A stretch of DNA of 64,000 bases, from the NCBI RefSeq assembly GCF_024346315.1, contig NZ_JAGQCS010000007.1:1-64000 (forward strand). Direction: 5' to 3'. The position numbers and the translations under genes were made by a program. The stretch is from Cyanobium sp. ATX 6F1 (lineage in GTDB: Bacteria > Cyanobacteriota > Cyanobacteriia > PCC-6307 > Cyanobiaceae). The notes beneath the pieces were generated by a model, which was given only the letters and a program-made list of their open reading frames with translations, had not been told where the DNA came from and did no database searches. The stretch's first letter is position 1. Each line of letters begins with the position of its first letter. Positions 1 through 64,000 of the stretch are shown one piece after another.

Positions 1-126
1 TAGCAGCGGCTGACTGAGGCCCATCGATGGGGCCCGGACAGCAGAAGGACGGAGTCTCAGCTATTCAGCTCAGGGGTCGATCCGCTGTGGCCAGGGGTTC
101 GCTGCTCAATTGGCAACAAACTCCTA

Positions 127-180
127 GGCGATCAGAGGGATCTCAACACTGCAGGGCACCCAGGCCACATCGATGCCGTG
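127..180 (-). pseudogene. ribH fragment (lumazine synthase remnant)
   Basis: About 49 of 54 bases match positions 4303-4383 inside intact ribH. The only gap is a 27-bp deletion between two ACATC-type direct repeats. On the minus strand it reads HGIDV-AWVPCSVEIPLIA and then stops at TAG, where the intact gene has [28 protein letters not shown]. Nine residues are lost in frame, consistent with slippage between short repeats, and the next Gln codon has become a stop. The flanks do not match ribH. It lies in the same orientation as the intact gene, so the pair forms direct repeats around the TA genes. It cannot make an enzyme. Confidence 0.85.
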
Positions 181-196
181 GCACCGGCTTGGACCG

Positions 197-232
197 AGTC
201 CTAAAATCTGTACAACGTGTACTTTTAGGACT
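197..232. repeat. Perfect 10-bp inverted repeat with nested hairpin
   Basis: The outer arms AGTCCTAAAA (197-206) and TTTTAGGACT (223-232) are perfectly complementary. Inside them GTACA (210-214) and TGTAC (218-222) form a second stem around an ACG loop, leaving TCT as a one-sided bulge. It is AT-rich compared with its surroundings and no gene ends next to it, so an ordinary terminator is unlikely. It may be the operator of a lost TA module, an element end or a recombination site. Confidence 0.7.
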
Positions 233-401
233 GGGCCGAAGTGGCGGCGGCCGTGTTGCTGCGACCTCTCGCCGTTGGATGGGGCGCAGCAGAGCTCCCA
301 AAGAGTCGGAATTTGCAAAGAGTTCGCTGAGGGATCACTCCATCACGGCAGCAGCACGCTGATGGGCCGGCTTTAAGCGCTGATTCTGACGAAATGAACC
401 A

Positions 402-428
402 GCATGATCGGATAAAATCCGATCATGC
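402..428. promoter_or_regulatory. AbiEi operator: perfect 12-bp inverted repeat across the start codon
   Basis: GCATGATCGGAT (402-413), spacer AAA, ATCCGATCATGC (417-428). The ATG of the AbiEi gene (425-427) lies inside the right arm. A -10-like TAAAAT (413-418) covers the centre, which would place transcription start near the A of the ATG, so the message may be leaderless. AbiEi antitoxins are known to repress their own operon through inverted repeats. Bound protein here would block both the promoter and the first codon. The autoregulation is inferred from family knowledge; the repeat is seen directly. Confidence 0.8.
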
Positions 429-1108
429 CGTCAAAAACAGACAATCTGGACCATCCGCTTCGGCGCTTCGGGGCTGTGCCGCTGGCACGGGACGTGCTCG
501 ATGAAGCACTCAGCGGTTACCGGCAGCCCAACGACAAGGTGAGTGAATGGCTGCGGGAAGGGGCACTGCAGCCGCTGCGACGCGGGCTCTACCTGGCGGG
601 GGCGCCCCTGCGAACCAGCCCGGCTTGCCTGCCCCTTATCGCCAATCATCTCTACGGCCCCTCCTGTGTATCCCTCGACTTTGCCCTGGCCTGGCATGGC
701 CTGATTCCCGAGGGGGTGGCGGAGGTGACCTCGGTGACCCCCAAGCCAAGCCGCAGGCTCAGCAACGCTCTGGGGCGCTTCACCTACCACCACCTGCCAC
801 TGCCCTACTACACGGTGGGCCAAGAACTGGGCCAGGCAGCCGATGGGCTCAGCTTCCTGATCGCCAGCCCCGCCAAGGCACTGTGTGATCGGCTGGTGCT
901 CAGCCGCCAGTTGGCGCCGTTGTCCCGCGGGGCCATGCGGCAGTGGCTGCTGGAGGACCTGCGGCTGGATCCCGATCAGCTGGGACTGCTCAACCTCGCC
1001 GCCATCCGCGCGTGCCTGGCCACCGGCTACAAGCGAAGGCAGCTGGGAACCTTGCTCAAGGTGATCGAAACGCTGCAGCAGGAGCTGGCCACGGAGCCCT
1101 CGCCATGA
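425..1108 (+). CDS. AbiEi-type antitoxin / transcriptional regulator (type IV TA)
   Basis: A 227-residue protein matching AbiEi: an N-terminal winged-helix-like part (RFGAVPLARDVLDEAL, then a basic LRRGLY turn) followed by the family segment SLDFALAWHGLIPEG and a C-terminal domain containing SPAKALCDRL. AbiEi proteins neutralise the AbiEii nucleotidyltransferase without a stable complex and repress the operon. No Shine-Dalgarno is apparent before the ATG, which sits inside the operator palindrome. The toxin gene follows 10 bp downstream. Such modules act in phage abortive infection or plasmid maintenance; which applies here is unknown. Confidence 0.85.
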   Translation: MPSKTDNLDHPLRRFGAVPLARDVLDEALSGYRQPNDKVSEWLREGALQPLRRGLYLAGAPLRTSPACLPLIANHLYGPSCVSLDFALAWHGLIPEGVAEVTSVTPKPSRRLSNALGRFTYHHLPLPYYTVGQELGQAADGLSFLIASPAKALCDRLVLSRQLAPLSRGAMRQWLLEDLRLDPDQLGLLNLAAIRACLATGYKRRQLGTLLKVIETLQQELATEPSP

Positions 1109-1118
1109 ACTCAGCACC

Positions 1119-1955
1119 ATGAACAGGGTGGTTGAGCAGATGCTGCAGCGGGTTCCCCTCGATAGCGATGCGGCGCGCAGCCAGGCGTTGCGGGAGGTGA
1201 TGCAGGAGCTTGCTCTGGCGGGGCTCTATCGCCGTGGTTTCTTTGGCAAAGCCGCGTTTTACGGCGGCACCTGCCTGCGCATCTTTCATCAGCTGCCGCG
1301 GTTTTCTGAGGATCTGGATTTCTCGCTCCTACAGCCAGATCCAAACTTCTCCCTGCAGCCCTATCTGCGGGGACTTACGGAGGAATTTGCCGCCCTGGGA
1401 ATTGATGTTGAGATCAAGGTAAAAACCAAGACGGCTCAAACAGCAATCCATTCAGCCTTTTTGAAAACAACCACCACCATCGTTCAGCTCGCAATCGGCA
1501 GCTCCAAAATGCTGAAGATCAAACTTGAGGTCGACTCAGAACCCCCCCTGGGATTCAGCACCGAGGAGAAGCTCCTGCTGCAACCCTATTCCTTTTACGT
1601 TAAATGTTTCAGCCTGCCCGATTTATTCGCAGGCAAAATGCATGCGGTGTTGTTCAGGCAGTGGCAGCAGCGGATCAAAGGCCGTGACTGGTTCGATCTG
1701 GAGTGGTATGTGCGCCAAGGCAACCCCCTGCATCTGGATCACCTGGCTGAGCGGGCTCGCCAGAGCGGCCATTGGCCAGCGGATCAGCCCTTTACGGCAT
1801 CAACGCTGCAGGCGTTGCTGGATGAGCGCATCGCCCGCCTGGATGTTGCCAATGCCCGCATGGACATTGAACGCTTCATTCCCGACCCCCACCCACTGGC
1901 CATCTGGTCGACGGACTACTTCCACCAGCTTGGCCGTCGCATCACAACGGTCTGA
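1119..1955 (+). CDS. AbiEii-type toxin, nucleotidyltransferase (type IV TA)
   Basis: A 278-residue protein with DNA polymerase beta-like nucleotidyltransferase motifs: GGTCLR at about 49-54, RFSEDLDFSL at about 61-70 with the metal-binding acidic pair, then KLEVDSEPP, KMHAVLFR and GRDWFDLEW. These are the conserved AbiEii/AbiGii blocks. Related toxins (MenT family) add nucleotides to tRNA acceptor ends. All motifs are intact, so the toxin is probably functional and held in check by AbiEi. The middle third is less GC-rich than its neighbours, consistent with recent transfer. Confidence 0.85.
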   Translation: MNRVVEQMLQRVPLDSDAARSQALREVMQELALAGLYRRGFFGKAAFYGGTCLRIFHQLPRFSEDLDFSLLQPDPNFSLQPYLRGLTEEFAALGIDVEIKVKTKTAQTAIHSAFLKTTTTIVQLAIGSSKMLKIKLEVDSEPPLGFSTEEKLLLQPYSFYVKCFSLPDLFAGKMHAVLFRQWQQRIKGRDWFDLEWYVRQGNPLHLDHLAERARQSGHWPADQPFTASTLQALLDERIARLDVANARMDIERFIPDPHPLAIWSTDYFHQLGRRITTV

Positions 1956-2028
1956 ACCTCTGGCCGGCCGATGCGTGTCTCGCGTCAAGCCCTGCATCTG
2001 GCGCTGATCGCGCCCTCGGCAGGTGGGT

Positions 2029-2430
2029 TCAGGCGGTGAACAAATCCAGGGGCCTCGCCACATCCGAAAAGGCCACGAGAATGGCGCGGTCCTCGGTGAC
2101 CAGCGGCACCCCCAGCTGCTGCGCAGCGGCAACGAACTCGCAGCCATAGGCACTGCAGCGGCTGCTGATGGCCAGCTGCAATACCTGCTCGGAGGTCACC
2201 GGTTCGTCCTGACCAGCCAGAAGCAGCTCAGCGCGTTCCATCAGCGCCACAGCGTCTGGGAGCTGCAGCAGGTCACGCCGCAGGTAGGTGGTGAGCACAT
2301 TGCGCCACTCGCTGCGCCAGAGCGGAGGTGCTGCCCAACAGGGTTGATGGAGCAACAGGGCTTCTGCCAACGTTGTCTTGGGCCCCGGCAGCAGCAGATA
2401 GGCCAACACGTTGGTGTCGACGACGATCAA
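2029..2430 (-). CDS. VapC-family PIN ribonuclease toxin
   Basis: A 133-residue PIN domain. It begins MIVVDTNVLAYLL with the first catalytic Asp, carries SEWRNVL as the middle acidic motif, and ends with CEFVAAAQQLGVPLVTEDRAIL supplying the later acidic residues. VapC toxins cleave RNA, often tRNA, when antitoxin is lost. Its ATG overlaps the stop of the upstream antitoxin by 4 bp, the usual layout for balanced translation. Convergent with the AbiE operon. The RNA target cannot be read from the sequence. Confidence 0.85.
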   Translation of the reverse strand: MIVVDTNVLAYLLLPGPKTTLAEALLLHQPCWAAPPLWRSEWRNVLTTYLRRDLLQLPDAVALMERAELLLAGQDEPVTSEQVLQLAISSRCSAYGCEFVAAAQQLGVPLVTEDRAILVAFSDVARPLDLFTA

Positions 2431-2672
2431 GGTCGCCCCTCGCGCTTGAAGGCATCGATCTCGGCCGGATCAAAGCTGTGCTGGCCAAGGCTGTTGCGCA
2501 AGGCGCGGATCTCCGCCAGCTGCTGCTCCACAGCCAAGGGCCCATGGCCCAAGCCGGCTTCCAGGCAAACGATGGCTTCGTTGTTGAGGCTGCGCCGATG
2601 CCGCTTGGCTGCTGCTGCCAGCCGGGCATGGAGCAGGTCGGGCAGGTTCTTGAGCGTGATGGTTTTGGCCAT
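2427..2672 (-). CDS. FitA/VapB-like ribbon-helix-helix antitoxin
   Basis: An 81-residue protein starting MAKTITLKNLPDLLHARL. The opening beta strand and the downstream RSLNNEAIVCLE helix are typical of Arc/MetJ-type ribbon-helix-helix antitoxins paired with PIN toxins. I chose the ATG at 2672, although the frame stays open further upstream, because the RHH strand begins there and the operator palindrome lies just before it. The C-terminal half (AEIRALRNSL to FKREGRP) should wrap the VapC partner encoded 4 bp into its end. Confidence 0.85.
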   Translation of the reverse strand: MAKTITLKNLPDLLHARLAAAAKRHRRSLNNEAIVCLEAGLGHGPLAVEQQLAEIRALRNSLGQHSFDPAEIDAFKREGRP

Positions 2673-2698
2673 GGCAGCCAGCGATCTCGCAGCAATGC

Positions 2699-2722
2699 AA
2701 CCATTATGGATCCATTCTGGTT
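2699..2722. promoter_or_regulatory. Palindromic operator/promoter of the minus-strand vapBC-like pair
   Basis: AACCA-tt-ATGGATCCAT-tc-TGGTT is a 24-bp interrupted palindrome with a perfect 10-bp core (2706-2715). On the minus strand CATAAT (2703-2708) fits a -10 box inside it, 31 bp before the antitoxin ATG. RHH antitoxins bind such palindromes to repress their own operon. The binding itself is inferred. Confidence 0.7.
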
Positions 2723-2848
2723 TCTGGCGGCCCATGGGCATGGCCCGGTCAGCATTGCGCTGGGTATTGGTTGATTTGTCAATCCATGGCCATGAAGCGG
2801 ATGGGTCCGGCGCAGGCCAAGATCCGACGCAAGAAGGCAGCAATGATT

Positions 2849-2870
2849 AGACTAGTCATCTAACTAGTCT
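2849..2870. promoter_or_regulatory. Operator palindrome before the Phd/VapC pair
   Basis: AGACTAGT (2849-2856) and ACTAGTCT (2863-2870) form a perfect 8-bp inverted repeat with a 6-bp spacer, ending 16 bp before the phd-like ATG. Including flanks, TTAGACTAGT pairs with ACTAGTCTGA with one mismatch. Phd/YefM antitoxins bind palindromes of this layout at their own promoters. The role is inferred from position. Confidence 0.7.
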
Positions 2871-2886
2871 GAATGCGGAGTGCCCC

Positions 2887-3141
2887 ATGACGGTCTGGCC
2901 GGTCCAGCACGCAAAAGCGCGTTTCAGTGAGCTGCTCGATACGTGTCAACGTGAAGGGCCCCAGGTGGTATCGAAACGTGGCAGCGAAGCGGCTGTGCTG
3001 GTATCCATCGACGAATGGCGCCGTCTCCAGGCAGCCGCACAGCCCAGCCTGAAAGACCTGTTGCTGACCCCAGGCGCGCGTACCGAGGCGCTGGTTCCGC
3101 CCCGGGGCAAGGCCCGCCGGCGATCCCTGCTGGCTCTTTAG
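2887..3141 (+). CDS. Phd/YefM-family antitoxin
   Basis: An 84-residue protein with the Phd/YefM DNA-binding fold in its first 50 residues: VQHAKARFSELLDTC, then GPQVVSKRGSEAAVLVSIDEW. The remaining 30 residues are the basic, probably disordered toxin-binding tail. The operator palindrome lies just upstream. The PIN toxin starts 4 bp after the stop. It faces away from the neighbouring vapBC-like pair across a 214-bp control region that carries both operators. Confidence 0.85.
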   Translation: MTVWPVQHAKARFSELLDTCQREGPQVVSKRGSEAAVLVSIDEWRRLQAAAQPSLKDLLLTPGARTEALVPPRGKARRRSLLAL

Positions 3142-3145
3142 ACCG

Positions 3146-3568
3146 GTGGTATTTCTGCTCGACACCAATGTGGTTTCGGAGCTGCGTAAGCCGCGGCCCC
3201 ACGGCGCCGTGCTCGCCTGGCTCCAGGGCGTTGACGATGCAGACCTCCACCTCGCCAGCGTGACCCTTGGCGAGATCCAGGCTGGCATCGAGCTCACCCG
3301 CGAACAGGACCCCGCCAAGGCCACCGAGATCGAACAGTGGCTCGTTCAGGTGAGCTGCACCTACAACATCCTGCCGATGGATGGAGCGGCTTTTCGCTGC
3401 TGGGCCCGACTCATGCAGCGGCAATCCGACACCCTCTACGAGGACGCGATGATCGCTGCCATCGCCAGGGTTCACAAGCTCACCGTGGTCACCCGGAACG
3501 AGGCTGACTTCAGCCGCTTTGGGGTGGAGCTGATCAATCCATTCACCGCTACGGGCAGTGGGGCCTGA
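3146..3568 (+). CDS. VapC/FitB-like PIN ribonuclease toxin
   Basis: A 140-residue PIN domain: FLLDTNVVSELRKPRP (first Asp), TLGEIQAGIEL (Glu), YEDAMIAAIA (Asp) and TRNEADFSRFGV (last acidic residue) are all present. The start is a GTG, spaced to keep toxin output below that of the antitoxin. The FitB-like pattern (SELRKP, ITLGEIQ-type block, NEADF) pairs naturally with a Phd-type antitoxin. It is full length for the family and probably active. Confidence 0.87.
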   Translation: MVFLLDTNVVSELRKPRPHGAVLAWLQGVDDADLHLASVTLGEIQAGIELTREQDPAKATEIEQWLVQVSCTYNILPMDGAAFRCWARLMQRQSDTLYEDAMIAAIARVHKLTVVTRNEADFSRFGVELINPFTATGSGA

Positions 3569-3707
3569 GTCGGCGCCACAGCTTCTGGGAACTGGAGCAG
3601 GAACAGCCAGCACCGTGGTAATCGATTGCATCCGCTGCGAACCGGTCGGGCCCTGCCGGAGCTTTTCAGTGTTGCTTTGGGGAACTTGCACAGATGCACA
3701 ACTTCCT
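3569..3707. other. Non-coding stretch after the PIN toxin
   Basis: No gene, strong hairpin or recognisable fragment is seen here. It separates the intact Phd/VapC pair from the TA debris lying before ribH. Confidence 0.5.
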
Positions 3708-3782
3708 CAAATAGCTGGATTGCAAGGTCATCAGGCGTTTCTCCCGCTCCGCCACGAAGGCCAAGCAGGCCAGCACGTCCCC
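3708..3782 (-). pseudogene. Possible scrap of a DUF433-type antitoxin
   Basis: The minus strand reads DVLACLAFVAEREKRLMTL, which resembles the C-terminal end of DUF433 proteins (small HTH antitoxin-like proteins that pair with PIN-like DUF5615 toxins). No start or N-terminal domain lies upstream; the frame abuts the MNT remnant in a different reading frame. The identification is from memory of the family's C-terminus and is tentative. Confidence 0.4.
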
Positions 3783-3787
3783 ATGGG

Positions 3788-3985
3788 TGAGCTATCGAGT
3801 TCGGCGCCCAGCCTCAACAGATCGGCCACGTCCATGGACGGCGCCTCCAGGCAGAGATCAAGATCCGAGCCTGAGCGATGGCGCCCCATCGCCCTTGAGC
3901 CTTAGAGAACCACCCGCCGCAGAGTGGCCAAGGAACGCCCGTCATTCTCCAGCCGTTGCAGCCAGCGAACATCCTCATCAGCCAT
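3788..3985 (-). pseudogene. Decayed HEPN-MNT toxin-antitoxin fusion (HepT N-terminus joined to MntA core)
   Basis: On the minus strand an ATG at 3985 opens MADEDVRWLQRLENDGRSL, the typical beginning of HI0074-like HEPN toxins, and stops at TAA (3902-3904). In the same frame, directly after that TAA, comes GSRAMGRHRSGSDLDL, the nucleotidyltransferase signature of MNT antitoxins, continuing LCLEAP...DLLRLGAELD until it ends near 3788. Intact MNTs usually have Tyr or Phe before GSRA, so the TAA probably replaced an aromatic codon. The best reading is a deletion that fused hepT to mntA, followed by a nonsense mutation and loss of the 3' end. Confidence 0.75.
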
Positions 3986-4026
3986 ACCGGGCGCTCAACC
4001 TGGACTGGCTAAGTCTGGCGGATGCC

Positions 4027-4506
4027 CTAACCCGGCAACCCCGCCATCAAGCTCCCCATCTCCAGCGCCTGCAGCGCATAACTCCAGCCCAGGTTGCTCT
4101 TGATGCCCGCCCGCTCCAGGGCCTGCTGCAGGGTGTCGGTGGTCAGCACCCCGAAGATCACGGGGATTCCCGTCTCGCGCGCGACAGCCGCCACCCCCTT
4201 GCTGGCCTCGGCCACCACCACATCGAAATGGGGGGTGTCACCGCGGATCACGGCCCCCAGGGTGATCACCACCTGGTAGCGGCCGCTGGCGGCCAGGCGC
4301 TGGGCGATCAGAGGGATCTCGAAGCTGCCGGGCACCCAGGCCACATCCAGCTGCGTGCTGCCTTCGGACACATCAATGCCGTGACGGCTGAGGCAATCCA
4401 GGCAGCCACTCAGCAACCGGGAGGTGACCAGATCATTGAAACGGGCGACCACGACGGCGATCCGCAGGCCGCTGACCTCGGTGAACCGTCCTTCAAAGAT
4501 GGCCAA
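4027..4506 (-). CDS. ribH: 6,7-dimethyl-8-ribityllumazine synthase
   Basis: 159 residues. It condenses 5-amino-6-ribitylaminouracil with 3,4-dihydroxybutanone phosphate to lumazine, the penultimate step to riboflavin. Family blocks are present: ARFND near the N-terminus, [26 protein letters not shown] (substrate loop and catalytic His), [12 protein letters not shown] and KSNLGWSYA. Length is normal. It lies 4 bp behind psbZ on the same strand and is probably co-transcribed. A damaged copy of residues around [11 protein letters not shown] lies at 127-180. Confidence 0.97.
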
Positions 4507-4510
4507 GGGG

Positions 4511-4699
4511 TCAGATGACGAAGAAGCTCATACCCCAGTTGAGCAGAACGAGGGCCACCCAAGCCCCTCCGCCCAGCAGAATCAGCCGGTTGGAGCGGCC
4601 GCTGTCATCGCTGCTGGCGTAGAGCACGGGAATAGCCACGATCAACGCGAAGGACAGCACCACCAGGGCCAGAACGGTGAGGGTGTTGAGGATCTGCAT
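4511..4699 (-). CDS. psbZ: Photosystem II protein Z (Ycf9)
   Basis: 62 residues, the normal PsbZ size. Two membrane helices (about 6-27 and 38-60) flank the short loop [10 protein letters not shown], and the protein ends WGMSFFVI as in other PsbZ. It is a peripheral core subunit of photosystem II that helps hold antenna proteins. GAAGGAC lies just before the ATG as a ribosome binding site. It leads a psbZ-ribH unit. Confidence 0.95.
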
Positions 4700-4787
4700 G
4701 GGTCCTTCGGGGGCCTGTGCGGGCTGGAAATGGATTGTCCCACGGCGTTTCGGCCGATTCTGAGGGCGTCTGCCGATCCTTCACAAC

Positions 4788-5045
4788 TTGTCGGGAGGGG
4801 TCCTGCGCGAGCACGGGGAAGGCCCGGCCCTGCAGGCCATCGCCTTGATGCAGCGCTCTGAGCTGGTGGCCTTGAGCCCCGAAATCGCCCTCCACGGGGC
4901 CCAGCTCAGCCTGGAGCTCAAGCTGCCCATGGCGGACAGCCTGATGCTCGCCACCGCCAAGGCCTGTGGTGCTCTCTTGATCACCCAGGACGCCGATTTC
5001 CGGGGGATCGCCGGGGTGCGCTGGCTGCCGAAAGCCCCCGGCTGA
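4788..5045 (+). pseudogene. Truncated PIN-domain (VapC-like) remnant
   Basis: The readable part, [20 protein letters not shown] then [23 protein letters not shown], is the second half of a PIN domain with two of the later acidic residues. The expected first strand with DTN/DSS and the middle Glu motif are missing: an in-frame stop lies at 4761-4763 and only a TTG can open the frame. No antitoxin is adjacent. It is probably a dead toxin gene. A short functional protein cannot be ruled out because the remaining frame is clean. Confidence 0.65.
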
Positions 5046-5080
5046 GCCACCTACGATCGCCCCCTTGGCAGGGGCACAAC

Positions 5081-7795
5081 GTGGCGGGGGAAGCCAAGGA
5101 ACAGCTGTCGCTGATCGCCGCTCCGGCGCTGCAGGGCAGCCTGTTCGGCGCTGCCGAGGCCTTGGCCGAGGCCCCGGATGAGGCAGATCCAGGCACCACC
5201 GAGCTCGACGACGCAGCCCTGATCGCCCAGGCGGCCGCCCGGCCCCGCAAGCGCCAGGCCAGGAGCGAACCAGACGCCACCGAAACCAGCCCCGGCGACG
5301 ACAACGCCGGCGTCTCCGACCTGCCCCGCTGGCACCACCACGGCCTGGTGGACCCCGAGGCGCTCCCGCCGATGCTGCGCCACTACGTGGAGCTCAAGGC
5401 CGCCCACCCCGATCGGGTGCTGCTCTACCGCCTCGGGGACTTCTTCGAATTCTTCTTCGAGGACGCCCTGCTGCTCTCGCGCCTGCTGGAGCTCACCCTC
5501 ACCGGCAAGGAGGCGGGCAAGCGCCTCGGCCGGGTACCGATGGCGGGGATCCCCCACCACGCCGTCGAGCGTTACTGCGCTGAGCTGGTGCGCCACGGCC
5601 TCAGCATCGCCCTCTGCGATCAGCTGGAGGCGGTGGCCGCCAAGGGCAGCCTGCTCAAGCGCGGCATCACCCGGGTGATCACCCCCGGCACGGTGCTGGA
5701 AGAGGGCCTGCTGGCGGCCCGGCGCAACAACTGGCTGGCGGCGGTGGTGCTGGAGGGGCCCCGCTGGGGCCTGGCGGTCACCGATGTGAGCACGGGGGAG
5801 TTCCGGGTCACCGAGCGGGAGGGCACCGACCGCCTGCACCAGGAACTGCTGCAGCTGGAGGTGGCCGAACTGCTCTGGCCGGGAGAAGCGTCGCCCCCCC
5901 CCTGGTGCCCTGAGGGTCTGCGGCTCACGCCCCTGCCCACCACCCCCTTCGCCAGCGCCGAGGCCCGCCGCACCCTGCTGGAGCGCTTCGCCTTGGCTAG
6001 CCTCACTGGATTGGGGCTGGGGGAGACCCCCCTGGGGCTGCGGGCCGCCGGCGGCCTGGTGCGCTACCTCGATGACACCCAACCGGGCAGCTCGATCCCC
6101 CTGGAGCTACCCCGCACCTGGTCCGCCGGCGATGAGCTGGTGCTGGATGCCCAGACCCGCCGCAACCTGGAGCTGACCCGCACCCAGATGGGCGGCGCGT
6201 TTCACGGCTCGCTGCTTTGGGTGCTGGATCGAACGCTCACGGCCATGGGGGGCCGCCGGCTGCGGCGCTGGCTGGAGGCCCCCCTGGTGGAGCTGACGCG
6301 CATCCGCGCCCGCCAGGAGAGCGTCAGCGAACTGGTGGCCCAGCGCTCCCTGCGCCTGGCCCTGCGCCGGCTGTTGCGGCCCATGGGCGACCTGGAGCGC
6401 CTGGCGGGCCGGGCGGGGGCCGGCTCCGCCTCCGCCCGCGACCTGGTGGCGTTGGCCGATGGCCTCGAACGGCTGCCGCGGCTGGCGGCCCTGCTGCAGG
6501 AGGCCTCCAGCGCCCCTCTGCGGGATCTGAACGAGCCGCGGCCGGAGCTGGCGGCACTGGCCGCCCTGGTGCGCCACACCCTGCTCGATGCCCCCCCGAT
6601 GGGCCTCACCGAGGGCGGCCTGATCCACGACGGCGTCGATGAGCGCCTCGATGGCCTGCGCAACCGCCTCGATGACCAGGACGCCTGGCTGGAGGCCCAG
6701 GAGCGCCAGGAACGGCGCCTGAGTGGCATCGCCAGCCTGCGGCTGCAGTTCCACCGCAGTTTCGGCTACTTCCTCGCCGTCAGCCGGGCCAAGGCCCTGG
6801 CCGTGCCCGAGCACTGGATCCGCCGCCAGACCCTCGCCAACGAGGAGCGCTTCGTCACCCCCGACCTCAAGGCCCGCGAGGGGGCGATCCTGCAGCTCAA
6901 GGCCCGCGCCGCCCAGCGCGAATACGAGCTGTTCGCCGAGTTGCGCCAGCGCGTGGGCGCCCAGGCGGGTCCGATCCGCGCCGCCGCCCGCCGGGTGGCC
7001 GCCCTCGATGCCCTGGCCGCCCTGGCCGAGGTGGCCGCCACCGGCGGCTACTGCTGCCCGGAGCTCACGGACAGCCGCACCCTGCAGATCGAGGCCGGAC
7101 GCCATCCGGTGGTGGAGCAGATGCTGGTGGAGGAGCCCTTCACCGCCAACGGCATTCACCTAGGGGAGGAGGGACAGCCCGATCTGCTGGTGCTCACGGG
7201 CCCCAACGCCAGCGGCAAGAGCTGCTACCTGCGCCAGATCGGCCTGCTGCAGCTGCTGGCCCAGGTGGGCAGCTGGATTCCGGCCCGCTCCGCCCGTCTG
7301 GGGATCTGCGATCGGATCTTCACCCGCGTCGGCGCCGTCGATGACCTGGCCACGGGCCAGTCCACCTTCATGGTCGAGATGGCCGAAACCGCCAACATCC
7401 TTCACCACGCAACCGATCGCTCCCTGGTGCTGCTCGATGAGATCGGCCGCGGCACCGCCACCTTCGATGGCCTCTCGATCGCCTGGGCGGTGGCCGAACA
7501 CCTGGCCGAGGGGATCAGGGCGCGCTCGGTGTTCGCCACCCACTACCACGAGCTCAACGAGCTGGCCGAGCTGCTGCCCAACGTGGCCAACGTGCAGGTG
7601 TTGGTGGAAGAAACAGGCGAGCGGCTGAGGTTCCTCCACCAGGTGCGGCCCGGTGGAGCCAGCCGCAGCTACGGCATCGAGGCCGCCCGCCTCGCTGGGG
7701 TGCCCCCTTCGGTGGTGCTGCGGGCCCGCCAGGTGCTGAGCCGCATCGAGGCCAACAGCCATGTGGCGCTCAGCGCCCCAGCCAGGCCCGCCTGA
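5081..7795 (+). CDS. mutS: DNA mismatch repair protein MutS
   Basis: 904 residues from a GTG. It carries an approximately 90-residue N-terminal extension, then the mismatch-binding domain with GDFFEF (119-124; Phe-x-Glu wedge), connector, lever and clamp domains, and the ATPase with GPNASGKS (about 707) and LLDEIGRGT (about 785). The extension contains QLSLI (8-12) and QGSLF (18-22), which resemble sliding-clamp-binding pentapeptides. It has the MutS1 layout and no Smr domain. No mutL is in the window. Its 3' end overlaps the convergent cobH by 26 bp. Confidence 0.95.
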
Positions 7796-8381
7796 GCAAC
7801 GCATTCACCGTGGCCGCCGCCAGGGCCGCCCCCCCCTTGCTGCCCTCGAGCCGGATCTGCGCCAGGGGCGATTCGGCCAAGTGGCGCTTGCTCTCGGCCA
7901 CCCCCACGAAACCCACCGGCATCCCCACCACCAGGGCAGGCCGCACAGGTGAATCGGCCTCGGCGGCCAGCTCCAGCAGCCGCTCGAGGGCCGTGGGGGC
8001 ACTGCCGATCAACACCACCGCCCGCGGGTGCTCCGCCAGGGCCAGGGCCATGCCGGTGGCCGCCCGGGTGCCCCCTTCAGGCGCCAGCGCCGGGGCCCAG
8101 TCCAGGGCGCTGCGCACGGGGTTGGCAAAGGTGCGCGCCGCCATCGGCGCCACCGCCGCCGCGGCCATGGCGGTGTCGGTGAGGATCAGCTCCCCGGCGG
8201 CCAGGGCCAGCAGGCCCGAAGCGCAGGCCCCGTGCCCGAAGCGCAGGTCGGCGGCGATGGCCAGGTCGCCGCTGGTGTGCACCAGGCGCTCGAGCACCTC
8301 CTGCTGCACCGGATCGAGGCCCGTGTCGCCGAGCCAGTCGCGGATGCGCCGCACGCTTTCGGTGAAGATCGGGTGATCCAT
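7770..8381 (-). CDS. cobH: Precorrin-8X methylmutase
   Basis: 203 residues starting [13 protein letters not shown]. It moves the C11 methyl group to C12 to give hydrogenobyrinate or its cobalt form in cobamide synthesis. Family landmarks: [30 protein letters not shown], and [18 protein letters not shown], the substrate-binding block near the C-terminus. Only 9 bp separate its ATG from that of divergent holA, so its promoter must lie inside holA. An in-frame ATG further upstream exists but would lengthen the protein past the usual start. cbiD of the same pathway lies at 44367. Confidence 0.9.
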
Positions 8382-8390
8382 GGCGCGCCC

Positions 8391-9365
8391 ATGCCGGTCC
8401 ATCTCTACTGGGGCGACGACGAAGCCGCCCGAACCCGGGCCGTGGAGGCCCTGATCGCCCAGGTGATCGATCCCGCCTGGGCCAGCATCAACCTCTCCCG
8501 GCTCGATGGCAACGACCCCGCCCAGGCCTCCCAGGCCCTGGCGGAAGCGCGCACGCCCCCGCTCGGCGGCGGTGATCGGGTGGTGCTGCTGCAGCGCAGC
8601 CCCTTCTGCAGCGCCTGCCCCGCCGAGCTGGCGGCCCAGCTGGAGGCCGCCCTGGAGTTGATTCCCGCCAACGGCCACCTGCTGCTGGTGAGCCCCGGCA
8701 AGCCCGATGCCCGCCTGCGCACCACCAAGGCCCTCAAGGCCGTGGCCACCGAACAAAGCTTCCCCCTGCCGGCGGTCTGGGATGGGGCCGGCCAGCTGGA
8801 GCTGGTGAAGGGCACCGCCGCGGCCCTGGGCCTCAAACTCACCGCCGGCGCCGCCGAAGCCCTGGCCGAAGCCGTGGGCAGCGACAGCGCCCGGCTGGCG
8901 AGCGAGCTGGAAAAACTGGGGCTCTACAAAGGCGACCAGCCCATTGACGCCGCGGCCGTGGCCGCCCTGGTGGGGGCCCATGCCACCACCAGCCTGCAGG
9001 TGGGGGACGCCCTGCTGGCGGGTCGCCTCGGCGACGCCATCGCCCTGCTCGACGCCCTGCTGGAGGCCAATGAGCCCGCCTTGCGCATCGTCGCCACCCT
9101 CTGCAGCCAGATCCGCGGCTGGCTCTGGGTGAGCCTGCTGGAGCGCAGCGGCGAACAGGACGTGGCCGTGATTGCCAAGGCCGCCGGCATCGGCAACCCC
9201 AAGCGCGTCTACGTGATGCGCAAGCAGATCCGCGGGCGTCCGCCGGAGCGCTTCCTCGCCCTGCTGGCTCAGCTGCTGGAGGTGGAGGCCGCCCTCAAGC
9301 GCGGAAGCGAACCCCGCGACGCCTTCCGAGATGGATTTCTGGCGGGCGCCGGCCCCGACGGATAA
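8391..9365 (+). CDS. holA: DNA polymerase III delta subunit (clamp loader)
   Basis: 324 residues starting MPVHLYWGDDEAARTRAVEA. The N-terminal AAA+-like domain lacks a working ATP site, as expected for delta, which opens the beta clamp. Later segments match the family: DSARLASELEKLGLY, LQVGDALLAGRLGDAI and the C-terminal collar helices ending RDAFRDGFLAG. I chose the ATG at 8391, although the frame is open far upstream, because the family begins with the hydrophobic strand before GDD. The tau/gamma partner dnaX lies at 25118. Confidence 0.88.
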   Translation: MPVHLYWGDDEAARTRAVEALIAQVIDPAWASINLSRLDGNDPAQASQALAEARTPPLGGGDRVVLLQRSPFCSACPAELAAQLEAALELIPANGHLLLVSPGKPDARLRTTKALKAVATEQSFPLPAVWDGAGQLELVKGTAAALGLKLTAGAAEALAEAVGSDSARLASELEKLGLYKGDQPIDAAAVAALVGAHATTSLQVGDALLAGRLGDAIALLDALLEANEPALRIVATLCSQIRGWLWVSLLERSGEQDVAVIAKAAGIGNPKRVYVMRKQIRGRPPERFLALLAQLLEVEAALKRGSEPRDAFRDGFLAGAGPDG

Positions 9366-9392
9366 TCACACCTCACTGCCCGCAACCGAGCG

Positions 9393-11207
9393 ATGGCCCT
9401 GCTGGTTCAGAAATTCGGGGGCACCTCCGTGGGCAGCGTCGAGCGCATCCAGGCGGTGGCCCGCCGGGTGGCTGACAGCCGTGAGCAGGGCCATGAGCTG
9501 GTGATCGTGGTCTCGGCCATGGGCCACACCACCGACGAGCTCACCGCCCTGGCCCGTGCGATCAGCCATGACCCCCCCCAGCGGGAAATGGACATGCTCC
9601 TGGCCACCGGGGAGCAGGTGTCGATCGCGCTGCTGGCCATGGCCCTCAACGCCCTCGGCGTGCCGGCGGTCTCGATGACGGGCGCCCAGGTGGGCATCGT
9701 CACCGAATCGGCCCATGGCCGCGCCCGCATCCTTGAAGTGCGCACCGACCGCCTGCGCCGGCTGCTCGATGACGGCCAGGTGGTGGTGGTGGCCGGCTTC
9801 CAGGGCACCAGCAGCGGCAGCGGCGGCACCGCCGAAATCACCACCCTGGGCCGCGGGGGGTCCGACACCTCGGCCGTGGCCCTGGCGGCGGCGCTGGGGG
9901 CCGACGCCTGCGAGATCTACACCGATGTGCCCGGGGTGCTCACCACCGACCCGCGCAAGGTCAGCGACGCACAGCTGATGGAGACGGTCACCTGCGACGA
10001 GATGCTGGAACTGGCCAGCCTCGGTGCCGCCGTGCTGCATCCTCGGGCCGTGGAGATCGCCCGCAACTACGGCGTGCCCCTGGTGGTGCGCTCCAGCTGG
10101 AGCGAGGCCCCCGGCACCCTGCTCACCAGTGGGCCGGGCCGGTCGATCGGCAGCGAGGGCCTGGAGCTGGGCAAACCGGTGGACGGGGCGCAACTGGAGG
10201 TGGACCAGGCCGTCATCGCCCTCTCCCTGGTGCCCGACGAACCAGGGGTGGCGGCGCGGCTGTTCGAAGCGCTCTCAAGCGCCGGCCTCAACGTGGACCT
10301 GATCGTGCAGGCCACCCAGGAGGGGGCCACCAACGACATCGCCTTCACCCTCGCCGCGTCCCAGCTGGAACGGGCCCGGGAGGTCTGCCAGGTGCTGCTG
10401 AACGCCACCGGGGCCGCCGACTGCGCCCTCACCGCCCAGGGGGGCCTCGCCAAGCTGAGCATCTCCGGGGCGGGGATCCTCGGCCGCCCCGGGGTGGCGG
10501 CCCGGCTGTTCGACACCCTGGCCCGCAGCGGCATCAACCTGCGCATGATCGCCACCAGCGAGGTGAAGGTGAGCTGTCTGGTGGAGGGAGACCAGGCCAC
10601 CAAGGCCCTGCGGGCGGCGGCGGCCTCCTTCGAACTGGCCGATCACCAGCTCCAGCTCAACCCCCCGCCCTGCGGCCTGGGGGATCCGGCGGTGCGGGGG
10701 GTGGCCCTCGACCGCGACCAGGCCCAGGTGGCCACTCGCCTGTTGCCCGACCGGCCCGGCACGGCGGCACAGGTCTGCCGGGCCCTGGCCGATGCCGGCA
10801 TCAGCCTCGATGCGATCGTGCAGTCGGAGCGCACCCGCGGCGATGGCAACGATCGCCGCCGCGACATGAGCTTCACCCTGCGCCGCGACGACCTGGAGCG
10901 CGCCCGAATCGCCCTGGCACCGGTGCTGGCCCAGTGGAGTGGCGCCCGCTTCGAGCAGGGTCAGGCGATCGCCCGGGTCAGTGCCGTGGGGGCGGGCATG
11001 CCCTGCACCCCTGGCACGGCGGCGCGCATGTTCCGTGCCCTGGCGGACGCGGGGATCAACATCGAGATGATCGCCACCAGCGAAATCCGCACCAGCTGTG
11101 TGGTGGCCGAAAAAGATGGCGAGGGGGCCCTGCGGGCGGTGCATGCCCGCTTCGGCCTGGGGGGAATCACCGTGCACCGGGCCGAGGGCACGGCTGCTCC
11201 GGTCTGA
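9393..11207 (+). CDS. lysC: Aspartate kinase with four ACT domains
   Basis: 604 residues. It phosphorylates aspartate, the first step to lysine, threonine and methionine. The kinase domain opens with VQKFGGTSVG and contains LATGEQVSIALL, TLGRGGSDTSAVALAAALGA and YTDVPGVLTTDPR. The C-terminal half carries two tandem ACT pairs (about 270-420 and 440-600), visible as the repeated segments GVAARLFEALSSAGLNVDLI, GINLRMIATSE, GTAAQVCRALADAGISLD and GINIEMIATSE. Duplicated ACT pairs are typical of cyanobacterial enzymes and imply amino-acid feedback control. asd and dapA lie further on. Confidence 0.95.
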   Translation: MALLVQKFGGTSVGSVERIQAVARRVADSREQGHELVIVVSAMGHTTDELTALARAISHDPPQREMDMLLATGEQVSIALLAMALNALGVPAVSMTGAQVGIVTESAHGRARILEVRTDRLRRLLDDGQVVVVAGFQGTSSGSGGTAEITTLGRGGSDTSAVALAAALGADACEIYTDVPGVLTTDPRKVSDAQLMETVTCDEMLELASLGAAVLHPRAVEIARNYGVPLVVRSSWSEAPGTLLTSGPGRSIGSEGLELGKPVDGAQLEVDQAVIALSLVPDEPGVAARLFEALSSAGLNVDLIVQATQEGATNDIAFTLAASQLERAREVCQVLLNATGAADCALTAQGGLAKLSISGAGILGRPGVAARLFDTLARSGINLRMIATSEVKVSCLVEGDQATKALRAAAASFELADHQLQLNPPPCGLGDPAVRGVALDRDQAQVATRLLPDRPGTAAQVCRALADAGISLDAIVQSERTRGDGNDRRRDMSFTLRRDDLERARIALAPVLAQWSGARFEQGQAIARVSAVGAGMPCTPGTAARMFRALADAGINIEMIATSEIRTSCVVAEKDGEGALRAVHARFGLGGITVHRAEGTAAPV

Positions 11208-11225
11208 TCCGTGGCTCAGCTCTGA

Positions 11226-13232
<2,007 letters not shown>

Positions 13233-13254
13233 GCCCCCATTCTGTGGGGTTCGC

Positions 13255-13680
13255 TCAGGCCACCGCGCCGCTGACGAGGGCGCTGGCGCGGGTAAAGCCC
13301 ACCTCAAGTCCCAGGAAACGGAGAATCAGGACGCTGACCACGGTGTAGACCACGGCGCCGAGGATGGCACTCACCAGGCCGTTCTTGAGCCGGAACCCGG
13401 GAATCAGCCAGGCCGCCAGGCCGAAGAGCACCACCGTGATCACCCAGTTGTAGAGGGCGCTGATCGGGGTCACGAAGCCGCCGAGGCTGGTGAGGGCCCA
13501 AGGCAGGGCCAGCAGCAACTTCAGGGGCCAGATCAACAGCGTGCCCAGCAGACCGATCACCACCGCCGACAGCATGGCGGTGCCGAAGTTCTCGAGCTCA
13601 ACACCCAGGGGCAACCAGCCCACCAGCAGCAGAACCGCAGCCCGGATCGGCCACTGCAACAGCCAGACGAAGGCACCCAT
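13255..13680 (-). CDS. Phage-holin-4-like integral membrane protein
   Basis: 141 residues with four hydrophobic segments (about 8-26, 32-55, 70-95, 105-125). The block [19 protein letters not shown] is the signature of the phage holin family 4 superfamily, common in bacterial genomes outside prophages. No lysis genes are nearby, so a phage role is unlikely and its function is unknown. It lies 22 bp upstream of uvrB on the same strand, so the two may share a transcript. Confidence 0.75.
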
Positions 13681-13751
13681 GGGTCGACAGGTAATTTTCC
13701 TTGAGGCTAAGCAGCCCCAGCCGGAGCCAACAACGGCCGGTCCACAGGGCG

Positions 13752-14519
13752 TTACGAAACGGCGCCGATCGGAGCCACGACGGCGCCGCTGAGGGCTTCC
13801 CTCAAGGAGCGCACCACGGCCACCATGGCCAGCTCATCGCCCAGCCGGTTGACGGCCGAGCCCACGCCCACCCCGGAGGCCCCGGCCGCGATCGCCATCG
13901 GCAGGGTCACCGCCGAGAGGCCGGAGGCGCAGAGCACCGGCAGCTCCACCACCCGGCTGAGGGCATGGGCGGCGGCCAGGGTGGGGGCGGCCTTCTCGAT
14001 CAGGCCGAGGACTCCGGCGCTGAAGGGCCGAGCACTGGTGCCCCCCTCGGTCTGGATCAGGTCAGCGCCGGCCGCCTGCAGATCGATCGCCAGCTGCTCC
14101 TGGAGATCAAGGCTGAGCACGTGGGGCACCGTCACTGACAGCACCACCTGCGGCAGCAAGGAGCGGGTGCGGCGGGCGAGCTCGAGAACCTCCTGTGCTC
14201 CGAACACGCGGCCCTCGGGGTAGAAGGCATCGAAGTTGCCGATCTCCACCAGGGCCGCGCCGGCGGCGACAGCGGCAGGGAACAGCTCGGGATCGACCGC
14301 CGAGACGCAGATCGGCAGGCCAGAGGCCGCGGCGGCGGTCCGCACCAGCCCAGGGTCGCAGGCGATGTCCAGCAGGTCCGCGCCACCGGCGGCGGCGGCC
14401 CGGGCGATGCGCCGCACAGATCCGGCGTCAAAATTGGTCAGTCCGGCGATCACCTTCAGCAGCTGTCGCGTCTCCAGCGCGCGCTGCAGGGCGGTGGGCA
14501 GGCTGGTGAGACGGGACAT
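13752..14519 (-). CDS. Ycf23-like protein (DUF561, TIM-barrel fold)
   Basis: 255 residues from MSRLTSLPTALQRALE. Matches the Ycf23/DUF561 family found in cyanobacteria and algal plastids: LLKVIAGLTNFDAGSV near the start, GGADLLDIACDP, LVEIGNFDAFYPEGRVF, VPHVLSLDLQEQLA, DLIQTEGGTS and GASGVGVGSAVN. The repeated beta-alpha pattern indicates a phosphate-binding barrel. The biochemical role is unsettled. Divergent from tilS with only 15 bp between start codons. Confidence 0.85.
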   Translation of the reverse strand: MSRLTSLPTALQRALETRQLLKVIAGLTNFDAGSVRRIARAAAAGGADLLDIACDPGLVRTAAAASGLPICVSAVDPELFPAAVAAGAALVEIGNFDAFYPEGRVFGAQEVLELARRTRSLLPQVVLSVTVPHVLSLDLQEQLAIDLQAAGADLIQTEGGTSARPFSAGVLGLIEKAAPTLAAAHALSRVVELPVLCASGLSAVTLPMAIAAGASGVGVGSAVNRLGDELAMVAVVRSLREALSGAVVAPIGAVS

Positions 14520-14534
14520 CGGCAACGCAGGCAG

Positions 14535-15590
14535 ATGACGGCGATTCTCCCATCCGAACCCCCGGACTCCCGTCCCTGGAGCCCCCTGCACGGCCGTCTG
14601 CACAGGGAATTGCTGAGGCGACCCGAGTTGCTGCCGGCCGGAGAACGCTTGCTGCTGGCGGTCTCGGGCGGCCAGGATTCGATGACCCTCACCCGGCTGC
14701 TGCTGGACCTTCGGCGCCTGCACGGCTGGACCCTGCTGCTCTGGCATGGGGACCACGGCTGGCATCCCGGTTCGGCCCCCGAGGCCGAGGGCCTGCGTCG
14801 CTGGGCGACGACGGCGGGACTTGAGTTGCTGATCGAGCGGGCCGATTCCGGCCCCTGCAGCGAGGCCGCGGCGCGCCGCTGGCGCTACGACCGCCTGGCC
14901 TGCCAGGCCGCCGCCCGGGGCTGCCAGCGGGTGCTCACCGGTCACACCGCCGACGACCGGGCTGAAACCTTGCTGCTGCACCTGGCCCGGGGGGCCCACC
15001 TGCGCGGCCTCAGCAGCCTTCGGCGCAGCCGGCCCCTGCTCGATCCGATCCTGCTGGTGCGGCCGCTGCTGGGAATGAGCCGCGCTGAAACCGGCCACTT
15101 TTGCGCTGAGCAGGGTTTGCCGGTGTGGGTGGATCCCAGCAACGCCGCGCTGACCTACGGCCGCAACCGGATCCGTCACGAGGTAGTACCGGTGCTGGAG
15201 GCGTTGCACCCCGGCGCCGGCCGGCGCCTGGCCGCCCTGGCCGAGCGCCTGGAGCAGGAGGGGAACCCCCTGGAGGAGCTGCTGCCCCTGGCCTTGGCGG
15301 CGCTGCACCCTGGGGTGGACCCCCTGGTGCTGCGGCGCCCCGGCCTGACGGCGCTCGCGCGCGCCAGTCAGTGCCATCTGCTGGCCCAATGGCTGCGGCT
15401 CCAGAGCGGCCATGGGCTGGGGGCCCCACAACTGGAGGATCTGCAACACCGCTTGCAACCTGGCGCTGGGCCCGGCAGCCTTGACCTGCCCAGGGGCTGG
15501 CGGCTGAGCTGGGACAGGATGGAGATCCGCCTCCAGCCGCCCCCGGCCGAACGGCGGCCCGCAACGCGTCCCGATCAACCCGAGAACTGA
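14535..15590 (+). CDS. tilS: tRNA(Ile)-lysidine synthase
   Basis: 351 residues. It attaches lysine to C34 of the CAU-anticodon tRNA-Ile, changing it from Met to Ile identity. The PP-loop LLLAVSGGQDSMTLTRLL lies at about 38-55, followed by WHGDHGWH, LTGHTADDRAETLLLHLARGA and the YGRNRIRHEVVPVL block. The C-terminal extension is short, as in other cyanobacterial TilS. The last base of its TGA is the first base of the next gene's ATG, so the two are translationally coupled. Confidence 0.93.
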   Translation: MTAILPSEPPDSRPWSPLHGRLHRELLRRPELLPAGERLLLAVSGGQDSMTLTRLLLDLRRLHGWTLLLWHGDHGWHPGSAPEAEGLRRWATTAGLELLIERADSGPCSEAAARRWRYDRLACQAAARGCQRVLTGHTADDRAETLLLHLARGAHLRGLSSLRRSRPLLDPILLVRPLLGMSRAETGHFCAEQGLPVWVDPSNAALTYGRNRIRHEVVPVLEALHPGAGRRLAALAERLEQEGNPLEELLPLALAALHPGVDPLVLRRPGLTALARASQCHLLAQWLRLQSGHGLGAPQLEDLQHRLQPGAGPGSLDLPRGWRLSWDRMEIRLQPPPAERRPATRPDQPEN

Positions 15591-16204
15591 TGGCCAAACC
15601 TTTTCAGGAGTCCTACATCGACGTGGAGCGGGCCTACAGCCAGGGCCAGTTCAGAGAAGCCCTCACCCAGGCAGAAACGCTGCTCAACAACCGCCCGGAG
15701 GACGCGGACGATCTGCAGTATTCACGCCTGCAGTTGCTCAGCGGCCACATCAACCTCTACGGGCTCAAGCAGTACGACGCCGCCTCCACCTATTACGACC
15801 AGGTGGTGGAAACAAGCAAGGAACCCACCTACCGCGACCTGGCCCGGCAGGGGCTCGAAATCTGCGCCAGTGAGCGGGCCAAACCGGTCCCTGAGGCCAG
15901 CGAGGCCCCCTTCGAGACCGCCGCGTCCGGCGCCCCGGCGGTAGGAGCCACCGTGCCGGCGATGCCCTGGTTGACCAGTGATCAGGCCCCTGCCACCGCC
16001 ACCGGTCCCCAGGATTTTGCTGACCCCTTCAAGCAGGCTCCTGCGGCCCCGAGCGCCGCCGATGAGGGGATCATCGAGGCGAAGGTGTTGGTTGAGGAGC
16101 CTGCCCCGAGCCCCAGCGAACCGCCACTGACGGCGGCGTCCTCCTTCAGTGCCGAGGAACTGGCCCAGCTGGCCAAGGGCCGGCTGCGGGTGATCCTGCG
16201 CTGA
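15590..16204 (+). CDS. Cyanobacterial TPR-like protein of unknown function
   Basis: 204 residues. The first 95 form helical repeat pairs (SYIDVERAYSQGQFREALTQAETLL, then LYGLKQYDAASTYYDQVV and a final ARQGLEIC), a short TPR-type array. The middle is a low-complexity Ala/Pro/Ser linker (about 98-185), and a small helical tail FSAEELAQLAKGRLRVIL closes it. No catalytic motif is present. It starts on the last base of tilS, so the two are made together. A scaffold or adaptor role is only a guess. Confidence 0.75.
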   Translation: MAKPFQESYIDVERAYSQGQFREALTQAETLLNNRPEDADDLQYSRLQLLSGHINLYGLKQYDAASTYYDQVVETSKEPTYRDLARQGLEICASERAKPVPEASEAPFETAASGAPAVGATVPAMPWLTSDQAPATATGPQDFADPFKQAPAAPSAADEGIIEAKVLVEEPAPSPSEPPLTAASSFSAEELAQLAKGRLRVILR

Positions 16205-16206
16205 AT

Positions 16207-16224
16207 CCCCCCCAGAGAGGGGGG
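16207..16224. terminator. GC hairpin between convergent genes
   Basis: CCCCCC, loop of about 6 bases, GGGGGG, immediately after the TPR-protein stop and before the end of rnj. Neither side has a T tract, so it is not a textbook intrinsic terminator, but its place between convergent genes fits transcript-end formation. Confidence 0.4.
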
Positions 16225-16260
16225 AAGGGGATGGCCCCCTCACCCCTCGCTCCCTGGGTC

Positions 16261-18309
16261 TCAGCCTGCGGCGGTGGAGCGACGGCGGCGGGTGCGGTTG
16301 GCGGGCATCTCCGGCTCCGGATCCCGCACGGGGGTGGCTGCCGCCGTTGGCAGACCCACGGAAGTGGCGACCGGCGCCGGCACGGCTGAGGCCGACGACG
16401 GGATGGATGCCGCAGCAGTGGGTGCGGCGGCGGTCACCAATTGGCGCACGGGCGCCCCATGGACGGGCTGGGGACGGGGGACGCCTCCATCACGGTCACG
16501 GCCGCCGGAGCGACCACCCCGGGGAGCCGGACGGCTGTCGGGTTCGGCCTCGGCGCGACCCTTGTAGGCCGGTGTGCCCCCGGGGGCGGGCTGCACCAGG
16601 GCGATGATCAGGGGCTCCACCTGGAGCTCCCGGCGCAGGCGCCGCTGCAGTCCCACCTCAATTTCCCGCTGCACGCCCACCCAATCGACCTCGGGGGCTT
16701 TGCCGCCGGTGTTGCGGGCCAGCTGATTCCAGCGGTTCTCCAGCACCCAGGTGATCTCCCGCTCGGCCCAGAGCGACAACTTGCGCGCATCGGCCGTGGT
16801 GACCACCCCCCGCAGGTTGACCCGGGGCGGGGCCGCCATCACGCCGTCGGTGCTGATCACAGCCAACAGGGTGATCACGCCATCTTCCGCCAACTGCTGG
16901 CGTTCCTTGAGCACCCGGGCATCGACGATGCCGTTGCGGGAGGCATCGAGCAGCTCGATGCCCGCCTTGACCGGATCGCCCTTGTGGATCGAGTCGGGGG
17001 TGAGCTCGACCACGTCGCCGTTGTCGATGATCAGGATGTTGTCGGCCGGCACACCCATCGACTGGGCGGTCTTGGAGTGGGCGATGAGCATGCGGTGCTC
17101 ACCGTGCACCGGCACGAAGAACTTCGGCCGGGTGAGCGCCAACATCAGCTTGTGATCCTCCTGGCAGCCGTGGCCGGAGACGTGGATGCCCTCGCCCTTG
17201 CCGTAGACCACCTTGGCTCCGAGCATCATCAGCCGGTCGATGGTGTTCACCACACAGATGGTGTTGCCGGGGATCGGGCTGGCCGAAAAAATGATCGTGT
17301 CGGTGCTCTTCGCCTGCACCTGGGGGTGCTCACCGCGGGAAATGCGGCTCAGGGCGGCCAGCGGCTCGCCCTGGCTGCCGGTCATCAGCAGCAGGGTCTC
17401 GCGGTCGGGCAGATCACGGATCTGCTTGATCGGCACGAACAGCTCGTCGGGGCAGCGGATGTAGCCCAACTCTCGCGCCTTGGCGATCACGTTGAGCATC
17501 GAGCGGCCCAGCAGGCCCACCTTGCGGCCATGCTTGAGCGCCAGCTCCAGGATCATCGAGACCCGGTGCACCGAACTGGCGAAGGTGGTGACGATCACCC
17601 GACCTTCGGCGGCGCCGATGTGGCGATCGAGGTTCGGGAACACGGCCCGCTCGGGGGGCGTGAAGCCCGGCAGTTCGGCGTTGGTGGAATCGCTGAACAG
17701 GCAGAGCACCCCCTGCTCGCCGTAGTGGGCCATGCGCTGGATGTCGAAATATTCGCCATCCACCGGGGTGTGGTCGAACTTGAAGTCACCGGTGAACACC
17801 ACCACCCCGGCGGGGGTGGTGATCGCCAGGGAGAAGCTGTCGGCGATCGAGTGGGTGTTGCGGATGAACTCCACCTTGAAATGCTGCCCCACCTGCACCA
17901 CATCCCGCGGGCTCACGGTCTGGATGATGGTGCGATCGGTGACGGCCGCTTCCTCCATCTTCCCCTGCAGCATCGACATCGCCAGCCGCGGGCCATAGAT
18001 GACGGGGATGTTGAAGTTCTTGAGGTGGTGGGGGATGCCACCGATGTGATCTTCGTGGCCGTGGGTCACGATCATGCCCCGGATGCGCTTCTGGTTCTCG
18101 CGCAGGTAGCTGGTGTCGGGCAGCACCACATTGACGCCGTGCATGCCGTCGCTGGGGAACGCCAGGCCGGCATCCACCAGCATCAGGTCGTCGCCGTACT
18201 CGAACACACAGGTGTTCTTGCCGATCTCATGGAGACCGCCAAGGGGAATCACCCGCAGACCGGGTTGCTTGGGGGAACCGTTGGTTTTGCCGTTGTTGCT
18301 GACTGTCAT
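16261..18309 (-). CDS. rnj: Ribonuclease J
   Basis: 682 residues. A metallo-beta-lactamase/beta-CASP ribonuclease with 5' exonuclease and endonuclease activity in RNA decay and maturation. Visible are the metal motif THGHEDHIGG (about 83), VVFTGDFKFDHTPVDG, LCLFSDSTNAELPGFT, the beta-CASP blocks and VPVHGEHRML. After about residue 565 comes an Arg/Gly/Pro/Ala-rich disordered tail ending TRRRRS, longer than in Bacillus RNase J and likely to bind RNA or partners. It is last in an asd-dapA-rnj gene run; 89 bp separate it from dapA. Confidence 0.94.
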   Translation of the reverse strand: MTVSNNGKTNGSPKQPGLRVIPLGGLHEIGKNTCVFEYGDDLMLVDAGLAFPSDGMHGVNVVLPDTSYLRENQKRIRGMIVTHGHEDHIGGIPHHLKNFNIPVIYGPRLAMSMLQGKMEEAAVTDRTIIQTVSPRDVVQVGQHFKVEFIRNTHSIADSFSLAITTPAGVVVFTGDFKFDHTPVDGEYFDIQRMAHYGEQGVLCLFSDSTNAELPGFTPPERAVFPNLDRHIGAAEGRVIVTTFASSVHRVSMILELALKHGRKVGLLGRSMLNVIAKARELGYIRCPDELFVPIKQIRDLPDRETLLLMTGSQGEPLAALSRISRGEHPQVQAKSTDTIIFSASPIPGNTICVVNTIDRLMMLGAKVVYGKGEGIHVSGHGCQEDHKLMLALTRPKFFVPVHGEHRMLIAHSKTAQSMGVPADNILIIDNGDVVELTPDSIHKGDPVKAGIELLDASRNGIVDARVLKERQQLAEDGVITLLAVISTDGVMAAPPRVNLRGVVTTADARKLSLWAEREITWVLENRWNQLARNTGGKAPEVDWVGVQREIEVGLQRRLRRELQVEPLIIALVQPAPGGTPAYKGRAEAEPDSRPAPRGGRSGGRDRDGGVPRPQPVHGAPVRQLVTAAAPTAAASIPSSASAVPAPVATSVGLPTAAATPVRDPEPEMPANRTRRRRSTAAG

Positions 18310-18398
18310 CGTGGAGAGATCCGGAGGGTTCCGGGTGAGAAGTGAGGGGAAATCTGTTGCTGAAGCTGGAGCGAAGCGCGCGGTGCGAAGCCTTGGCG

Positions 18399-19304
18399 TC
18401 AGGTAGGACGCAGGGCAGCCAGGGCGGTGGTCAGTCGGTCACGCACATCGCTTTCAGCGGAAACCAGCGGTAGGCGAGGGGCACCCACGGGCCAGCCCAA
18501 CAGCTCGAGCGCCGCCTTCACCGGGATCGGGTTGGTGGTGCTGAACAGGGCCCGGGTCAGGGGCAGCAATTGATCGTGCAGGGCCAGGGCGGTGGTGTGG
18601 TCGCCGGCCAGGAAGGCGCTCACCAGCTGATGGATCTGGGGCCCCACCAGATGGCTGGCCACGCTCACAACGCCCACGGCGCCCACGGCCAGCATGGGCA
18701 GGGTGAGGGCGTCGTCGCCGCAGTAGATCGCCAGGCGGCTGCCGCAGTGCTGACGCAGCAGGCTGACCTCCTCGGTGCTGCCGCTGGCGGCCTTGAAGCT
18801 GACCACATTGGGCAGATCCAGCAGCAGGGCCGTGGTCTCGGGAGCCAGGCTGCAGCCGGTGCGGCCGGGGATGTTGTAAAGCATCAGCGGCAGCTGGGGC
18901 GCCGCTTCGGCAATGGCCCGGAAGTGGGCCGCCAGGCCCGCCTGGGGAGGCTTGTTGTAGTAGGGCACCACCACCAGGGCGCCATCGGCCCCCAGCTCAG
19001 CCGCCTGGGCCACAGCCTCGACCGCCTCGGCGGTGCAGTTGCTGCCGGTTCCCGCCAGCACCTTGACCTCGGCGGCCACAGCCCCCTTCACCGCCGCGAA
19101 CAGGCGGTGCTGTTCGTCCCAGCTGAGGGTGGGCGATTCACCGGTGGTGCCGCAGACCACCAGGCCATCGGACCCTTGGGCGGTGAGGTGGCTCGCCAGC
19201 CGGGCCGCCAGCTCCAGATCGACGGAGCCATCGGTGGCGAAGGGGGTCACCATCGCCGTGAGCACCCGGCCGAAGGGTACGGGGCTGGCCGCCAATGGGC
19301 TCAA
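18399..19304 (-). CDS. dapA: 4-hydroxy-tetrahydrodipicolinate synthase
   Basis: 301 residues. It condenses pyruvate with aspartate semialdehyde, committing carbon to lysine and diaminopimelate. Landmarks: [39 protein letters not shown] (catalytic Tyr region), [12 protein letters not shown], and the Schiff-base Lys in VVSFKAASG. Its start overlaps the end of asd by 4 bp (ATGA), so substrate producer and consumer are co-translated. Confidence 0.95.
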
Positions 19305-20419
19305 GCCACACCTCCTGCGGTCATCGCTGCGGCGCCGGTGGCCGCATCAAGGGGCGCTGGGGGGGGCGCTGAGGAGGTCGCTGGGGGGGAACGCAGCGCT
19401 TCGGCGATCTGGATCGCATTCAGGGCCGCGCCTTTGCGGATCTGATCGCCGCAGAGCCACAGCTCGAGCGCATGGGGATCGCTGAGGTCCTGGCGGATTC
19501 GACCCACCGCCACCAGATCCCGGCCGGTGACGTCGGTGGGCATGGGGAAGCGGTTGGTCTCGAAGTTCTCGATCAGCTCAACCCCCGGCGCCACCGCCAG
19601 CAGGGAGCGGGCCTCCTCCACCGGGAAGGGCTCACGGAACTGGATGTTCACCGCCTCGGAATGGGCCCGCAGCACCGGCACCCGCACACAGGTGGCCGAC
19701 AGACGCAGATCGGGCAAGCCCATGATCTTGCGGGTCTCGTTGAGCATCTTCAGTTCCTCCTCGCAGTAGCCATTGGCCTGCAGAGGGGAGTTGTGCAGGA
19801 AGAGGTTGAAGGCCAGGGAGTGGGGCAGCACCGTGCTCACCGGTTCACCCCCTTCGAGCACGGTGCGGCTGAGCTCCCGCAGCTCCTCCATCGCCCGGGC
19901 CCCGGCGCCGCTGGCGGACTGATAGGTGCTGACCACAACCCGCTCGATCGGCCTGCGGGCAGCCAGAGGGGCCAGGGCCAACGTGAGCAGGATCGTGGTG
20001 CAGTTGGGGTTGGCGATGATGCCGCTGTGCTCGAAAGCGGCCTCGGGGTTCACCTCCGGCACCACCAGGGGCACGGCGGGATCGAGGCGGAAGGCGCTGG
20101 AGTTGTCGATCACCACGGCACCGGCCGCGGCCGCCAGGGGAGCCCACTGCTTCGACACCGAGCCGCCGGCGGAGGCCAGCACCAGATCCATCCCCTCGAA
20201 GGCGGCGGCGCTCACCGGCTGAACCGTGAGGGTCTGACCGTTCCATTCGACCGTCTGGCCGGCGGAGCGGGGAGAAGCGAGCAGGATCAGCTCGGCCACC
20301 GGAAAGTGGCGCTCGCTCAGCAGGGCAAGCAACTCCTGACCCACCGCTCCTGTGGCGCCGAGCACGACGACGCGGAGGGGGCGCTCAGGCAGGGATCGGG
20401 AGTGAGCGGTAACGGACAA
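19301..20419 (-). CDS. asd: Aspartate-semialdehyde dehydrogenase
   Basis: 372 residues. It reduces aspartyl phosphate to aspartate semialdehyde with [17 protein letters not shown] is the nucleotide-binding turn, ASAGGSVSK follows, [10 protein letters not shown] carries the catalytic Cys, [10 protein letters not shown] the substrate loop, and [14 protein letters not shown] the active-site His. The last 35 residues are an Ala/Pro-rich tail beyond the usual C-terminus. It leads the asd-dapA-rnj run. Its promoter must lie in the 276-bp region shared with divergent tig. Confidence 0.94.
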
Positions 20420-20695
20420 CGGGGTGAAACAGCGACATCAAGACGAAACCAGCCCGAAGCACCAGGAAGGCAGAGCTGAATGGGATGGCCGGAGTGGAGC
20501 GGTTGGGATTGGGTCGGGGGGTGGCGGAAGCGGACGAAAGGTGGTGAAAGCTGGAATCAGGGAAGGTCGCTGGGGGAGATGCCGGCCCGGCGTAGAACTT
20601 CAAGTTGACTGTGATCAACAATACGTGGCCGTGCGTCCCTTGGCGAGAGGGCCGCTTTCTAGGATCACAGGCTGCCCCGCCGATCCCCTGCGTCC
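20420..20695. promoter_or_regulatory. Shared control region of divergent asd and tig
   Basis: 276 bp between two divergent transcripts. A small inverted repeat GTTGA-ctgtga-TCAAC lies at 20604-20619, about 77 bp before the tig ATG, in a locally AT-richer patch. Its outer TTGACT (20605-20610) resembles a -35 box but I see no well-spaced -10. No coding signal is evident. Confidence 0.4.
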
Positions 20696-22138
20696 ATGAG
20701 CACCGCCTTGAAGGTCAAAACCAGCCCCAGGCCCGCCAGCCGGGTGGCGCTGGAGGTGGCCATCCCTGCCGGCCGCAGCCAGGCCAGCTATGACGCGGCC
20801 GTGGAGAAACTCAGCCGCACGGTGCGTCTGCCGGGTTTCCGCAAGGGCAAGGTGCCCCGCCCCGTGCTGCTGCAGCAGATCGGCCCCCTGCGCGTGCGCG
20901 CCACCGCCCTCGAAGAGCTGGTGGACAGCGTCTGGCGGGACGCCCTGGCCCAGGAGAAAATCGAAGCCCTCGGCAGTCCGGAGCTGAGCGAAGGCTTCGA
21001 CACCCTGCTGGCGCGCTTCAACCCCGGCGAGGAGCTCACCCTCACCCTCGAGCTCGATGTGGAGCCCACCCCGACGCTGCGCGCCACCAAAGGGCTGGTG
21101 GCCGAAGCCGAGGCGGTGGCCTATGACCCGGCCCGGGTGGATGAACTGATCGAGCAGTCCCGCAAGCAGCTGGCCACCCTGGTGCCCCTGGAGGGCCGCG
21201 CCGCCGCCAGCGGCGATGTGGCGGTGGTCAATTTCACCGGCACCTTCGCTGACAGCGGCGAAGCCATCAGCGGTGGCAGCGGCGAGGCCCTGGAGGTGGA
21301 GCTGGAGGAAGGCCGCATGATCCCCGGTTTCGTGGAGGGGATCCTGGGTCAGGCCATCGGCGAGACCCGCACGATCAGCTGCACCTTCCCCGAGGAGTAC
21401 GCCCAGGAGGAGGCCCGCGGCCGCGGGGCCTCGTTCGAGATCACCCTCACCGAACTCAAGGGCCGGGAACTGCCGGCCCTTGATGACGCCTTCGCCCAGC
21501 AGGCCAGCGACAAAACCACCCTGGCCGAGCTGCGCGCCGACCTGGAGACCCGGCTGCGGGAGGACGCCGAGCGCCGGGCCAAGGGCAACCGCCACGACGC
21601 CCTGCTCAAGGCCCTGGTGGTGGAGCTGGAGGTGGAGCTGCCCGAGACCTTGATCCAGCAGGAAATCCGCTCCCTGCTCGAGCAGACCGCGAGCCAGATC
21701 GCCCAGCAGGGCATGGACATCAAGAAACTGTTCACCCCTGAGCTGGTGCGCAGCCTGCAGGAGACCTCCCGGCCCGAGGCCGAGGAACGCCTGCGCCGCA
21801 GCCTGGCCCTCAAGGCCCTGGCCGCCGCCGAATCGATCGCCCTCGAGCCCCAGGAGATCGACGCCAAGGTCAAGGAGCTGAGCCAGGGCTTCAGCGACAG
21901 CGCCAACATCGACCCGGTCCGCCTGAGGGAAGCGGTGAGCGAAGACCTGCTGCGGGACAAGCTGCTGGGCTGGTTGGAAACCCACAGCACCGTGAGCGAA
22001 AAGGCCCCCGCCAGCGACGCTGACAGCGCTGATGAGGCTGGGGAAAAGCCCGCCAAGGCCAAGGCCAAAGCCAAGGGCAAAGCCGACAAGGGCGACCAAT
22101 CCGAACAGGCCGGCAAGGCCAAAGCGGCCGAGGGCTGA
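20696..22138 (+). CDS. tig: Trigger factor chaperone
   Basis: 480 residues. A ribosome-bound chaperone and peptidyl-prolyl isomerase. The ribosome-docking signature GFRKGKVP is near residue 45; the FKBP-like domain spans about 165-250 ([31 protein letters not shown]), and the helical arms follow. The C-terminus ends in a Lys/Ala-rich tail ([13 protein letters not shown]), common in picocyanobacteria. It heads the widespread tig-clpP-clpX order, coupling nascent-chain folding with proteolysis. Confidence 0.95.
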
Positions 22139-22215
22139 GTCGTCCCACCGGCTCTCCCCGTCCAGTGGCGCCGAATAGATTGAATTCACTCCCCTTCCCC
22201 CCTGCCGGCGCACGC

Positions 22216-22872
22216 GTGATCCAGGCTTTTCAATCCCACCCGATCTCGAACCGCTGGCAGGGGCCTCGGCCGGTGTCGTCCCCCGGGATCCTTCCCACGG
22301 TGGTGGAGCAATCCGGCCGCGGTGATCGCGCCTTCGACATCTATTCCCGCCTGCTGCGGGAGCGCATCATCTTCCTGGGCACCGACATCAATGACGGGGT
22401 CGCCGATTCGCTGGTGGCCCAGCTGCTGTTCCTCGAAGCCGAGGACCCGGAAAAGGACATTCAGATCTACATCAACTCCCCCGGGGGCTCGGTGACCTCG
22501 GGGCTGGCCATCTACGACACCATGCAGCAGGTGGCCCCGGATGTGGTCACCATCTGTTACGGCCTGGCGGCCAGCATGGGGGCCTTCCTGCTCTCCGGCG
22601 GTACCAAGGGCAAGCGCCTGGCCCTGCCCAATGCCCGAATCATGATCCACCAGCCCCTGGGTGGGGCCCAGGGCCAGGCCGTCGACATCGAGATCCAGGC
22701 CAAGGAGATCCTGTTCCTCAAGGACACCCTCAACGGCCTGATGGCCGAGCACACGGGCCAGCCGCTCGACAAGATCACCGAAGACACTGACCGGGACTAC
22801 TTTCTTTCTCCTGCGGAGGCGGTTGAATACGGCCTGATTGATCGTGTGATGGTGGAAGCCCATCCGGTCTGA
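22216..22872 (+). CDS. clpP: ATP-dependent Clp protease proteolytic subunit
   Basis: 218 residues from the GTG at 22216; an earlier in-frame GTG at 22165 would add 17 residues with no family match. Mature sequence begins around [22 protein letters not shown]. Catalytic Ser lies in [12 protein letters not shown] and His in [14 protein letters not shown]; the Asp lies in the later [10 protein letters not shown] region. It forms the proteolytic barrel served by ClpX, encoded 89 bp downstream. Its full catalytic triad separates it from ClpR-type subunits. Confidence 0.93.
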
Positions 22873-22961
22873 TCCCGAATCAACCGAGCCGAGCCGACTC
22901 CCGCGGCTGATTCATTCCCCCAGGGCCTCCCCCCTCCACTCAGAACGCAACATCCCGCGCG

Positions 22962-24308
<1,347 letters not shown>

Positions 24309-24314
<6 letters not shown>

Positions 24315-24330
24315 GCCTGAGCCTGAGCCT
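24309..24330 (+). repeat. GCCTGA hexamer tandem repeat at the clpX stop
   Basis: Three perfect GCCTGA units (24309-24326) plus a partial fourth. The first unit supplies the clpX stop codon. Copy-number slippage would change only the 3' untranslated part. There is no sign of function. Confidence 0.7.
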
Positions 24331-24418
24331 GGCGGGAACGGCAATCCCCACCCCACCGGCCCTGGGGCCTTGGGCCCGTCAGGGCGAAGCTGAGAGCACC
24401 CCATTCCCCGCTTAAGCC

Positions 24419-25084
24419 TTGGCCGCCGCCGACCACCTGCAGGCCCCGCGCCAGCACGGTCTGTTCAACCACCACGGCATCGATCTGGGAGATGGCACCG
24501 TGGCCCATTACCTGGAAGGGCGCCAGATTCTGCGCAGCCCGGTGGAGGAGTTCAGCCGCGGCCAGCCTCTGATCGTGGTGCCCTACGCCGAAGCCTCCCC
24601 CCCCGGGGTGACCCTGCGGCGGGCCATGGGGAGACTCGGGGAGCAGCGCTACAACCTGCTGTTCAACAACTGTGAGCACTTCGCGATCTGGTGCAAGACC
24701 GGTCGACACCGCAGCCCCCAGGTGGAGGACTGGCTCCACACCGGCAGCCTCGGTGCCCTGGCCATCGGCCAGTTCATGCCCGCGGCCCTGATCGCCGCGG
24801 TGCGACTGCTGCTGCGCCAGGGGCTCAACCTCGATGGCGAACAGCTGGAGCGGGGTCGGGCGTTGGCCCTGCGCAGCCTCGAGCAGCTGGATGCCCTGCG
24901 GCTGATGTTGCAGGAGCGGCTGGAGAAGGAACTGGCCCAGGCGGAGACCTGGTGGGGAGGGGGCCAGGCCTCGGTCAACGAGGGGCTGCTGCGGGCGGCC
25001 CGCAGCCTGGCCGACCAGCTCACCACCGTGGAGGAACTGGAGGGGAAGCTCAACCGGCTGCTGGAGGCCGGCAAGCCTGAGTAA
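24419..25084 (+). CDS. LRAT-domain (NlpC/P60-superfamily) acyltransferase-like protein
   Basis: 221 residues from a TTG. The first 100 residues fit the LRAT domain: GLFNHHGIDLGDGTVAHY supplies the catalytic His region and YNLLFNNCEHFAIWCKTG the nucleophile Cys with the usual NCEHFA signature. Such enzymes move acyl groups between lipids or cleave lipid esters through a thioester. A hydrophobic segment (about 121-142) and a long helical region (145-220) follow and may bind membrane. It sits alone between clpX and dnaX. The substrate is unknown and the start is the least certain part. Confidence 0.75.
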   Translation: MAAADHLQAPRQHGLFNHHGIDLGDGTVAHYLEGRQILRSPVEEFSRGQPLIVVPYAEASPPGVTLRRAMGRLGEQRYNLLFNNCEHFAIWCKTGRHRSPQVEDWLHTGSLGALAIGQFMPAALIAAVRLLLRQGLNLDGEQLERGRALALRSLEQLDALRLMLQERLEKELAQAETWWGGGQASVNEGLLRAARSLADQLTTVEELEGKLNRLLEAGKPE

Positions 25085-25117
25085 TCTCAGGTCCATGGCC
25101 ACCCCAGGGACAGACCG

Positions 25118-26983
25118 ATGACCCAGGCCAGTCCTTATCAGCCCCTGCACCACAAGTACAGACCCCAGAGGTTCGACCAGCTGGTGGGGCAGGAGGCGAT
25201 CGCGGCCACCCTCACCCAGGCGCTGCAGCAGAACCGAATCGCGCCGGCCTACCTGTTCAGCGGTCCGCGCGGCACCGGCAAGACCTCCAGTGCCCGGATC
25301 CTCGCCCGCTCGCTCAATTGCCTGGCCAGCGAAGGGCCGACCGCGGAGCCCTGCGGCAGCTGTTCCCTCTGCACCTCCATCGCCGCCGGCAATGCCCTTG
25401 ATGTGATCGAGATCGACGCGGCCTCCAACACCGGTGTCGACAACATCCGAGAGCTGATCGAGCGTTCCCGCTTCGCGCCGGTGCAGGCCCGCTGGAAGGT
25501 CTACGTGATCGACGAATGTCACATGCTCTCCACGGCGGCCTTCAACGCCCTGCTCAAGACCCTGGAGGAGCCGCCACCGCGGGTGGTGTTCGTGCTGGCC
25601 ACCACCGACCCCCAGCGGGTGCTGCCCACGATTCTGTCGCGCTGCCAGCGCTTCGATTTCCGCCGCATTCCCCTGGAGGCCCTGGAGACCCACCTGCGCT
25701 TCATCGCTGGGGCCGAATCCATCGGCATCACACCCGAGGCCCTGCACGTGGTGTCCCAGCGGGCCCAGGGGGGACTGCGGGATGCCGAAAGCCTGCTGGA
25801 TCAACTGAGCCTGCTGCCGGCACCGATCGAAGCTGTGGCCGTGTGGGATCTGCTGGGGGCCGTGCCCGAGCAGGACCTGCTGGAACTGGCGGAGTCCCTG
25901 GCGACGGGTGAGCCCCTGGGGGTGATCGAAGCCACCCGCCGGCTGCTAGAGCGGGGACGGGAGCCCGGCGCCGTGCTCCAGGGCCTGGCGGGGTTGCTGC
26001 GGGATCTCGTCCTGGCGCGGGTGGCCCCTGAGCGCCCCGAATTGAGCAGCTTCTCGCCCCAGTTCAGGCCGCGGTTGGCACCCCTGGCCGCCGCCATCGA
26101 CCCCGATCGGCTGCTGCGCTGGCAAAGCCAGCTCAAGGGCAGCGAGCAGCAACTGCGTCAAAGCGTGCAGCCCCGGCTGTGGCTGGAAGTGCTGCTGCTG
26201 GGGCTGCTGGCGGAACCGGCAGCGGCCAGTGCTTCGGCCACGGCCACCAAGGTGCCAGCGACTGCAACGGCAGCCGCTCCGGTGCGAATGGACGTGCGCG
26301 CCGCCAATCAGCCGGCGGCACCTGCACGAGTGGCACCTGCACCAGTGGCAACTGTGCCAGCGGCACCAGAGCCAGCGGCCGAGGCCGAACCCCCGCCAGT
26401 CCCGAAGATCGCCACCCCCCCTCCAGCGAGCGGCGAGATCCCCCTGAGCGAGCTCTGGCAACAGATGCTGGCCGCCCTGGAGCTGCCGTCAACGCGCATG
26501 TTGCTCTCCCAGCAGGCCGAGCTAGTGCGGCTGGATGGTCAGCGGGCCGTGGTGCGGGTGGCGACCACCTGGATGGCGATGGTGCAGAGCCGTCTTCCTC
26601 TGCTGGAGAAGGCGGTGGCCACCACCCTGGGGAGCCCCCGCCAACTGGTTCTGGAGGGGGCCGCTCCGGCAACCGTGCCCGCCTCGGCGATGCCTGCTGC
26701 TGCTCAGCCCCCGGCCCAGGCCAGCCCCCAACCTTCTCCCCCTGTACGACAGGCGCAAACGGCAGCTGTTCCGATCTTGCCCATCCCGAGCCCCCCAGCG
26801 CATGATCGGGCCGGGGCGGCAACCCCGGCGCCTGAGGCCGCTGCCAACGCAGGGCAGCAGCTCGCCCCTGGTGGCGCACAGACGCGCAATCCACTGGATG
26901 AAAACGCCCGCCGACTGGCGGAATTCTTCAACGGAGAGGTTGTGGAGCTGGATGGCCCCCTGGAGGATGGGGAAGCGGCCTGA
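25118..26983 (+). CDS. dnaX: DNA polymerase III subunits gamma/tau
   Basis: 621 residues. ATPase of the clamp loader: HKYRPQRFDQLVGQ, Walker A FSGPRGTGKTSSARI, zinc module CGSCSLC, Walker B VYVIDECHMLS, and LLKTLEEPPPRVVFVLATT. The middle (about 370-450) is an Ala/Pro/Val low-complexity linker with tandem repeats. After it lies a tau-like C-terminal domain (IPLSELWQQMLAALE), then a second Pro/Ala linker. No intein is present, unlike in some cyanobacterial DnaX. I see no clear A-rich slippery site, so a separate gamma product is doubtful. Confidence 0.94.
   Translation: MTQASPYQPLHHKYRPQRFDQLVGQEAIAATLTQALQQNRIAPAYLFSGPRGTGKTSSARILARSLNCLASEGPTAEPCGSCSLCTSIAAGNALDVIEIDAASNTGVDNIRELIERSRFAPVQARWKVYVIDECHMLSTAAFNALLKTLEEPPPRVVFVLATTDPQRVLPTILSRCQRFDFRRIPLEALETHLRFIAGAESIGITPEALHVVSQRAQGGLRDAESLLDQLSLLPAPIEAVAVWDLLGAVPEQDLLELAESLATGEPLGVIEATRRLLERGREPGAVLQGLAGLLRDLVLARVAPERPELSSFSPQFRPRLAPLAAAIDPDRLLRWQSQLKGSEQQLRQSVQPRLWLEVLLLGLLAEPAAASASATATKVPATATAAAPVRMDVRAANQPAAPARVAPAPVATVPAAPEPAAEAEPPPVPKIATPPPASGEIPLSELWQQMLAALELPSTRMLLSQQAELVRLDGQRAVVRVATTWMAMVQSRLPLLEKAVATTLGSPRQLVLEGAAPATVPASAMPAAAQPPAQASPQPSPPVRQAQTAAVPILPIPSPPAHDRAGAATPAPEAAANAGQQLAPGGAQTRNPLDENARRLAEFFNGEVVELDGPLEDGEAA
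26305..26380 (+). repeat. Degenerate Ala/Pro/Val repeats in the dnaX linker
   Basis: Units close to GTGGCACCTGCACCA recur here and encode alternating Ala-Pro-Val (APARVAPAPVATVPAAPEPA). They lie between the ATPase/collar part and the tau-like end, where a flexible spacer is expected. Confidence 0.6.
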
Positions 26984-26989
26984 GAACGT

Positions 26990-28855
26990 TCAGGACCAGA
27001 AGTTTTCCAGATCGAGATCTTCGATCTGCTGCTTGGCTTCGCGGAAAAATGTGCTGCTGGTCAGCTTCTCGACATCCTGTTGTTTCTTGCCCTGATCGAT
27101 CTCGACCTTAAGTTCGCGCAACTGACGCTCCAGGGATTCCTCGCGCAACTTGCGATCGGTCACATCCCGCGCAATGCCCTCCAGATAGAGCGTCTTGCCG
27201 GCCGCATCCTTCACCAGCCGAGCATCCAGTTCGAGCCAGATGCTGTCGCCGTCCTCCCGTAGGGTCGAATACACGAAATCGGTCAAGGTACCATCGCGCT
27301 TCAGCCGCTCCTGAAGTTCAGTGACCACCTCAGGATTCTGAAAGAACTGAGTATTGACATCCTTCACAGACGCCAGCATCTCCTTGGTGGAGTGGTATCC
27401 GTAGATGTCCGCAAGGGCGGGATTAGCGCGCAGCAGGCGACCCTCAACACTGGACTGGAAGATGCCATCTTGAGCATTCTCGAAGATGCTGCGAAAGTTC
27501 TCCTCCGCCAAGGTGAGCTCAAGGTTCGATTGCTCCAGCGCCGTGAACGATGCCTGCAGCTGGTGGGTCATGTTGTTGAAGGAGCCCGCCAGCTGATCGA
27601 TCTCGATAATCACGCTTGGATCAACTGTCTGATTGAGGTCTCCAGCCGCAAGCCGCCTGGCTGCCTGGGAAATCTTTTCAATTGGATTGGTGACCCACTG
27701 GGAGGAAGCCAGGCCAAGAAACACCGCAAACACCAACGAACCAACGCAAAGGAAGATGGTGGTCTTGGAGTTGGCCTCAATCTGGCCCATGAAATCAGCT
27801 TCAGGTGTGACCACCATCAGCAGCCACTGCAAACCCTTGCCATCTTCAAGCGGTGAAACCCTCATCAATTCCCTGTCGCCATCTAGCTTGAACTCGTATT
27901 GATGGCTCTCGTAAACGCGACTGTAGCTTCCCAAATTCTCGTTGATGACACCCATGGCGCCCCTGAGCATGGGATCGGTGGACTCACTGGCGAGCAGACG
28001 CTGTCGTTGGTCCCCTTTTCCTACGATCAGGGGCTGGTTGGGTGAAGACGAGGCGATCAGCTCACCCGTGCGCTCAAAGATGTAGACCTTGCTATTGCGG
28101 CTGACCTTCAAGGAGCGAAGAAATTGGCTGATCTGATCCAAGCTGATCTGAGTATTAAAAATCCCAAGTAGCTTGCCGCCCGGGCCAAAGTAAGGAGAAA
28201 CGGCATTTAACTGAAGATTGTCATAACCAAAATTGACCGTAACAGGCCCCCAGGTGGGGCGACGGGCAGCAACTGCGGCCTTGAACAAGGGAGAGTCCTT
28301 GGCATCAAAGTTAGAGCGAACCTTCTCCACATCTGCTGGATTGCCGGAGCGATCCAGCCCGTAATAAACCAGATCTCCCGAACCTGGCTTGAGTTGAAGA
28401 GCTAGCTGTGGATCCTCATCGGAAGCAAAGCGATTGTTGGCCCAACCAATACGGATGAAGCGACCCTCACGGTCAACCAGACCTGAGTAACCGATATCGT
28501 TGAAGGCATTGACCTGCTTCCAGAGGAAGGGGCGGGCCGCATCAATGTTGTCAAATCTGATCAACCCCAGGCTGGCAGCATTCGCATTCAGCGCATTGAC
28601 GCGGTGGGGAGTGTTGAGAAAATTAGTGACCCGCACCAAAACTTGTTTGGAGATCGAGTCCTGGAGCTGCGCCGCCAATTCATTGACCGCCCGCTGGCTA
28701 TGGCGAAACGACAGAAAGCCAACCAGACCCACCGTGGCCACAGTCTGCAAGACAAAAGGAACCACCAAGTAGGTGCGGAGGTTCAGGCGAAAGGCTTGAA
28801 AACTCAATGCCTTGTACCAGCTGGACTTAGGTTCTAGGTGGTTCTGGGTGGTCAT
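26990..28855 (-). CDS. Membrane sensor: Cache, HAMP, PAS, no recognised output domain
   Basis: 621 residues. TM1 at about 28-50, a large extracytoplasmic double-Cache-like region (about 60-360, with RPTWGPVTVNFGYDNLQLNAVSP and the second lobe SKVYIFERTGELIASS), TM2 at 366-388, HAMP at 388-440, a PAS domain at 450-570 (NFRSIFENAQDGIFQSS to GIARDVTDRK), then a coiled coil and the tail VEKLTSSTFFREAKQQIE ending DLENFWS. There is no histidine kinase, GGDEF, cyclase or methyl-accepting domain, so the signal must leave through a partner. It is convergent with dnaX (6 bp). Lower GC than its neighbours; glsA and the ParA-like gene lie upstream on the same strand. Confidence 0.8.
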   Translation of the reverse strand: MTTQNHLEPKSSWYKALSFQAFRLNLRTYLVVPFVLQTVATVGLVGFLSFRHSQRAVNELAAQLQDSISKQVLVRVTNFLNTPHRVNALNANAASLGLIRFDNIDAARPFLWKQVNAFNDIGYSGLVDREGRFIRIGWANNRFASDEDPQLALQLKPGSGDLVYYGLDRSGNPADVEKVRSNFDAKDSPLFKAAVAARRPTWGPVTVNFGYDNLQLNAVSPYFGPGGKLLGIFNTQISLDQISQFLRSLKVSRNSKVYIFERTGELIASSSPNQPLIVGKGDQRQRLLASESTDPMLRGAMGVINENLGSYSRVYESHQYEFKLDGDRELMRVSPLEDGKGLQWLLMVVTPEADFMGQIEANSKTTIFLCVGSLVFAVFLGLASSQWVTNPIEKISQAARRLAAGDLNQTVDPSVIIEIDQLAGSFNNMTHQLQASFTALEQSNLELTLAEENFRSIFENAQDGIFQSSVEGRLLRANPALADIYGYHSTKEMLASVKDVNTQFFQNPEVVTELQERLKRDGTLTDFVYSTLREDGDSIWLELDARLVKDAAGKTLYLEGIARDVTDRKLREESLERQLRELKVEIDQGKKQQDVEKLTSSTFFREAKQQIEDLDLENFWS

Positions 28856-29048
28856 GCCATTAGCAGCCGTGGCCTTTGCCTATCGTTTGGTCTACTACAG
28901 CCGCACTTAAAGCTTCGGTATACAGGCATGCGCATGGACCAATGTCTATCCAACTGCCACTGCCTCAACTGAGACCAAACCAGGTGTCAACAGCAAAAGA
29001 ACCCATGACCATGGTGAGTCGCCCCACGCAGCATGGACGTGCCGTAAC
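28856..29048 (-). promoter_or_regulatory. Gap between glutaminase and sensor genes
   Basis: 193 bp, AT-richer than the rest of the window. On the minus strand TTGACA (a consensus -35 hexamer, complement of 28984-28989) is present but I see no -10 at proper spacing. The gap is large enough for the sensor to have its own promoter. No small gene is evident. Confidence 0.35.
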
Positions 29049-30080
29049 TTACCAGCCAAGGGAGTCATGGTCTCCATTCATCCAGGTGACAAGGTCGTGC
29101 TTGGGTGTGGCCGTGTTGAACATATGCAGGCCAAAATCCCGTGAAATCTCCTCACAAACCTTGATCCCTCGGGTGCTGTTGCCCTTGGCATCGAGGGGCG
29201 GAGAATAGATGCCGATACCCAGCTTGCCTGAGGCCACCGCCGTGATCCCACCGGCGACCCCACTCTTGGCTGGAATGCCCACCCGGTAGGCCCATTCTCC
29301 CGAGGCATCGTACATGCCACAGGTGAGCATCAAACTAATCACATCTTGTACATAGCGTTCTTCGATGGCTCGAATGCCCGTGACGGGGTTCACACCGCCG
29401 TTGGCCAGGGTCGCTGACATCATGGCCAAATCCTTGGCGTTGACCAACATGGAGCATTGCTGAAAGTAAAGATCCAGCGTTTCATCAATCTTCTCGCTGA
29501 CCATGGAGAAGTTCAGCATCAGAAAAGCCATGGCCCGATTGCGATGACCGGTCTCTTTTTCCGAAAGAAACACGGGGACATTAATGTCATGGGCACGGCC
29601 GGTGTAGCGCCCGAACATCTCGAGGATGCGCTTGAGGCGCTCGGTGCCGTTGCGACCCTTGATCAGATCTGTGGTAGCGATCGCCCCGGAATTAACCATG
29701 GGGTTGTAGGGGCGATTGGTCGCCTCATCAAGAATGATCGAGTTGAAGGCTTCACCCGTGGGCTCCATGCCCACTTTGCTATTCACATACTTGCGACCGT
29801 GATCTTCAAGAGCAAGACCAAAAACGAAGGCTTTTGAAATTGACTGGATCGTAAAAGTTTTATCGCAGTCTCCAACTTCGAAGGTCTGACCATCCGTGCT
29901 GACCACGCAAATCCCAAATGAATCGGCGCTGGCTAACGCAAGCTCAGGAATGTAATCAGCTACCCTGCCTTTCTTGAGGCCGCGATGCTTATTATAAAGA
30001 TCATTGAGATAACTCCTGAAAGGGGAGGCCACCGCATTGATCGAGCTGGCGAGTGTAACAAAACTCCTTAGATCTGTCAT
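29049..30080 (-). CDS. glsA: Glutaminase (serine-dependent, GlsA family)
   Basis: 343 residues. It hydrolyses glutamine to glutamate and ammonia. The catalytic SxxK pair is Ser80 and Lys83 in TFTIQSISKAF; YNPMVNSGAI follows at about 125-134, and the C-terminal VGIPAKSGVAGGI block completes the penicillin-binding-protein-like site. The last 35 residues (GLHMFNTATPKHDLVTWM) are the usual short end; there is no STAS or ankyrin extension. The start lies 3 bp after the ParA-like gene, and its GGAAGG ribosome site lies inside that gene, so the two are translationally coupled. Lower GC than flanking genes. Confidence 0.92.
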   Translation of the reverse strand: MTDLRSFVTLASSINAVASPFRSYLNDLYNKHRGLKKGRVADYIPELALASADSFGICVVSTDGQTFEVGDCDKTFTIQSISKAFVFGLALEDHGRKYVNSKVGMEPTGEAFNSIILDEATNRPYNPMVNSGAIATTDLIKGRNGTERLKRILEMFGRYTGRAHDINVPVFLSEKETGHRNRAMAFLMLNFSMVSEKIDETLDLYFQQCSMLVNAKDLAMMSATLANGGVNPVTGIRAIEERYVQDVISLMLTCGMYDASGEWAYRVGIPAKSGVAGGITAVASGKLGIGIYSPPLDAKGNSTRGIKVCEEISRDFGLHMFNTATPKHDLVTWMNGDHDSLGW

Positions 30081-30083
30081 GAC

Positions 30084-30845
30084 TCAACTACCTTCCATGA
30101 TGGACTTGGCAACGAGCTTGAACTCCTGAGTCAATGGGTGATCAGGATACTTGACGCAGAAAACACCCTCACTGGCCAAGCGGGCAAAGTCTTCAGAAAG
30201 AGGAAAGACTCCAGCCACCGCTTCGCCATAGGTTTCTGCCACTTTGGCTCGCAATGCATCCAGATTCAGTCCACTGTGGGCCTTATTGATGGCCAGCAAT
30301 AAACGTCGGACCTTCAGCTGCCTAGCCACATCGACGGTGACCGCAGTTCCTTGGTAATCCTGTTTGTCAGGGCGCAGAATCAGCAGCAGTACATGGGAGA
30401 TGGCAATCGAAAGGAAGGTTTCCTTGGAAAGCCCTGGGTGGGTATCGATGAACAGGAAATCAAGCTTGAGCTCTCGAACGAGATTCCTGAATCCGTCGTT
30501 CATCTTGCTCACATCATAGCCCACCTGAAGAATGCGTGAAATGTCATCGGGCTTCACACTGGAGGGAACCAGGAAGATCTGACCTGGAAGCTCGATGCCC
30601 ACCTTGGCGCTGACATCGTAAGCAGCCTCTGCAATGGACGCTTCATCCCAGAGGAAATCATTCAGCGTTTTGCCTATTTCATCTTGCTCAAGGCAGAACA
30701 GGTTGTGAATACCTGGCGAGGGCACATCGGTATCAATCACGCCAACTCGAAAACCCTGAGCCGCAACAGTCGTAGCCAGATTAGCCGTGAAATTCGACTT
30801 CCCGGTGCCCCCGCGGTAGGAATGAACGGAGACGACTTTTGGCAT
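30084..30845 (-). CDS. MinD/ParA-like ATPase with Arg in place of the signature Lys
   Basis: 253 residues from MPKVVSVHSY; the frame opens 8 codons earlier but the family starts here. The deviant Walker A reads YRGGTGKSNFTANLA: Arg11 replaces the Lys that defines MinD/ParA dimers, while Lys16 of the P-loop is kept. The A' motif is VIDTDVPSPGIH (Asp38, Asp40), and FIDTHPGLSKET is Walker B. ADP/ATP-driven dimerisation or positioning is likely. No MinD membrane-targeting helix or ParB partner is visible. It leads a cluster with glsA and the Cache sensor. Arg11 may change hydrolysis or partner control. Confidence 0.82.
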   Translation of the reverse strand: MPKVVSVHSYRGGTGKSNFTANLATTVAAQGFRVGVIDTDVPSPGIHNLFCLEQDEIGKTLNDFLWDEASIAEAAYDVSAKVGIELPGQIFLVPSSVKPDDISRILQVGYDVSKMNDGFRNLVRELKLDFLFIDTHPGLSKETFLSIAISHVLLLILRPDKQDYQGTAVTVDVARQLKVRRLLLAINKAHSGLNLDALRAKVAETYGEAVAGVFPLSEDFARLASEGVFCVKYPDHPLTQEFKLVAKSIMEGS

Positions 30846-31064
30846 TGCCACCCTTGAGTTCAGAAACAACTAAGCGTTGCCCGACCCCCTTGCGGTAACG
30901 AGCGCTACCAAGAATGCCGGCCTGGTCGGCGGAGGCTCCCCAGGTGTCCAAATGGTTCGGCCATTGGATCACGAATCGTTCAGTCTTGGGGACGGTTGCA
31001 ACCATTACCATCGTTTGGGCCCTCAGCCTGCGATGAAAGGCGTGGCTGAGCCCCTAGCGCGCCC
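30846..31064. promoter_or_regulatory. Divergent control region (ParA-like gene / TerB-like gene)
   Basis: 219 bp shared by two divergent genes. It contains a perfect 10-bp palindrome GGTTGCAACC (30994-31003) and an imperfect hairpin CCAAATGG-ttcgg-CCATTGG just to its left. Either could be an operator for the low-GC cluster. No coding potential stands out. Confidence 0.4.
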
Positions 31065-31463
31065 ATGGATCCTTCTCGTGCCCTTGCCGCTGTCGCCCTG
31101 GCCTCCGTCGCCTGGGATGGGGTGATGGGCAGCGCTGGAGCCCGCGCCCTGCGCCACTCCCTCGACTACCGCTCCCCCTACCGGGAACGCAGCGACCAGG
31201 AGATGATCGCCCTGATGAACGATTTGCTCCTGAGCCTCAAGGCACAAGGTGCCGAAGCCCTGTTGCTGGAGGCTGGCGCCGCCTTGGATGGGCCCCAACG
31301 GCTGACCGCCTTCGCCATGGCGACGGAGATCATGCGCTCGGACGGTCCCCTGGTGGAGGAAGAACAGCGCATTCTCGACCACCTGTCGGAGGCTTTGGAA
31401 CTGAGCGCTGACGAAACAAGCACAATCATGGAGGTGATGAACATCCTCCACGCGAGTCTTTAG
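31065..31463 (+). CDS. TerB-family tellurite-resistance-like protein
   Basis: 132 residues, all helical. The second half carries the TerB pattern: LTAFAMATEIMRSDGPLVEEEQRILDHLSEALELS, with the acidic loop typical of TerB metal-binding helices. Isolated TerB domains are common in cyanobacteria without any ter operon and are thought to act in stress or membrane-linked sensing. The N-terminus (ALAAVALASVAWDGVMGSAG) is mildly hydrophobic. It is convergent with a glycosyltransferase gene. The specific role is unknown. Confidence 0.75.
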   Translation: MDPSRALAAVALASVAWDGVMGSAGARALRHSLDYRSPYRERSDQEMIALMNDLLLSLKAQGAEALLLEAGAALDGPQRLTAFAMATEIMRSDGPLVEEEQRILDHLSEALELSADETSTIMEVMNILHASL

Positions 31464-31470
31464 GAGCCCA

Positions 31471-31485
31471 GGCCAGAGGCTGGCC
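31471..31485. terminator. Hairpin between convergent TerB-like and glycosyltransferase genes
   Basis: GGCCAG-AGG-CTGGCC is a perfect 6-bp stem with a 3-base loop in the 34-bp gap between the two stop codons. There is no T tract on either strand, so it is only a possible bidirectional transcript end. Confidence 0.4.
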
Positions 31486-31497
31486 GCGGCCCCAATT

Positions 31498-32853
31498 TCA
31501 GGAGGCCTGGGTGCTCAGATCGCTTTCGGGCAGGGTGCCCAGATGCAGGGTCTTGGCCCAGACCAGTCGCTTGGGCAGCACCGCCATGCGCAGGCACACC
31601 CAGGGAATGACCACGAACCAGTGGAGCAGGTAAAGCATGACCAGGGCGAGGGAGGCCGGATTGGCCTCGGGCAGGGGCGGGCCCTCGCTGCTCCGCTGGC
31701 AGGCCTGAAGAATCGCCACCCCCGAGAGGCCGAGGACCACCAGGGACAGGGGCCAGAAGGCCGGCAGGGTGCGCGTCACAAGGGACGCGGCCAGGTCCGC
31801 CACCGCCACCACCGGCAGCACGTATTGCAACAGGAAAAAGCTGCTGAGATCGAGCTTGCCGGAGAGGCTGACGCGGCCGGAGACCAGGCCTGGCCAGTAA
31901 TCGAAGAAGCGCTGCAGACCCCCTTCGGCCCAACGCTGGCGTTGTCGCCAGAGGGCCCGGAGACTGAGAACGGCCTCCTCCTGCACCGGTGGGTCCCAGA
32001 GCACGCCGATCGAACGGCCGGCGAGCAACAGCCTGAAACTGAGGTCCAGATCGTCGGTGACGGTGGCCTCGTTGAATCCGCCGCAGGCCTGGATCGCCTC
32101 TCTGAGAAGCAATTGGCCGTTCCCCCGCAGTTCAGCGATGCCGCCGCCATCAAGGCGGCCCTGCTGCACCACCGCATCAAGGGCCATCTCCATCGCCTGC
32201 GCCCGGGCGAGCAGGTTGACCTCACCGTTGACCACGGCCTTGCGCAGTTGCACCGCTGACCAAACACCTTGCTCGGCAAAGGGGATCAACCGCTCGAGCA
32301 CATCGCTCTGAAGCTGGGCATCGGCATCGAGCACCAACATCCAGCGGCTCTTGAGCTGGGCCAGCACGGTGTTGAGGGCACCGGATTTACCCCCCCCCGC
32401 CTCGCGGTTGCGGCGCACCAGATGCAAAAAGGGATGCTCCCGCCTGAGCTCCTCGAGCAGTTCCGGGGTGCGGTCCTCACTGCCGTCATCGACCACCCAG
32501 AGCTGCAACCGACCGGCGGGGTATCGGAGCTGGGCGATGCGCTCCACCAGACGACCAATCACCGCCTCCTCATCGCGGGCCGCCACCACCACATCGACGG
32601 ACGGCAACGCTGCGTCCCCATCAAGGTTCGACGGGGGCTGGGCGGCCTCGGTCTCACCCTGGCGGCGGCGGGCCCCCAGGAGCACCGTGCGGAAGCTGTA
32701 GATCCCGAGCAACAGGGTCAAGGTGAGCGCCGGCAGAACGCTGCGGCCCCCGCTGAGGCCATGGGGCGCCACCCCGGCCGCCACGCAGGCGATCAGGAAC
32801 ACCGAAGCCTTGACCCGTCGGCGATCGGTCCCCGTGCTGCCGTTCACGGCCAT
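31498..32853 (-). CDS. Membrane-bound family 2 glycosyltransferase
   Basis: 451 residues. Two N-terminal membrane segments precede a GT-A domain with DVVVAARDEEAVIGRLV, LWVVDDGSEDRT, LVLDADAQL (DxD), TVTDDLDLSFRLL (catalytic TDD) and QRQRW, the QxxRW motif of processive enzymes. Three or four C-terminal membrane helices follow. The layout matches polysaccharide or carotenoid/lipid glycosyltransferases of the cellulose-synthase-like group. The sugar and acceptor cannot be read from the sequence. Its 3' neighbour is convergent and it is 38 bp from the SpoIID-domain gene upstream. Confidence 0.82.
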   Translation of the reverse strand: MAVNGSTGTDRRRVKASVFLIACVAAGVAPHGLSGGRSVLPALTLTLLLGIYSFRTVLLGARRRQGETEAAQPPSNLDGDAALPSVDVVVAARDEEAVIGRLVERIAQLRYPAGRLQLWVVDDGSEDRTPELLEELRREHPFLHLVRRNREAGGGKSGALNTVLAQLKSRWMLVLDADAQLQSDVLERLIPFAEQGVWSAVQLRKAVVNGEVNLLARAQAMEMALDAVVQQGRLDGGGIAELRGNGQLLLREAIQACGGFNEATVTDDLDLSFRLLLAGRSIGVLWDPPVQEEAVLSLRALWRQRQRWAEGGLQRFFDYWPGLVSGRVSLSGKLDLSSFFLLQYVLPVVAVADLAASLVTRTLPAFWPLSLVVLGLSGVAILQACQRSSEGPPLPEANPASLALVMLYLLHWFVVIPWVCLRMAVLPKRLVWAKTLHLGTLPESDLSTQAS

Positions 32854-32891
32854 GGCCGACCCAAAAGTTGAGGAAGTTTAGGGGCCGCGGT

Positions 32892-34463
32892 TTAGGGATC
32901 CAGCAGAAGGCCCTGGAGGCTCTCAAGCTTGGTGCCGGAGTAATAGTGCTGAAGGATCCGGCCTGAAGGCCAGCCCCGCCGGGCCAGATCCATGGCCCCG
33001 GCCTGGGAGAGCCCAGCTCCATGGCCGAAGCCGCCCCCCACGAAGCTCCAGCGGCCCGGGCCATCCGGCGCCACCACAAACAGGGTGCTGGGCAGCCGGC
33101 GGAAGGCGCGCCGGATCGCATCGAAGCGCAGCACCACCCGGCCCGCGGTCCCCTGCATCTGCAGGGCAAGCACGCGACCGCTGGCCCCCCGCTCCAGCAC
33201 GGTCAGCCGTTGGGGCACGCCGAGGGCAGCGGCCTGGGGACCGAGGGCCGCTCTGATTCGATCCCGGTCCAGGGAGCGCCGCCAACGGAACAGCGGGTGA
33301 TCGCTGCCGTAGGCCGCGCCACCTTCTTGAAGCAGCTGGCGGAGGCGGGCAGGTTCACTGAGGGGCACGGCGAAGCTGCGCTCGAAAGGAGCTGGACCAT
33401 CGGGTCGGGTCTGCAGATAGGGCAGTGGGGCGCCCCCCCAGGCCTCCTCGAACCCGGCCGCCACCCCGCCATTGCTGGCGTGGTACACCGCATGGATGGG
33501 CTGCCCCTGCCAGATCAGCACCTGGAATCGAGTGGCCGCAATCGCCTGGCGCACAGCCGCGCCCGCCTGGCGGGGATCGGCGTAGACCTGGCATTGGGTA
33601 TCGGCGCAGAGGTGGTACCCATCCACCCTGAAACGCTGACGGTTGCGCAGGGCCCAGGTGCGGGCCAGCACCGCCTGGGCCTGGAGGGCGGCGGCGGGAG
33701 CCTCGGCGCCGATCTCATGGGGCAACACCCCCAGGAGGTAACGCTCCAGTGGGACCTGCTCGATCAGGCTCCAGCTGCCATAGGCATCGCTCTGGAGCCG
33801 AAACGGCCCCTGGTAGAGCCCACCGGCCCAGCGCAGCCCTGATGGCGCGCTCAGCCGCAGGGGGCCCTCCAGGGTCCTCAGGCCCAACGACTCCCGAACG
33901 GCGAGCACCAGCCGCTCCGTGATCCGGGCCCGCTGCTGACGAGCAGCCAGCCGGCTGCCCCCAAGGGTCGGTGGCAGCGCATCCGGGCCGCCCCAGACCT
34001 CCCAGTCGCCAGGTTTGGCGATCACGGGGCTGATTCCCTGTTGGCGCCAGGCCTCGGCCACCTGCTCGGCGCGCTCGTAGCTGGGGAACGGACCCAGCAC
34101 CGTGCGCTGGAGGTTGAGGGGTTCCTTGAGGGGAACCCGCCGCCAGAGCAACCCCAGGCTGGAGCCCCGCAGCTGGCGACCCGAGGCCTCTGTGAGCGTC
34201 AGTGGGCCCGATGGACTCACCAGGGTCAACGGGGGCGCCGCTGCGGGATCGCTGTCCGGCCTGGGGCCCAGGTGGGCCGCCAGCGCGACCCAGAGCACCG
34301 GCTCGGTGCGGCTCAGCGCCGGCGGGGCAGGCACCGGCCAATGCAGCAGCGAGCTGGCACGACAGCCCTGGGCCAGCAGCAGCAAACCCCCCAGGGCCGC
34401 TCCGCCCAGGAGCGCGGTCCCCTGGATCGGGCGCCGCAGATTGAGCATCAGGGACGAAGACAT
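32892..34463 (-). CDS. SpoIID/LytB-domain secreted protein
   Basis: 523 residues from [14 protein letters not shown]. An N-terminal hydrophobic stretch ([15 protein letters not shown]) acts as a signal, with a weak lipobox-like end. A SPOR-like pair-repeat region ([22 protein letters not shown]) precedes the SpoIID domain: [36 protein letters not shown] region, [21 protein letters not shown], and a C-terminal [21 protein letters not shown]. SpoIID enzymes are lytic transglycosylases acting on denuded glycan strands. In a non-sporulating cyanobacterium it likely remodels peptidoglycan. Divergent from rpmI. Confidence 0.85.
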
Positions 34464-34539
34464 CGACGAACGGGCGCCAGGGAGTTGGCGGAAGGCTGGT
34501 CCGCGTCGTAGTTTGCTTGTTTGTGCCCGACCACGAGCC

Positions 34540-34740
34540 ATGCCCAAGCTGAAGACCCGCAAAGCTGCCGCCAAGCGGTTCAAGGCGACAGGCACCGGGA
34601 AGTTCATGCGCCGTCGCGCCTTCCTGAACCATCTGCTCGATCACAAGAGTCCCAAGCGCAAGCGCTACCTGGGCACCATGGCCGTCGTCGACGAGCGCGA
34701 TGCCGACAACGTGCGGGCGATGTTGCCCTACAGCCGCTGA
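34540..34740 (+). CDS. rpmI: 50S ribosomal protein L35
   Basis: 66 residues, highly basic, starting [20 protein letters not shown] and ending RAMLPYSR, as in bacterial L35. The long open frame upstream is spurious; the ATG at 34540 gives the family start. rplT follows 41 bp downstream in the usual rpmI-rplT order; infC is not adjacent. The promoter must lie in the 76 bp shared with the divergent SpoIID gene. Confidence 0.97.
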
Positions 34741-34781
34741 GCCCCAGCTGCGCTCCGTTTCCATTCCTTTACTGAACTCCC

Positions 34782-35129
34782 ATGGCCCGCGTCAAAAGGG
34801 GCAACGTTGCCCGTAAACGCCGTAACAAGATCCTTCGCCTGGCCCGTGGCTTCCGGGGCGGCAATGGTTCGCTGTTCCGCACGGCCAACCAGCGGGTGAT
34901 GAAAGCCCTCTGCAATGCCTACCGCGACCGTCGCCGGCGCAAGCGCGACTTCCGCCGCCTCTGGATTGCCCGCATCAACGCCGCCGCCCGCCTCAACGGC
35001 CTCAGCTACAGCCGCCTGATTGGCGGGCTCAAGAAGGCCGATGTGCAGCTGAACCGCAAGATGCTCGCTCAACTCGCCGTCATCGATCCCAGCAGCTTCA
35101 GCAACGTGGTCAGCGCCGCCAAGGGCTGA
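34782..35129 (+). CDS. rplT: 50S ribosomal protein L20
   Basis: 115 residues: [26 protein letters not shown], the basic N-terminal helix that threads into 23S rRNA, then [21 protein letters not shown] and [13 protein letters not shown]. Length is normal. It follows rpmI closely and is followed 20 bp later by a Ycf37-like gene. Confidence 0.97.
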
Positions 35130-35149
35130 CCATCCTCTCGATAGGCCCG

Positions 35150-35737
35150 ATGGATCGGCTCCTTCCCCAGGCCTACCTCCTAGGTCTGGTCGTTCTGCTC
35201 GCTGGGGCGGCCGTCCTGGTCGGCCTGCAGATCCTGCGGGTGCGTAAGGACGAGCAGTCCCTGGTCCGTCTGGAGGGCAAGAGCAAGGCCAGCGCCACCG
35301 ACGCGGCTGATTTCTATGAGCTGGCCTCTGTGCAGTTGCGCAAACGCCTCTACCCCCAGGCGGCGGCCAACCTCAAGCTGGCTGCGAAACGGGCCGAAGG
35401 GGAGCCCCCCGAAGCCCAGGCCGTGATCCAGAACGCCCTCGGCTTCGCCCTGGCCGCCCAGAGCAACTACGCCGCTGCGATCAAGCACTACCGCTCCGCC
35501 CTGCGCTCGAAGCCCAACTACCCCGTGGCCCTCAACAACCTGGCCTACGCCCTGGAAAACCAGCGCCAGAACGAGGAAGCCAAGGCCATCTACGAGCAGG
35601 TGCTTCAACTCGATGACACCAACAAAACCGCCCGCAAGCGACTCAAGGGACTTGAGCGCAGGCAGGGTGTTCCCCTCGCCCCCTTGAGCGCAAAGGAGGG
35701 CCTGGGCGTGGGCGGCGACCCTAAAAGAAAAGCCTGA
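35150..35737 (+). CDS. Ycf37-like TPR membrane protein
   Basis: 195 residues. One N-terminal membrane helix (AYLLGLVVLLAGAAVLVGLQIL, about 8-29) and then three TPR units: DFYELASVQLRKRLYPQAAANL, VIQNALGFALAAQSNYAAAIKHY and VALNNLAYALENQRQNEEAKAIY. This is the layout of Ycf37, a thylakoid factor linked to photosystem I assembly. The C-terminus is a short charged tail. I am fairly sure of the family but not of function in this strain. Confidence 0.75.
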   Translation: MDRLLPQAYLLGLVVLLAGAAVLVGLQILRVRKDEQSLVRLEGKSKASATDAADFYELASVQLRKRLYPQAAANLKLAAKRAEGEPPEAQAVIQNALGFALAAQSNYAAAIKHYRSALRSKPNYPVALNNLAYALENQRQNEEAKAIYEQVLQLDDTNKTARKRLKGLERRQGVPLAPLSAKEGLGVGGDPKRKA

Positions 35738-35769
35738 ACCGTTGGGCGATCGCCCCTTGGGCTAAGGCC

Positions 35770-36303
35770 TCACCAGAGGCCCCGGACGGGGACCGCCTTG
35801 CGAATCACCGGCCTCGGAGCAGGGGGTCGGAGGTCGAGCACACCGCCTGGGTGGGTCAGGCGCGGGGCATTCCAGCCGGCCAGATACACGCCCTGCAGGC
35901 CTTGAAAGGCCCCGCCGAGTTCGAGGGCGGAGTCTGGGTTGCCTTCGAGGGGAAGTAGATCCAATTGATCCGACTTGGCGTTGAAGTTGCCCTGCACCGG
36001 CATAGTGACGCCGGCGACGGTGAGTTCACCGCGCAGGTCGAGCATCTGTCCCATCGGCACCACCGAAGCGAGCCGCAACTCCGCCGGCACCACCCGACCA
36101 TCGATGAACGATTGGTAGGTGCCCGTCCAGGTGCGGGGAATGCTGAGCGCCAGGTCCTGGGCCCGCGCCACAGGATCGAAGGTTTCCACCGGCCCCAGTT
36201 CCGACTGGAAGGCCGAAATCGCCGCCATCGGGGCCACGGCCGGCGCATTGAACGGCACCACACTGCCCACGGGAAGGGGGACGGCGGCCAGCAGCACGGG
36301 CAT
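35770..36303 (-). CDS. Secreted protein of unknown function
   Basis: 177 residues. The first 25 ([18 protein letters not shown] then NAPAVA) look like a weak signal sequence. The body is beta-rich: [40 protein letters not shown], then DLLPLEG and [16 protein letters not shown], suggesting a small beta-barrel or sandwich of periplasmic type. I recognise no named family. Its stop lies in a small hairpin (35766-35781) in the gap to the convergent Ycf37-like gene. Confidence 0.65.
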
Positions 36304-36378
36304 GGCAAAACAGATTCAGTTATTCCCAGGCTAAGAGCTGTGGCGCCAAAAGGAATCCCCGGGCAGTACGTTCGCAGC

Positions 36379-37293
36379 ATGGCCCCCTTTGCCGATCCCA
36401 GCTCCCCCATCGATCCCAGCCGTCCCGACCCCAGCAACTTCGGCAGCGCTCACGCTCCTGCCGCTGGCGCCCCGGGCGAGGACGAGGTCCTTGTGATCGG
36501 GGGCCGGCGATTCTCGAGCCGGTTGATGACCGGCACCGGCAAGTACCCCAGCCTTGAGGTGATGCAGGCCAGCCTTGAGGCCAGCGCCTGCTCGATCGTC
36601 ACCGTGGCGGTGCGCCGGGTGCAGGCCGCGGCCGCCGGCCACCAGGGCCTGATCGAGGCCATTGATTGGAGCCGGTTCTGGATGCTGCCGAACACCGCCG
36701 GCTGCGCCACCGCCGAGGAGGCCGTGCGGGTGGCCCGGCTCGGCCGCGAGCTGGCCAAGCTCGCCGGCCAGGAGGACAACAGCTTCGTGAAGCTGGAGGT
36801 GATTCCCGACAGCCGCCACCTGCTCCCGGACCCCTTCGGCACCCTGGAGGCCGCTGAGCGCCTGGTGGCCGAGGGCTTCACGGTGTTGCCCTACATCAAC
36901 GCCGATCCGCTGCTGGCCAAGCGGCTGGAGGATGTGGGCTGCGCCACCGTGATGCCCCTGGGGTCGCCGATCGGCTCGGGGCAGGGCATCCGCAACGCCG
37001 CCAACATCGGCCTGATCATCGAAAATGCCCAGGTGCCCGTGGTGGTGGACGCAGGCATCGGCGTTCCCAGTGAGGCCGCCCAGGCGATGGAGCTGGGGGC
37101 CGATGCCTTGCTGATCAACAGCGCCATCGCCCTGGCGGGAGATCCCGCCGCCATGGCTCGGGCCATGGCCCTGGCCACCCTGGCTGGCCGTACCGCCTTT
37201 CGAGCCGGCCGCCTGCCGGTACGCCCCGACGCCAGACCCAGTTCACCCGTCCAGGGCAGGGTGGGTCAGCAGCCATGGGCCGAGCAGCCATGA
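36379..37293 (+). CDS. thiG: Thiazole synthase
   Basis: 304 residues. It forms the thiazole phosphate of thiamine from DXP, dehydroglycine and ThiS-thiocarboxylate. The barrel begins after a 35-residue Pro/Ala-rich leader; landmarks are [51 protein letters not shown] (Schiff-base Lys), [29 protein letters not shown] and [21 protein letters not shown] chose the ATG at 36379; the frame runs upstream without family match. thiL of the same pathway lies at 56032. Confidence 0.95.
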
Positions 37294-37477
37294 AGTTTCC
37301 TGCCCACTTGGCTTTGGCGCGAACGGACGCTGCCTAGGGCGATCGGCGGGGGACGCTGGCGGCACTGATGGTGGCCCTGGCCTTCAAGCTGAGCTGAGCC
37401 CGGCAGCGTCACGGGCATCACCCGTTGCGGCGGAATGCCTGTAGTAGCTTCGATTCAATGAGCACGCGCTCGTTCTT

Positions 37478-37483
37478 GAGGAG
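37478..37483 (+). promoter_or_regulatory. Strong ribosome binding site of sqdB
   Basis: GAGGAG lies 6 bp before the GTG at 37490. This supports the GTG start, since no ATG is near the family N-terminus MKVLVLGGDGFCGW. Confidence 0.7.
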
Positions 37484-37489
37484 TCAAGG

Positions 37490-38686
37490 GTGAAGGTTCT
37501 CGTACTTGGCGGAGACGGCTTCTGCGGTTGGCCCTGTGCGGTGAATCTCGCCGATACGGGACACGACGTGGTGATCGTCGACAACCTGAGCCGGCGCAAG
37601 ATCGACATCGATCTCGGGGTCGAATCGCTCACCCCGATCGCCACCATCCACGACCGCCTCAGGGCCTGGCGTGAGGGGGGTGGCCGGCCGATCGAATTCG
37701 TCTCGATCGACATCGCCCGCAACTACGCCCGCTTGCTGGACCTGCTCCGCAACGAGCAACCCGAGGCGATTGTCCACTTCGCCGAGCAGCGGGCCGCCCC
37801 CTACTCGATGAAGACGAGCACCACCAAGCGCTACACCGTCGACAACAACGTCAGCGGCACCAATAACCTGCTCTGCGCCATCGTCGAGAGCGGCATCCAA
37901 ACCCACATCGTCCACCTGGGAACGATGGGGGTCTACGGCTACGGCTCCCACCGGGGCGCCACCATCCCCGAGGGGTACCTCACCGTCGAGGTGCCCCAGC
38001 CCGATGGCAGCCGCTTCACAGAGAAGATCCTGCACCCCACCGATCCCGGCAGCGTCTATCACCTCACCAAGACGCTGGATCAACTGCTCTTTTACTACTA
38101 CAACAAAAACGACGGCATCCAGGTCACCGACCTGCACCAGGGCATCGTCTGGGGCACCAACACGGACCTCACCGACAAGGAACTTCGTCTGGTCAACCGC
38201 TTCGACTACGACGGCGACTACGGCACCGTGCTGAACCGCTTCCTGATCCAGGCGGCCATCGGCTATCCGCTCACGGTCCATGGCACCGGCGGCCAGACCC
38301 GGGCCTTCATCCACATCCGCGATTCGGTCAAGTGCGTGCAACTGGCGGTCGAAACCCCGCCCCAACCAGGCGACAAGGTGCGGATCTTCAACCAGATGAC
38401 CGAGAGCCACCAGGTGAAGAGCCTGGCCGAAAAGGTGGCCCATCTCACCGGTGCCAAGATCAACTACCTGCCCAACCCCCGCAAGGAGGCGATCGAAAAC
38501 GATCTGATCGTCGATAATCGCTGTCTGATCGATCTCGGACTCAAGCCCACCACCCTCGATGAGGGGCTCTTGTCGGAAGTGGTGGATGTGGCCCGCCGCT
38601 GGGCCGACCGCTGCGACCGCTCCAGAATTCCCTGTGTCTCCGCCTGGACCACCACCCAGGCCGCTTCGCTCCAAGCCACGGTCTGA
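37490..38686 (+). CDS. sqdB: UDP-sulfoquinovose synthase
   Basis: 398 residues from a GTG. It makes UDP-sulfoquinovose from UDP-glucose and sulfite for the thylakoid sulfolipid SQDG. An SDR-type fold: NAD loop VLVLGGDGFCGWPCAVNL, VIVDNLSRR, HFAEQRAAPYSM, then TMGVYGYG and the catalytic YHLTK. FNQMTESHQV and the C-terminal KPTTLDEGLL match the family. The transferase sqdX begins 29 bp downstream, so the two make a sulfolipid operon, expected to respond to phosphate supply in cyanobacteria. Confidence 0.96.
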   Translation: MKVLVLGGDGFCGWPCAVNLADTGHDVVIVDNLSRRKIDIDLGVESLTPIATIHDRLRAWREGGGRPIEFVSIDIARNYARLLDLLRNEQPEAIVHFAEQRAAPYSMKTSTTKRYTVDNNVSGTNNLLCAIVESGIQTHIVHLGTMGVYGYGSHRGATIPEGYLTVEVPQPDGSRFTEKILHPTDPGSVYHLTKTLDQLLFYYYNKNDGIQVTDLHQGIVWGTNTDLTDKELRLVNRFDYDGDYGTVLNRFLIQAAIGYPLTVHGTGGQTRAFIHIRDSVKCVQLAVETPPQPGDKVRIFNQMTESHQVKSLAEKVAHLTGAKINYLPNPRKEAIENDLIVDNRCLIDLGLKPTTLDEGLLSEVVDVARRWADRCDRSRIPCVSAWTTTQAASLQATV

Positions 38687-38715
38687 GTCACGGTCCATCC
38701 CCCTGCGCGGCAAGT

Positions 38716-39858
38716 GTGAAGATCGCCCTGTTCACCGAGACCTTCCTGCCCAAGGTCGACGGCATCGTCACCCGCCTGACCAAGACGATCGAGCACCTGG
38801 TGGTTGCTGGCGACGAGGTGCTGGTCTTCTGCCCGGAAGGCGCGCCCGACCATTTCATGGGGGCCCGGGTGGAGGGGGTGCCGGCGATTCCCCTGCCGAT
38901 GTATCCCGAGCTGAAACTGGCCCTGCCCAGCCTGGCGGTGTCCGGTGCCCTCGACGCCTTCAAGCCCGATCTGGTGCATGTGGTCAACCCTGCGGTGCTG
39001 GGGCTCGGCGGCATCTACATGGCCCGCACCCGTCAGCTGCCCCTGGTGGCCAGCTACCACACCCACCTGCCCAAATACCTGGAGCACTACGGCGTCGGTC
39101 TGCTGGAGCCGGTTCTCTGGGAACTGCTCAAGGCCGCCCACAACCAGGCCCAGCTGAATCTCTGCACCTCCTCGGCCATGGTGGAGGAACTGAGCGATCG
39201 GGGCATCCTCCACACCGCCCTCTGGCAACGGGGGGTCGACACCGAGCTGTTCCGTCCCCAGCTCCGTTCGGAGGCCATGCGCCGGCAGCTGCTGGGCCCC
39301 CACGACGATCAGAACGCCCTGTTGCTCTACGTGGGCCGCCTGTCAGCGGAAAAGCAGATCGAGCGCATCCGCCCCGTGCTCGATGCCCTGCCCCACGCCA
39401 GGCTGGCCCTGGTGGGCGATGGGCCCCACCGCCAGCAGCTGGAGAAGGTGTTCGCCGGCAGTGCCACCCATTTTGTCGGTTACCTGGGGGGCGAGGAGCT
39501 GGCCGCGGCCTACGCCAGCGCCGATGCCTTCCTGTTCCCCTCCAGCACCGAAACCCTGGGGCTGGTGCTGCTGGAGGCGATGGCCGCCGGCTGTCCGGTG
39601 GTGGGAGCCAACCGCGGCGGTGTCCCCGACATCGTCACCGATGGGGTCAACGGTTGCCTCTACGACCCGGATCAGCCCAGCAGCCTCACCGAGGCCACCG
39701 AACGGCTGCTGGGAAACCCCAATCAGCGGGAAACCTTGCGCCAGGCGGCCCGCAGCGAGGCCGAACGCTGGGGCTGGGCCGGTGCCACCGCTCAGCTGCG
39801 CCGCTTCTACCAGCAACTGCACAACCACCACCGGCCCCAGCTGCAGCTGGTGGCCTGA
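38716..39858 (+). CDS. sqdX: Sulfoquinovosyltransferase SqdX
   Basis: 380 residues, GTG start. A GT4-family glycosyltransferase that moves sulfoquinovose from UDP-sulfoquinovose to diacylglycerol. N-terminal FTETFLPKVDGIVTRL and SYHTHLPKYLEHYG bind acceptor; ALLLYVGRLSAEKQIE, LALVGDGPHRQQLE and LFPSSTETLGLVLLEAMAAG form the nucleotide-sugar site with the EX7E pattern. It directly follows sqdB. Its TGA abuts the last codon of the convergent PBP2 gene with no gap. Confidence 0.94.
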   Translation: MKIALFTETFLPKVDGIVTRLTKTIEHLVVAGDEVLVFCPEGAPDHFMGARVEGVPAIPLPMYPELKLALPSLAVSGALDAFKPDLVHVVNPAVLGLGGIYMARTRQLPLVASYHTHLPKYLEHYGVGLLEPVLWELLKAAHNQAQLNLCTSSAMVEELSDRGILHTALWQRGVDTELFRPQLRSEAMRRQLLGPHDDQNALLLYVGRLSAEKQIERIRPVLDALPHARLALVGDGPHRQQLEKVFAGSATHFVGYLGGEELAAAYASADAFLFPSSTETLGLVLLEAMAAGCPVVGANRGGVPDIVTDGVNGCLYDPDQPSSLTEATERLLGNPNQRETLRQAARSEAERWGWAGATAQLRRFYQQLHNHHRPQLQLVA

Positions 39859-41628
39859 TCACTTGCCCGGCGCCCGGCTGCCGCTGTTCGCCGCTTCCTT
39901 GAACCAGGTGGTCATCAGCGCCTTCACCATCGGAGCCGCCACCGTGCCACCGAAGCCGCCGGAGTTTTCCCCGAAGGCCACGATCACCAGGGTGGGCTTG
40001 CCGGCCGGGGCGTAGCCACCGAACCAGGCGTGATCAGGCCGGGGGGGGTCCTCACCGGTGCCGGTCTTGCCGGCAACGGGCGGCAGGCTGGGGTCGTTGA
40101 GGATCGTGGCGGTGCCAGCGGTGACCACCATGCGCAGGCCCTTGCGCAGGGCCCGCAGGGTCCCGGGCTTGAGGCCGATCCACTGACGCGGGTACTCGGC
40201 CTCCACCAGATGGGGCGTCACCAGCCAGCCACCATTGGCCACGGCGGCATACAAACGGGCCATCTGGATCGGTGTGACCTGCAGGGCCCCCTGACCGATG
40301 GCGGAGGTGATCGTGTCCACAGCGGCCCATTCCTCGCCGAGCACCTTCATCTTCCAGGCCCGATCGCCGAGCAGGCCTGGGGTCTCCTCTTCCGTCAGCT
40401 CAATGCCGGTGAGGCTGCCATACCCCATGCGCCGGGCGGCCTTGAACAGCTCGGCGTCCTTGACCGTCAGGCCCACCCGGTAAAAAAAACTGTTGCTGCT
40501 CACCGCCAGGGCCATCGGAAAACCGATCGCGCCGAAGCTGCCGTGGTCCTTGTAGCAGAGGCCATCCCAACAGAACGAGTTGGAGGTCGGCACGGTGGAG
40601 TTCTCGTTGAACAACCCCGACTCGATGCCCGCGATCGTGGTGACGATCTTGAAGGTGCTGGCCGGTGGGAAGCCCTGGTACGCCCGGTTCAGCATCGGCG
40701 ACTCAGGGCGGTTGAGGTCGTTCCATTGGGCCGTGGTGGGTCCGGGCGAAAAGACGTTGGGATCGAAACTCGGCCGGCTGGCCATGGCGCGGACCGCGCC
40801 GGTCTGGGGATCGAGGGCCACGATCGCCCCCTTGCGCACGCCATCAAGGGCCCGTTCCGCCGCCTTCTGCAGCTCCAGATCGAGGGTCAGCCGCAGATCC
40901 TTGCCGGATCGGGCCTGCTTGTCCCCCAGCACCCGCTGCACTTGGCCTTCGGCATTCACCTCCAGCTGCTGACCGCCCCATTCACCCCGCAGGTGCGGCT
41001 CGAACACCCGCTCCAGCCCACTGCGGCCGATGCGGTCCTGGACGCGGTAGCCCTTGGGCTCCAGGCGCTCGTACTCCTGTTCGGTGATGCCGCTGGTGTA
41101 GCCCAGGACATGGGCAGCGAGGCGGCCGAAGGGATAGGCCCGCAGATAGTCCACATCCACTTCAGCCCCTTCGAGGTTGCTGGCCTGTTCCCGGAAGCGC
41201 AGCACCTGAAGGGGCTTGAGCGGGCCGGCCAACTCGATCCGGTAGCCGGAACCGGAGCCGGCGGCGCGGCGCTTCCGGTCCAGCTGAGCCGGGGAAAGCG
41301 TCAGCAGGCGCGCCAGGCGATCCCGCAGCTGCGGCCAGTCAGCCTCGCTGACCAGCCGTGGCTGCAGGTAGAGGTTGTAGGTGAGGCGGCTTGTGGCCAG
41401 CACCTGGCCATTGCGGTCGAGCAGCCTCCCGCGCATGGGATTGCGCGGCACCAGGCGAATGCGGTTCTGATCAGCCATCACCCGGTTCTCGGCGCCATGG
41501 ATGAGTTGCAGCCAGGCCAGCCGTGCCCCCATGGCGGCGCAAAGCGTGAGCACAAGAGCCAGCAGCACCGCGGGCTGCTGGCGCATGCCGGCGTGGCGCG
41601 CGGACGGCGGAGCGAACCCCCCTGCCAT
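39859..41628 (-). CDS. mrdA: Penicillin-binding protein 2 (transpeptidase)
   Basis: 589 residues. A class B PBP: one N-terminal membrane helix (VLLALVLTLCAAMGARLAWL), a dimerisation domain (PMRGRLLDRNGQVLATSR), then the transpeptidase with STFK (Ser nucleophile, in GFPPASTFKIV), SSN (ALAVSSNSFFYRVG) and KTG (VAGKTGTGEDPP). It crosslinks peptidoglycan in cell elongation with RodA; no rodA is here. The name rests on the PBP2 rather than FtsI pattern. murC and murB lie at 58282-60642. Confidence 0.9.
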   Translation of the reverse strand: MAGGFAPPSARHAGMRQQPAVLLALVLTLCAAMGARLAWLQLIHGAENRVMADQNRIRLVPRNPMRGRLLDRNGQVLATSRLTYNLYLQPRLVSEADWPQLRDRLARLLTLSPAQLDRKRRAAGSGSGYRIELAGPLKPLQVLRFREQASNLEGAEVDVDYLRAYPFGRLAAHVLGYTSGITEQEYERLEPKGYRVQDRIGRSGLERVFEPHLRGEWGGQQLEVNAEGQVQRVLGDKQARSGKDLRLTLDLELQKAAERALDGVRKGAIVALDPQTGAVRAMASRPSFDPNVFSPGPTTAQWNDLNRPESPMLNRAYQGFPPASTFKIVTTIAGIESGLFNENSTVPTSNSFCWDGLCYKDHGSFGAIGFPMALAVSSNSFFYRVGLTVKDAELFKAARRMGYGSLTGIELTEEETPGLLGDRAWKMKVLGEEWAAVDTITSAIGQGALQVTPIQMARLYAAVANGGWLVTPHLVEAEYPRQWIGLKPGTLRALRKGLRMVVTAGTATILNDPSLPPVAGKTGTGEDPPRPDHAWFGGYAPAGKPTLVIVAFGENSGGFGGTVAAPMVKALMTTWFKEAANSGSRAPGK

Positions 41629-41630
41629 GG

Positions 41631-41993
41631 TCAGGCCCCGGCGTCCAGCCGTTGCTCGAGCAGGGCGAGGCGCTCACCGATGCGCCCCAGGGCCTCCTGA
41701 AGCTCGTGGGTATCAGGGGAGCCCGGTGGGGCCTCAGACCGCACATCCCGCACCGTGACCTTCATCACAGGATTGCCGAGGCCGGGCTGCAGACGATCGA
41801 GGCTTTCGCGGACGCGGCTGGCGGCGGAATCCCCCTCCTGCCTGAGCTGGAGGAGGGGATCCGCGGAGGTGGTGAAGGCCTCGATCACATCGCGGGGACC
41901 GCCCTTGCGCGCCCGCTCCACGACCGCCATCCCCACGGGCAGCACCTCCTGCATCAGCGAGAGCCGCAGGGCATCGAAGGGATCACTGGCCAT
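41631..41993 (-). CDS. Small conserved-looking protein of unknown function
   Basis: 120 residues starting MASDPFDALRLSLMQEVLPV. Helical throughout, with a run of charged residues (ERARKGGPRDVIEAF) and a C-terminal coiled coil (HELQEALGRIGERLALLEQRL). No signal peptide or catalytic motif. It lies 2 bp upstream of the PBP2 gene on the same strand, so it may be co-transcribed and act with the cell-wall machinery, but this is only an inference from position. Confidence 0.65.
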   Translation of the reverse strand: MASDPFDALRLSLMQEVLPVGMAVVERARKGGPRDVIEAFTTSADPLLQLRQEGDSAASRVRESLDRLQPGLGNPVMKVTVRDVRSEAPPGSPDTHELQEALGRIGERLALLEQRLDAGA

Positions 41994-42037
41994 GACGCCG
42001 GGATGGAGCAGAACCCACAGTCTGCCGCCGAACGGAT

Positions 42038-42646
42038 TCAGGGCGCGCGCTGGATCCCCGGCTGCAGAATCACCTGACGGCAGAACTCCTGCGAACCGAC
42101 CCACCAGCCCCCGAAACTGGCGATCACCAGCAAGGCCGTGAACGGCAGCAACGCCTGGCGGGTGGTCTCCAGGGCAGCCCATTCCCCCCAGCCCCGCAGC
42201 AACCGCTCCCGGTCGAAACGGCGCCGCTCCTGGTTCTGGTGCTGCTGACGCCGCCGCAACGACTTCTGCACCCAGCGCTCGAAGGCCTTCTTCTTGGTGA
42301 CGGCCATCTTGCGCTCCACCTCCAGCAGATGGCCGGCGCTGAGCTCAGGGTGGAAGGTGCTGATCAGTTCCAGCGACTTCAGGAACATCTCCACGGCGCC
42401 GTCCTTGATCTGGCGCTCGGACTCCTCGAGGTCGTCCCAGTGGAGCTCGGGATAAAAGCGCAACCGGTTGGCCTCGATCTGCTCCTCCCCCAGCTGGCCG
42501 GGCTCCCTGAGCCAGCGGTCGGTGTTGGCGTCGAAGCGGCGCCAGTAAAGGAAGGGGTTGAGGTAGATGGTCTTGCCGGCCAGCTGGATGCTGTCCTGCT
42601 GGAGTCGGCGCTGCAGCTGGACATCCAGCTGAGGGGCGGCAGTCAC
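42038..42646 (-). CDS. Membrane-anchored protein of unknown function (picocyanobacterial)
   Basis: 202 residues. A soluble N-terminal part rich in Trp/Tyr/Glu (KTIYLNPFLYWRRFD, RFYPELHWDDLEESERQ), a basic coiled-coil stretch (KKKAFERWVQKSLRRRQQHQ) and one C-terminal membrane helix (LLPFTALLVIASFGGWWVG), giving a tail-anchored layout. I recognise no named family. Same strand as the small gene and PBP2 that follow it. Confidence 0.65.
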   Translation of the reverse strand: MTAAPQLDVQLQRRLQQDSIQLAGKTIYLNPFLYWRRFDANTDRWLREPGQLGEEQIEANRLRFYPELHWDDLEESERQIKDGAVEMFLKSLELISTFHPELSAGHLLEVERKMAVTKKKAFERWVQKSLRRRQQHQNQERRRFDRERLLRGWGEWAALETTRQALLPFTALLVIASFGGWWVGSQEFCRQVILQPGIQRAP

Positions 42647-42718
42647 AGGTCCATGGCCGGGCGCCGATCGTATCGAAGGCCGGCCGAGCCCACCAGCCCC
42701 GCCCCCATCAACCGGGGC

Positions 42719-44317
42719 TCATTCCCACTCGATCGTGCCGGGGGGCTTGCTGGTGATGTCGAGCACCACCCGGTTCACACCTTTGACTTCATTGACAATG
42801 CGGTTGGAGATCGTTTCCAGGAGGTCGTAGGGGAGGCGCGACCAGTCGGCGGTCATGCCATCTTCCGAGGAGACGCAGCGCAGCACGATCGGGAAGGCGT
42901 AGGTGCGCTTGTCCCCCATCACCCCGACGGTGCGCACGGGCAGCAGCACGGCGAAGGCCTGCCAGATCTCGTTGTACAGACCCGCTTCCTTCACCTCCTC
43001 CCGCACGATCAGGTCGGCATCCCGCAGGATGTTGAGTTTCTCGGCGCTCACCTCACCGAGGATGCGGATCGCCAGCCCCGGGCCCGGGAAGGGATGGCGC
43101 CCCACGATTTCCTGGGGAAGCCCGAGGCTGCGGCCCACCTTGCGCACCTCGTCCTTGAACAGGCGCCTCAGGGGCTCCACCAGCTTGAACTGCAGGTCCT
43201 TGGGCAGACCACCCACGTTGTGGTGGCTCTTGATCTTCACCGCCACCCGTTCGCCGGTCCTGGGATCAACGTTGGTGCCCGCGGACTCGATCACATCGGG
43301 ATAGAGGGTGCCCTGGGCCAGGTAATCGAAGGGCCCCAGGCGCTTGCTCTCCTCCTCGAACACGCGGATGAACTCCGCGCCGATGATCTTGCGCTTCTCC
43401 TCGGGGTCAGTGATGCCGGCGAGCCTGCCGATGAAGCGCTCACGGGCGTTGATGTATTCCACGTTGATGTGGAAACGTTTGTCGAAAAACTCCACCAGGA
43501 ATTCGGGCTCGCCTTTGCGCATGAACCCCTGGTCGATGAACATGCACGTGAGCTGATCTCCGATCGCCTGGTGCAGCAGGAAGGCCAGGGTGGATGAATC
43601 CACGCCGCCCGAGAGCGCCAGCAGCACCCGCTTTTCACCCACCTGGGCGCGCACGGAGGCCATGGCCTCATCGATGAAGGCGGCGGTGGTCCAGTCGGGT
43701 TCGCAACCGCAGATGTGATAGACGAAATTGCGAATCAGGGCCATGCCGTGGGTGGAATGGACCACCTCCGGGTGGAACTGCACTCCGTAGAGCCGGCGGG
43801 CGTGGTCGGCGACCGCCGCCTCGGGCGTGTTCTCCGTGTGGGCCAGGCGGCTGAAGCCCTCGGGCAGGCGCTGCACGGAATCACCGTGACTCATCCACAT
43901 GGTCGAGCCGCTCTCGACGTTGGTCAGCAGATCGGTGGGGTCATCCACGTTCAGGGGCGCCTTGCCGTACTCACCACGGCCGGCCGCCTCCACCGCCCCC
44001 CCCAGCTGCTGCACCATCAGCTGCATGCCGTAGCAGACCCCCAGCACTGGAAGGCCCAGCTCCCAGATCGCCGGATCACACACCGGCGCGCCCTCGGCAT
44101 AGACCGAGCTCGGTCCACCACTGAGGATGATTCCCCTGGGCGCCATGGCCCTCAGTTCTTCGGCCGTGGTGCTGTAGCCCATCACCAGGGAATACACCTC
44201 CGTTTCCCGCACCCGGCGGGCGATCAGCTCCGAATACTGGGAACCGAAATCGAGGATGACGATGGCTGGGTGGCGCTGACCCTCCAGCGGCGCGTCGGGA
44301 GGCTGGGACTGGGTCAT
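42719..44317 (-). CDS. guaA: GMP synthase (glutamine-hydrolysing)
   Basis: 532 residues. The N-terminal class I amidotransferase has GVCYGMQLM (Cys) and [10 protein letters not shown] (His, Glu). The ATP-pyrophosphatase carries [16 protein letters not shown], and the C-terminal dimerisation domain ends with KPPGTIEWE. It converts XMP to GMP. I chose the ATG at 44317, just before the [14 protein letters not shown] strand. cbiD lies 49 bp upstream on the same strand. Confidence 0.97.
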
Positions 44318-44366
44318 ACGGCCGATCACGGGGCCACCGTGCGGTGGCCACTTGGGTGGCGTCACC

Positions 44367-45497
44367 CTAGGGCGCCTGGCCTGGGGAACCCACGGCCGTG
44401 AAGGCCTCCCAGAGCTGAGCTCCCCAGGGGCCCCGGGCGCTGATCCGACGCTGGCGATCGAACAGCACGGCTCCGATCACCAGATCCGCTGCGCCGTAGC
44501 GGGCCACATAGGCGGCGCTGCGCTGCTCAATCGCTTCAGCGATCCGCTGGCGCAGGCGAGCTGCCAGCCCTGGATCAGTGGCGGCCAGGGCCTCCAGGGC
44601 CGCCTCCACCGTGGGCGCGCCGTGGAGCTCCCGCAGCGCCTCCCCCTGCAGGCCCTCCAGGGCCGCCAGGCTCGTGAGCACCTCGGCGCGGCCGTCGGCC
44701 AGGTGATGGTGGGTGTGAAAAATGCCGCCAGCCAGTTTGATCAGCTTGCCGTGATAGCCGAACAGCAGCAGCCGCCGTACGCCGCCCTGGGCCGCCGCCA
44801 CCAGCAGCGGGCCGACCCAGTTACCCCCTTTGAGCAGCAAGGAGGGCGGCAGGCCCAGGCGGGGTGCCAGATCGAGACCGTTCTCGCCGATCACCAGCAC
44901 CAGATCGCCCGAAAAGTCGCCCTGGTGCGTGCGGGACTCCAACTCCAGGAGGCACTTTTCGAGCTGCTCGGGATCGGCGCTGCGCTGCACCTCCGCCTGG
45001 GTGCCGATCAGGGCCAGGCCTTCCACCACCCCGAAGGCGGCGTTGCTGGTGCGCTCCGCCAGGGCCCGGCCATTGGGGAAGACCAGTCGCAGGTTGAGGC
45101 CACGGCCCGGCAGCACGAGATATCGCAGGTTGGTCTCCAGGAGGCTTCGTGCATAGGCGGAGAGGCACAGCTCCCGGTTGTGGGCATGGACCCCCAACCC
45201 CTCGCCGGCCTCCAGCTGCAGCCAGTCGGCGCCTGGATCGCGCCAGCTGGCCAGCACCCAGATCACCAGGTCGCGGGTCAGGTCGAGGCCGACGCCGGGA
45301 TCACAGCGGGCCACCGCCAGGGCCCCGGCGGGACCCAGGCAGGCGGCGGCCACCACCGGCACCATCCGCACCCCGGCGGGCTCCAGCAGCTCCAGGGGCT
45401 GGCCTGGCTCAAAGGGCTCACGGAGCAGGGCGACGGTGGCGGCCCGAGCTGCGGCCGCCACCCAGACCGGCAAGGTCCACCCGCCGGGAGAGCTCAT
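44367..45497 (-). CDS. cbiD: Cobalt-precorrin-5B (C1)-methyltransferase
   Basis: 376 residues. CbiD methylates C1 in the anaerobic (cobalt-early) cobamide pathway. The N-terminal [47 protein letters not shown], and [28 protein letters not shown] with its His-rich loop match the family. With cobH at 7770 it shows that the strain makes its own corrinoid, the pseudocobalamin type in picocyanobacteria by general knowledge. Divergent from the aminotransferase gene. Confidence 0.92.
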
Positions 45498-45556
45498 GAC
45501 GGCCTCTTTTTTAAGATCGGTAATTGCGCCGCCGCGCGCCCGCGCCAGCCCCCCCC

Positions 45557-46708
45557 ATGCAGGACAAGCTCACCCTGATGATCCCCGGCCCGACGCCGGT
45601 GCCGGAAACCGTCCTGCTGGCCATGGGCCGCCATCCGATCGGCCACCGCAGCGCCGACTTCCAGGCGATCGTCAAACGCACCACGGCGCAGCTCAAGTGG
45701 CTCCATCAGACCAGCACCGAGGTGCTCGTGCTGGCCGGCAGCGGCACCGCCGCCATGGAGGCCGGGATCATCAACGTGCTGAGCAAAGGCGATCGGGTGC
45801 TCTGCGGGGACAACGGCAAGTTCGGCGAGCGCTGGGTGAAGCTGGCCAAGGCCTACGGGCTGGATGTTCAGGTGATCAAGGCCGAGTGGGGTCAGCCCCT
45901 GGATCCTGAGGCCTTCCGAGCCGCCCTCGAGGCCGACACCGACAAGCGCATCCGGGCGGTGATCCTGACCCACTCGGAAACCTCCACGGGGGTGATCAAC
46001 GACCTGGAAACCATTGCCCGTCACGTGAGGGCCCACGGCCAGGCCCTCAGCATCGCCGATTGCGTCACCAGCCTGGGGGCCACCAACGTGCCCGTCGATG
46101 CCTGGGGCCTGGATGTGGTGGGCTCTGGCTCCCAGAAGGGCTACATGATGCCGCCCGGCCTGGCCTTCGTGGCCATGGGGCCCCGGGCCTGGGAGGCCCA
46201 CGAACGCTCGGATCTGCCGAAGTTCTACCTGGATCTGGGCAAATACAGGAAATCGGCCGCCGCCGACAGCAATCCGTTCACCCCGGCCGTGAACCTCTAC
46301 TTCGCCCTGCAGGCCTCCCTCGAGATCATGCAAGCCGAAGGCCTTGAAGCCATTTTCGCCCGTCATGAACGGCATCGCCGGGCCACCACCGCGGCCATGA
46401 AGGCGATCGGCCTGCCCCTCTATGCCGCCGCAGGCCACGGAAGCCCGGCGATCACCGCCGTGGCCCCCGAGGGACTCGATGCCGAGCTGCTGCGCAAAAA
46501 GGTGAAGGAGCGCTACGACATCCTGCTGGCCGGCGGCCAGGACCACCTCAAGGGCAAGGTGTTTCGCATCGGCCACCTGGGCTTCGTCTGCGACCGCGAC
46601 GTGCTCACCGCCGTGGCTGCCATTGAAGCCAGCCTGCAGGAACTGGGGGCCTCGGTGCATCCTGTCGGCGCAGGCGTGGCGGCGGCGGCGGCCGAGTTCG
46701 CCCGCTGA
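45557..46708 (+). CDS. Class V aminotransferase (alanine/serine-glyoxylate type)
   Basis: 383 residues from MQDKLTLMIPGPTPVPE. PLP fold type I: VLAGSGTAAMEAGIINVL, HSETSTGVINDLE, SIADCVTSLGATNVPVD, and the Schiff-base Lys in GSGSQKGYMMPPGLAF. In phototrophs this family converts photorespiratory glyoxylate to glycine or acts as soluble hydrogenase-like subunit homologues; the exact amino donor cannot be told. The upstream ATG-less frame extension is ignored. It shares a 59-bp intergenic region with divergent cbiD, with a T-rich patch (CTTTTTT). Confidence 0.87.
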   Translation: MQDKLTLMIPGPTPVPETVLLAMGRHPIGHRSADFQAIVKRTTAQLKWLHQTSTEVLVLAGSGTAAMEAGIINVLSKGDRVLCGDNGKFGERWVKLAKAYGLDVQVIKAEWGQPLDPEAFRAALEADTDKRIRAVILTHSETSTGVINDLETIARHVRAHGQALSIADCVTSLGATNVPVDAWGLDVVGSGSQKGYMMPPGLAFVAMGPRAWEAHERSDLPKFYLDLGKYRKSAAADSNPFTPAVNLYFALQASLEIMQAEGLEAIFARHERHRRATTAAMKAIGLPLYAAAGHGSPAITAVAPEGLDAELLRKKVKERYDILLAGGQDHLKGKVFRIGHLGFVCDRDVLTAVAAIEASLQELGASVHPVGAGVAAAAAEFAR

Positions 46709-46805
46709 GCCGAGGAGGCGAGCCAGGGCTCCCTTGAGGAATGGCGCCCGGGCCGCCTGGCGGTGGCGCCCTGCGGTGCAGGGTCCTTTGCTAGTGTTTG
46801 GTCAT

Positions 46806-46877
46806 GCGGGTGTAATTCAGTGGTAGAATGTCAGCTTCCCAAGCTGAACGTCGCCGGTTCGAGTCCGGTCACCCGCT
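46806..46877 (+). tRNA. tRNA-Gly (anticodon CCC)
   Basis: 72 nt fold into a full cloverleaf: acceptor GCGGGTG/CACCCGC, D arm ATTC/GAAT, anticodon stem TCAGC/GCTGA around TTCCCAA (anticodon CCC), 5-nt variable loop, T arm GCCGG/CCGGT around TTCGAGT, discriminator T. No CCA is encoded, so it is added after transcription. It reads GGG codons. Confidence 0.95.
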
Positions 46878-47013
46878 TGTCATTTTCGAGCCTGACTTCA
46901 GGAGAATCAGGTCATTCAAGCTGATTCAGGTCTAATCAGGCTTCCACCAAAGAGTTCACCAGCCAGTGGTGCGCTCCGCCGATTGAATTGACCATGGCCG
47001 TGAAGGCCAGAAT
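46878..47013. other. Short AT-richer gap with AATCAGG-type repeats
   Basis: Three near-copies of the word AATCAGG (aATCAGGt, aTTCAGGt, aATCAGGc) occur within about 50 bp after the tRNA. No gene is seen. It may be the tRNA trailer plus a worn repeat. Confidence 0.4.
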
Positions 47014-47253
47014 TCAAGCCCTTGGCTTGATCAAGAGCAACACCTGGGGCCCCAGACTTCCGGCCCGGCGCTCACAATCCAGCGACAGCAGAATGTGGCG
47101 GGCCGATTCAGCCAGATCACCCCGATCAGCGGCAGCTTCGGCCATCACTGAAAGTTCTGAGGCCTGTGCCAACAATTCAGATCGCTTGTCTTCGGATCCC
47201 CCTTGGATCCGTTGTTGCGGTTGCCTGGATTGCACTTGAAACGTGCTGGCCAC
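47014..47253 (-). CDS. Small helical protein of unknown function
   Basis: 79 residues. A helical core (LLAQASELSVMAEAAADRGD, SARHILLSLDCERR) ends with SLGPQVLLLIKPRA, a C-terminus that I recall from small lineage-specific Synechococcus proteins. No signal or motif of known activity. Lower GC than most of the window. It follows tRNA-Gly, facing it, and is 92 bp from another small gene on the same strand. Confidence 0.55.
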   Translation of the reverse strand: MASTFQVQSRQPQQRIQGGSEDKRSELLAQASELSVMAEAAADRGDLAESARHILLSLDCERRAGSLGPQVLLLIKPRA

Positions 47254-47345
47254 TGAGGTGCCCTGGTGATATTCGATTGTACTGCGCAGTGGAAAGTTCG
47301 CCAGGGATCAGAGCGACGTTTGGGTGTGATCCCTGGTTGCGCTGA

Positions 47346-47594
47346 TCAAGTGCCTGGTTCTTCGCGGTTGCCCCCAAGGGCGGCAATCTGGGCGCGAAGT
47401 TGATCGGAACGGTTGTGATCACCCCGGGTAATGGCAACGGCCAGGGCAAATTCAAGTTTTTCGAGCTGATGGCCGCCTTCAAGGGAGCTCACCGGCTGAT
47501 GGCAGGCCGGAGTGCCGCTGGAGCTGGTTGAAGCGAAGGTCCTGTTACCGCTGTGAAGCCCGTTGGAGCTGCCCATGGTTCGCTTTCTTCCCAT
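47346..47594 (-). CDS. Small protein of unknown function, coiled C-terminal half
   Basis: 82 residues. The first 40 are Ser/Gly/Asn-rich. The second half, HQLEKLEFALAVAITRGDHN then LRAQIAALGGNREEPGT, is a helical hairpin resembling short proteins of marine and freshwater Synechococcus. The true start may be later, at a codon nearer SSLEGG, since the N-terminus has low complexity. No function can be assigned. Confidence 0.55.
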   Translation of the reverse strand: MGRKRTMGSSNGLHSGNRTFASTSSSGTPACHQPVSSLEGGHQLEKLEFALAVAITRGDHNRSDQLRAQIAALGGNREEPGT

Positions 47595-47615
47595 TCTGAC
47601 ACCCCACGCCAGGGA

Positions 47616-47939
47616 TCAGGCGGCGTAGGCGTGGGAGCCATGGTCTGGGCCGTGATCTGGGCCCTGGTGCTCGATTTCCCGGGGCTCGATGGCCTTGTCA
47701 GGAGCCGGGGCGGGTGCCTCCGAGTCCTCCAGCAGCGTGCGGCAGTCGATGAGCAAGCGCTCCACGCTGTCGAGGGTCGCCAGCTCTGCGGCCTCGGGCT
47801 GGGCCCGTTGGTCGGCCTGCAACTCCAACCCCGCCAGCCGCTGCTCCAGCCGTACGAGGCGGTGCGAGAGCGCGCTGACGGTGTGGGCGAGATCCTCAGC
47901 CGTGCGCGTGATCCGGAAGGAAACCGATTCGGTGGTCAT
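47616..47939 (-). CDS. Small coiled-coil protein of unknown function
   Basis: 107 residues from MTTESVSFRITRTAEDLAHT. A central coiled coil (LSHRLVRLEQRLAGLELQAD) and a second helix (LDSVERLLIDCRTLLEDS) precede a Pro/His-rich tail (HQGPDHGPDHGSHAY). The His-rich end could bind metal, but this is not established. I took the internal ATG because the upstream frame lies in intergenic sequence. It is divergent from the AbrB-family gene. Confidence 0.55.
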   Translation of the reverse strand: MTTESVSFRITRTAEDLAHTVSALSHRLVRLEQRLAGLELQADQRAQPEAAELATLDSVERLLIDCRTLLEDSEAPAPAPDKAIEPREIEHQGPDHGPDHGSHAYAA

Positions 47940-48034
47940 CGAGCGCCAACTGCTGGGCCGATGACAACACAGAAACACGTTGATCTCAAGACGTCCCCCA
48001 GACTTACGGCGCCCCGATGCCGCGCCGAAGGGCC

Positions 48035-48556
48035 ATGAGCACCCCATTGAATCTGCTTGTCTATGTATTGGCCGGGCTGGGCGGCGGCCTGCTGGCGCTG
48101 CGCACGGGCATCCCGGCCGCTCCCCTGGCGGGGGCACTGCTGGGGGCTGGGCTGGTGAGCATGACGGGCCGCCTTGAGGTGGCCGTCTGGCCCGTAGGCT
48201 CCCGCACCCTGCTGGAAATCGGCATCGGCACGGTGATCGGCACCGGCCTCACCGCCACGGCGCTGACGGAACTGCGTCAACTCTGGAAACCGGCGATCTT
48301 GATCACCGTGGCCCTGGTGGCCACAGGCCTGGTGGTGGGCCTGTGGTGCAGCAGGCTCCTGGGCCTCGATCCGATCGTTTCCTTGCTCGGGGCCGCCCCT
48401 GGTGGCATCAGCGGCATGAGCCTGGTGGGGGCAGAGTTCGGCGTCGGCGCGGCGGTGGCCGCCCTGCATGCGGTGCGGCTGATCACCGTCCTGCTGGTGC
48501 TGCCTGTGATCGTGCGGTTCGTGGTCTCATTCACAGCTGGTCACGCCTCAAGCTGA
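48035..48556 (+). CDS. AbrB-family membrane protein (single repeat)
   Basis: 173 residues from MSTPLNLLVYVLAG; an ATG 6 codons earlier is also possible. Five or so hydrophobic helices with the AbrB duplication-domain signature GIGTVIGTGLTA and LGAAPGGISGMSLVGAEFG. The superfamily is named from AmoA/AbrB-type membrane proteins and is not the DNA-binding AbrB of Bacillus. Full-length members have two such units (about 350 residues), so this is a half-size form, which is common in cyanobacteria and probably dimeric. Transport substrate unknown. Confidence 0.75.
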   Translation: MSTPLNLLVYVLAGLGGGLLALRTGIPAAPLAGALLGAGLVSMTGRLEVAVWPVGSRTLLEIGIGTVIGTGLTATALTELRQLWKPAILITVALVATGLVVGLWCSRLLGLDPIVSLLGAAPGGISGMSLVGAEFGVGAAVAALHAVRLITVLLVLPVIVRFVVSFTAGHASS

Positions 48557-48634
48557 AGCGGCAGATGCGCCCCCTGGACAGCTCCAGGAGGCTCGATACG
48601 TTGGGCCGTAGTCCACTCCCGCCCTTCCAGGCCC

Positions 48635-49102
48635 ATGGCGAGCCGTCCCCACTTCTGCCTCCGACGCGCGCTCACGGCCAGGGCCGCCGCCGGTGTCCTG
48701 GGGCTGCTCAGCCTGCAGGCAGGCCTGACACCGGCACTGGCTGGCAGCGTCGGCGACACCGCCGGCAGCAAAGGTGCCCAGGTGTACTGCTTCATGCGCG
48801 GCGCCAACAACACCCACGAGGTGAGCTGGGTGGCGGCCTATGCGCTGATCAAGCGCCAGAGCGCCAGCATGTTCAAAACCTCCCCGGAACACGCTGCCGT
48901 GATGATCACCGAGGCGGTGGTTCAGAACCCTGGCAACTACCCGGATTGCGGCCGCTACCTGGGTTCCCTCTACGAAAAATCCGCAACTCCCGCAACCACC
49001 AGCTCCAGCGGCGAGGCAGCCGGTCCCACTCCGATCAGCAGCATCGGCACCCGCCCCCCGACGAACAGCGGTGCCCCCCGGCCGAACCGCTACAACTACT
49101 GA
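48635..49102 (+). CDS. Secreted DUF6554-like protein
   Basis: 155 residues. A signal peptide (ALTARAAAGVLGLLSL to PALAGS, cleavage near 36) leads into the conserved core QVYCFMRGANNTHEVSW, AAYALIKRQ, MFKTSPEHAAVMITEAVVQ and YPDCGRYLG. Two Cys residues (in VYCFM and PDCGRY) may form a disulphide. The tail is Ser/Pro-rich. I recall this core from picocyanobacterial DUF6554; the assignment is by memory. Its role in the periplasm or lumen is unknown. Confidence 0.65.
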   Translation: MASRPHFCLRRALTARAAAGVLGLLSLQAGLTPALAGSVGDTAGSKGAQVYCFMRGANNTHEVSWVAAYALIKRQSASMFKTSPEHAAVMITEAVVQNPGNYPDCGRYLGSLYEKSATPATTSSSGEAAGPTPISSIGTRPPTNSGAPRPNRYNY

Positions 49103-49105
49103 ACC

Positions 49106-49123
49106 AGCCGCTCACCAGCGGCT
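49106..49123. terminator. Perfect 7-bp hairpin between convergent genes
   Basis: AGCCGCT-CACC-AGCGGCT, starting 3 bp after the DUF6554-like stop and containing the stop codon of the convergent SNF2 helicase gene. No T tract follows on either strand. It is likely a shared transcript-end structure. Confidence 0.45.
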
Positions 49124-50701
49124 CAGCAACTCCCGCGCCATTGCCGGCATGCTCCGGCGCTCCAGCAGTTGGCTGATGCGTTCGGCCTTGGTGGCGATCA
49201 GCCCGTCGACGAACTGATCGGCCACCCCCAATTGCAGCCAATGGCAGGTGAGGCCGCCCTCCATGCCAAGGCGATGGCAGCGGTCCTCCGCCTGTTCCGT
49301 GTCCCCGGGGGTCCAGGGGCGTTCGATCAGCACCACGTGGCCGGCCCGGTGCAGGGTGTAGCCCAGGCCGCCAGCCCCGAAGGTGGCGATCAAGAGCGGG
49401 TGAGCGCCCGCCTGAAAAGCCTCCACCTGCCGCTGGCGCTCGTCCGGCGGTTGACGACCTGTGAGCAGGGCCCCGCCCAACTGACGCTGCAGCAAATCGG
49501 CCGTGGCCACGAAGGCGGTGAACACCACCACTGATTCGCCCTTCTCCAGCAATCCGGCCACCAGCGCGGCGGCGGCGGGCAGCTTGTACTCGGAACCGAT
49601 CTGGCGCAGGGCCGTGAGCACCGCCAGGGCCTCCGCATCCCGTCGCACCTCGCCTCGGGCGGCCCGCAGCCGGTAATCGTCCACCTTGAGTTGCAGGCGG
49701 TGCTGAAAGCCGCGGCCCTGGATCTCCTCCAGCGCCACCGGGAGGAAGCGGCGACACTTGGGCGGCAGATCAAGGCAACTCTGCTTGGAACGGTGCAACA
49801 CCAGGGGGCGGCTCAGGCGCTGGAGCTCCTGGAGCTGACTGGCTCCGAGGGCATGCCAACGCTGAAGGCCATCGATCTCCCGCCAGTGACCCGCGCAGTA
49901 GCTCTCCTCGAACGCCCGTTGATCCAGCCCCAGGGGGTGACCGATGGCCGCCAGCAAAGGGAACAGTTGGGCCGGCCGGCCGTTCTTCATCGGCGTACCG
50001 CTGAGCAGCCAGATCGCCCGCAGGCGCGGGTGACGGGCCAGGCGCAGAAATCGCTGGGTGCGCTGGGAATTGAGGTTCTGGGCGTAGTGGGCCTCATCGG
50101 CGATCAACACCGTGCCCGCCGGTGGCAGGGCCTGCGGCAAGCGCGACCAGCTGTGCAGTTCGATCTCCAAGGGGAGCCCGGCGGCCTCCTGACGCCAGAG
50201 CCCATGGAGCCCCACAGGCGCGATCACCAGCACGCGACAAGCGGTGACGCGCGCCAGGGCTCGGGCGGCCATCAGGGCCGTCAGGGTCTTACCCAGACCC
50301 ATGGCATCGGCCAACACCGCGCCCCGCCGGGCCAGGAGCCAACGCACGGCGCTGCGCTGGTGGCTCAACAGGGAGCGTCCATCCGCCAGGGGCGCTCGCA
50401 GCTGGGCTTCGGCCACCAGCTCCCGAAGGGGAGGGAGGGGTGGCAAGGGCTGCTCGAGCCAAGCGAACCAGCGGGCCAGTTCGGGATCGAGAGCAAAGCG
50501 ATCACCGAACCGGTCCTGAAGCAGACGAGCCGCCTGAAGGGGAAACTCCCAACATCCCCGGCGCGGCCGCCAGTGGCCCCGGGGCCGAATCGCCCGCAAC
50601 TGAGCCTGGGTGACGGCATCGAAGGGCAGCACCACCTCAATCAAACCGGACGGTCCCAACCGCATCAGACAACGCTGGTGGGTAGGCGTGCCCGTGGTCA
50701 C
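49112..50701 (-). CDS. Small SNF2-family DEAH helicase/translocase
   Basis: 529 residues. An N-terminal HARP-like or single-domain region (VLPFDAVTQAQLRAI, RPRRGCWEFP) precedes the SNF2 core: Walker A LADAMGLGKTLTAL, VLVIAPVGLHGLW, Walker B VLIADEAHYAQN, LLSGTPMKN, then VVVFTAFVATADLL, LIATFGAGGLGYTLH and HRLGMEGGLT (motif VI with a degenerate Arg finger). It resembles SMARCAL1/RapA-like annealing translocases, shorter than RapA. No nuclease is fused; the HNH gene at 50874 is divergent. Confidence 0.82.
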   Translation of the reverse strand: MTTGTPTHQRCLMRLGPSGLIEVVLPFDAVTQAQLRAIRPRGHWRPRRGCWEFPLQAARLLQDRFGDRFALDPELARWFAWLEQPLPPLPPLRELVAEAQLRAPLADGRSLLSHQRSAVRWLLARRGAVLADAMGLGKTLTALMAARALARVTACRVLVIAPVGLHGLWRQEAAGLPLEIELHSWSRLPQALPPAGTVLIADEAHYAQNLNSQRTQRFLRLARHPRLRAIWLLSGTPMKNGRPAQLFPLLAAIGHPLGLDQRAFEESYCAGHWREIDGLQRWHALGASQLQELQRLSRPLVLHRSKQSCLDLPPKCRRFLPVALEEIQGRGFQHRLQLKVDDYRLRAARGEVRRDAEALAVLTALRQIGSEYKLPAAAALVAGLLEKGESVVVFTAFVATADLLQRQLGGALLTGRQPPDERQRQVEAFQAGAHPLLIATFGAGGLGYTLHRAGHVVLIERPWTPGDTEQAEDRCHRLGMEGGLTCHWLQLGVADQFVDGLIATKAERISQLLERRSMPAMARELLSRW

Positions 50702-50873
50702 GCCGGTGCTCGGGGAGCTGGTGGAAGCGCTCAGCGGATCCCTGCCAACTGAGCTGACTGTAAATCTAAATCCCCCAGGCCAGAAAACAACAAGCGTCCA
50801 GCAAACCGGAAAAATGCAGTCTTCGACACATTGACAAGCCAGTGGTCAAGGCCACACTTGCCCCAACCGAGGC

Positions 50874-51317
50874 ATGCCGATGCACGCGAGGGATGGGGTT
50901 TTCCTTGAGGATCTCTGCCCCAAGTTTCGTGTTCGACGTTGGCGACAATCCCTTCATAAGTTCACTGATCAAAGTTGTATCTATTGCGGCTGCACTTCTG
51001 AATCCATCGACCATGTGCTGCCCCGCAGCCGCGGCGGATTGAGTGTCACCGAAAACTGCGTGCCCGCCTGCCTGGCGTGCAACGGCCATAAGAGCGACGC
51101 CGATGCCTTCGAGTGGTACCGCCAGCAGCGCTTCTATGACCCCCGTCGGGCCATGGCCATCCGGGCCTGGATGGACGGTGATCTGCGCCTCGCCCTGAGG
51201 CTGCTGCAATGGGTCAGACCCGAAGCAACGCCTACTGGGCCACGGGAGCTGCAACGCAAGCACGGTCCCATGGTTCAGGCCGCTGACAGTTCCGGCTGGA
51301 GCCTCCAGGCTGCCTGA
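50874..51317 (+). CDS. HNH endonuclease family protein
   Basis: 147 residues. The zinc-stabilised HNH motif is complete: CIYCG, SIDHVLPRSRGG (catalytic His), then NCVPACLACNGHKSD supplying the second Cys pair, Asn and last His. The C-terminal half (FEWYRQQRFYDPRRAMAIRAW) is helical. Stand-alone HNH proteins of this size are widespread in cyanobacteria and serve as nicking or restriction-like nucleases; the target is unknown. It starts 172 bp from the divergent SNF2 helicase. There is no intron or intein around it. Confidence 0.8.
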   Translation: MPMHARDGVFLEDLCPKFRVRRWRQSLHKFTDQSCIYCGCTSESIDHVLPRSRGGLSVTENCVPACLACNGHKSDADAFEWYRQQRFYDPRRAMAIRAWMDGDLRLALRLLQWVRPEATPTGPRELQRKHGPMVQAADSSGWSLQAA

Positions 51318-51318
51318 A

Positions 51319-51564
51319 TCACCAGACGCGGCAGGCGGCTGCACCGTTGTGGCGCTGGCAGATCGAGGCCTGCTCACCGGGCTGCTCAGGAGCCACGAGA
51401 GCGGCCACCAGCATCAGCACCAGGGCCAGACCAAGGGCCGTGGTGCCGGTCCCAGCAGCGAAGGCCTGCGGCTGGCGACCGCGATGACGCCGGACCACCG
51501 GCCGGGCGGCCGGCATAGCCACGGGAATGCGCACGTGTGCAGTAGAGAAGCAGGAGGCGGTCAT
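51319..51564 (-). CDS. Small single-helix membrane protein
   Basis: 81 residues from MTASCFSTAHVR. A basic cytoplasmic segment (RPVVRRHRGRQP) is followed by one membrane helix (TTALGLALVLMLVAALVA) and a short Cys-containing end, SICQRHNGAAACRVW, which could hold a disulphide outside. Similar small proteins occur in picocyanobacteria by my recollection. Convergent with the HNH gene, one base apart. Function unknown. Confidence 0.6.
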   Translation of the reverse strand: MTASCFSTAHVRIPVAMPAARPVVRRHRGRQPQAFAAGTGTTALGLALVLMLVAALVAPEQPGEQASICQRHNGAAACRVW

Positions 51565-51596
51565 GACCACAGATCATTACTGATACATCTGTACTC

Positions 51597-52562
51597 ATGT
51601 CGACTGAACCTGTCAACCCCCTTCCCTCGCCGGTCGCTCTCACCCAGGCCCCTGAAGGTCTCAGGGGCGGCAAGTTGCTGGTGCTGGGCGGTGGTTACAC
51701 CGGTGAGCGCTTCGCCCGGGCCGTGGCCGCCCTCGGGGTGCCCGTCGTGTTGACCCGCCGGCAACCCCCACGACCCGCGCCCCCCGTTCAGCCCTTGATC
51801 AGCTGGGATGTCTTCGACGGGGAGAAAGGCCTGCTGCCCTCGGACGAGGCCTGGGCCGGCACCACCCACGTGCTCGTCACGATTCCCCCCGCCACCGATG
51901 GACGCGATCCTGTGCTCACCTGGCTGGCCGCTCACCTGGCCCGCTTGCCCCTGCGCTGGCTGGGCTACCTCTCCACCACCGGCGTCTACGGCGACACCCA
52001 GGGGGCCTGGGTGAACGAAGATGCCCCCACTCCTGCTGGGCTCGGGCGCAGCCAGGCGCGGCTGAACTGCGAAGCCGCCTGGCGCTCCAGCGGACTACCG
52101 GTGCAGGTGTTCCGGCTGCCGGCCATCTACGGTCCCCAGCGTTCAGCCTTCCGCTCCCTCGCCCTTGGACAGGGGCGTTTGATCCATAAGCGGGGCCAGG
52201 TGTTCTGCCGCATCCATGTGGATGACATCGTCGGGGCGCTGCTGCATTGCTTAAGCCTGGAGGCGCCGCACCGCCCGCCGGTGCTGAATCTCAGCGACGA
52301 TGAGCCCTGCCCCACCAGCGAGACCCTGGGCTACGCCGCCCACCTGCTGGGCTGCCCCCTGCCGGAGGTCCAGAGCTTTGAGGAGATCGCTGCGACGATG
52401 GGCCCCATGGCCCAGAGCTTCTGGCTGGAGAATCGTCGGGTGTGCAACCGCAGGCTCTGCCAGGAGCTGGGCTATGTGTTGCGGTATCGCACCTATCGCG
52501 AAGGCTTTCGCTCGATTCTGCTGGCGGAGCGTCAGGAAGGATCTGAGGCTTCAAACCCCTAG
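51597..52562 (+). CDS. NAD(P)-dependent epimerase/SDR-like protein (YeeZ type)
   Basis: 321 residues. A Rossmann start LLVLGGGYTGERFARAV after a 25-residue leader, TTHVLVTIPPATDG, then LGYLSTTGVYGDTQGAWVNE with the catalytic Ser/Thr and Tyr pattern YGD, FRLPAIYGPQRSAFRSL and the C-terminal substrate domain. It resembles atypical SDRs of the YeeZ kind, where the YxxxK is altered. The substrate is unknown. It runs toward the small gene at 52576. Confidence 0.78.
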   Translation: MSTEPVNPLPSPVALTQAPEGLRGGKLLVLGGGYTGERFARAVAALGVPVVLTRRQPPRPAPPVQPLISWDVFDGEKGLLPSDEAWAGTTHVLVTIPPATDGRDPVLTWLAAHLARLPLRWLGYLSTTGVYGDTQGAWVNEDAPTPAGLGRSQARLNCEAAWRSSGLPVQVFRLPAIYGPQRSAFRSLALGQGRLIHKRGQVFCRIHVDDIVGALLHCLSLEAPHRPPVLNLSDDEPCPTSETLGYAAHLLGCPLPEVQSFEEIAATMGPMAQSFWLENRRVCNRRLCQELGYVLRYRTYREGFRSILLAERQEGSEASNP

Positions 52563-52575
52563 CAGAAAAACATCG

Positions 52576-52797
52576 CTACTCGGCTTTGACCAGGTCGCGG
52601 AAGCTCTTGTAATTGCTTGGTTGGGGTGTAAGGGGGTCGGTGGTCTCGTTGGTTTTATAGATATCTGTGTTCCAGGACTTCGCATTGGGCAGCTTGATAT
52701 CACGGGCCATGCGGTCCCAGTTGGCCACCACCCACTCTTTATCCAAGGCGACACCGGCCCCCACCAGCACCAGTCCCAAAAGGAGCCAACGAAACAT
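52576..52797 (-). CDS. Small membrane-anchored protein sharing its start codon with pdxA
   Basis: 73 residues from MFRWLLLGLVLVGAGVAL, a signal anchor, followed by a soluble part (DKEWVVANWDRMARDIKLPN, then DIYKTNETTDPL). Longer frames upstream would lie inside pdxA and are less likely. Its start codon (CAT, 52795-52797) overlaps the pdxA ATG in a single CATG. Function unknown. Confidence 0.6.
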   Translation of the reverse strand: MFRWLLLGLVLVGAGVALDKEWVVANWDRMARDIKLPNAKSWNTDIYKTNETTDPLTPQPSNYKSFRDLVKAE

Positions 52798-53818
52798 GAA
52801 CCGTCTGCCCAACCGATCAGAGAGTAACGCGATTCGACTGGCGATTTCCGTAGGCGATCCTGCAGGCATCGGGTCCGAAGTGACCCTCAAAGCCCTGCAC
52901 CGGCTCCGTCATCTCGAGCTTCATCCCGTGCTGGTGGGCTGCCGTCGCCAGCTGGAGCAGAGCTACCAGGGGTTGCGGGCCCTCAGCACCGAGCCGCTGA
53001 TCGACCCCGCAGAGCTCGACATCATCGATCTTCCCTTGCCGCAAACAGTTCCAGCCGGTGAGGGAACGGCGATCAGTGGGCAGGCCAGTTTCCGCTGGCT
53101 GACCGCCGCCGCCGAACGGGTGCTGAACGGAGATTGCCAGGCCCTGGTCACCGCCCCGATCGCCAAACATGCCTGGCATGCCGCCGGCCATCACTACCCC
53201 GGCCAGACCGAACGGTTGGCGGAACTCTGCGCTGTGAGCGAAGCCTCGATGCTGTTCACGGCCCGCTCTCCCCATGGCTCCTGGCGGCTGAACACCCTGC
53301 TGGCCACCACCCACCTACCGCTGGCCCAGGTTCCCGACGCCCTGGACGCCCGAAGGGTGGAAATGAAACTTGATGTACTGCGCCAGTTCAGTCTTCGCTT
53401 CAACCCCACACCACAACTGGTGGTGGCGGGCTTGAACCCCCATGCGGGCGAAGCCGGCGTCCTCGGGGAGGAAGAGGTCACCTGGCTGGTACCCCTGCTC
53501 GAGCGCTGGCGCGGCCAGCACCCGGAGGTGGATCTGGTCGGTCCCCTGCCGCCGGACACCTGCTGGCTGAGCGCCGCCGAGGCCTGGCGCCGGGGCGGCG
53601 GCGGACCGGACGGATACCTGGCCCTCTACCACGATCAAGGGCTGATTCCGGTGAAACTCCTGGCCTTCGACGCGGCGGTGAACACCAGCCTCGGGCTGCC
53701 GTTCCTGCGCACCTCCCCCGACCACGGCACGGGCTTTTCGATCGCCGGCCAGGGGATCGCCCGACCCGACAGCATGCAGGCGGCCCTGGAAACGGCCCTG
53801 GAACTCAGCCCGGCTTGA
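52796..53818 (+). CDS. pdxA: 4-hydroxythreonine-4-phosphate dehydrogenase
   Basis: 340 residues. It oxidises phosphohydroxythreonine in the DXP-dependent route to pyridoxal phosphate. N-terminal ISVGDPAGIGSEVTLKA, then LVTAPIAKHAWHAAGHHYPGQTE (metal/substrate His), LNPHAGEAGVLGEEE, DGYLALYHDQGLIPVKLL and LPFLRTSPDHGTGF match the family. The ATG at 52796 lies in CATG with the divergent small gene; a later start would cut into the conserved strand. The 3' end overlaps convergent accB by 14 bp. Confidence 0.94.
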   Translation: MNRLPNRSESNAIRLAISVGDPAGIGSEVTLKALHRLRHLELHPVLVGCRRQLEQSYQGLRALSTEPLIDPAELDIIDLPLPQTVPAGEGTAISGQASFRWLTAAAERVLNGDCQALVTAPIAKHAWHAAGHHYPGQTERLAELCAVSEASMLFTARSPHGSWRLNTLLATTHLPLAQVPDALDARRVEMKLDVLRQFSLRFNPTPQLVVAGLNPHAGEAGVLGEEEVTWLVPLLERWRGQHPEVDLVGPLPPDTCWLSAAEAWRRGGGGPDGYLALYHDQGLIPVKLLAFDAAVNTSLGLPFLRTSPDHGTGFSIAGQGIARPDSMQAALETALELSPA

Positions 53819-54293
53819 CCCGCATCAGCACCTGGCCGAATTCCACCGGGGTGCCGTTGTCCAAGAGGATCTCGACCACCTCACCGCTGAACTCGGTTTC
53901 AAGCTCGTTCATGAGCTTCATCGCCTCAAGGATGCAGACGGTCTGACCGACGCTGATGCGCTGGCCGATCTCGACGAAATTGGGCTCACCGGGGGCCGAA
54001 GCCCGGTAGAACGTCCCCACCATCGGGGCCGTGATCGCCACCAGATCCCCACGGACGGCCGCCGCCGCGGGAGGAGCCGCCGATGGCACCGCGGTCGCCC
54101 CAGGCGGCGTCACCGCCGCCACGGGAGCGGCCGGGGCCAGCGGAGCGGCCGGCAGCAGCGACACCGCCTGGGCTGCGGGCAGGTTGCGCCGCACCTCAAG
54201 ACGGAAGTCGTCGCCCTCGAGCTTGAGTTCCTGGATATCGCTGGCCCCCAGCAGGGCCAGCAGCTTCTGAAGCTGGTCGTAATCAAGCTGCAT
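53805..54293 (-). CDS. accB: Biotin carboxyl carrier protein of acetyl-CoA carboxylase
   Basis: 162 residues. The biotinyl domain at the C-terminus has ITAPMVGTFYRASAPGEP, VEIGQRISVGQTVCILEAMKLMNE with the biotinylated Lys in EAMKL, and ends VLMRVKPG. An Ala/Pro-rich linker (about 45-80) joins it to the N-terminal dimerising helices (YDQLQKLLALLGASD). It carries biotin between AccC and AccAD for fatty-acid synthesis. efp lies 9 bp upstream, the usual bacterial efp-accB pair. Confidence 0.96.
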   Translation of the reverse strand: MQLDYDQLQKLLALLGASDIQELKLEGDDFRLEVRRNLPAAQAVSLLPAAPLAPAAPVAAVTPPGATAVPSAAPPAAAAVRGDLVAITAPMVGTFYRASAPGEPNFVEIGQRISVGQTVCILEAMKLMNELETEFSGEVVEILLDNGTPVEFGQVLMRVKPG

Positions 54294-54302
54294 GGCGGCG
54301 CC

Positions 54303-54863
54303 TCAGGACTCCCGTCCCAGATAACTGTCAGTGCGGGTATCGATCTTGATCTTTTCGCCGATCGTGATGAACAGCGGCACCATCACCTGGGCACCGGTTT
54401 CGACGATCGCCGGCTTGGTGCCGCCTGTGGCGGTGTCGCCCTTGACACCGGGATCAGTCTGGGTGATCTCAAGCACCACCGAATTGGGCAGCTCCACCTC
54501 CAGGGGCTTGCCATTCCAGGAGACGACACTCACCGCCATGCCTTCTTTGAGGTATTTGCGGCCATCACCAATCTGTTTGGCCGTGAGCCGGGTCTCCTCG
54601 TAGGAGGCCATGTCCATGAAGACGTAGTCCTCGCCCTCCATGTAGGTGTGCTGGAGGGTGGCCTTCTCGAGCAGGGCCTGGGGCATGGTCTCCCCGGCCC
54701 GAAAGGTCTTCTCGACCACGTTGCCGCTCTGGACCCCCTTGAGCTTGGTGCGCACGAAGGCAGAGCCCTTGCCGGGCTTCACATGCAGGAACTCCACCAC
54801 CCGCCAGACCTGGCCATCCAGCTCAATCGTTGTACCGGTACGAAAGTCGTTGCTGGAGATCAT
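54303..54863 (-). CDS. efp: Elongation factor P
   Basis: 186 residues. It relieves ribosome stalling at polyproline. The tip loop [12 protein letters not shown] places Lys32 at the modifiable position; the strand pattern [20 protein letters not shown] is the C-terminal OB signature. No modifier gene (epmA, earP) is in the window. It heads efp-accB and is divergent from the cyclophilin gene, 66 bp away. Confidence 0.96.
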
Positions 54864-54929
54864 TCCGGCGGAACGGGTTCTGGCGGATTGTACGGCTGTG
54901 CCAAAGTCCAGTCAGAGGCTGGATTGGCC

Positions 54930-56039
54930 ATGACAGGCACAGATCGAAGGATCGACGCAAGGCAAGGCGGGCAGGCCCTCGCCTGGCTGTTGGCCCTGGT
55001 GCTGGGCGGCCTGGTGAACCTCTCGGGCGCGGTCCCGGTCCTGGCGGCCCTGCCCCCCGGCAACGCCATCACCGACCCCGCGGCGCTGCTGCGGGATGCC
55101 CTGCCGGTGGACCAGCCCCAACTGCAGGATCTGCAGCACCGGCTGGAGAACTCCAGCGATGATCTGCGGGCCAAGCGCTGGAGCGCCCTGGCCAACACGG
55201 TGCGGCGCACACAGTCGCTGTTCAGCGGCCAAAGGGGGGCGATCCTGGCCAGCTTCCCGGAGGCCGACCGGGCCGCCACTGGGGCCCTGCTCGATCAACT
55301 CGATGGGCAGTTGCAGGCCCTGGCCGCCACCACCGAAACCCAGAACCGCGACGACTTCCTGGCCGCTCGCCGCCAGGCCCTGAGCACGATCGGCGCCGCA
55401 GAAGCGCTGCAGGTGGGGCCGTTCCCGTTCACGATCCCCGATCAATTCGCAGAACTGCCCCGCCTGCTGGGCCGAGCCACCGTGCGCCTGACCACCAACA
55501 AGGGTGATCTGACCGCTGTGGTGGACGGCTACAACGCCCCGCTCACCGCCGGAGCCTTCGTCGACCTGGTGCAACGAGGCTTCTACGACGGCCTGCCCTT
55601 CAACCGCGCCGAAGATTTCTACGTGCTCCAGACCGGCGCCCCCGCCGGCCCTGCCGACGGCTTCGTCGATCCGGTGAGCAAGCAGCAACGCCGGGTTCCC
55701 CTGGAGATCAAGGTGCCCGGCGAAAGCGAGCCCTTCTACAACCAGACCTTCGAGGAGCTGGGCCTGTTCAAAGCGTCCCCCAGCCTGCCCTTTGCCACCA
55801 AGGGCACCCTGGGCTGGGCCCACTCCGACGCCGACCTCGGCGACGGCTCCTCCCAGTTCTTCCTGTTCTTATTCGAACCGGAACTGACCCCGGCGGGCCT
55901 GAACCTGATCGACGGCCGTTATGCCGCCTTCGGCTACGTGGTGGACGGTTTCGATGTGCTTTCCGAACTCACCGCCGATGACGGCATCGTGAGCGCCAAG
56001 GTGCTGGAAGGGGCCGAGAACCTGCGGGCCCATGGCTGA
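54930..56039 (+). CDS. Lumenal cyclophilin-type peptidyl-prolyl isomerase (TLP40-like)
   Basis: 369 residues from MTGTDRRIDARQGG. A signal sequence (LAWLLALVLGGLVNLSGA), a helical region (about 60-165; LQDLQHRLENSS and TRRTQSLF-type helices) as in plant TLP40, then a cyclophilin domain (VRLTTNKGDLTAVVDGYNAP, FYDGLPFNRAEDFYVLQTGAP, SQFFLFLFEPELTP). The insertion PADGFVDPVSKQQRRVPLEI is typical of the group. It folds or scaffolds lumenal proteins. Its end overlaps thiL by 8 bp. Confidence 0.87.
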   Translation: MTGTDRRIDARQGGQALAWLLALVLGGLVNLSGAVPVLAALPPGNAITDPAALLRDALPVDQPQLQDLQHRLENSSDDLRAKRWSALANTVRRTQSLFSGQRGAILASFPEADRAATGALLDQLDGQLQALAATTETQNRDDFLAARRQALSTIGAAEALQVGPFPFTIPDQFAELPRLLGRATVRLTTNKGDLTAVVDGYNAPLTAGAFVDLVQRGFYDGLPFNRAEDFYVLQTGAPAGPADGFVDPVSKQQRRVPLEIKVPGESEPFYNQTFEELGLFKASPSLPFATKGTLGWAHSDADLGDGSSQFFLFLFEPELTPAGLNLIDGRYAAFGYVVDGFDVLSELTADDGIVSAKVLEGAENLRAHG

Positions 56040-57027
56040 ACCGGCCACCCTGGCGGCGCTGGGGGAAGCCGAGCTGATCCGACGCCTGGAGGCTTACGCG
56101 CCCCCTGGCCAGTTCAACGATGACGGGGCCCTGCTAAAGGCACCGGGCGACCGTGTCCTGGTGGTCACCACCGATGTTCTGGTGGAGGGCGTTCACTTCA
56201 GCGACGCCACCATCGCGGCGGCTGACCTGGGCTGGCGGGCCGCCGCGGCCAACCTCTCTGATCTGGCGGCCATGGGCTGCCACTCTGTGCGGGGCCTCAC
56301 CGTTGGACTGGTGGCCCCCGGCTCCACCGCCTGGAGCTGGGTGGAGGGGGTCTACGGCGGGCTGGGGGAGGTCCTGGCGCGCTACGGGGGCGATTTGCTG
56401 GGGGGGGACTGCAGCGCCGGGGAGCAGCGGATGCTGGCGATCACGGCCCTGGGGCAGCTGACGCCGGGGGAGGCAATCGGCCGCGGCGATGGCCGCCCGG
56501 GAGATCGGCTGGTCAGCACCGGCCCCCACGGCCTCAGCCGCCTGGGGCTCGCCCTGCTGCTGGGCGAAACGCCCAAAGAGTCCCTGGAGGGCGAGGGGGT
56601 TCAACGGGCCATCCGGGCCCATCGCCGCCCCCTCCCCCGCTTCGATGCCGTGGAAGCCCTGGAGCGCAGCCGACCGCCCCAGGAGCCCTGGCGGGTCGGC
56701 GGCACCGACAGCAGCGATGGCCTGGCCACGGCCGTGACCCTGCTGGCCCGCGGCAGCAGTTGCACCGCCCTGCTGGAGCGGGCCGCCCTACCGATCGATC
56801 CGACCCTGGCACCCCTTGCCCTGGCGGAGGCCTGGTGCCTCGGGGGCGGGGAGGACTTCGAGCTGGTGCTCGCCCTGTCCCCCGGCTGGTGCGAGGCCTT
56901 CTTGGACGCCCTGCCCGGCAGCGCGGCGATTGGCCGACTCGTCGAAGGCCCTGGGCAGGTGCTTTGGGCCGAAACGGGTGAGTCGCTCAGCCCGAATCTC
57001 GGCTACCGCCACTTCGAGGCCAACTGA
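56032..57027 (+). CDS. thiL: Thiamine-monophosphate kinase
   Basis: 331 residues. It phosphorylates TMP to the cofactor TPP. Family blocks: QFNDDGALL (metal-binding acidic pair), TTDVLVEGVHF, NLSDLAAMGCHSVRGLTVGL, GGDCSAGEQRMLAITALG, VSTGPHGLSRLGLALLL and GGTDSSDGLA. The end is LGYRHFEAN. Complements thiG in the same window. Overlaps the upstream cyclophilin gene by 8 bp (ATGGCTGA). The downstream hairpin mainly serves the convergent gap2. Confidence 0.94.
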   Translation: MAEPATLAALGEAELIRRLEAYAPPGQFNDDGALLKAPGDRVLVVTTDVLVEGVHFSDATIAAADLGWRAAAANLSDLAAMGCHSVRGLTVGLVAPGSTAWSWVEGVYGGLGEVLARYGGDLLGGDCSAGEQRMLAITALGQLTPGEAIGRGDGRPGDRLVSTGPHGLSRLGLALLLGETPKESLEGEGVQRAIRAHRRPLPRFDAVEALERSRPPQEPWRVGGTDSSDGLATAVTLLARGSSCTALLERAALPIDPTLAPLALAEAWCLGGGEDFELVLALSPGWCEAFLDALPGSAAIGRLVEGPGQVLWAETGESLSPNLGYRHFEAN

Positions 57028-57055
57028 ACGGTTTCGACGCACTGAAGCGCTGCAC

Positions 57056-57085
57056 AAAAAAAAGCCGCCCCATCCCAGGGGCGGC
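57056..57085 (-). terminator. Intrinsic terminator of gap2 (minus strand)
   Basis: GCCGCCCC (57064-57071), loop ATCCCA, GGGGCGGC (57078-57085): a perfect 8-bp GC stem. On the minus strand it is followed by eight T (complement of A 57056-57063), a textbook rho-independent terminator 16 bp after the gap2 stop. In the plus direction no T tract follows, so thiL would gain only the hairpin. Confidence 0.9.
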
Positions 57086-57101
57086 CAACATAAACGAAAC
57101 G

Positions 57102-58124
57102 TCACTTCCAGTTCCTGGAGACCACTTCGGCCAGATCGACCACCCGCTGGCTGTAGCCCCACTCGTTGTCGTACCAGGCGATCACCTTCAGCATGTTGTC
57201 CCCCATCACCAGGGTGAGGTCGGAGTCGACGATCGCGGATTCGTCTGTGCCGGCGTGGTCGGAGGAGACCAGGGGCAGATCGGAGTACTTGATGATGCCC
57301 TTCATGGCACCCTCGGAAGCTCCCTTCAGCACGGCGTTCACTTCGTCCCGGTTGGTGGGGCGACCCACTTCCAGCACCATGTCCACCACCGACACATTGG
57401 GGGTGGGCACCCGCATGGCGATGCCGCTGAGCTTGCCCTTCATGGGCGGATAGACCAGGGCCACGGCCTGGGCGGCGCCCGTGCTGGTGGGCACGATGTT
57501 CACGGCGGCGGCCCGGGCCCGGCGCAGGTCGCGGTGGGAGGCGTCGAGAATGCGCTGGTCACCGGTGTAGCTGTGGGTGGTGGTCATCGTGCCCTTGACG
57601 ATGCCGAAGGTCTGGTCGAGAACCTTGACCAGCGGTGCCATGCAGTTGGTGGTGCAGCTGGCATTGCTGAGGATGTCGAAATCCTCGTGCCGGTACTGAT
57701 CGGCATTGACCCCCACCACGAAGGTGCCCACACCGGCACCCTTGCCGGGGGCGGTGAGAATCACTTTCCTGGCACCCGCCTGAATGTGCTTGCTGGCGCC
57801 CACGTCGTCGTTGAAGACGCCGGTGGCCTCGATCACCAGGTCCACGCCCCACTCCTTCCAGGGGAGGTTGAGCGGATTGCGGTCGGAGAAGCATTTGATC
57901 TCCCGGCCGTTGACGATGATCGCGCTATCGGAGTAGCTGACCTCGGCATCCCGGATGTGCCCGAGCATCGAGTCGTACTGGAGCAGGTGGGAGTTGGTGC
58001 GGGGATCGGACGTGTCGTTGAGACCAACCACCTCGATACCGGTGTTGACGCCACGGCTCAGCCAACAACGCATGAAGTTGCGACCAATTCGGCCGAATCC
58101 ATTGATCGCAACACGCAAGGTCAT
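57102..58124 (-). CDS. gap2: Glyceraldehyde-3-phosphate dehydrogenase, photosynthetic Gap2 type
   Basis: 340 residues. It runs in the Calvin cycle, reducing 1,3-bisphosphoglycerate with NADPH (and NADH). [11 protein letters not shown] binds nucleotide; NDTSD (36-40) instead of a single acidic discriminator suits dual NADP/NAD use, which marks Gap2. Catalytic Cys157 is in [10 protein letters not shown], and [15 protein letters not shown] and [10 protein letters not shown] are intact. Residues for CP12 docking cannot be tested by eye. It ends at a strong terminator and has a hairpin in its leader. Confidence 0.96.
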
Positions 58125-58137
58125 GGCAGGGGGGGAA

Positions 58138-58156
58138 ACCCGTTACTAAAACGGGT
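58138..58156 (-). promoter_or_regulatory. Perfect inverted repeat in the gap2 leader
   Basis: ACCCGTT-ACTAA-AACGGGT is a perfect 7-bp inverted repeat 14 bp before the gap2 ATG. If transcribed it forms a hairpin next to the ribosome site; as DNA it could bind a regulator such as a LysR-type carbon regulator. No protein is assigned. It is followed upstream by the -10-like box at 58170. Confidence 0.6.
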
Positions 58157-58169
58157 GATTCGGATGCGA

Positions 58170-58175
58170 ATCATA
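58170..58175 (-). promoter_or_regulatory. Candidate -10 box of gap2
   Basis: TATGAT on the minus strand (one mismatch from TATAAT), 46 bp before the ATG. No clear -35 is seen. The start of transcription would fall just ahead of the inverted repeat at 58138-58156. Confidence 0.4.
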
Positions 58176-58281
58176 CAGAAATAGGGGTCCGCCTTCCCCG
58201 GTCACGGCACGAACCGACAGATCTCGCCTTGCGACAGGCGCTAGAGACAAGGGGACCATCCCGGCTTAACTTCGATCAGGT

Positions 58282-59736
58282 TTGGACGCTCCCTTGGGAC
58301 CTGTGCTCGATCGTCAGCAACCTCTCCACTTCATCGGGGTTGGCGGAATCGGGATGTCGGCGCTGGCGGGGATCCTGGCCGATCGGGGCTTCAACGTCAG
58401 CGGCTCGGACCCCAAGGACAGCGCCGTGCTCCAGGACCTGCGCCAGCGGGGGGTTCGGGTGTTCCGTCAGCAGAACGGCGCCACCATTGATGCCATCCGC
58501 AGCGGCATCTCAAGGTCACCGCTGGTGGTGATCAGCACCGCCGTGCCGGAGGCAAACCCCGAACTGACCGCGGCCCGCTCCGCCGGCCTGGAGATCTGTC
58601 ATCGCTCCGACGTGCTGGCGGCCCTGATCAACGGCCAGACCTCGATCGCCATCGCCGGCAGCCACGGCAAAACCACCACCAGCACCCTGGTGGCCACGCT
58701 CTTGTTGGCCACCAACCACGACCCCACGGCCGTGATCGGCGGCATCGTGCCCGCCTTCGGCAGCAATGGCCGCAACGGCGCCGGTCGGCTCCTGGTGGCG
58801 GAGGCCGATGAATCCGACGGCTCGCTGGTGAAATTCAGGCCCAGCCTCGGGGTGATCACCAACCTGGAGCTCGACCACACCGATCACTACCCCGACCTGG
58901 GGACCCTGATCGCCACCTTGAAGCGGTTCGCCAGCGGCTGCGAATCGGTGCTGGCCAACCACGACGATCCGATCCTGCGGAAGCACTTCGAGCCCCAGGC
59001 CTGGTGGTCGGTCAGCCGCAGCGAAGGGATGGATTTCGCCGCCCTTCCCCGGCGCCTCGATGGCGACCGCACCGAAGCCGAGTTCTTCGAACAAGGCCAG
59101 AGCCTGGGCCTGTTCGAGCTGCCCCTGCCGGGTCTCCACAACCTCAGCAACGCCACCGCCGCCCTGGCCGCCTGCCGGCTCCAGGGGGTGTCCTTCGCCG
59201 AACTGAAGCAGGCGATCCAGTCGCTGCAGCCCCCTGGCCGCCGATTCGACTTCCGCGGCAGCTGGCACGGGCGCCAGGTGGTCGACGACTACGCCCATCA
59301 CCCCAGCGAGGTGGGGGCCACTCTGGCGATGGCGCGGTTGATGATCAGCAGCGGCCGCAGCCCCCTGCCGGTGCCCCCCCGCCGGCTGGTGGCGGTGTTC
59401 CAGCCCCATCGCTACAGCCGCACCGCCGAATTTCTCGAGGGCTTCGCCAAGGCGCTCTGCGAAGCCGACGCGGTGCTGCTGGCACCGCTCTATGCGGCCG
59501 GCGAGGCCCCCATCAAGGGCATCTCCAGCGAAGCGCTCGCCCAGTGCATGGCTCGGCTCAAGCCCGATCTGCCCGTATGGGTGAGCCAGGATCTCCTGCA
59601 CCTGGCCGAACAGGTGGGTCGCCACAGCCGGGAAGGGGATCTGGTGCTGGCCATGGGTGCCGGTGACGTGAATGGTCTCTGGGACGGACTCCAGGCCCTG
59701 GAAAAACCCAACGCCGCCCCGGCCCTGGCGGCCTGA
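58282..59736 (+). CDS. murC: UDP-N-acetylmuramate-L-alanine ligase
   Basis: 484 residues. It adds L-Ala to UDP-MurNAc. N-terminal [20 protein letters not shown] loop [54 protein letters not shown] and [10 protein letters not shown] are all present. No ATG is near the start; TTG at 58282 is used here, with TTG 58294 or GTG 58303 nearly as good and giving MGPVLDRQQ or MLDRQQ. murB begins 3 bp after the stop, so the pair is a tight operon. Confidence 0.93.
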
Positions 59737-59739
59737 GCG

Positions 59740-60642
59740 ATGGCCACTGGTCTGCGCCCTGCCGGCCTGCGCCAGGCGATCCCGCTCGCGGAGTACACCA
59801 CCTGGAAAGTGGGGGGGCCCGCCCAATGGTTCGCCGAGCCGGAAACCCCCGAACAGCTGATCTCCCTGAGCCGCTGGGCGACGGTCGAGGGTCTCGACCT
59901 GCAGCTGATCGGCGCCGGCTCCAACCTGCTGATCGCCGACGCCGGTCTGGGGGGACTGATCCTCTGCCTCCGCCGTCTCCAGGGCAGCACACTTGAGGCA
60001 AGCTCTGGGTTGGTGGAGGCCCAAGCAGGGGAGCCGATCCCCACCCTGGCCCGCAAGGCTGCCCGCGCCGGTCTCAGTGGGCTGGAGTGGGCGGTGGGCA
60101 TCCCCGGCACCGTGGGCGGGGCCGTGGTGATGAACGCGGGGGCCCAGGGGGGCTGCACGGCCGACTGGCTTGAGGAAGTGACCGTGCTCGACCCCGGGCG
60201 CGGCCGCACACCCTTCGTGCTCAAGGCGGCGGAGCTGGCCTTCGCCTACCGCCACAGCCGTCTGCAGGAGGAACCCCTGGTGGTGCTCTCGGCCCGGTTT
60301 CGGCTGACGGCGGGCCATGACCCGGCGGAGATCAGCCGGCGCACCAGCGCCAACCTGCTCAGCCGCACCAGCACCCAGCCCTACCAGCAACCAAGTTGCG
60401 GCAGCGTCTTCCGCAACCCGGAACCCCTGAAGGCGGGCCAACTGATCGAGAACCTGGGACTCAAGGGCACCCGGGTGGGCGCCGCCCAGGTTTCGCCGTT
60501 GCACGCCAACTTCATCGTCAACACAGGCGGTGCCACGGCCAGGGACATCGATGGGCTGATCGCCCTGGTGCAGCAGCAGGTGCTCGCCGCCCATGGACTC
60601 TGGCTGCATCCAGAGGTGAAACGACTGGGCCCCAGGACCTAG
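59740..60642 (+). CDS. murB: UDP-N-acetylenolpyruvoylglucosamine reductase
   Basis: 300 residues. An FAD enzyme reducing enolpyruvyl-UDP-GlcNAc to UDP-MurNAc, the step before MurC. FAD-binding [12 protein letters not shown] and [18 protein letters not shown]; catalytic Ser in [11 protein letters not shown]-terminal [17 protein letters not shown]. It is the short type with normal length. It directly follows murC and precedes the YbaB gene by 26 bp. Confidence 0.95.
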
Positions 60643-60668
60643 CCTGCCCAGACCTCCGCATCGCATCC

Positions 60669-61004
60669 ATGTCCGGCTTCGGGCTTCCCAACTTCGGCCA
60701 GCTCACCGAAGCGTTCCGCAAGGCCCAGCAGATCCAGCAGGACGCCCAGAAACTGCAGGATGAACTCGATGCGCTCGAACTGGAGGGGAAGAGTGAGGAT
60801 GGCCGCGCCAGTGTCTGGCTGTCGGGCAACCAGCAGCCGCTGAGGATCAGCCTCGCGCCTGAACTGGTGAGCGAAGGCGCCGTAGCCACCGAAACCGCCA
60901 CCCTTGAAGCGCTCAAGGCGGCCTATGAGCTCTCCACCACCACGATGAAGGAGCGCATGGAGCAGCTCACCGGCGGTCTCAATTTGCCGGGTTTCGGAGG
61001 CTGA
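60669..61004 (+). CDS. YbaB/EbfC nucleoid-associated protein
   Basis: 111 residues from [12 protein letters not shown]. The conserved helices [19 protein letters not shown] and the strand [18 protein letters not shown] match the YbaB/EbfC fold, a dimer that binds DNA. Cyanobacterial copies usually follow murB, as here. The last 26 bp overlap the convergent rsgA. Confidence 0.9.
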
Positions 61005-61983
61005 TCTCTCCCTCATCCTCGATTTCCTCCTGAAGCCGCTGACGCTGCAGACGGCGGGAGTCCCCGGTCCGCTGGGGCACAGGCACCGAGCGTTCACGGG
61101 GGGCCTCAGCGCCGAAGGCGATGTCCTGCAGGCACTGGCCGTAGAGCCCGTACCGGTCCCAGTGCTGGCCGACGGCGCAGCCGGGATCCCCCTGGTGGAG
61201 ACAATTCTTGAACCGACAGGGGCTGATCGCCAGCGCCTGGCGGATCTCGGGAAACAGTCGTCCCAGGGCCTGGGGATCGCTGGGCAGATCGGGCCGGTTG
61301 AAGCCCGGAGAATCCGCCACCAGCGCCCCTTGGGCCAGGGCAAACAGCTCCACGTGGCGGGTGGTGTGGCGCCCCCGCTGCAGGCGACCTGACACGGCGG
61401 CCACCCGCAACCGCAACGCCGGCAGCAGGGCATTGAGCAGGCTGCTCTTGCCCACCCCCGAGGGCCCGCAGAGCACGCTGAGCCCCGGAGTGGAGAGCCG
61501 AGCCGCCAGCTCGCCCAACCCCAGACCGCTCAGGCTGGACACCGCCAGGGCCGCGTAGCCCCAACCCTCCAACCGCCTCACCCACGCCTCCACCTGCTCT
61601 GTGGGCACCTGATCGGCCTTGCTGAACAACACCTCCACCTGCTGGTGGCTGCGCTCGGCGGTGATCAGGAAACGGGTGAGCTGAAGGGGATCGGGTTCGG
61701 GTTGAGCCAGGGAGACCACCACGACGATGCGGGTGCAATTGGCCACGGCCGGCCGCTCCAGCAGGCTCTGCCGATCCCCGCGCCCAGCGATGGCGCCGCG
61801 CCGCTCCACCCAGTCGATCGCCTCCACGCTCACCCAATCACCCACACAGATCTGCTGACCGCGCTTCCCCAGCCGGGTGCGGCGGGTGCACAGCAGGCGC
61901 TCGACCGCTCCGGGACCGGGTCGGCTGAGCTGCACCTGGCAGAAATTGGCCTGAAGGGCCACCACCCGGGCCTCAGCCGCCAT
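60979..61983 (-). CDS. rsgA: Ribosome small-subunit-dependent GTPase RsgA
   Basis: 334 residues. A circularly permuted GTPase that helps mature the 30S subunit. An OB domain ([13 protein letters not shown]) precedes the GTPase, where G4 comes first: LFSKADQV (121-124 SKAD instead of NKxD), then G1 [17 protein letters not shown] (173-180) and G3 DSPGF. The zinc knuckle is [14 protein letters not shown]. The Asn-to-Ser change in G4 could weaken guanine selectivity, but the rest is intact. It overlaps ebfC by 26 bp and the TusA-like gene by 11 bp. Confidence 0.92.
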
Positions 61984-62200
61984 GGCGGCGGATCAGCAGG
62001 CGCACGGAGCCGTTTTCGCTGGGGCTCACCTCCACCGCGTGACCCTCACGGCGCAAACCCTCACCCACGGAACGCTCCGGCTCCCCCGCCTCCAGATCCA
62101 CCCACAGGCACTCGCCGGGCTCGATCGCCTCAAGGGCCAACCGGGCGCGGATGAAGTTCACCGGACAGGGGGTACCGCGCAGGTCGAGGGCGTGCATCAA
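61973..62200 (-). CDS. TusA/SirA-family sulfurtransferase-like protein
   Basis: 75 residues. The core [20 protein letters not shown] places the family Cys in GTPCPVNF; the second half is the usual beta strand region ending [10 protein letters not shown]. TusA proteins relay persulphide sulphur for tRNA thiolation or molybdenum cofactor. Two Met codons are adjacent at the start. It overlaps dnaJ by 4 bp and rsgA by 11 bp, forming a minus-strand dnaJ-tusA-like-rsgA chain. Confidence 0.85.
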
Positions 62201-63309
62201 CCGAACAGCCCGCCGAACAGGCCGCTCTTGTGGGGATGGTCCTTGCTGGCGTGGTGACCGGCCAGTTGATCGAGCAGGGAGCGTTCCTCGCTCGAGAGCT
62301 TGGTGGGCAACTTCACCTTGATGGTGAACTGATGATTGCCTCGCGCCACAGGGTTGCCGAGCTTGGGCACCCCCTTGCCCGTCAGCGTGAGCACCGCGCC
62401 GGGCTGGGTGCCGGCTGGAATCTCAAGGGTTTCCGGGCCATCCACCGTTTCCACCTCGATGCGATCGCCCAGGATCGCCTGCAGGTAGCTGACGCTGACC
62501 TCGGAGTGGATGTGGATCCCGTCGCGGCGCAGCTGGGAATTGGTCTGAACGGTCAGGAACACATACAGATCCCCCGCGGGGCCGCCCCGCTGGCCAGCGT
62601 TGCCCTCACCGGCCACCCGCAGGCGGGTGCCGGAATCGACCCCGGCGGGAATGTTCAGGCGCAGCTTCTTGCGCACCTGCTGCAGGCCCTGGCCACCACA
62701 GGCATTGCAGGGGTCGGCGATCACCTGGCCGGTGCCCTCACAGGTGGGGCAGGGGGCCACCTGGGTGAAGCTGCCGAAGGGAGTGCGGGTGGCCCGACGC
62801 ACCTGGCCGGCACCGTTGCAGGTGCCACAGGTGGTGGGCCCGCTGCCTGATTTCGCCCCGGAACCACTGCAGGTGGTGCAGGTTTCCAGATGGCGGATCT
62901 GCACGTCCCGCTCCTGGCCGAAGATCGCCTCCTTGAAGCTGATCGTGAGGTCAAGGCGCAGGTCATCCCCCTGGCGAGGGCCGCGGCGGCGGGGGCCCGG
63001 AGCGCCGCCAGCTCCGCCGAATCCGCTGAAGAAGGTCTCGAACAGGTCGGCGAACCCGCCCATATCGCCCATGTCGGGGGCTCCGGCGGCACCGCCCAGG
63101 CCCGCCTCACCGAACTGGTCGTAGCGGGAGCGGGTCTGGGGATCGCTGAGCACCTCGTAGGCGCGACCGATTTCCTTGAAGCGATCCTCGGCGCCGGGAT
63201 CCTTGTTGATGTCCGGGTGGTACTGGCGAGCCAGACGGCGGTAGGCCCGCTTGAGGGTCTCGGCGTCTGCCTCCCGTGGCACCCCAAGCAGGTCGTAGTA
63301 ATCCGCCAT
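62197..63309 (-). CDS. dnaJ: Chaperone DnaJ (type I Hsp40)
   Basis: 370 residues. J domain with [13 protein letters not shown] and HPD (YHPDINKD), then a Gly/Phe-rich stretch ([18 protein letters not shown]), four zinc motifs [24 protein letters not shown] and CNACGGQG, and two substrate-binding beta domains. It stimulates DnaK ATP hydrolysis. grpE lies 91 bp upstream on the same strand. No dnaK is in the window. Confidence 0.96.
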
Positions 63310-63400
63310 CGGCCCTGTCAGTCGCTGCCACCCTAAAACTCACCAGCGGCCACTCCGAAGGGGTGAGAACCGACCCCCGCGCCTGGGACCAGCAGAGGTC

Positions 63401-64000
63401 TCAGCCCGCCTGGACGTCCTGCGCTGCCGGGTTGGGGGCGTCACCGGAGCTGGGACCAGGGCCCATCGACACCTTCACCAGTGCGTGGCGCAACACACGC
63501 CCATCGAGGTGGTACCCCCGCTGCAGCTCGGCGATCACCACGTCTTCGGGGTGCTCCTCACTTGGCTCCCGCAGCACCGCCTCGTGCAGGCTGGGATCAA
63601 AGGGTTCCCCCTCCACCCGCATCGGGGACACCCCCAACTGCTTGAACACGTCCACCAACTGTTTGTAGAGACCCTGGTAACTGCGATGCAGGCTCAGGGC
63701 CTCCTCCCCCTCGGGGTTGAGCTGCTGGCGAGCCCGATCGAAGTTGTCCACCACCGGCAGAACTTCGCTCAAGGTGGAACAGATGATCTGCTGCTTGAGG
63801 TCGTCCTGATCGCGGCTCTGGCGCTTGCGGAAGTTGTCGAAATCGGCGGCAATGCGCATGTATTGGGCCCGCAGGCTCTCGTTGTCGGCCTTGAGGCGCT
63901 CGATCTCGGCTTCGAGAAGGGGACGTCGCTCGGCATCGCCCCCTTCCGCCTGAGGAGCCCGAAAGGCGTCAGCCTGGGCCGAAGCGTCTACCGGCTCGCC
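63401..64000 (-). CDS. grpE: Nucleotide exchange factor GrpE (partial, N-terminus cut by window edge)
   Basis: 200 residues are visible and the frame is still open at the edge. An N-terminal acidic/Ala-rich part and coiled coil ([21 protein letters not shown]) are followed by [25 protein letters not shown] and the beta wing [19 protein letters not shown] to [17 protein letters not shown]. It swaps ADP for ATP on DnaK. An internal ATG at 63859 is not the true start, since coiled-coil sequence continues in frame above it. It precedes dnaJ, the common grpE-dnaJ order. Confidence 0.95.

Follow-up and report, generated by a model that had tools for sequence, protein, structure and literature searches.

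A short C-terminal tail, shared by many cyanobacterial sensors, occurs almost only alongside a clade of ParA/MinD ATPases that carry the motif HS[YF]RGGTGKSN. This tail is probably a portable output module that docks on the ATPase, and a glutaminase encoded between the two is probably a second client tagged in a similar way. The tail of the sensor suggests an undescribed route for bacterial sensor signalling, in this case probably to the glutaminase.

The window, 64,000 nucleotides of Cyanobium sp. ATX 6F1 (contig NZ_JAGQCS010000007.1), contains the following features.

30084..30845, minus strand: ParA/MinD-family ATPase of the GlsA-linked clade ('ParA-I'), ATG start, by Pfam
29049..30080, minus strand: glutaminase A (glsA), 343 aa, by PF04960 and TIGR03814
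29049..29117, minus strand: C-terminal extension of GlsA, residues 322-343, terminal Trp included
28856..29048, minus strand: glsA-sensor spacer, 193 bp, without a terminator-like site by consensus scan
26990..28855, minus strand: membrane sensor, 621 aa, with dCache_1, HAMP and PAS (Pfam) followed by the C-terminal tail
26990..27145, minus strand: sensor tail, residues 571-621 (REESLERQLRELKVEIDQGKKQQDVEKLTSSTFFREAKQQIEDLDLENFWS), type I (acidic, ending ..FW), by profile match and recurrence on diverse proteins

A sequence-only reading of this DNA had described three minus-strand genes with gaps of 3 bp (ATPase-glsA) and 193 bp (glsA-sensor), and both the genes and the gaps are where it placed them; an alternative TTG start of the ATPase gene at 30869 is also open. 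The glsA ribosome site that it located within the ATPase gene corresponds to a ribosome-site-like GGAAGG stretch ahead of glsA. Its remark that the trio is low in GC also holds, with values of 0.51-0.55 against 0.63-0.72 in the flanks (15000-26999 and 31000-44999, in 1-kb steps), and this is best explained by a low-GC insertion at the junction of the dnaX and glycosyltransferase genes. A viral origin was rejected, as a scan of viral contigs gave no close relatives. A terminator in the 193-bp gap had been named as an observation that would speak against a joint module, and a simple consensus scan for minus-strand terminator-like sites finds none there.

Pfam matches of the sensor above curated cut-offs (dCache_1, HAMP and PAS) end at residue 569 of 621, and the matches listed for it (E <= 0.001) include no output domain of the kinase, cyclase, GGDEF or MCP type, which separates it from two-component, cyclase, GGDEF and MCP sensors with their catalytic or MCP output domains. 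Its earlier description as outputless was thus right as regards known Pfam output domains, but overlooked the 51-residue tail after PAS. This tail, which starts with a heptad-like segment, gives a profile match of 9.7e-17, the sole one in its own genome at E <= 1e-3. The idea that it is an already known element was rejected, since it has no PDB match below E 0.3 and no tail family is among the Pfam matches listed for tailed proteins (25 of 36 families); two sub-cut-off Pfam matches (E 0.006-0.007) touch the tail of such proteins. Among the papers listed by literature searches, partly noisy through the word-starts 'mind' and 'para', there is no account of the tail, nor of the ATPase with a glutaminase.

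The tail lies within 15 residues of the C-terminus in 106 of 120 tailed ORFs, a set that excludes one tail at E 0.011 (locus L165), and it closes dCache-HAMP-PAS, Tll0287-HAMP, CHASE2, kinase, FHA, cNMP-binding and bare HAMP proteins. Among the 92 of these 120 ORFs that were chosen by alignment for a Pfam scan, 56 have HAMP, 46 have PAS and 11 have sCache_heme (Tll0287). The conserved element is the short tail and not the type of sensor, as Cache, HAMP and PAS are replaced by other inputs elsewhere. The sCache_heme input, accompanied by HAMP in the tailed example inspected, is that of the Tll0287-HAMP proteins treated in PMC12889525; the 12 of 19 matched passages of that paper name no such tail, and 'MinD' appears 0 times in its main text.

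The distribution of the tail follows that of the ATPase. A draw of 292 genomes from the phylum includes 39 with both, two with the ATPase only, none with the tail only and 251 with neither (Fisher 1.7e-46), so that the tail is present in 0 of 251 ATPase-less genomes. The Jaccard index against the ATPase is 0.95 for the tail and 0.32 for any GlsA, which served as control. For 388 genomes of the class the corresponding numbers are 155, 8, 6 and 219, with 121, 6 and 6 of the first three coming from outside the first draw, and a broader tail search leaves six ATPase-only genomes. Four of the six tail-only genomes are 79-95% complete and fragmented and two are 99% complete; for all but one of the six, the top-scoring ATPase carries the standard KGGVGK[ST] motif. 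On a Deinococcus plasmid and a Rhizobium plasmid the tail adjoins the ATPase, and the other four of six plasmids examined (two Streptomyces, one Nostoc, one Pseudanabaena) show no tail in the 10.8-14.8 kb around it. Two of five Streptomyces relatives (35-36% identity) were examined, and 14.75 kb of sequence contains no tail in either case.

Of 61 tail places, no more than 30 have the ATPase at a distance of 5 kb or less, and in 16 of the 39 genomes the tails occur exclusively farther away or on other contigs, which means that co-occurrence is not explained by linkage alone. An ordinary operon of unrelated genes was rejected for this reason. Co-occurrence of the sensor with its partners, on which the sequence-only reading had made its proposal depend, is thus seen as an almost perfect tracking of the ATPase by the sensor tail, including unlinked cases, and the pair offers what is expected of ParA-ParB-like positioning systems, namely a dedicated partner nearby or co-occurring.

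The ATPase matches PF10609 (ParA) at 2.9e-15, above the curated cut-off, as well as PF13614 and PF01656, and its nearest PDB sequence is archaeal MinD (1hyq). A predicted model of a relative matches MinD chains with Z of about 26 in a comparison covering mainly the ATPase part, and the assignment to the ParA/MinD family by profile is thereby joined by a predicted fold. The call of a ParA-like ATPase was sound at the level of family, but it missed that Walker A (HSYRGGTGKSN) has Arg11 where the ParA signature Lys is expected, with Walker Lys16 kept. The motif HS[YF]RGGTGKSN is present in 127 of 128 complete relative ORFs and the remaining one (L091) has HSYRGGTGKTH, such that all 128 have Arg at the signature position and depart from the deviant Walker A KGGxxK[S/T] with its signature Lys. 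Duplicates are kept in this count, and four open-ended ORFs and one other, by length, are left out; an earlier count of 119 distinct ATPases demanded GG.GKS and so lost L091. McdA (SGGQGKT) and BcsQ (RGG) also depart from the signature Lys, according to PMC9178275.

This substitution bears on whether the ATPase positions its clients or instead resembles BcsQ or FleN as a regulatory subunit, gating enzymes or complexes through the binding of tails, an alternative to which we give somewhat less than an even chance. An Arg in 128 of 128 ORFs resembles BcsQ and differs from most ParA proteins tabulated in PMC9178275, and other members of the family reside in AGE epimerase/STAS/GlgX operons, which suggests enzyme control. 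However, the overall fold and motifs best fit MinD/ParA.

Rare adjacency of the three families had likewise been named as grounds for doubt, and the order ATPase-glutaminase-tailed sensor is instead conserved in many cyanobacteria. In 47 of the 50 ParA-I loci that offer room for it, GlsA is the next gene downstream, and both GlsA and a tailed gene are downstream in 31 of 44. The proposed link of sensor, ATPase and glutaminase therefore survives in its gene order, tail co-occurrence and the absence of a terminator-like site in the scan, but the Cache-HAMP-PAS sensor type on which it was built is not the conserved part. The ParA-I clade has support of 100/99 in a tree from which 22 of 119 ATPase rows more than 92% alike had been removed, and the loci of ATPases beyond it mostly lack GlsA.

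Tail and ATPase also fall into matched subtypes. Sensor tails of the ParA-I clade end ..DEFW; the ending ..FW is found on 47 of 50 tails near ParA-I and 2 of 49 near other members, where one exception is next to a truncated copy of the ATPase found in the window and the other next to a ParA-GlsA remnant. The mean charge at tail ends is -2.8 for type I and +1.9 for type II (type II range -4 to +5), as counted for 48 and 70 pattern-matched tails over up to 14 residues each. Two ATPase residues after Walker B, Lys141 and His151, are K/H in ParA-I and mostly E/D in other members, opposite in sign to the tail ends. Three type II ATPase relatives have Arg or Lys at 141, and both of those with a tail in the locus have a type II tail; three type II tails (L048, L062, L077) reside inside ParA-I loci. 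One genome with ParA-I and GlsA lacks a tail throughout the 13-kb locus; it has seven tails elsewhere, of which an unlinked one has the ..FW ending. The differences between ParA-I and type II arose in one clade and hence represent a single event.

The glutaminase belongs to GlsA, with matches above cut-off to PF04960 (2e-120) and TIGR03814 (363 bits against a cut-off of 255) and a conserved SISK motif, which we take to be the catalytic SxxK. Pfam upholds the earlier call, which had nevertheless passed over the C-terminus, where an acidic stretch ends in Trp343. A Trp is among the last four residues in 48 of 50 ParA-linked GlsA proteins versus 2 of 24 unlinked ones (25 loci retrieved, one of them, L234, without a complete frame). 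A 418-aa ORF at locus L122 was not counted as a ParA-GlsA fusion, since it spans only ParA residues 28-172 and GlsA residues 80-343.

It is rather unlikely that the tail partners the ATPase while the glutaminase is just a metabolic passenger of the operon. GlsA proteins of the same subfamily (at least 73% identity) exist in 10 genomes, five of which lack ATPase and tail, although four of these five belong to one genus, which leaves few close proteins with which to compare the Trp end; the scarcity of GlsA near ATPases outside ParA-I agrees with a passenger as well. Against it stand the adjacency of GlsA to ParA-I and the Trp end in nearly all such loci, and the joint absence of tail ..FW and GlsA Trp at L091 (at L064, ..FW is present and the GlsA Trp absent).

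AlphaFold2 models of two natural tail-spacer-ATPase stretches, run through the intergenic spacer without a negative control and judged by scores alone, give tail-core pLDDT values of 85-96 and pTM values of 0.79 and 0.88, which exceed the ~0.72 and ~0.78 that we would expect from the ATPase portion of each chain by itself. That the tail has just a structural role in HAMP/PAS proteins, as a coiled-coil cap or for dimerisation, without ATPase contact is very unlikely: HAMP (56 of 92), PAS (46 of 92) and the heptad-like start would suit such an element, but the tail is absent from all 251 first-draw genomes that lack the ATPase, also ends FHA, cNMP-binding, CHASE2 and kinase proteins, and co-occurs with the ATPase when unlinked.

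With the tail as output module, the last ~50 residues of the sensor would dock on the adjoining ParA/MinD-type ATPase, and the same tail would serve many different cyanobacterial sensors instead of a kinase, cyclase or chemoreceptor output. In the ParA-I clade the glutaminase would be a second client, marked by an acidic C-terminus of its own with a final Trp. On reading a stimulus through Cache/PAS, the sensor would alter the engagement of its tail with the ATP-bound ATPase dimer, which would change the ATPase cycle or distribution and, in turn, the location or activity of the glutaminase. What is seen is the conserved gene order, the near-obligate co-occurrence of tail and ATPase, the matched subtypes and the clade-specific Trp end of GlsA; we infer physical docking, competition between or bridging of the two tagged clients, spatial positioning and glutaminase control, and the module may sense nutrients and control the breakdown of glutamine.

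Orphan ParA-like ATPases with a partner on sensory proteins are likewise represented by PpfA-TlpT of Rhodobacter sphaeroides and ParC-ParP of Vibrio (PMC9178275). Those systems position chemoreceptors, whereas no MCP, CheA or CheW is among the domains found here and one short C-terminal tail is common to many unrelated sensor types; PpfA also has KGGVGKT in Walker A where RGGTGKS is found here. MinD-MinE and ParA-ParB are alike in their MinD/ParA fold and short partner segment, but have the signature Lys that is Arg here, and the partners docked in PMC10241942 were represented by their N-terminal 30 residues, whereas the segment here is C-terminal and portable. McdA-McdB of carboxysomes shares a ParA-type ATPase with a non-canonical signature and a dedicated partner (PMC9178275), while in the present case the partner role falls to sensors that carry transmembrane or signalling domains.

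Chances are about even that these proteins represent a general, undescribed class of bacterial output, in which many one-component sensors (Cache, heme-Cache, CHASE2, PAS, FHA, cNMP-binding) share a docking tail for a dedicated RGGTGKS ParA/MinD ATPase that controls or places tagged metabolic enzymes, such as the Trp-ended glutaminase and perhaps, elsewhere, glycogen enzymes with STAS/SpoIIE modules. It is common for a sensor whose last domain is HAMP or PAS to have no assigned output. Should the tail prove to be an output module, such sensors would gain a downstream partner in cyanobacteria and beyond, signal transduction would acquire a ParA/MinD branch, and there would be a testable connection from an outside cue to glutamine breakdown.

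The three minus-strand genes that a sequence-only reading had grouped as a possible nutrient-sensing module are indeed present in the window:

30084-30845, minus strand, ParA/MinD-family ATPase
29049-30080, minus strand, glutaminase (GlsA)
26990-28855, minus strand, membrane sensor

That reading overlooked the end of the sensor. Pfam matches stop at residue 569 of 621. The last 51 residues (26990-27145) make up a tail that phmmer and profile searches also find, next to the ATPase's relatives, on proteins of very different kinds. The tail lies within 15 residues of the C-terminus in 106 of 120 distinct tailed ORFs. Among 92 tailed ORFs scanned for domains (E ≤ 0.001), its carriers include HAMP (56), PAS (46), dCache_1 (32), Tll0287 heme-Cache (11), CHASE2 (8), response-regulator receiver (4), cNMP-binding, FHA, GAF and HisKA (3 each) and protein kinase (2) domains. 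The tail consensus reads RExxLxxQLxELxIEIDQxKRxxQVAEITESDYFQxLQxEAxxLR; across 24 diverse rows, an Asp and a Phe never vary. No Pfam tail family was among the matches listed (25 of 36 families), and a PDB search with the tail gave no match below E = 0.3. In some tailed proteins (loci L013, L016, L017 and L153-L155) a DYFxxLQ-like part is duplicated in the following stretch, and this repetition suggests several putative binding sites per protein.

Tail and ATPase are distributed together. At thresholds of E ≤ 1e-15 for the ATPase family and E ≤ 1e-3 for the tail, a first draw of 292 phylum genomes contained the ATPase in 41 and the tail in 39, all of them among those 41, and neither in 251. A larger draw of 388 class genomes, where as before the counts are of genomes and not of independent events, yielded both in 155, the ATPase alone in 8, the tail alone in 6 and neither in 219; removing first-draw handles leaves 121, 6 and 6 in the first three categories. 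The Jaccard index is 0.95 for tail versus ATPase and 0.32 for a control pairing of any GlsA with the ATPase (larger draw). Linkage does not account for this co-occurrence: 31 of 61 tail places in the first draw are more than 5 kb from the ATPase gene (7.7 and 9.3 kb in two cases) or on another contig, and 16 of the 39 tail genomes have solely such tails.

Several exceptions were looked at individually. With a broader profile, a tail (1e-8) emerges in G288 and G526, which belong to the eight ATPase-only genomes; in a third of these, G423, the C-terminus of the ATPase deviates from the family, and neither GlsA nor tail was found in the 14 kb examined. Four of the six tail-only genomes are 79-95% complete and lie in 220-720 contigs, while G331 and G399 are 99% complete. 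The best ATPase of five of the six carries the ordinary KGGVGK[ST] motif, which was not found in the sixth.

Two natural tail-spacer-ATPase stretches from relatives were modeled with AlphaFold2. The first model adopts a MinD/ParA fold, with MinD, Soj and FleN as PDB matches (Z 23-26). The tail core (pLDDT 85-96) is predicted to be a non-helical IEID stretch followed by two helices, linked to the ATPase by a low-confidence spacer. The pTM values, 0.79 and 0.88, exceed the roughly 0.72 and 0.78 expected if the ATPase portion of the chain were the sole contributor, and we read this surplus as predicted docking of tail and ATPase.

The adjacency on which the proposed module depended recurs in the 56 loci closest by ATPase similarity (L036-L091). 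GlsA comes next after the ATPase in 47 of the 50 with sufficient DNA, in 31 of 44 the gene after GlsA is a tailed one, and a tail is present somewhere in the locus in 38 of 44. Except at one locus with two ATPases, GlsA-linked ATPases fall into a single 48-row clade of a 97-row tree (support 100/99), here named ParA-I, with 42 of its rows from GlsA-bearing loci. At locus L122 (G111:C112:87273-88484), a 418-aa ORF that joins ParA query residues 28-172 to GlsA 80-343 looks like a deletion remnant; it is adjoined by an opposite-strand gene whose tail ends in Phe-Trp (..FW).

An acidic stretch and ..FW end characterize 47 of 50 tails near ParA-I (the others are in L048, L062 and L077) versus 2 of 49 near other family members, these two being in L004, next to an incomplete copy of the window's own ATPase, and in L122, next to the ParA-GlsA remnant. 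At their ends, ..FW tails (n = 48) carry a mean net charge of -2.8, and the remaining tails (n = 70) one of +1.9 (range -4 to +5). Likewise, Trp occurs among the last four residues of 48 of 50 ParA-linked GlsA proteins versus 2 of 24 unlinked ones, the closest of which are few, with four of five from one genus. At L064 the GlsA Trp alone is missing, and the tail does end ..FW. Genome G011, with ParA-I and GlsA in a 13-kb locus free of tails, fits the matching of subtypes: it has seven tails, and an unlinked protein of 141 aa carries one that ends ..FW. By the thresholds used, 17 positions set ParA-I apart from the other ATPases. Just after Walker B, ParA-I has Lys141 and His151, whereas the others mostly have Glu (58/61) and Asp (53/61), a difference that would fit charge pairing with the tail ends. 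Because ParA-I is one clade, however, these differences represent a single historical event, and three type II relatives, outside ParA-I, carry Arg or Lys at 141.

The trio has a GC content of 0.51-0.55 versus 0.63-0.72 in the flanks examined. Among 29 dnaX loci from other genomes of the same family, a glycosyltransferase match lies within 500 bp of the DnaX match in 26, at 1.3-1.6 kb in two, and is absent in one, whose flank is short; ParA, GlsA and a TerB-like gene occur at this site in none. Cyanobium sp. Morenito 9A2 (L036; ATPase 90% identical) has the complete insert at the same site. Most simply read, the trio was acquired within this genus (two genomes in the set) together with the small TerB-like gene. 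The small protein (31065-31463, plus strand) has a sub-threshold TerB match (8.3e-5) and accompanies the trio in L036. The window's genome also carries a second, longer glutaminase-bearing frame (L236, C4:122309-123238, 626 aa, 49% identity), with no ATPase relative or tail found on its contig.

Beyond cyanobacteria, the tail-ATPase pair recurs with two tails on a Deinococcus plasmid, and on a Rhizobium plasmid a 145-aa tailed ORF overlaps the ATPase gene by 4 bp. No tail was present in the stretches fetched from two Streptomyces plasmids, where the ATPase is more distant, or from one Nostoc and one Pseudanabaena plasmid. The Deinococcus plasmid (L168) has a second, more distant ATPase (9380-10147, plus strand; E 1e-33, SFMRGTGKST) directly after the first tailed gene. 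ATPase relatives on plasmids of Deinococcus, Streptomyces and Nostoc (L168, L170, L171 and L172) share a conserved neighborhood of AGE epimerase, STAS/anti-sigma-antagonist proteins and the glycogen debranching enzyme GlgX, with a SpoIIE phosphatase in three of the four and GlgB in the two Streptomyces. A contig titled Betaproteobacteria (L091) carries ATPase, GlsA and a tailed FHA protein, the tail lacking FW and GlsA lacking Trp; this reflects either transfer or a binning error.

Orphan ParA-like ATPases that organize sensors are already known from PpfA-TlpT and ParC-ParP (PMC9178275), and gene neighborhood has served as a guide to the cargo of such ATPases (PMC10241942). Apparently new, as judged from literature-search listings, some of them noisy, in which no such case appeared, is one portable C-terminal tail on many sensor types, tied to one ATPase clade.

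By analogy, the ATPase may either place the glutaminase, in the manner of ParA-type systems, or gate the enzyme like proteins of the BcsQ or FleN type. Gating is a serious rival to placement because all 128 complete ATPase ORFs have Arg at the signature position and because other family members reside in the AGE-epimerase/STAS/GlgX neighborhood. Most likely, a stimulus would be read by the Cache and PAS domains, and HAMP and the coiled segment that opens the tail would relay the signal to the ATPase, which in the ParA-I clade would probably hold the Trp-ended glutaminase too.
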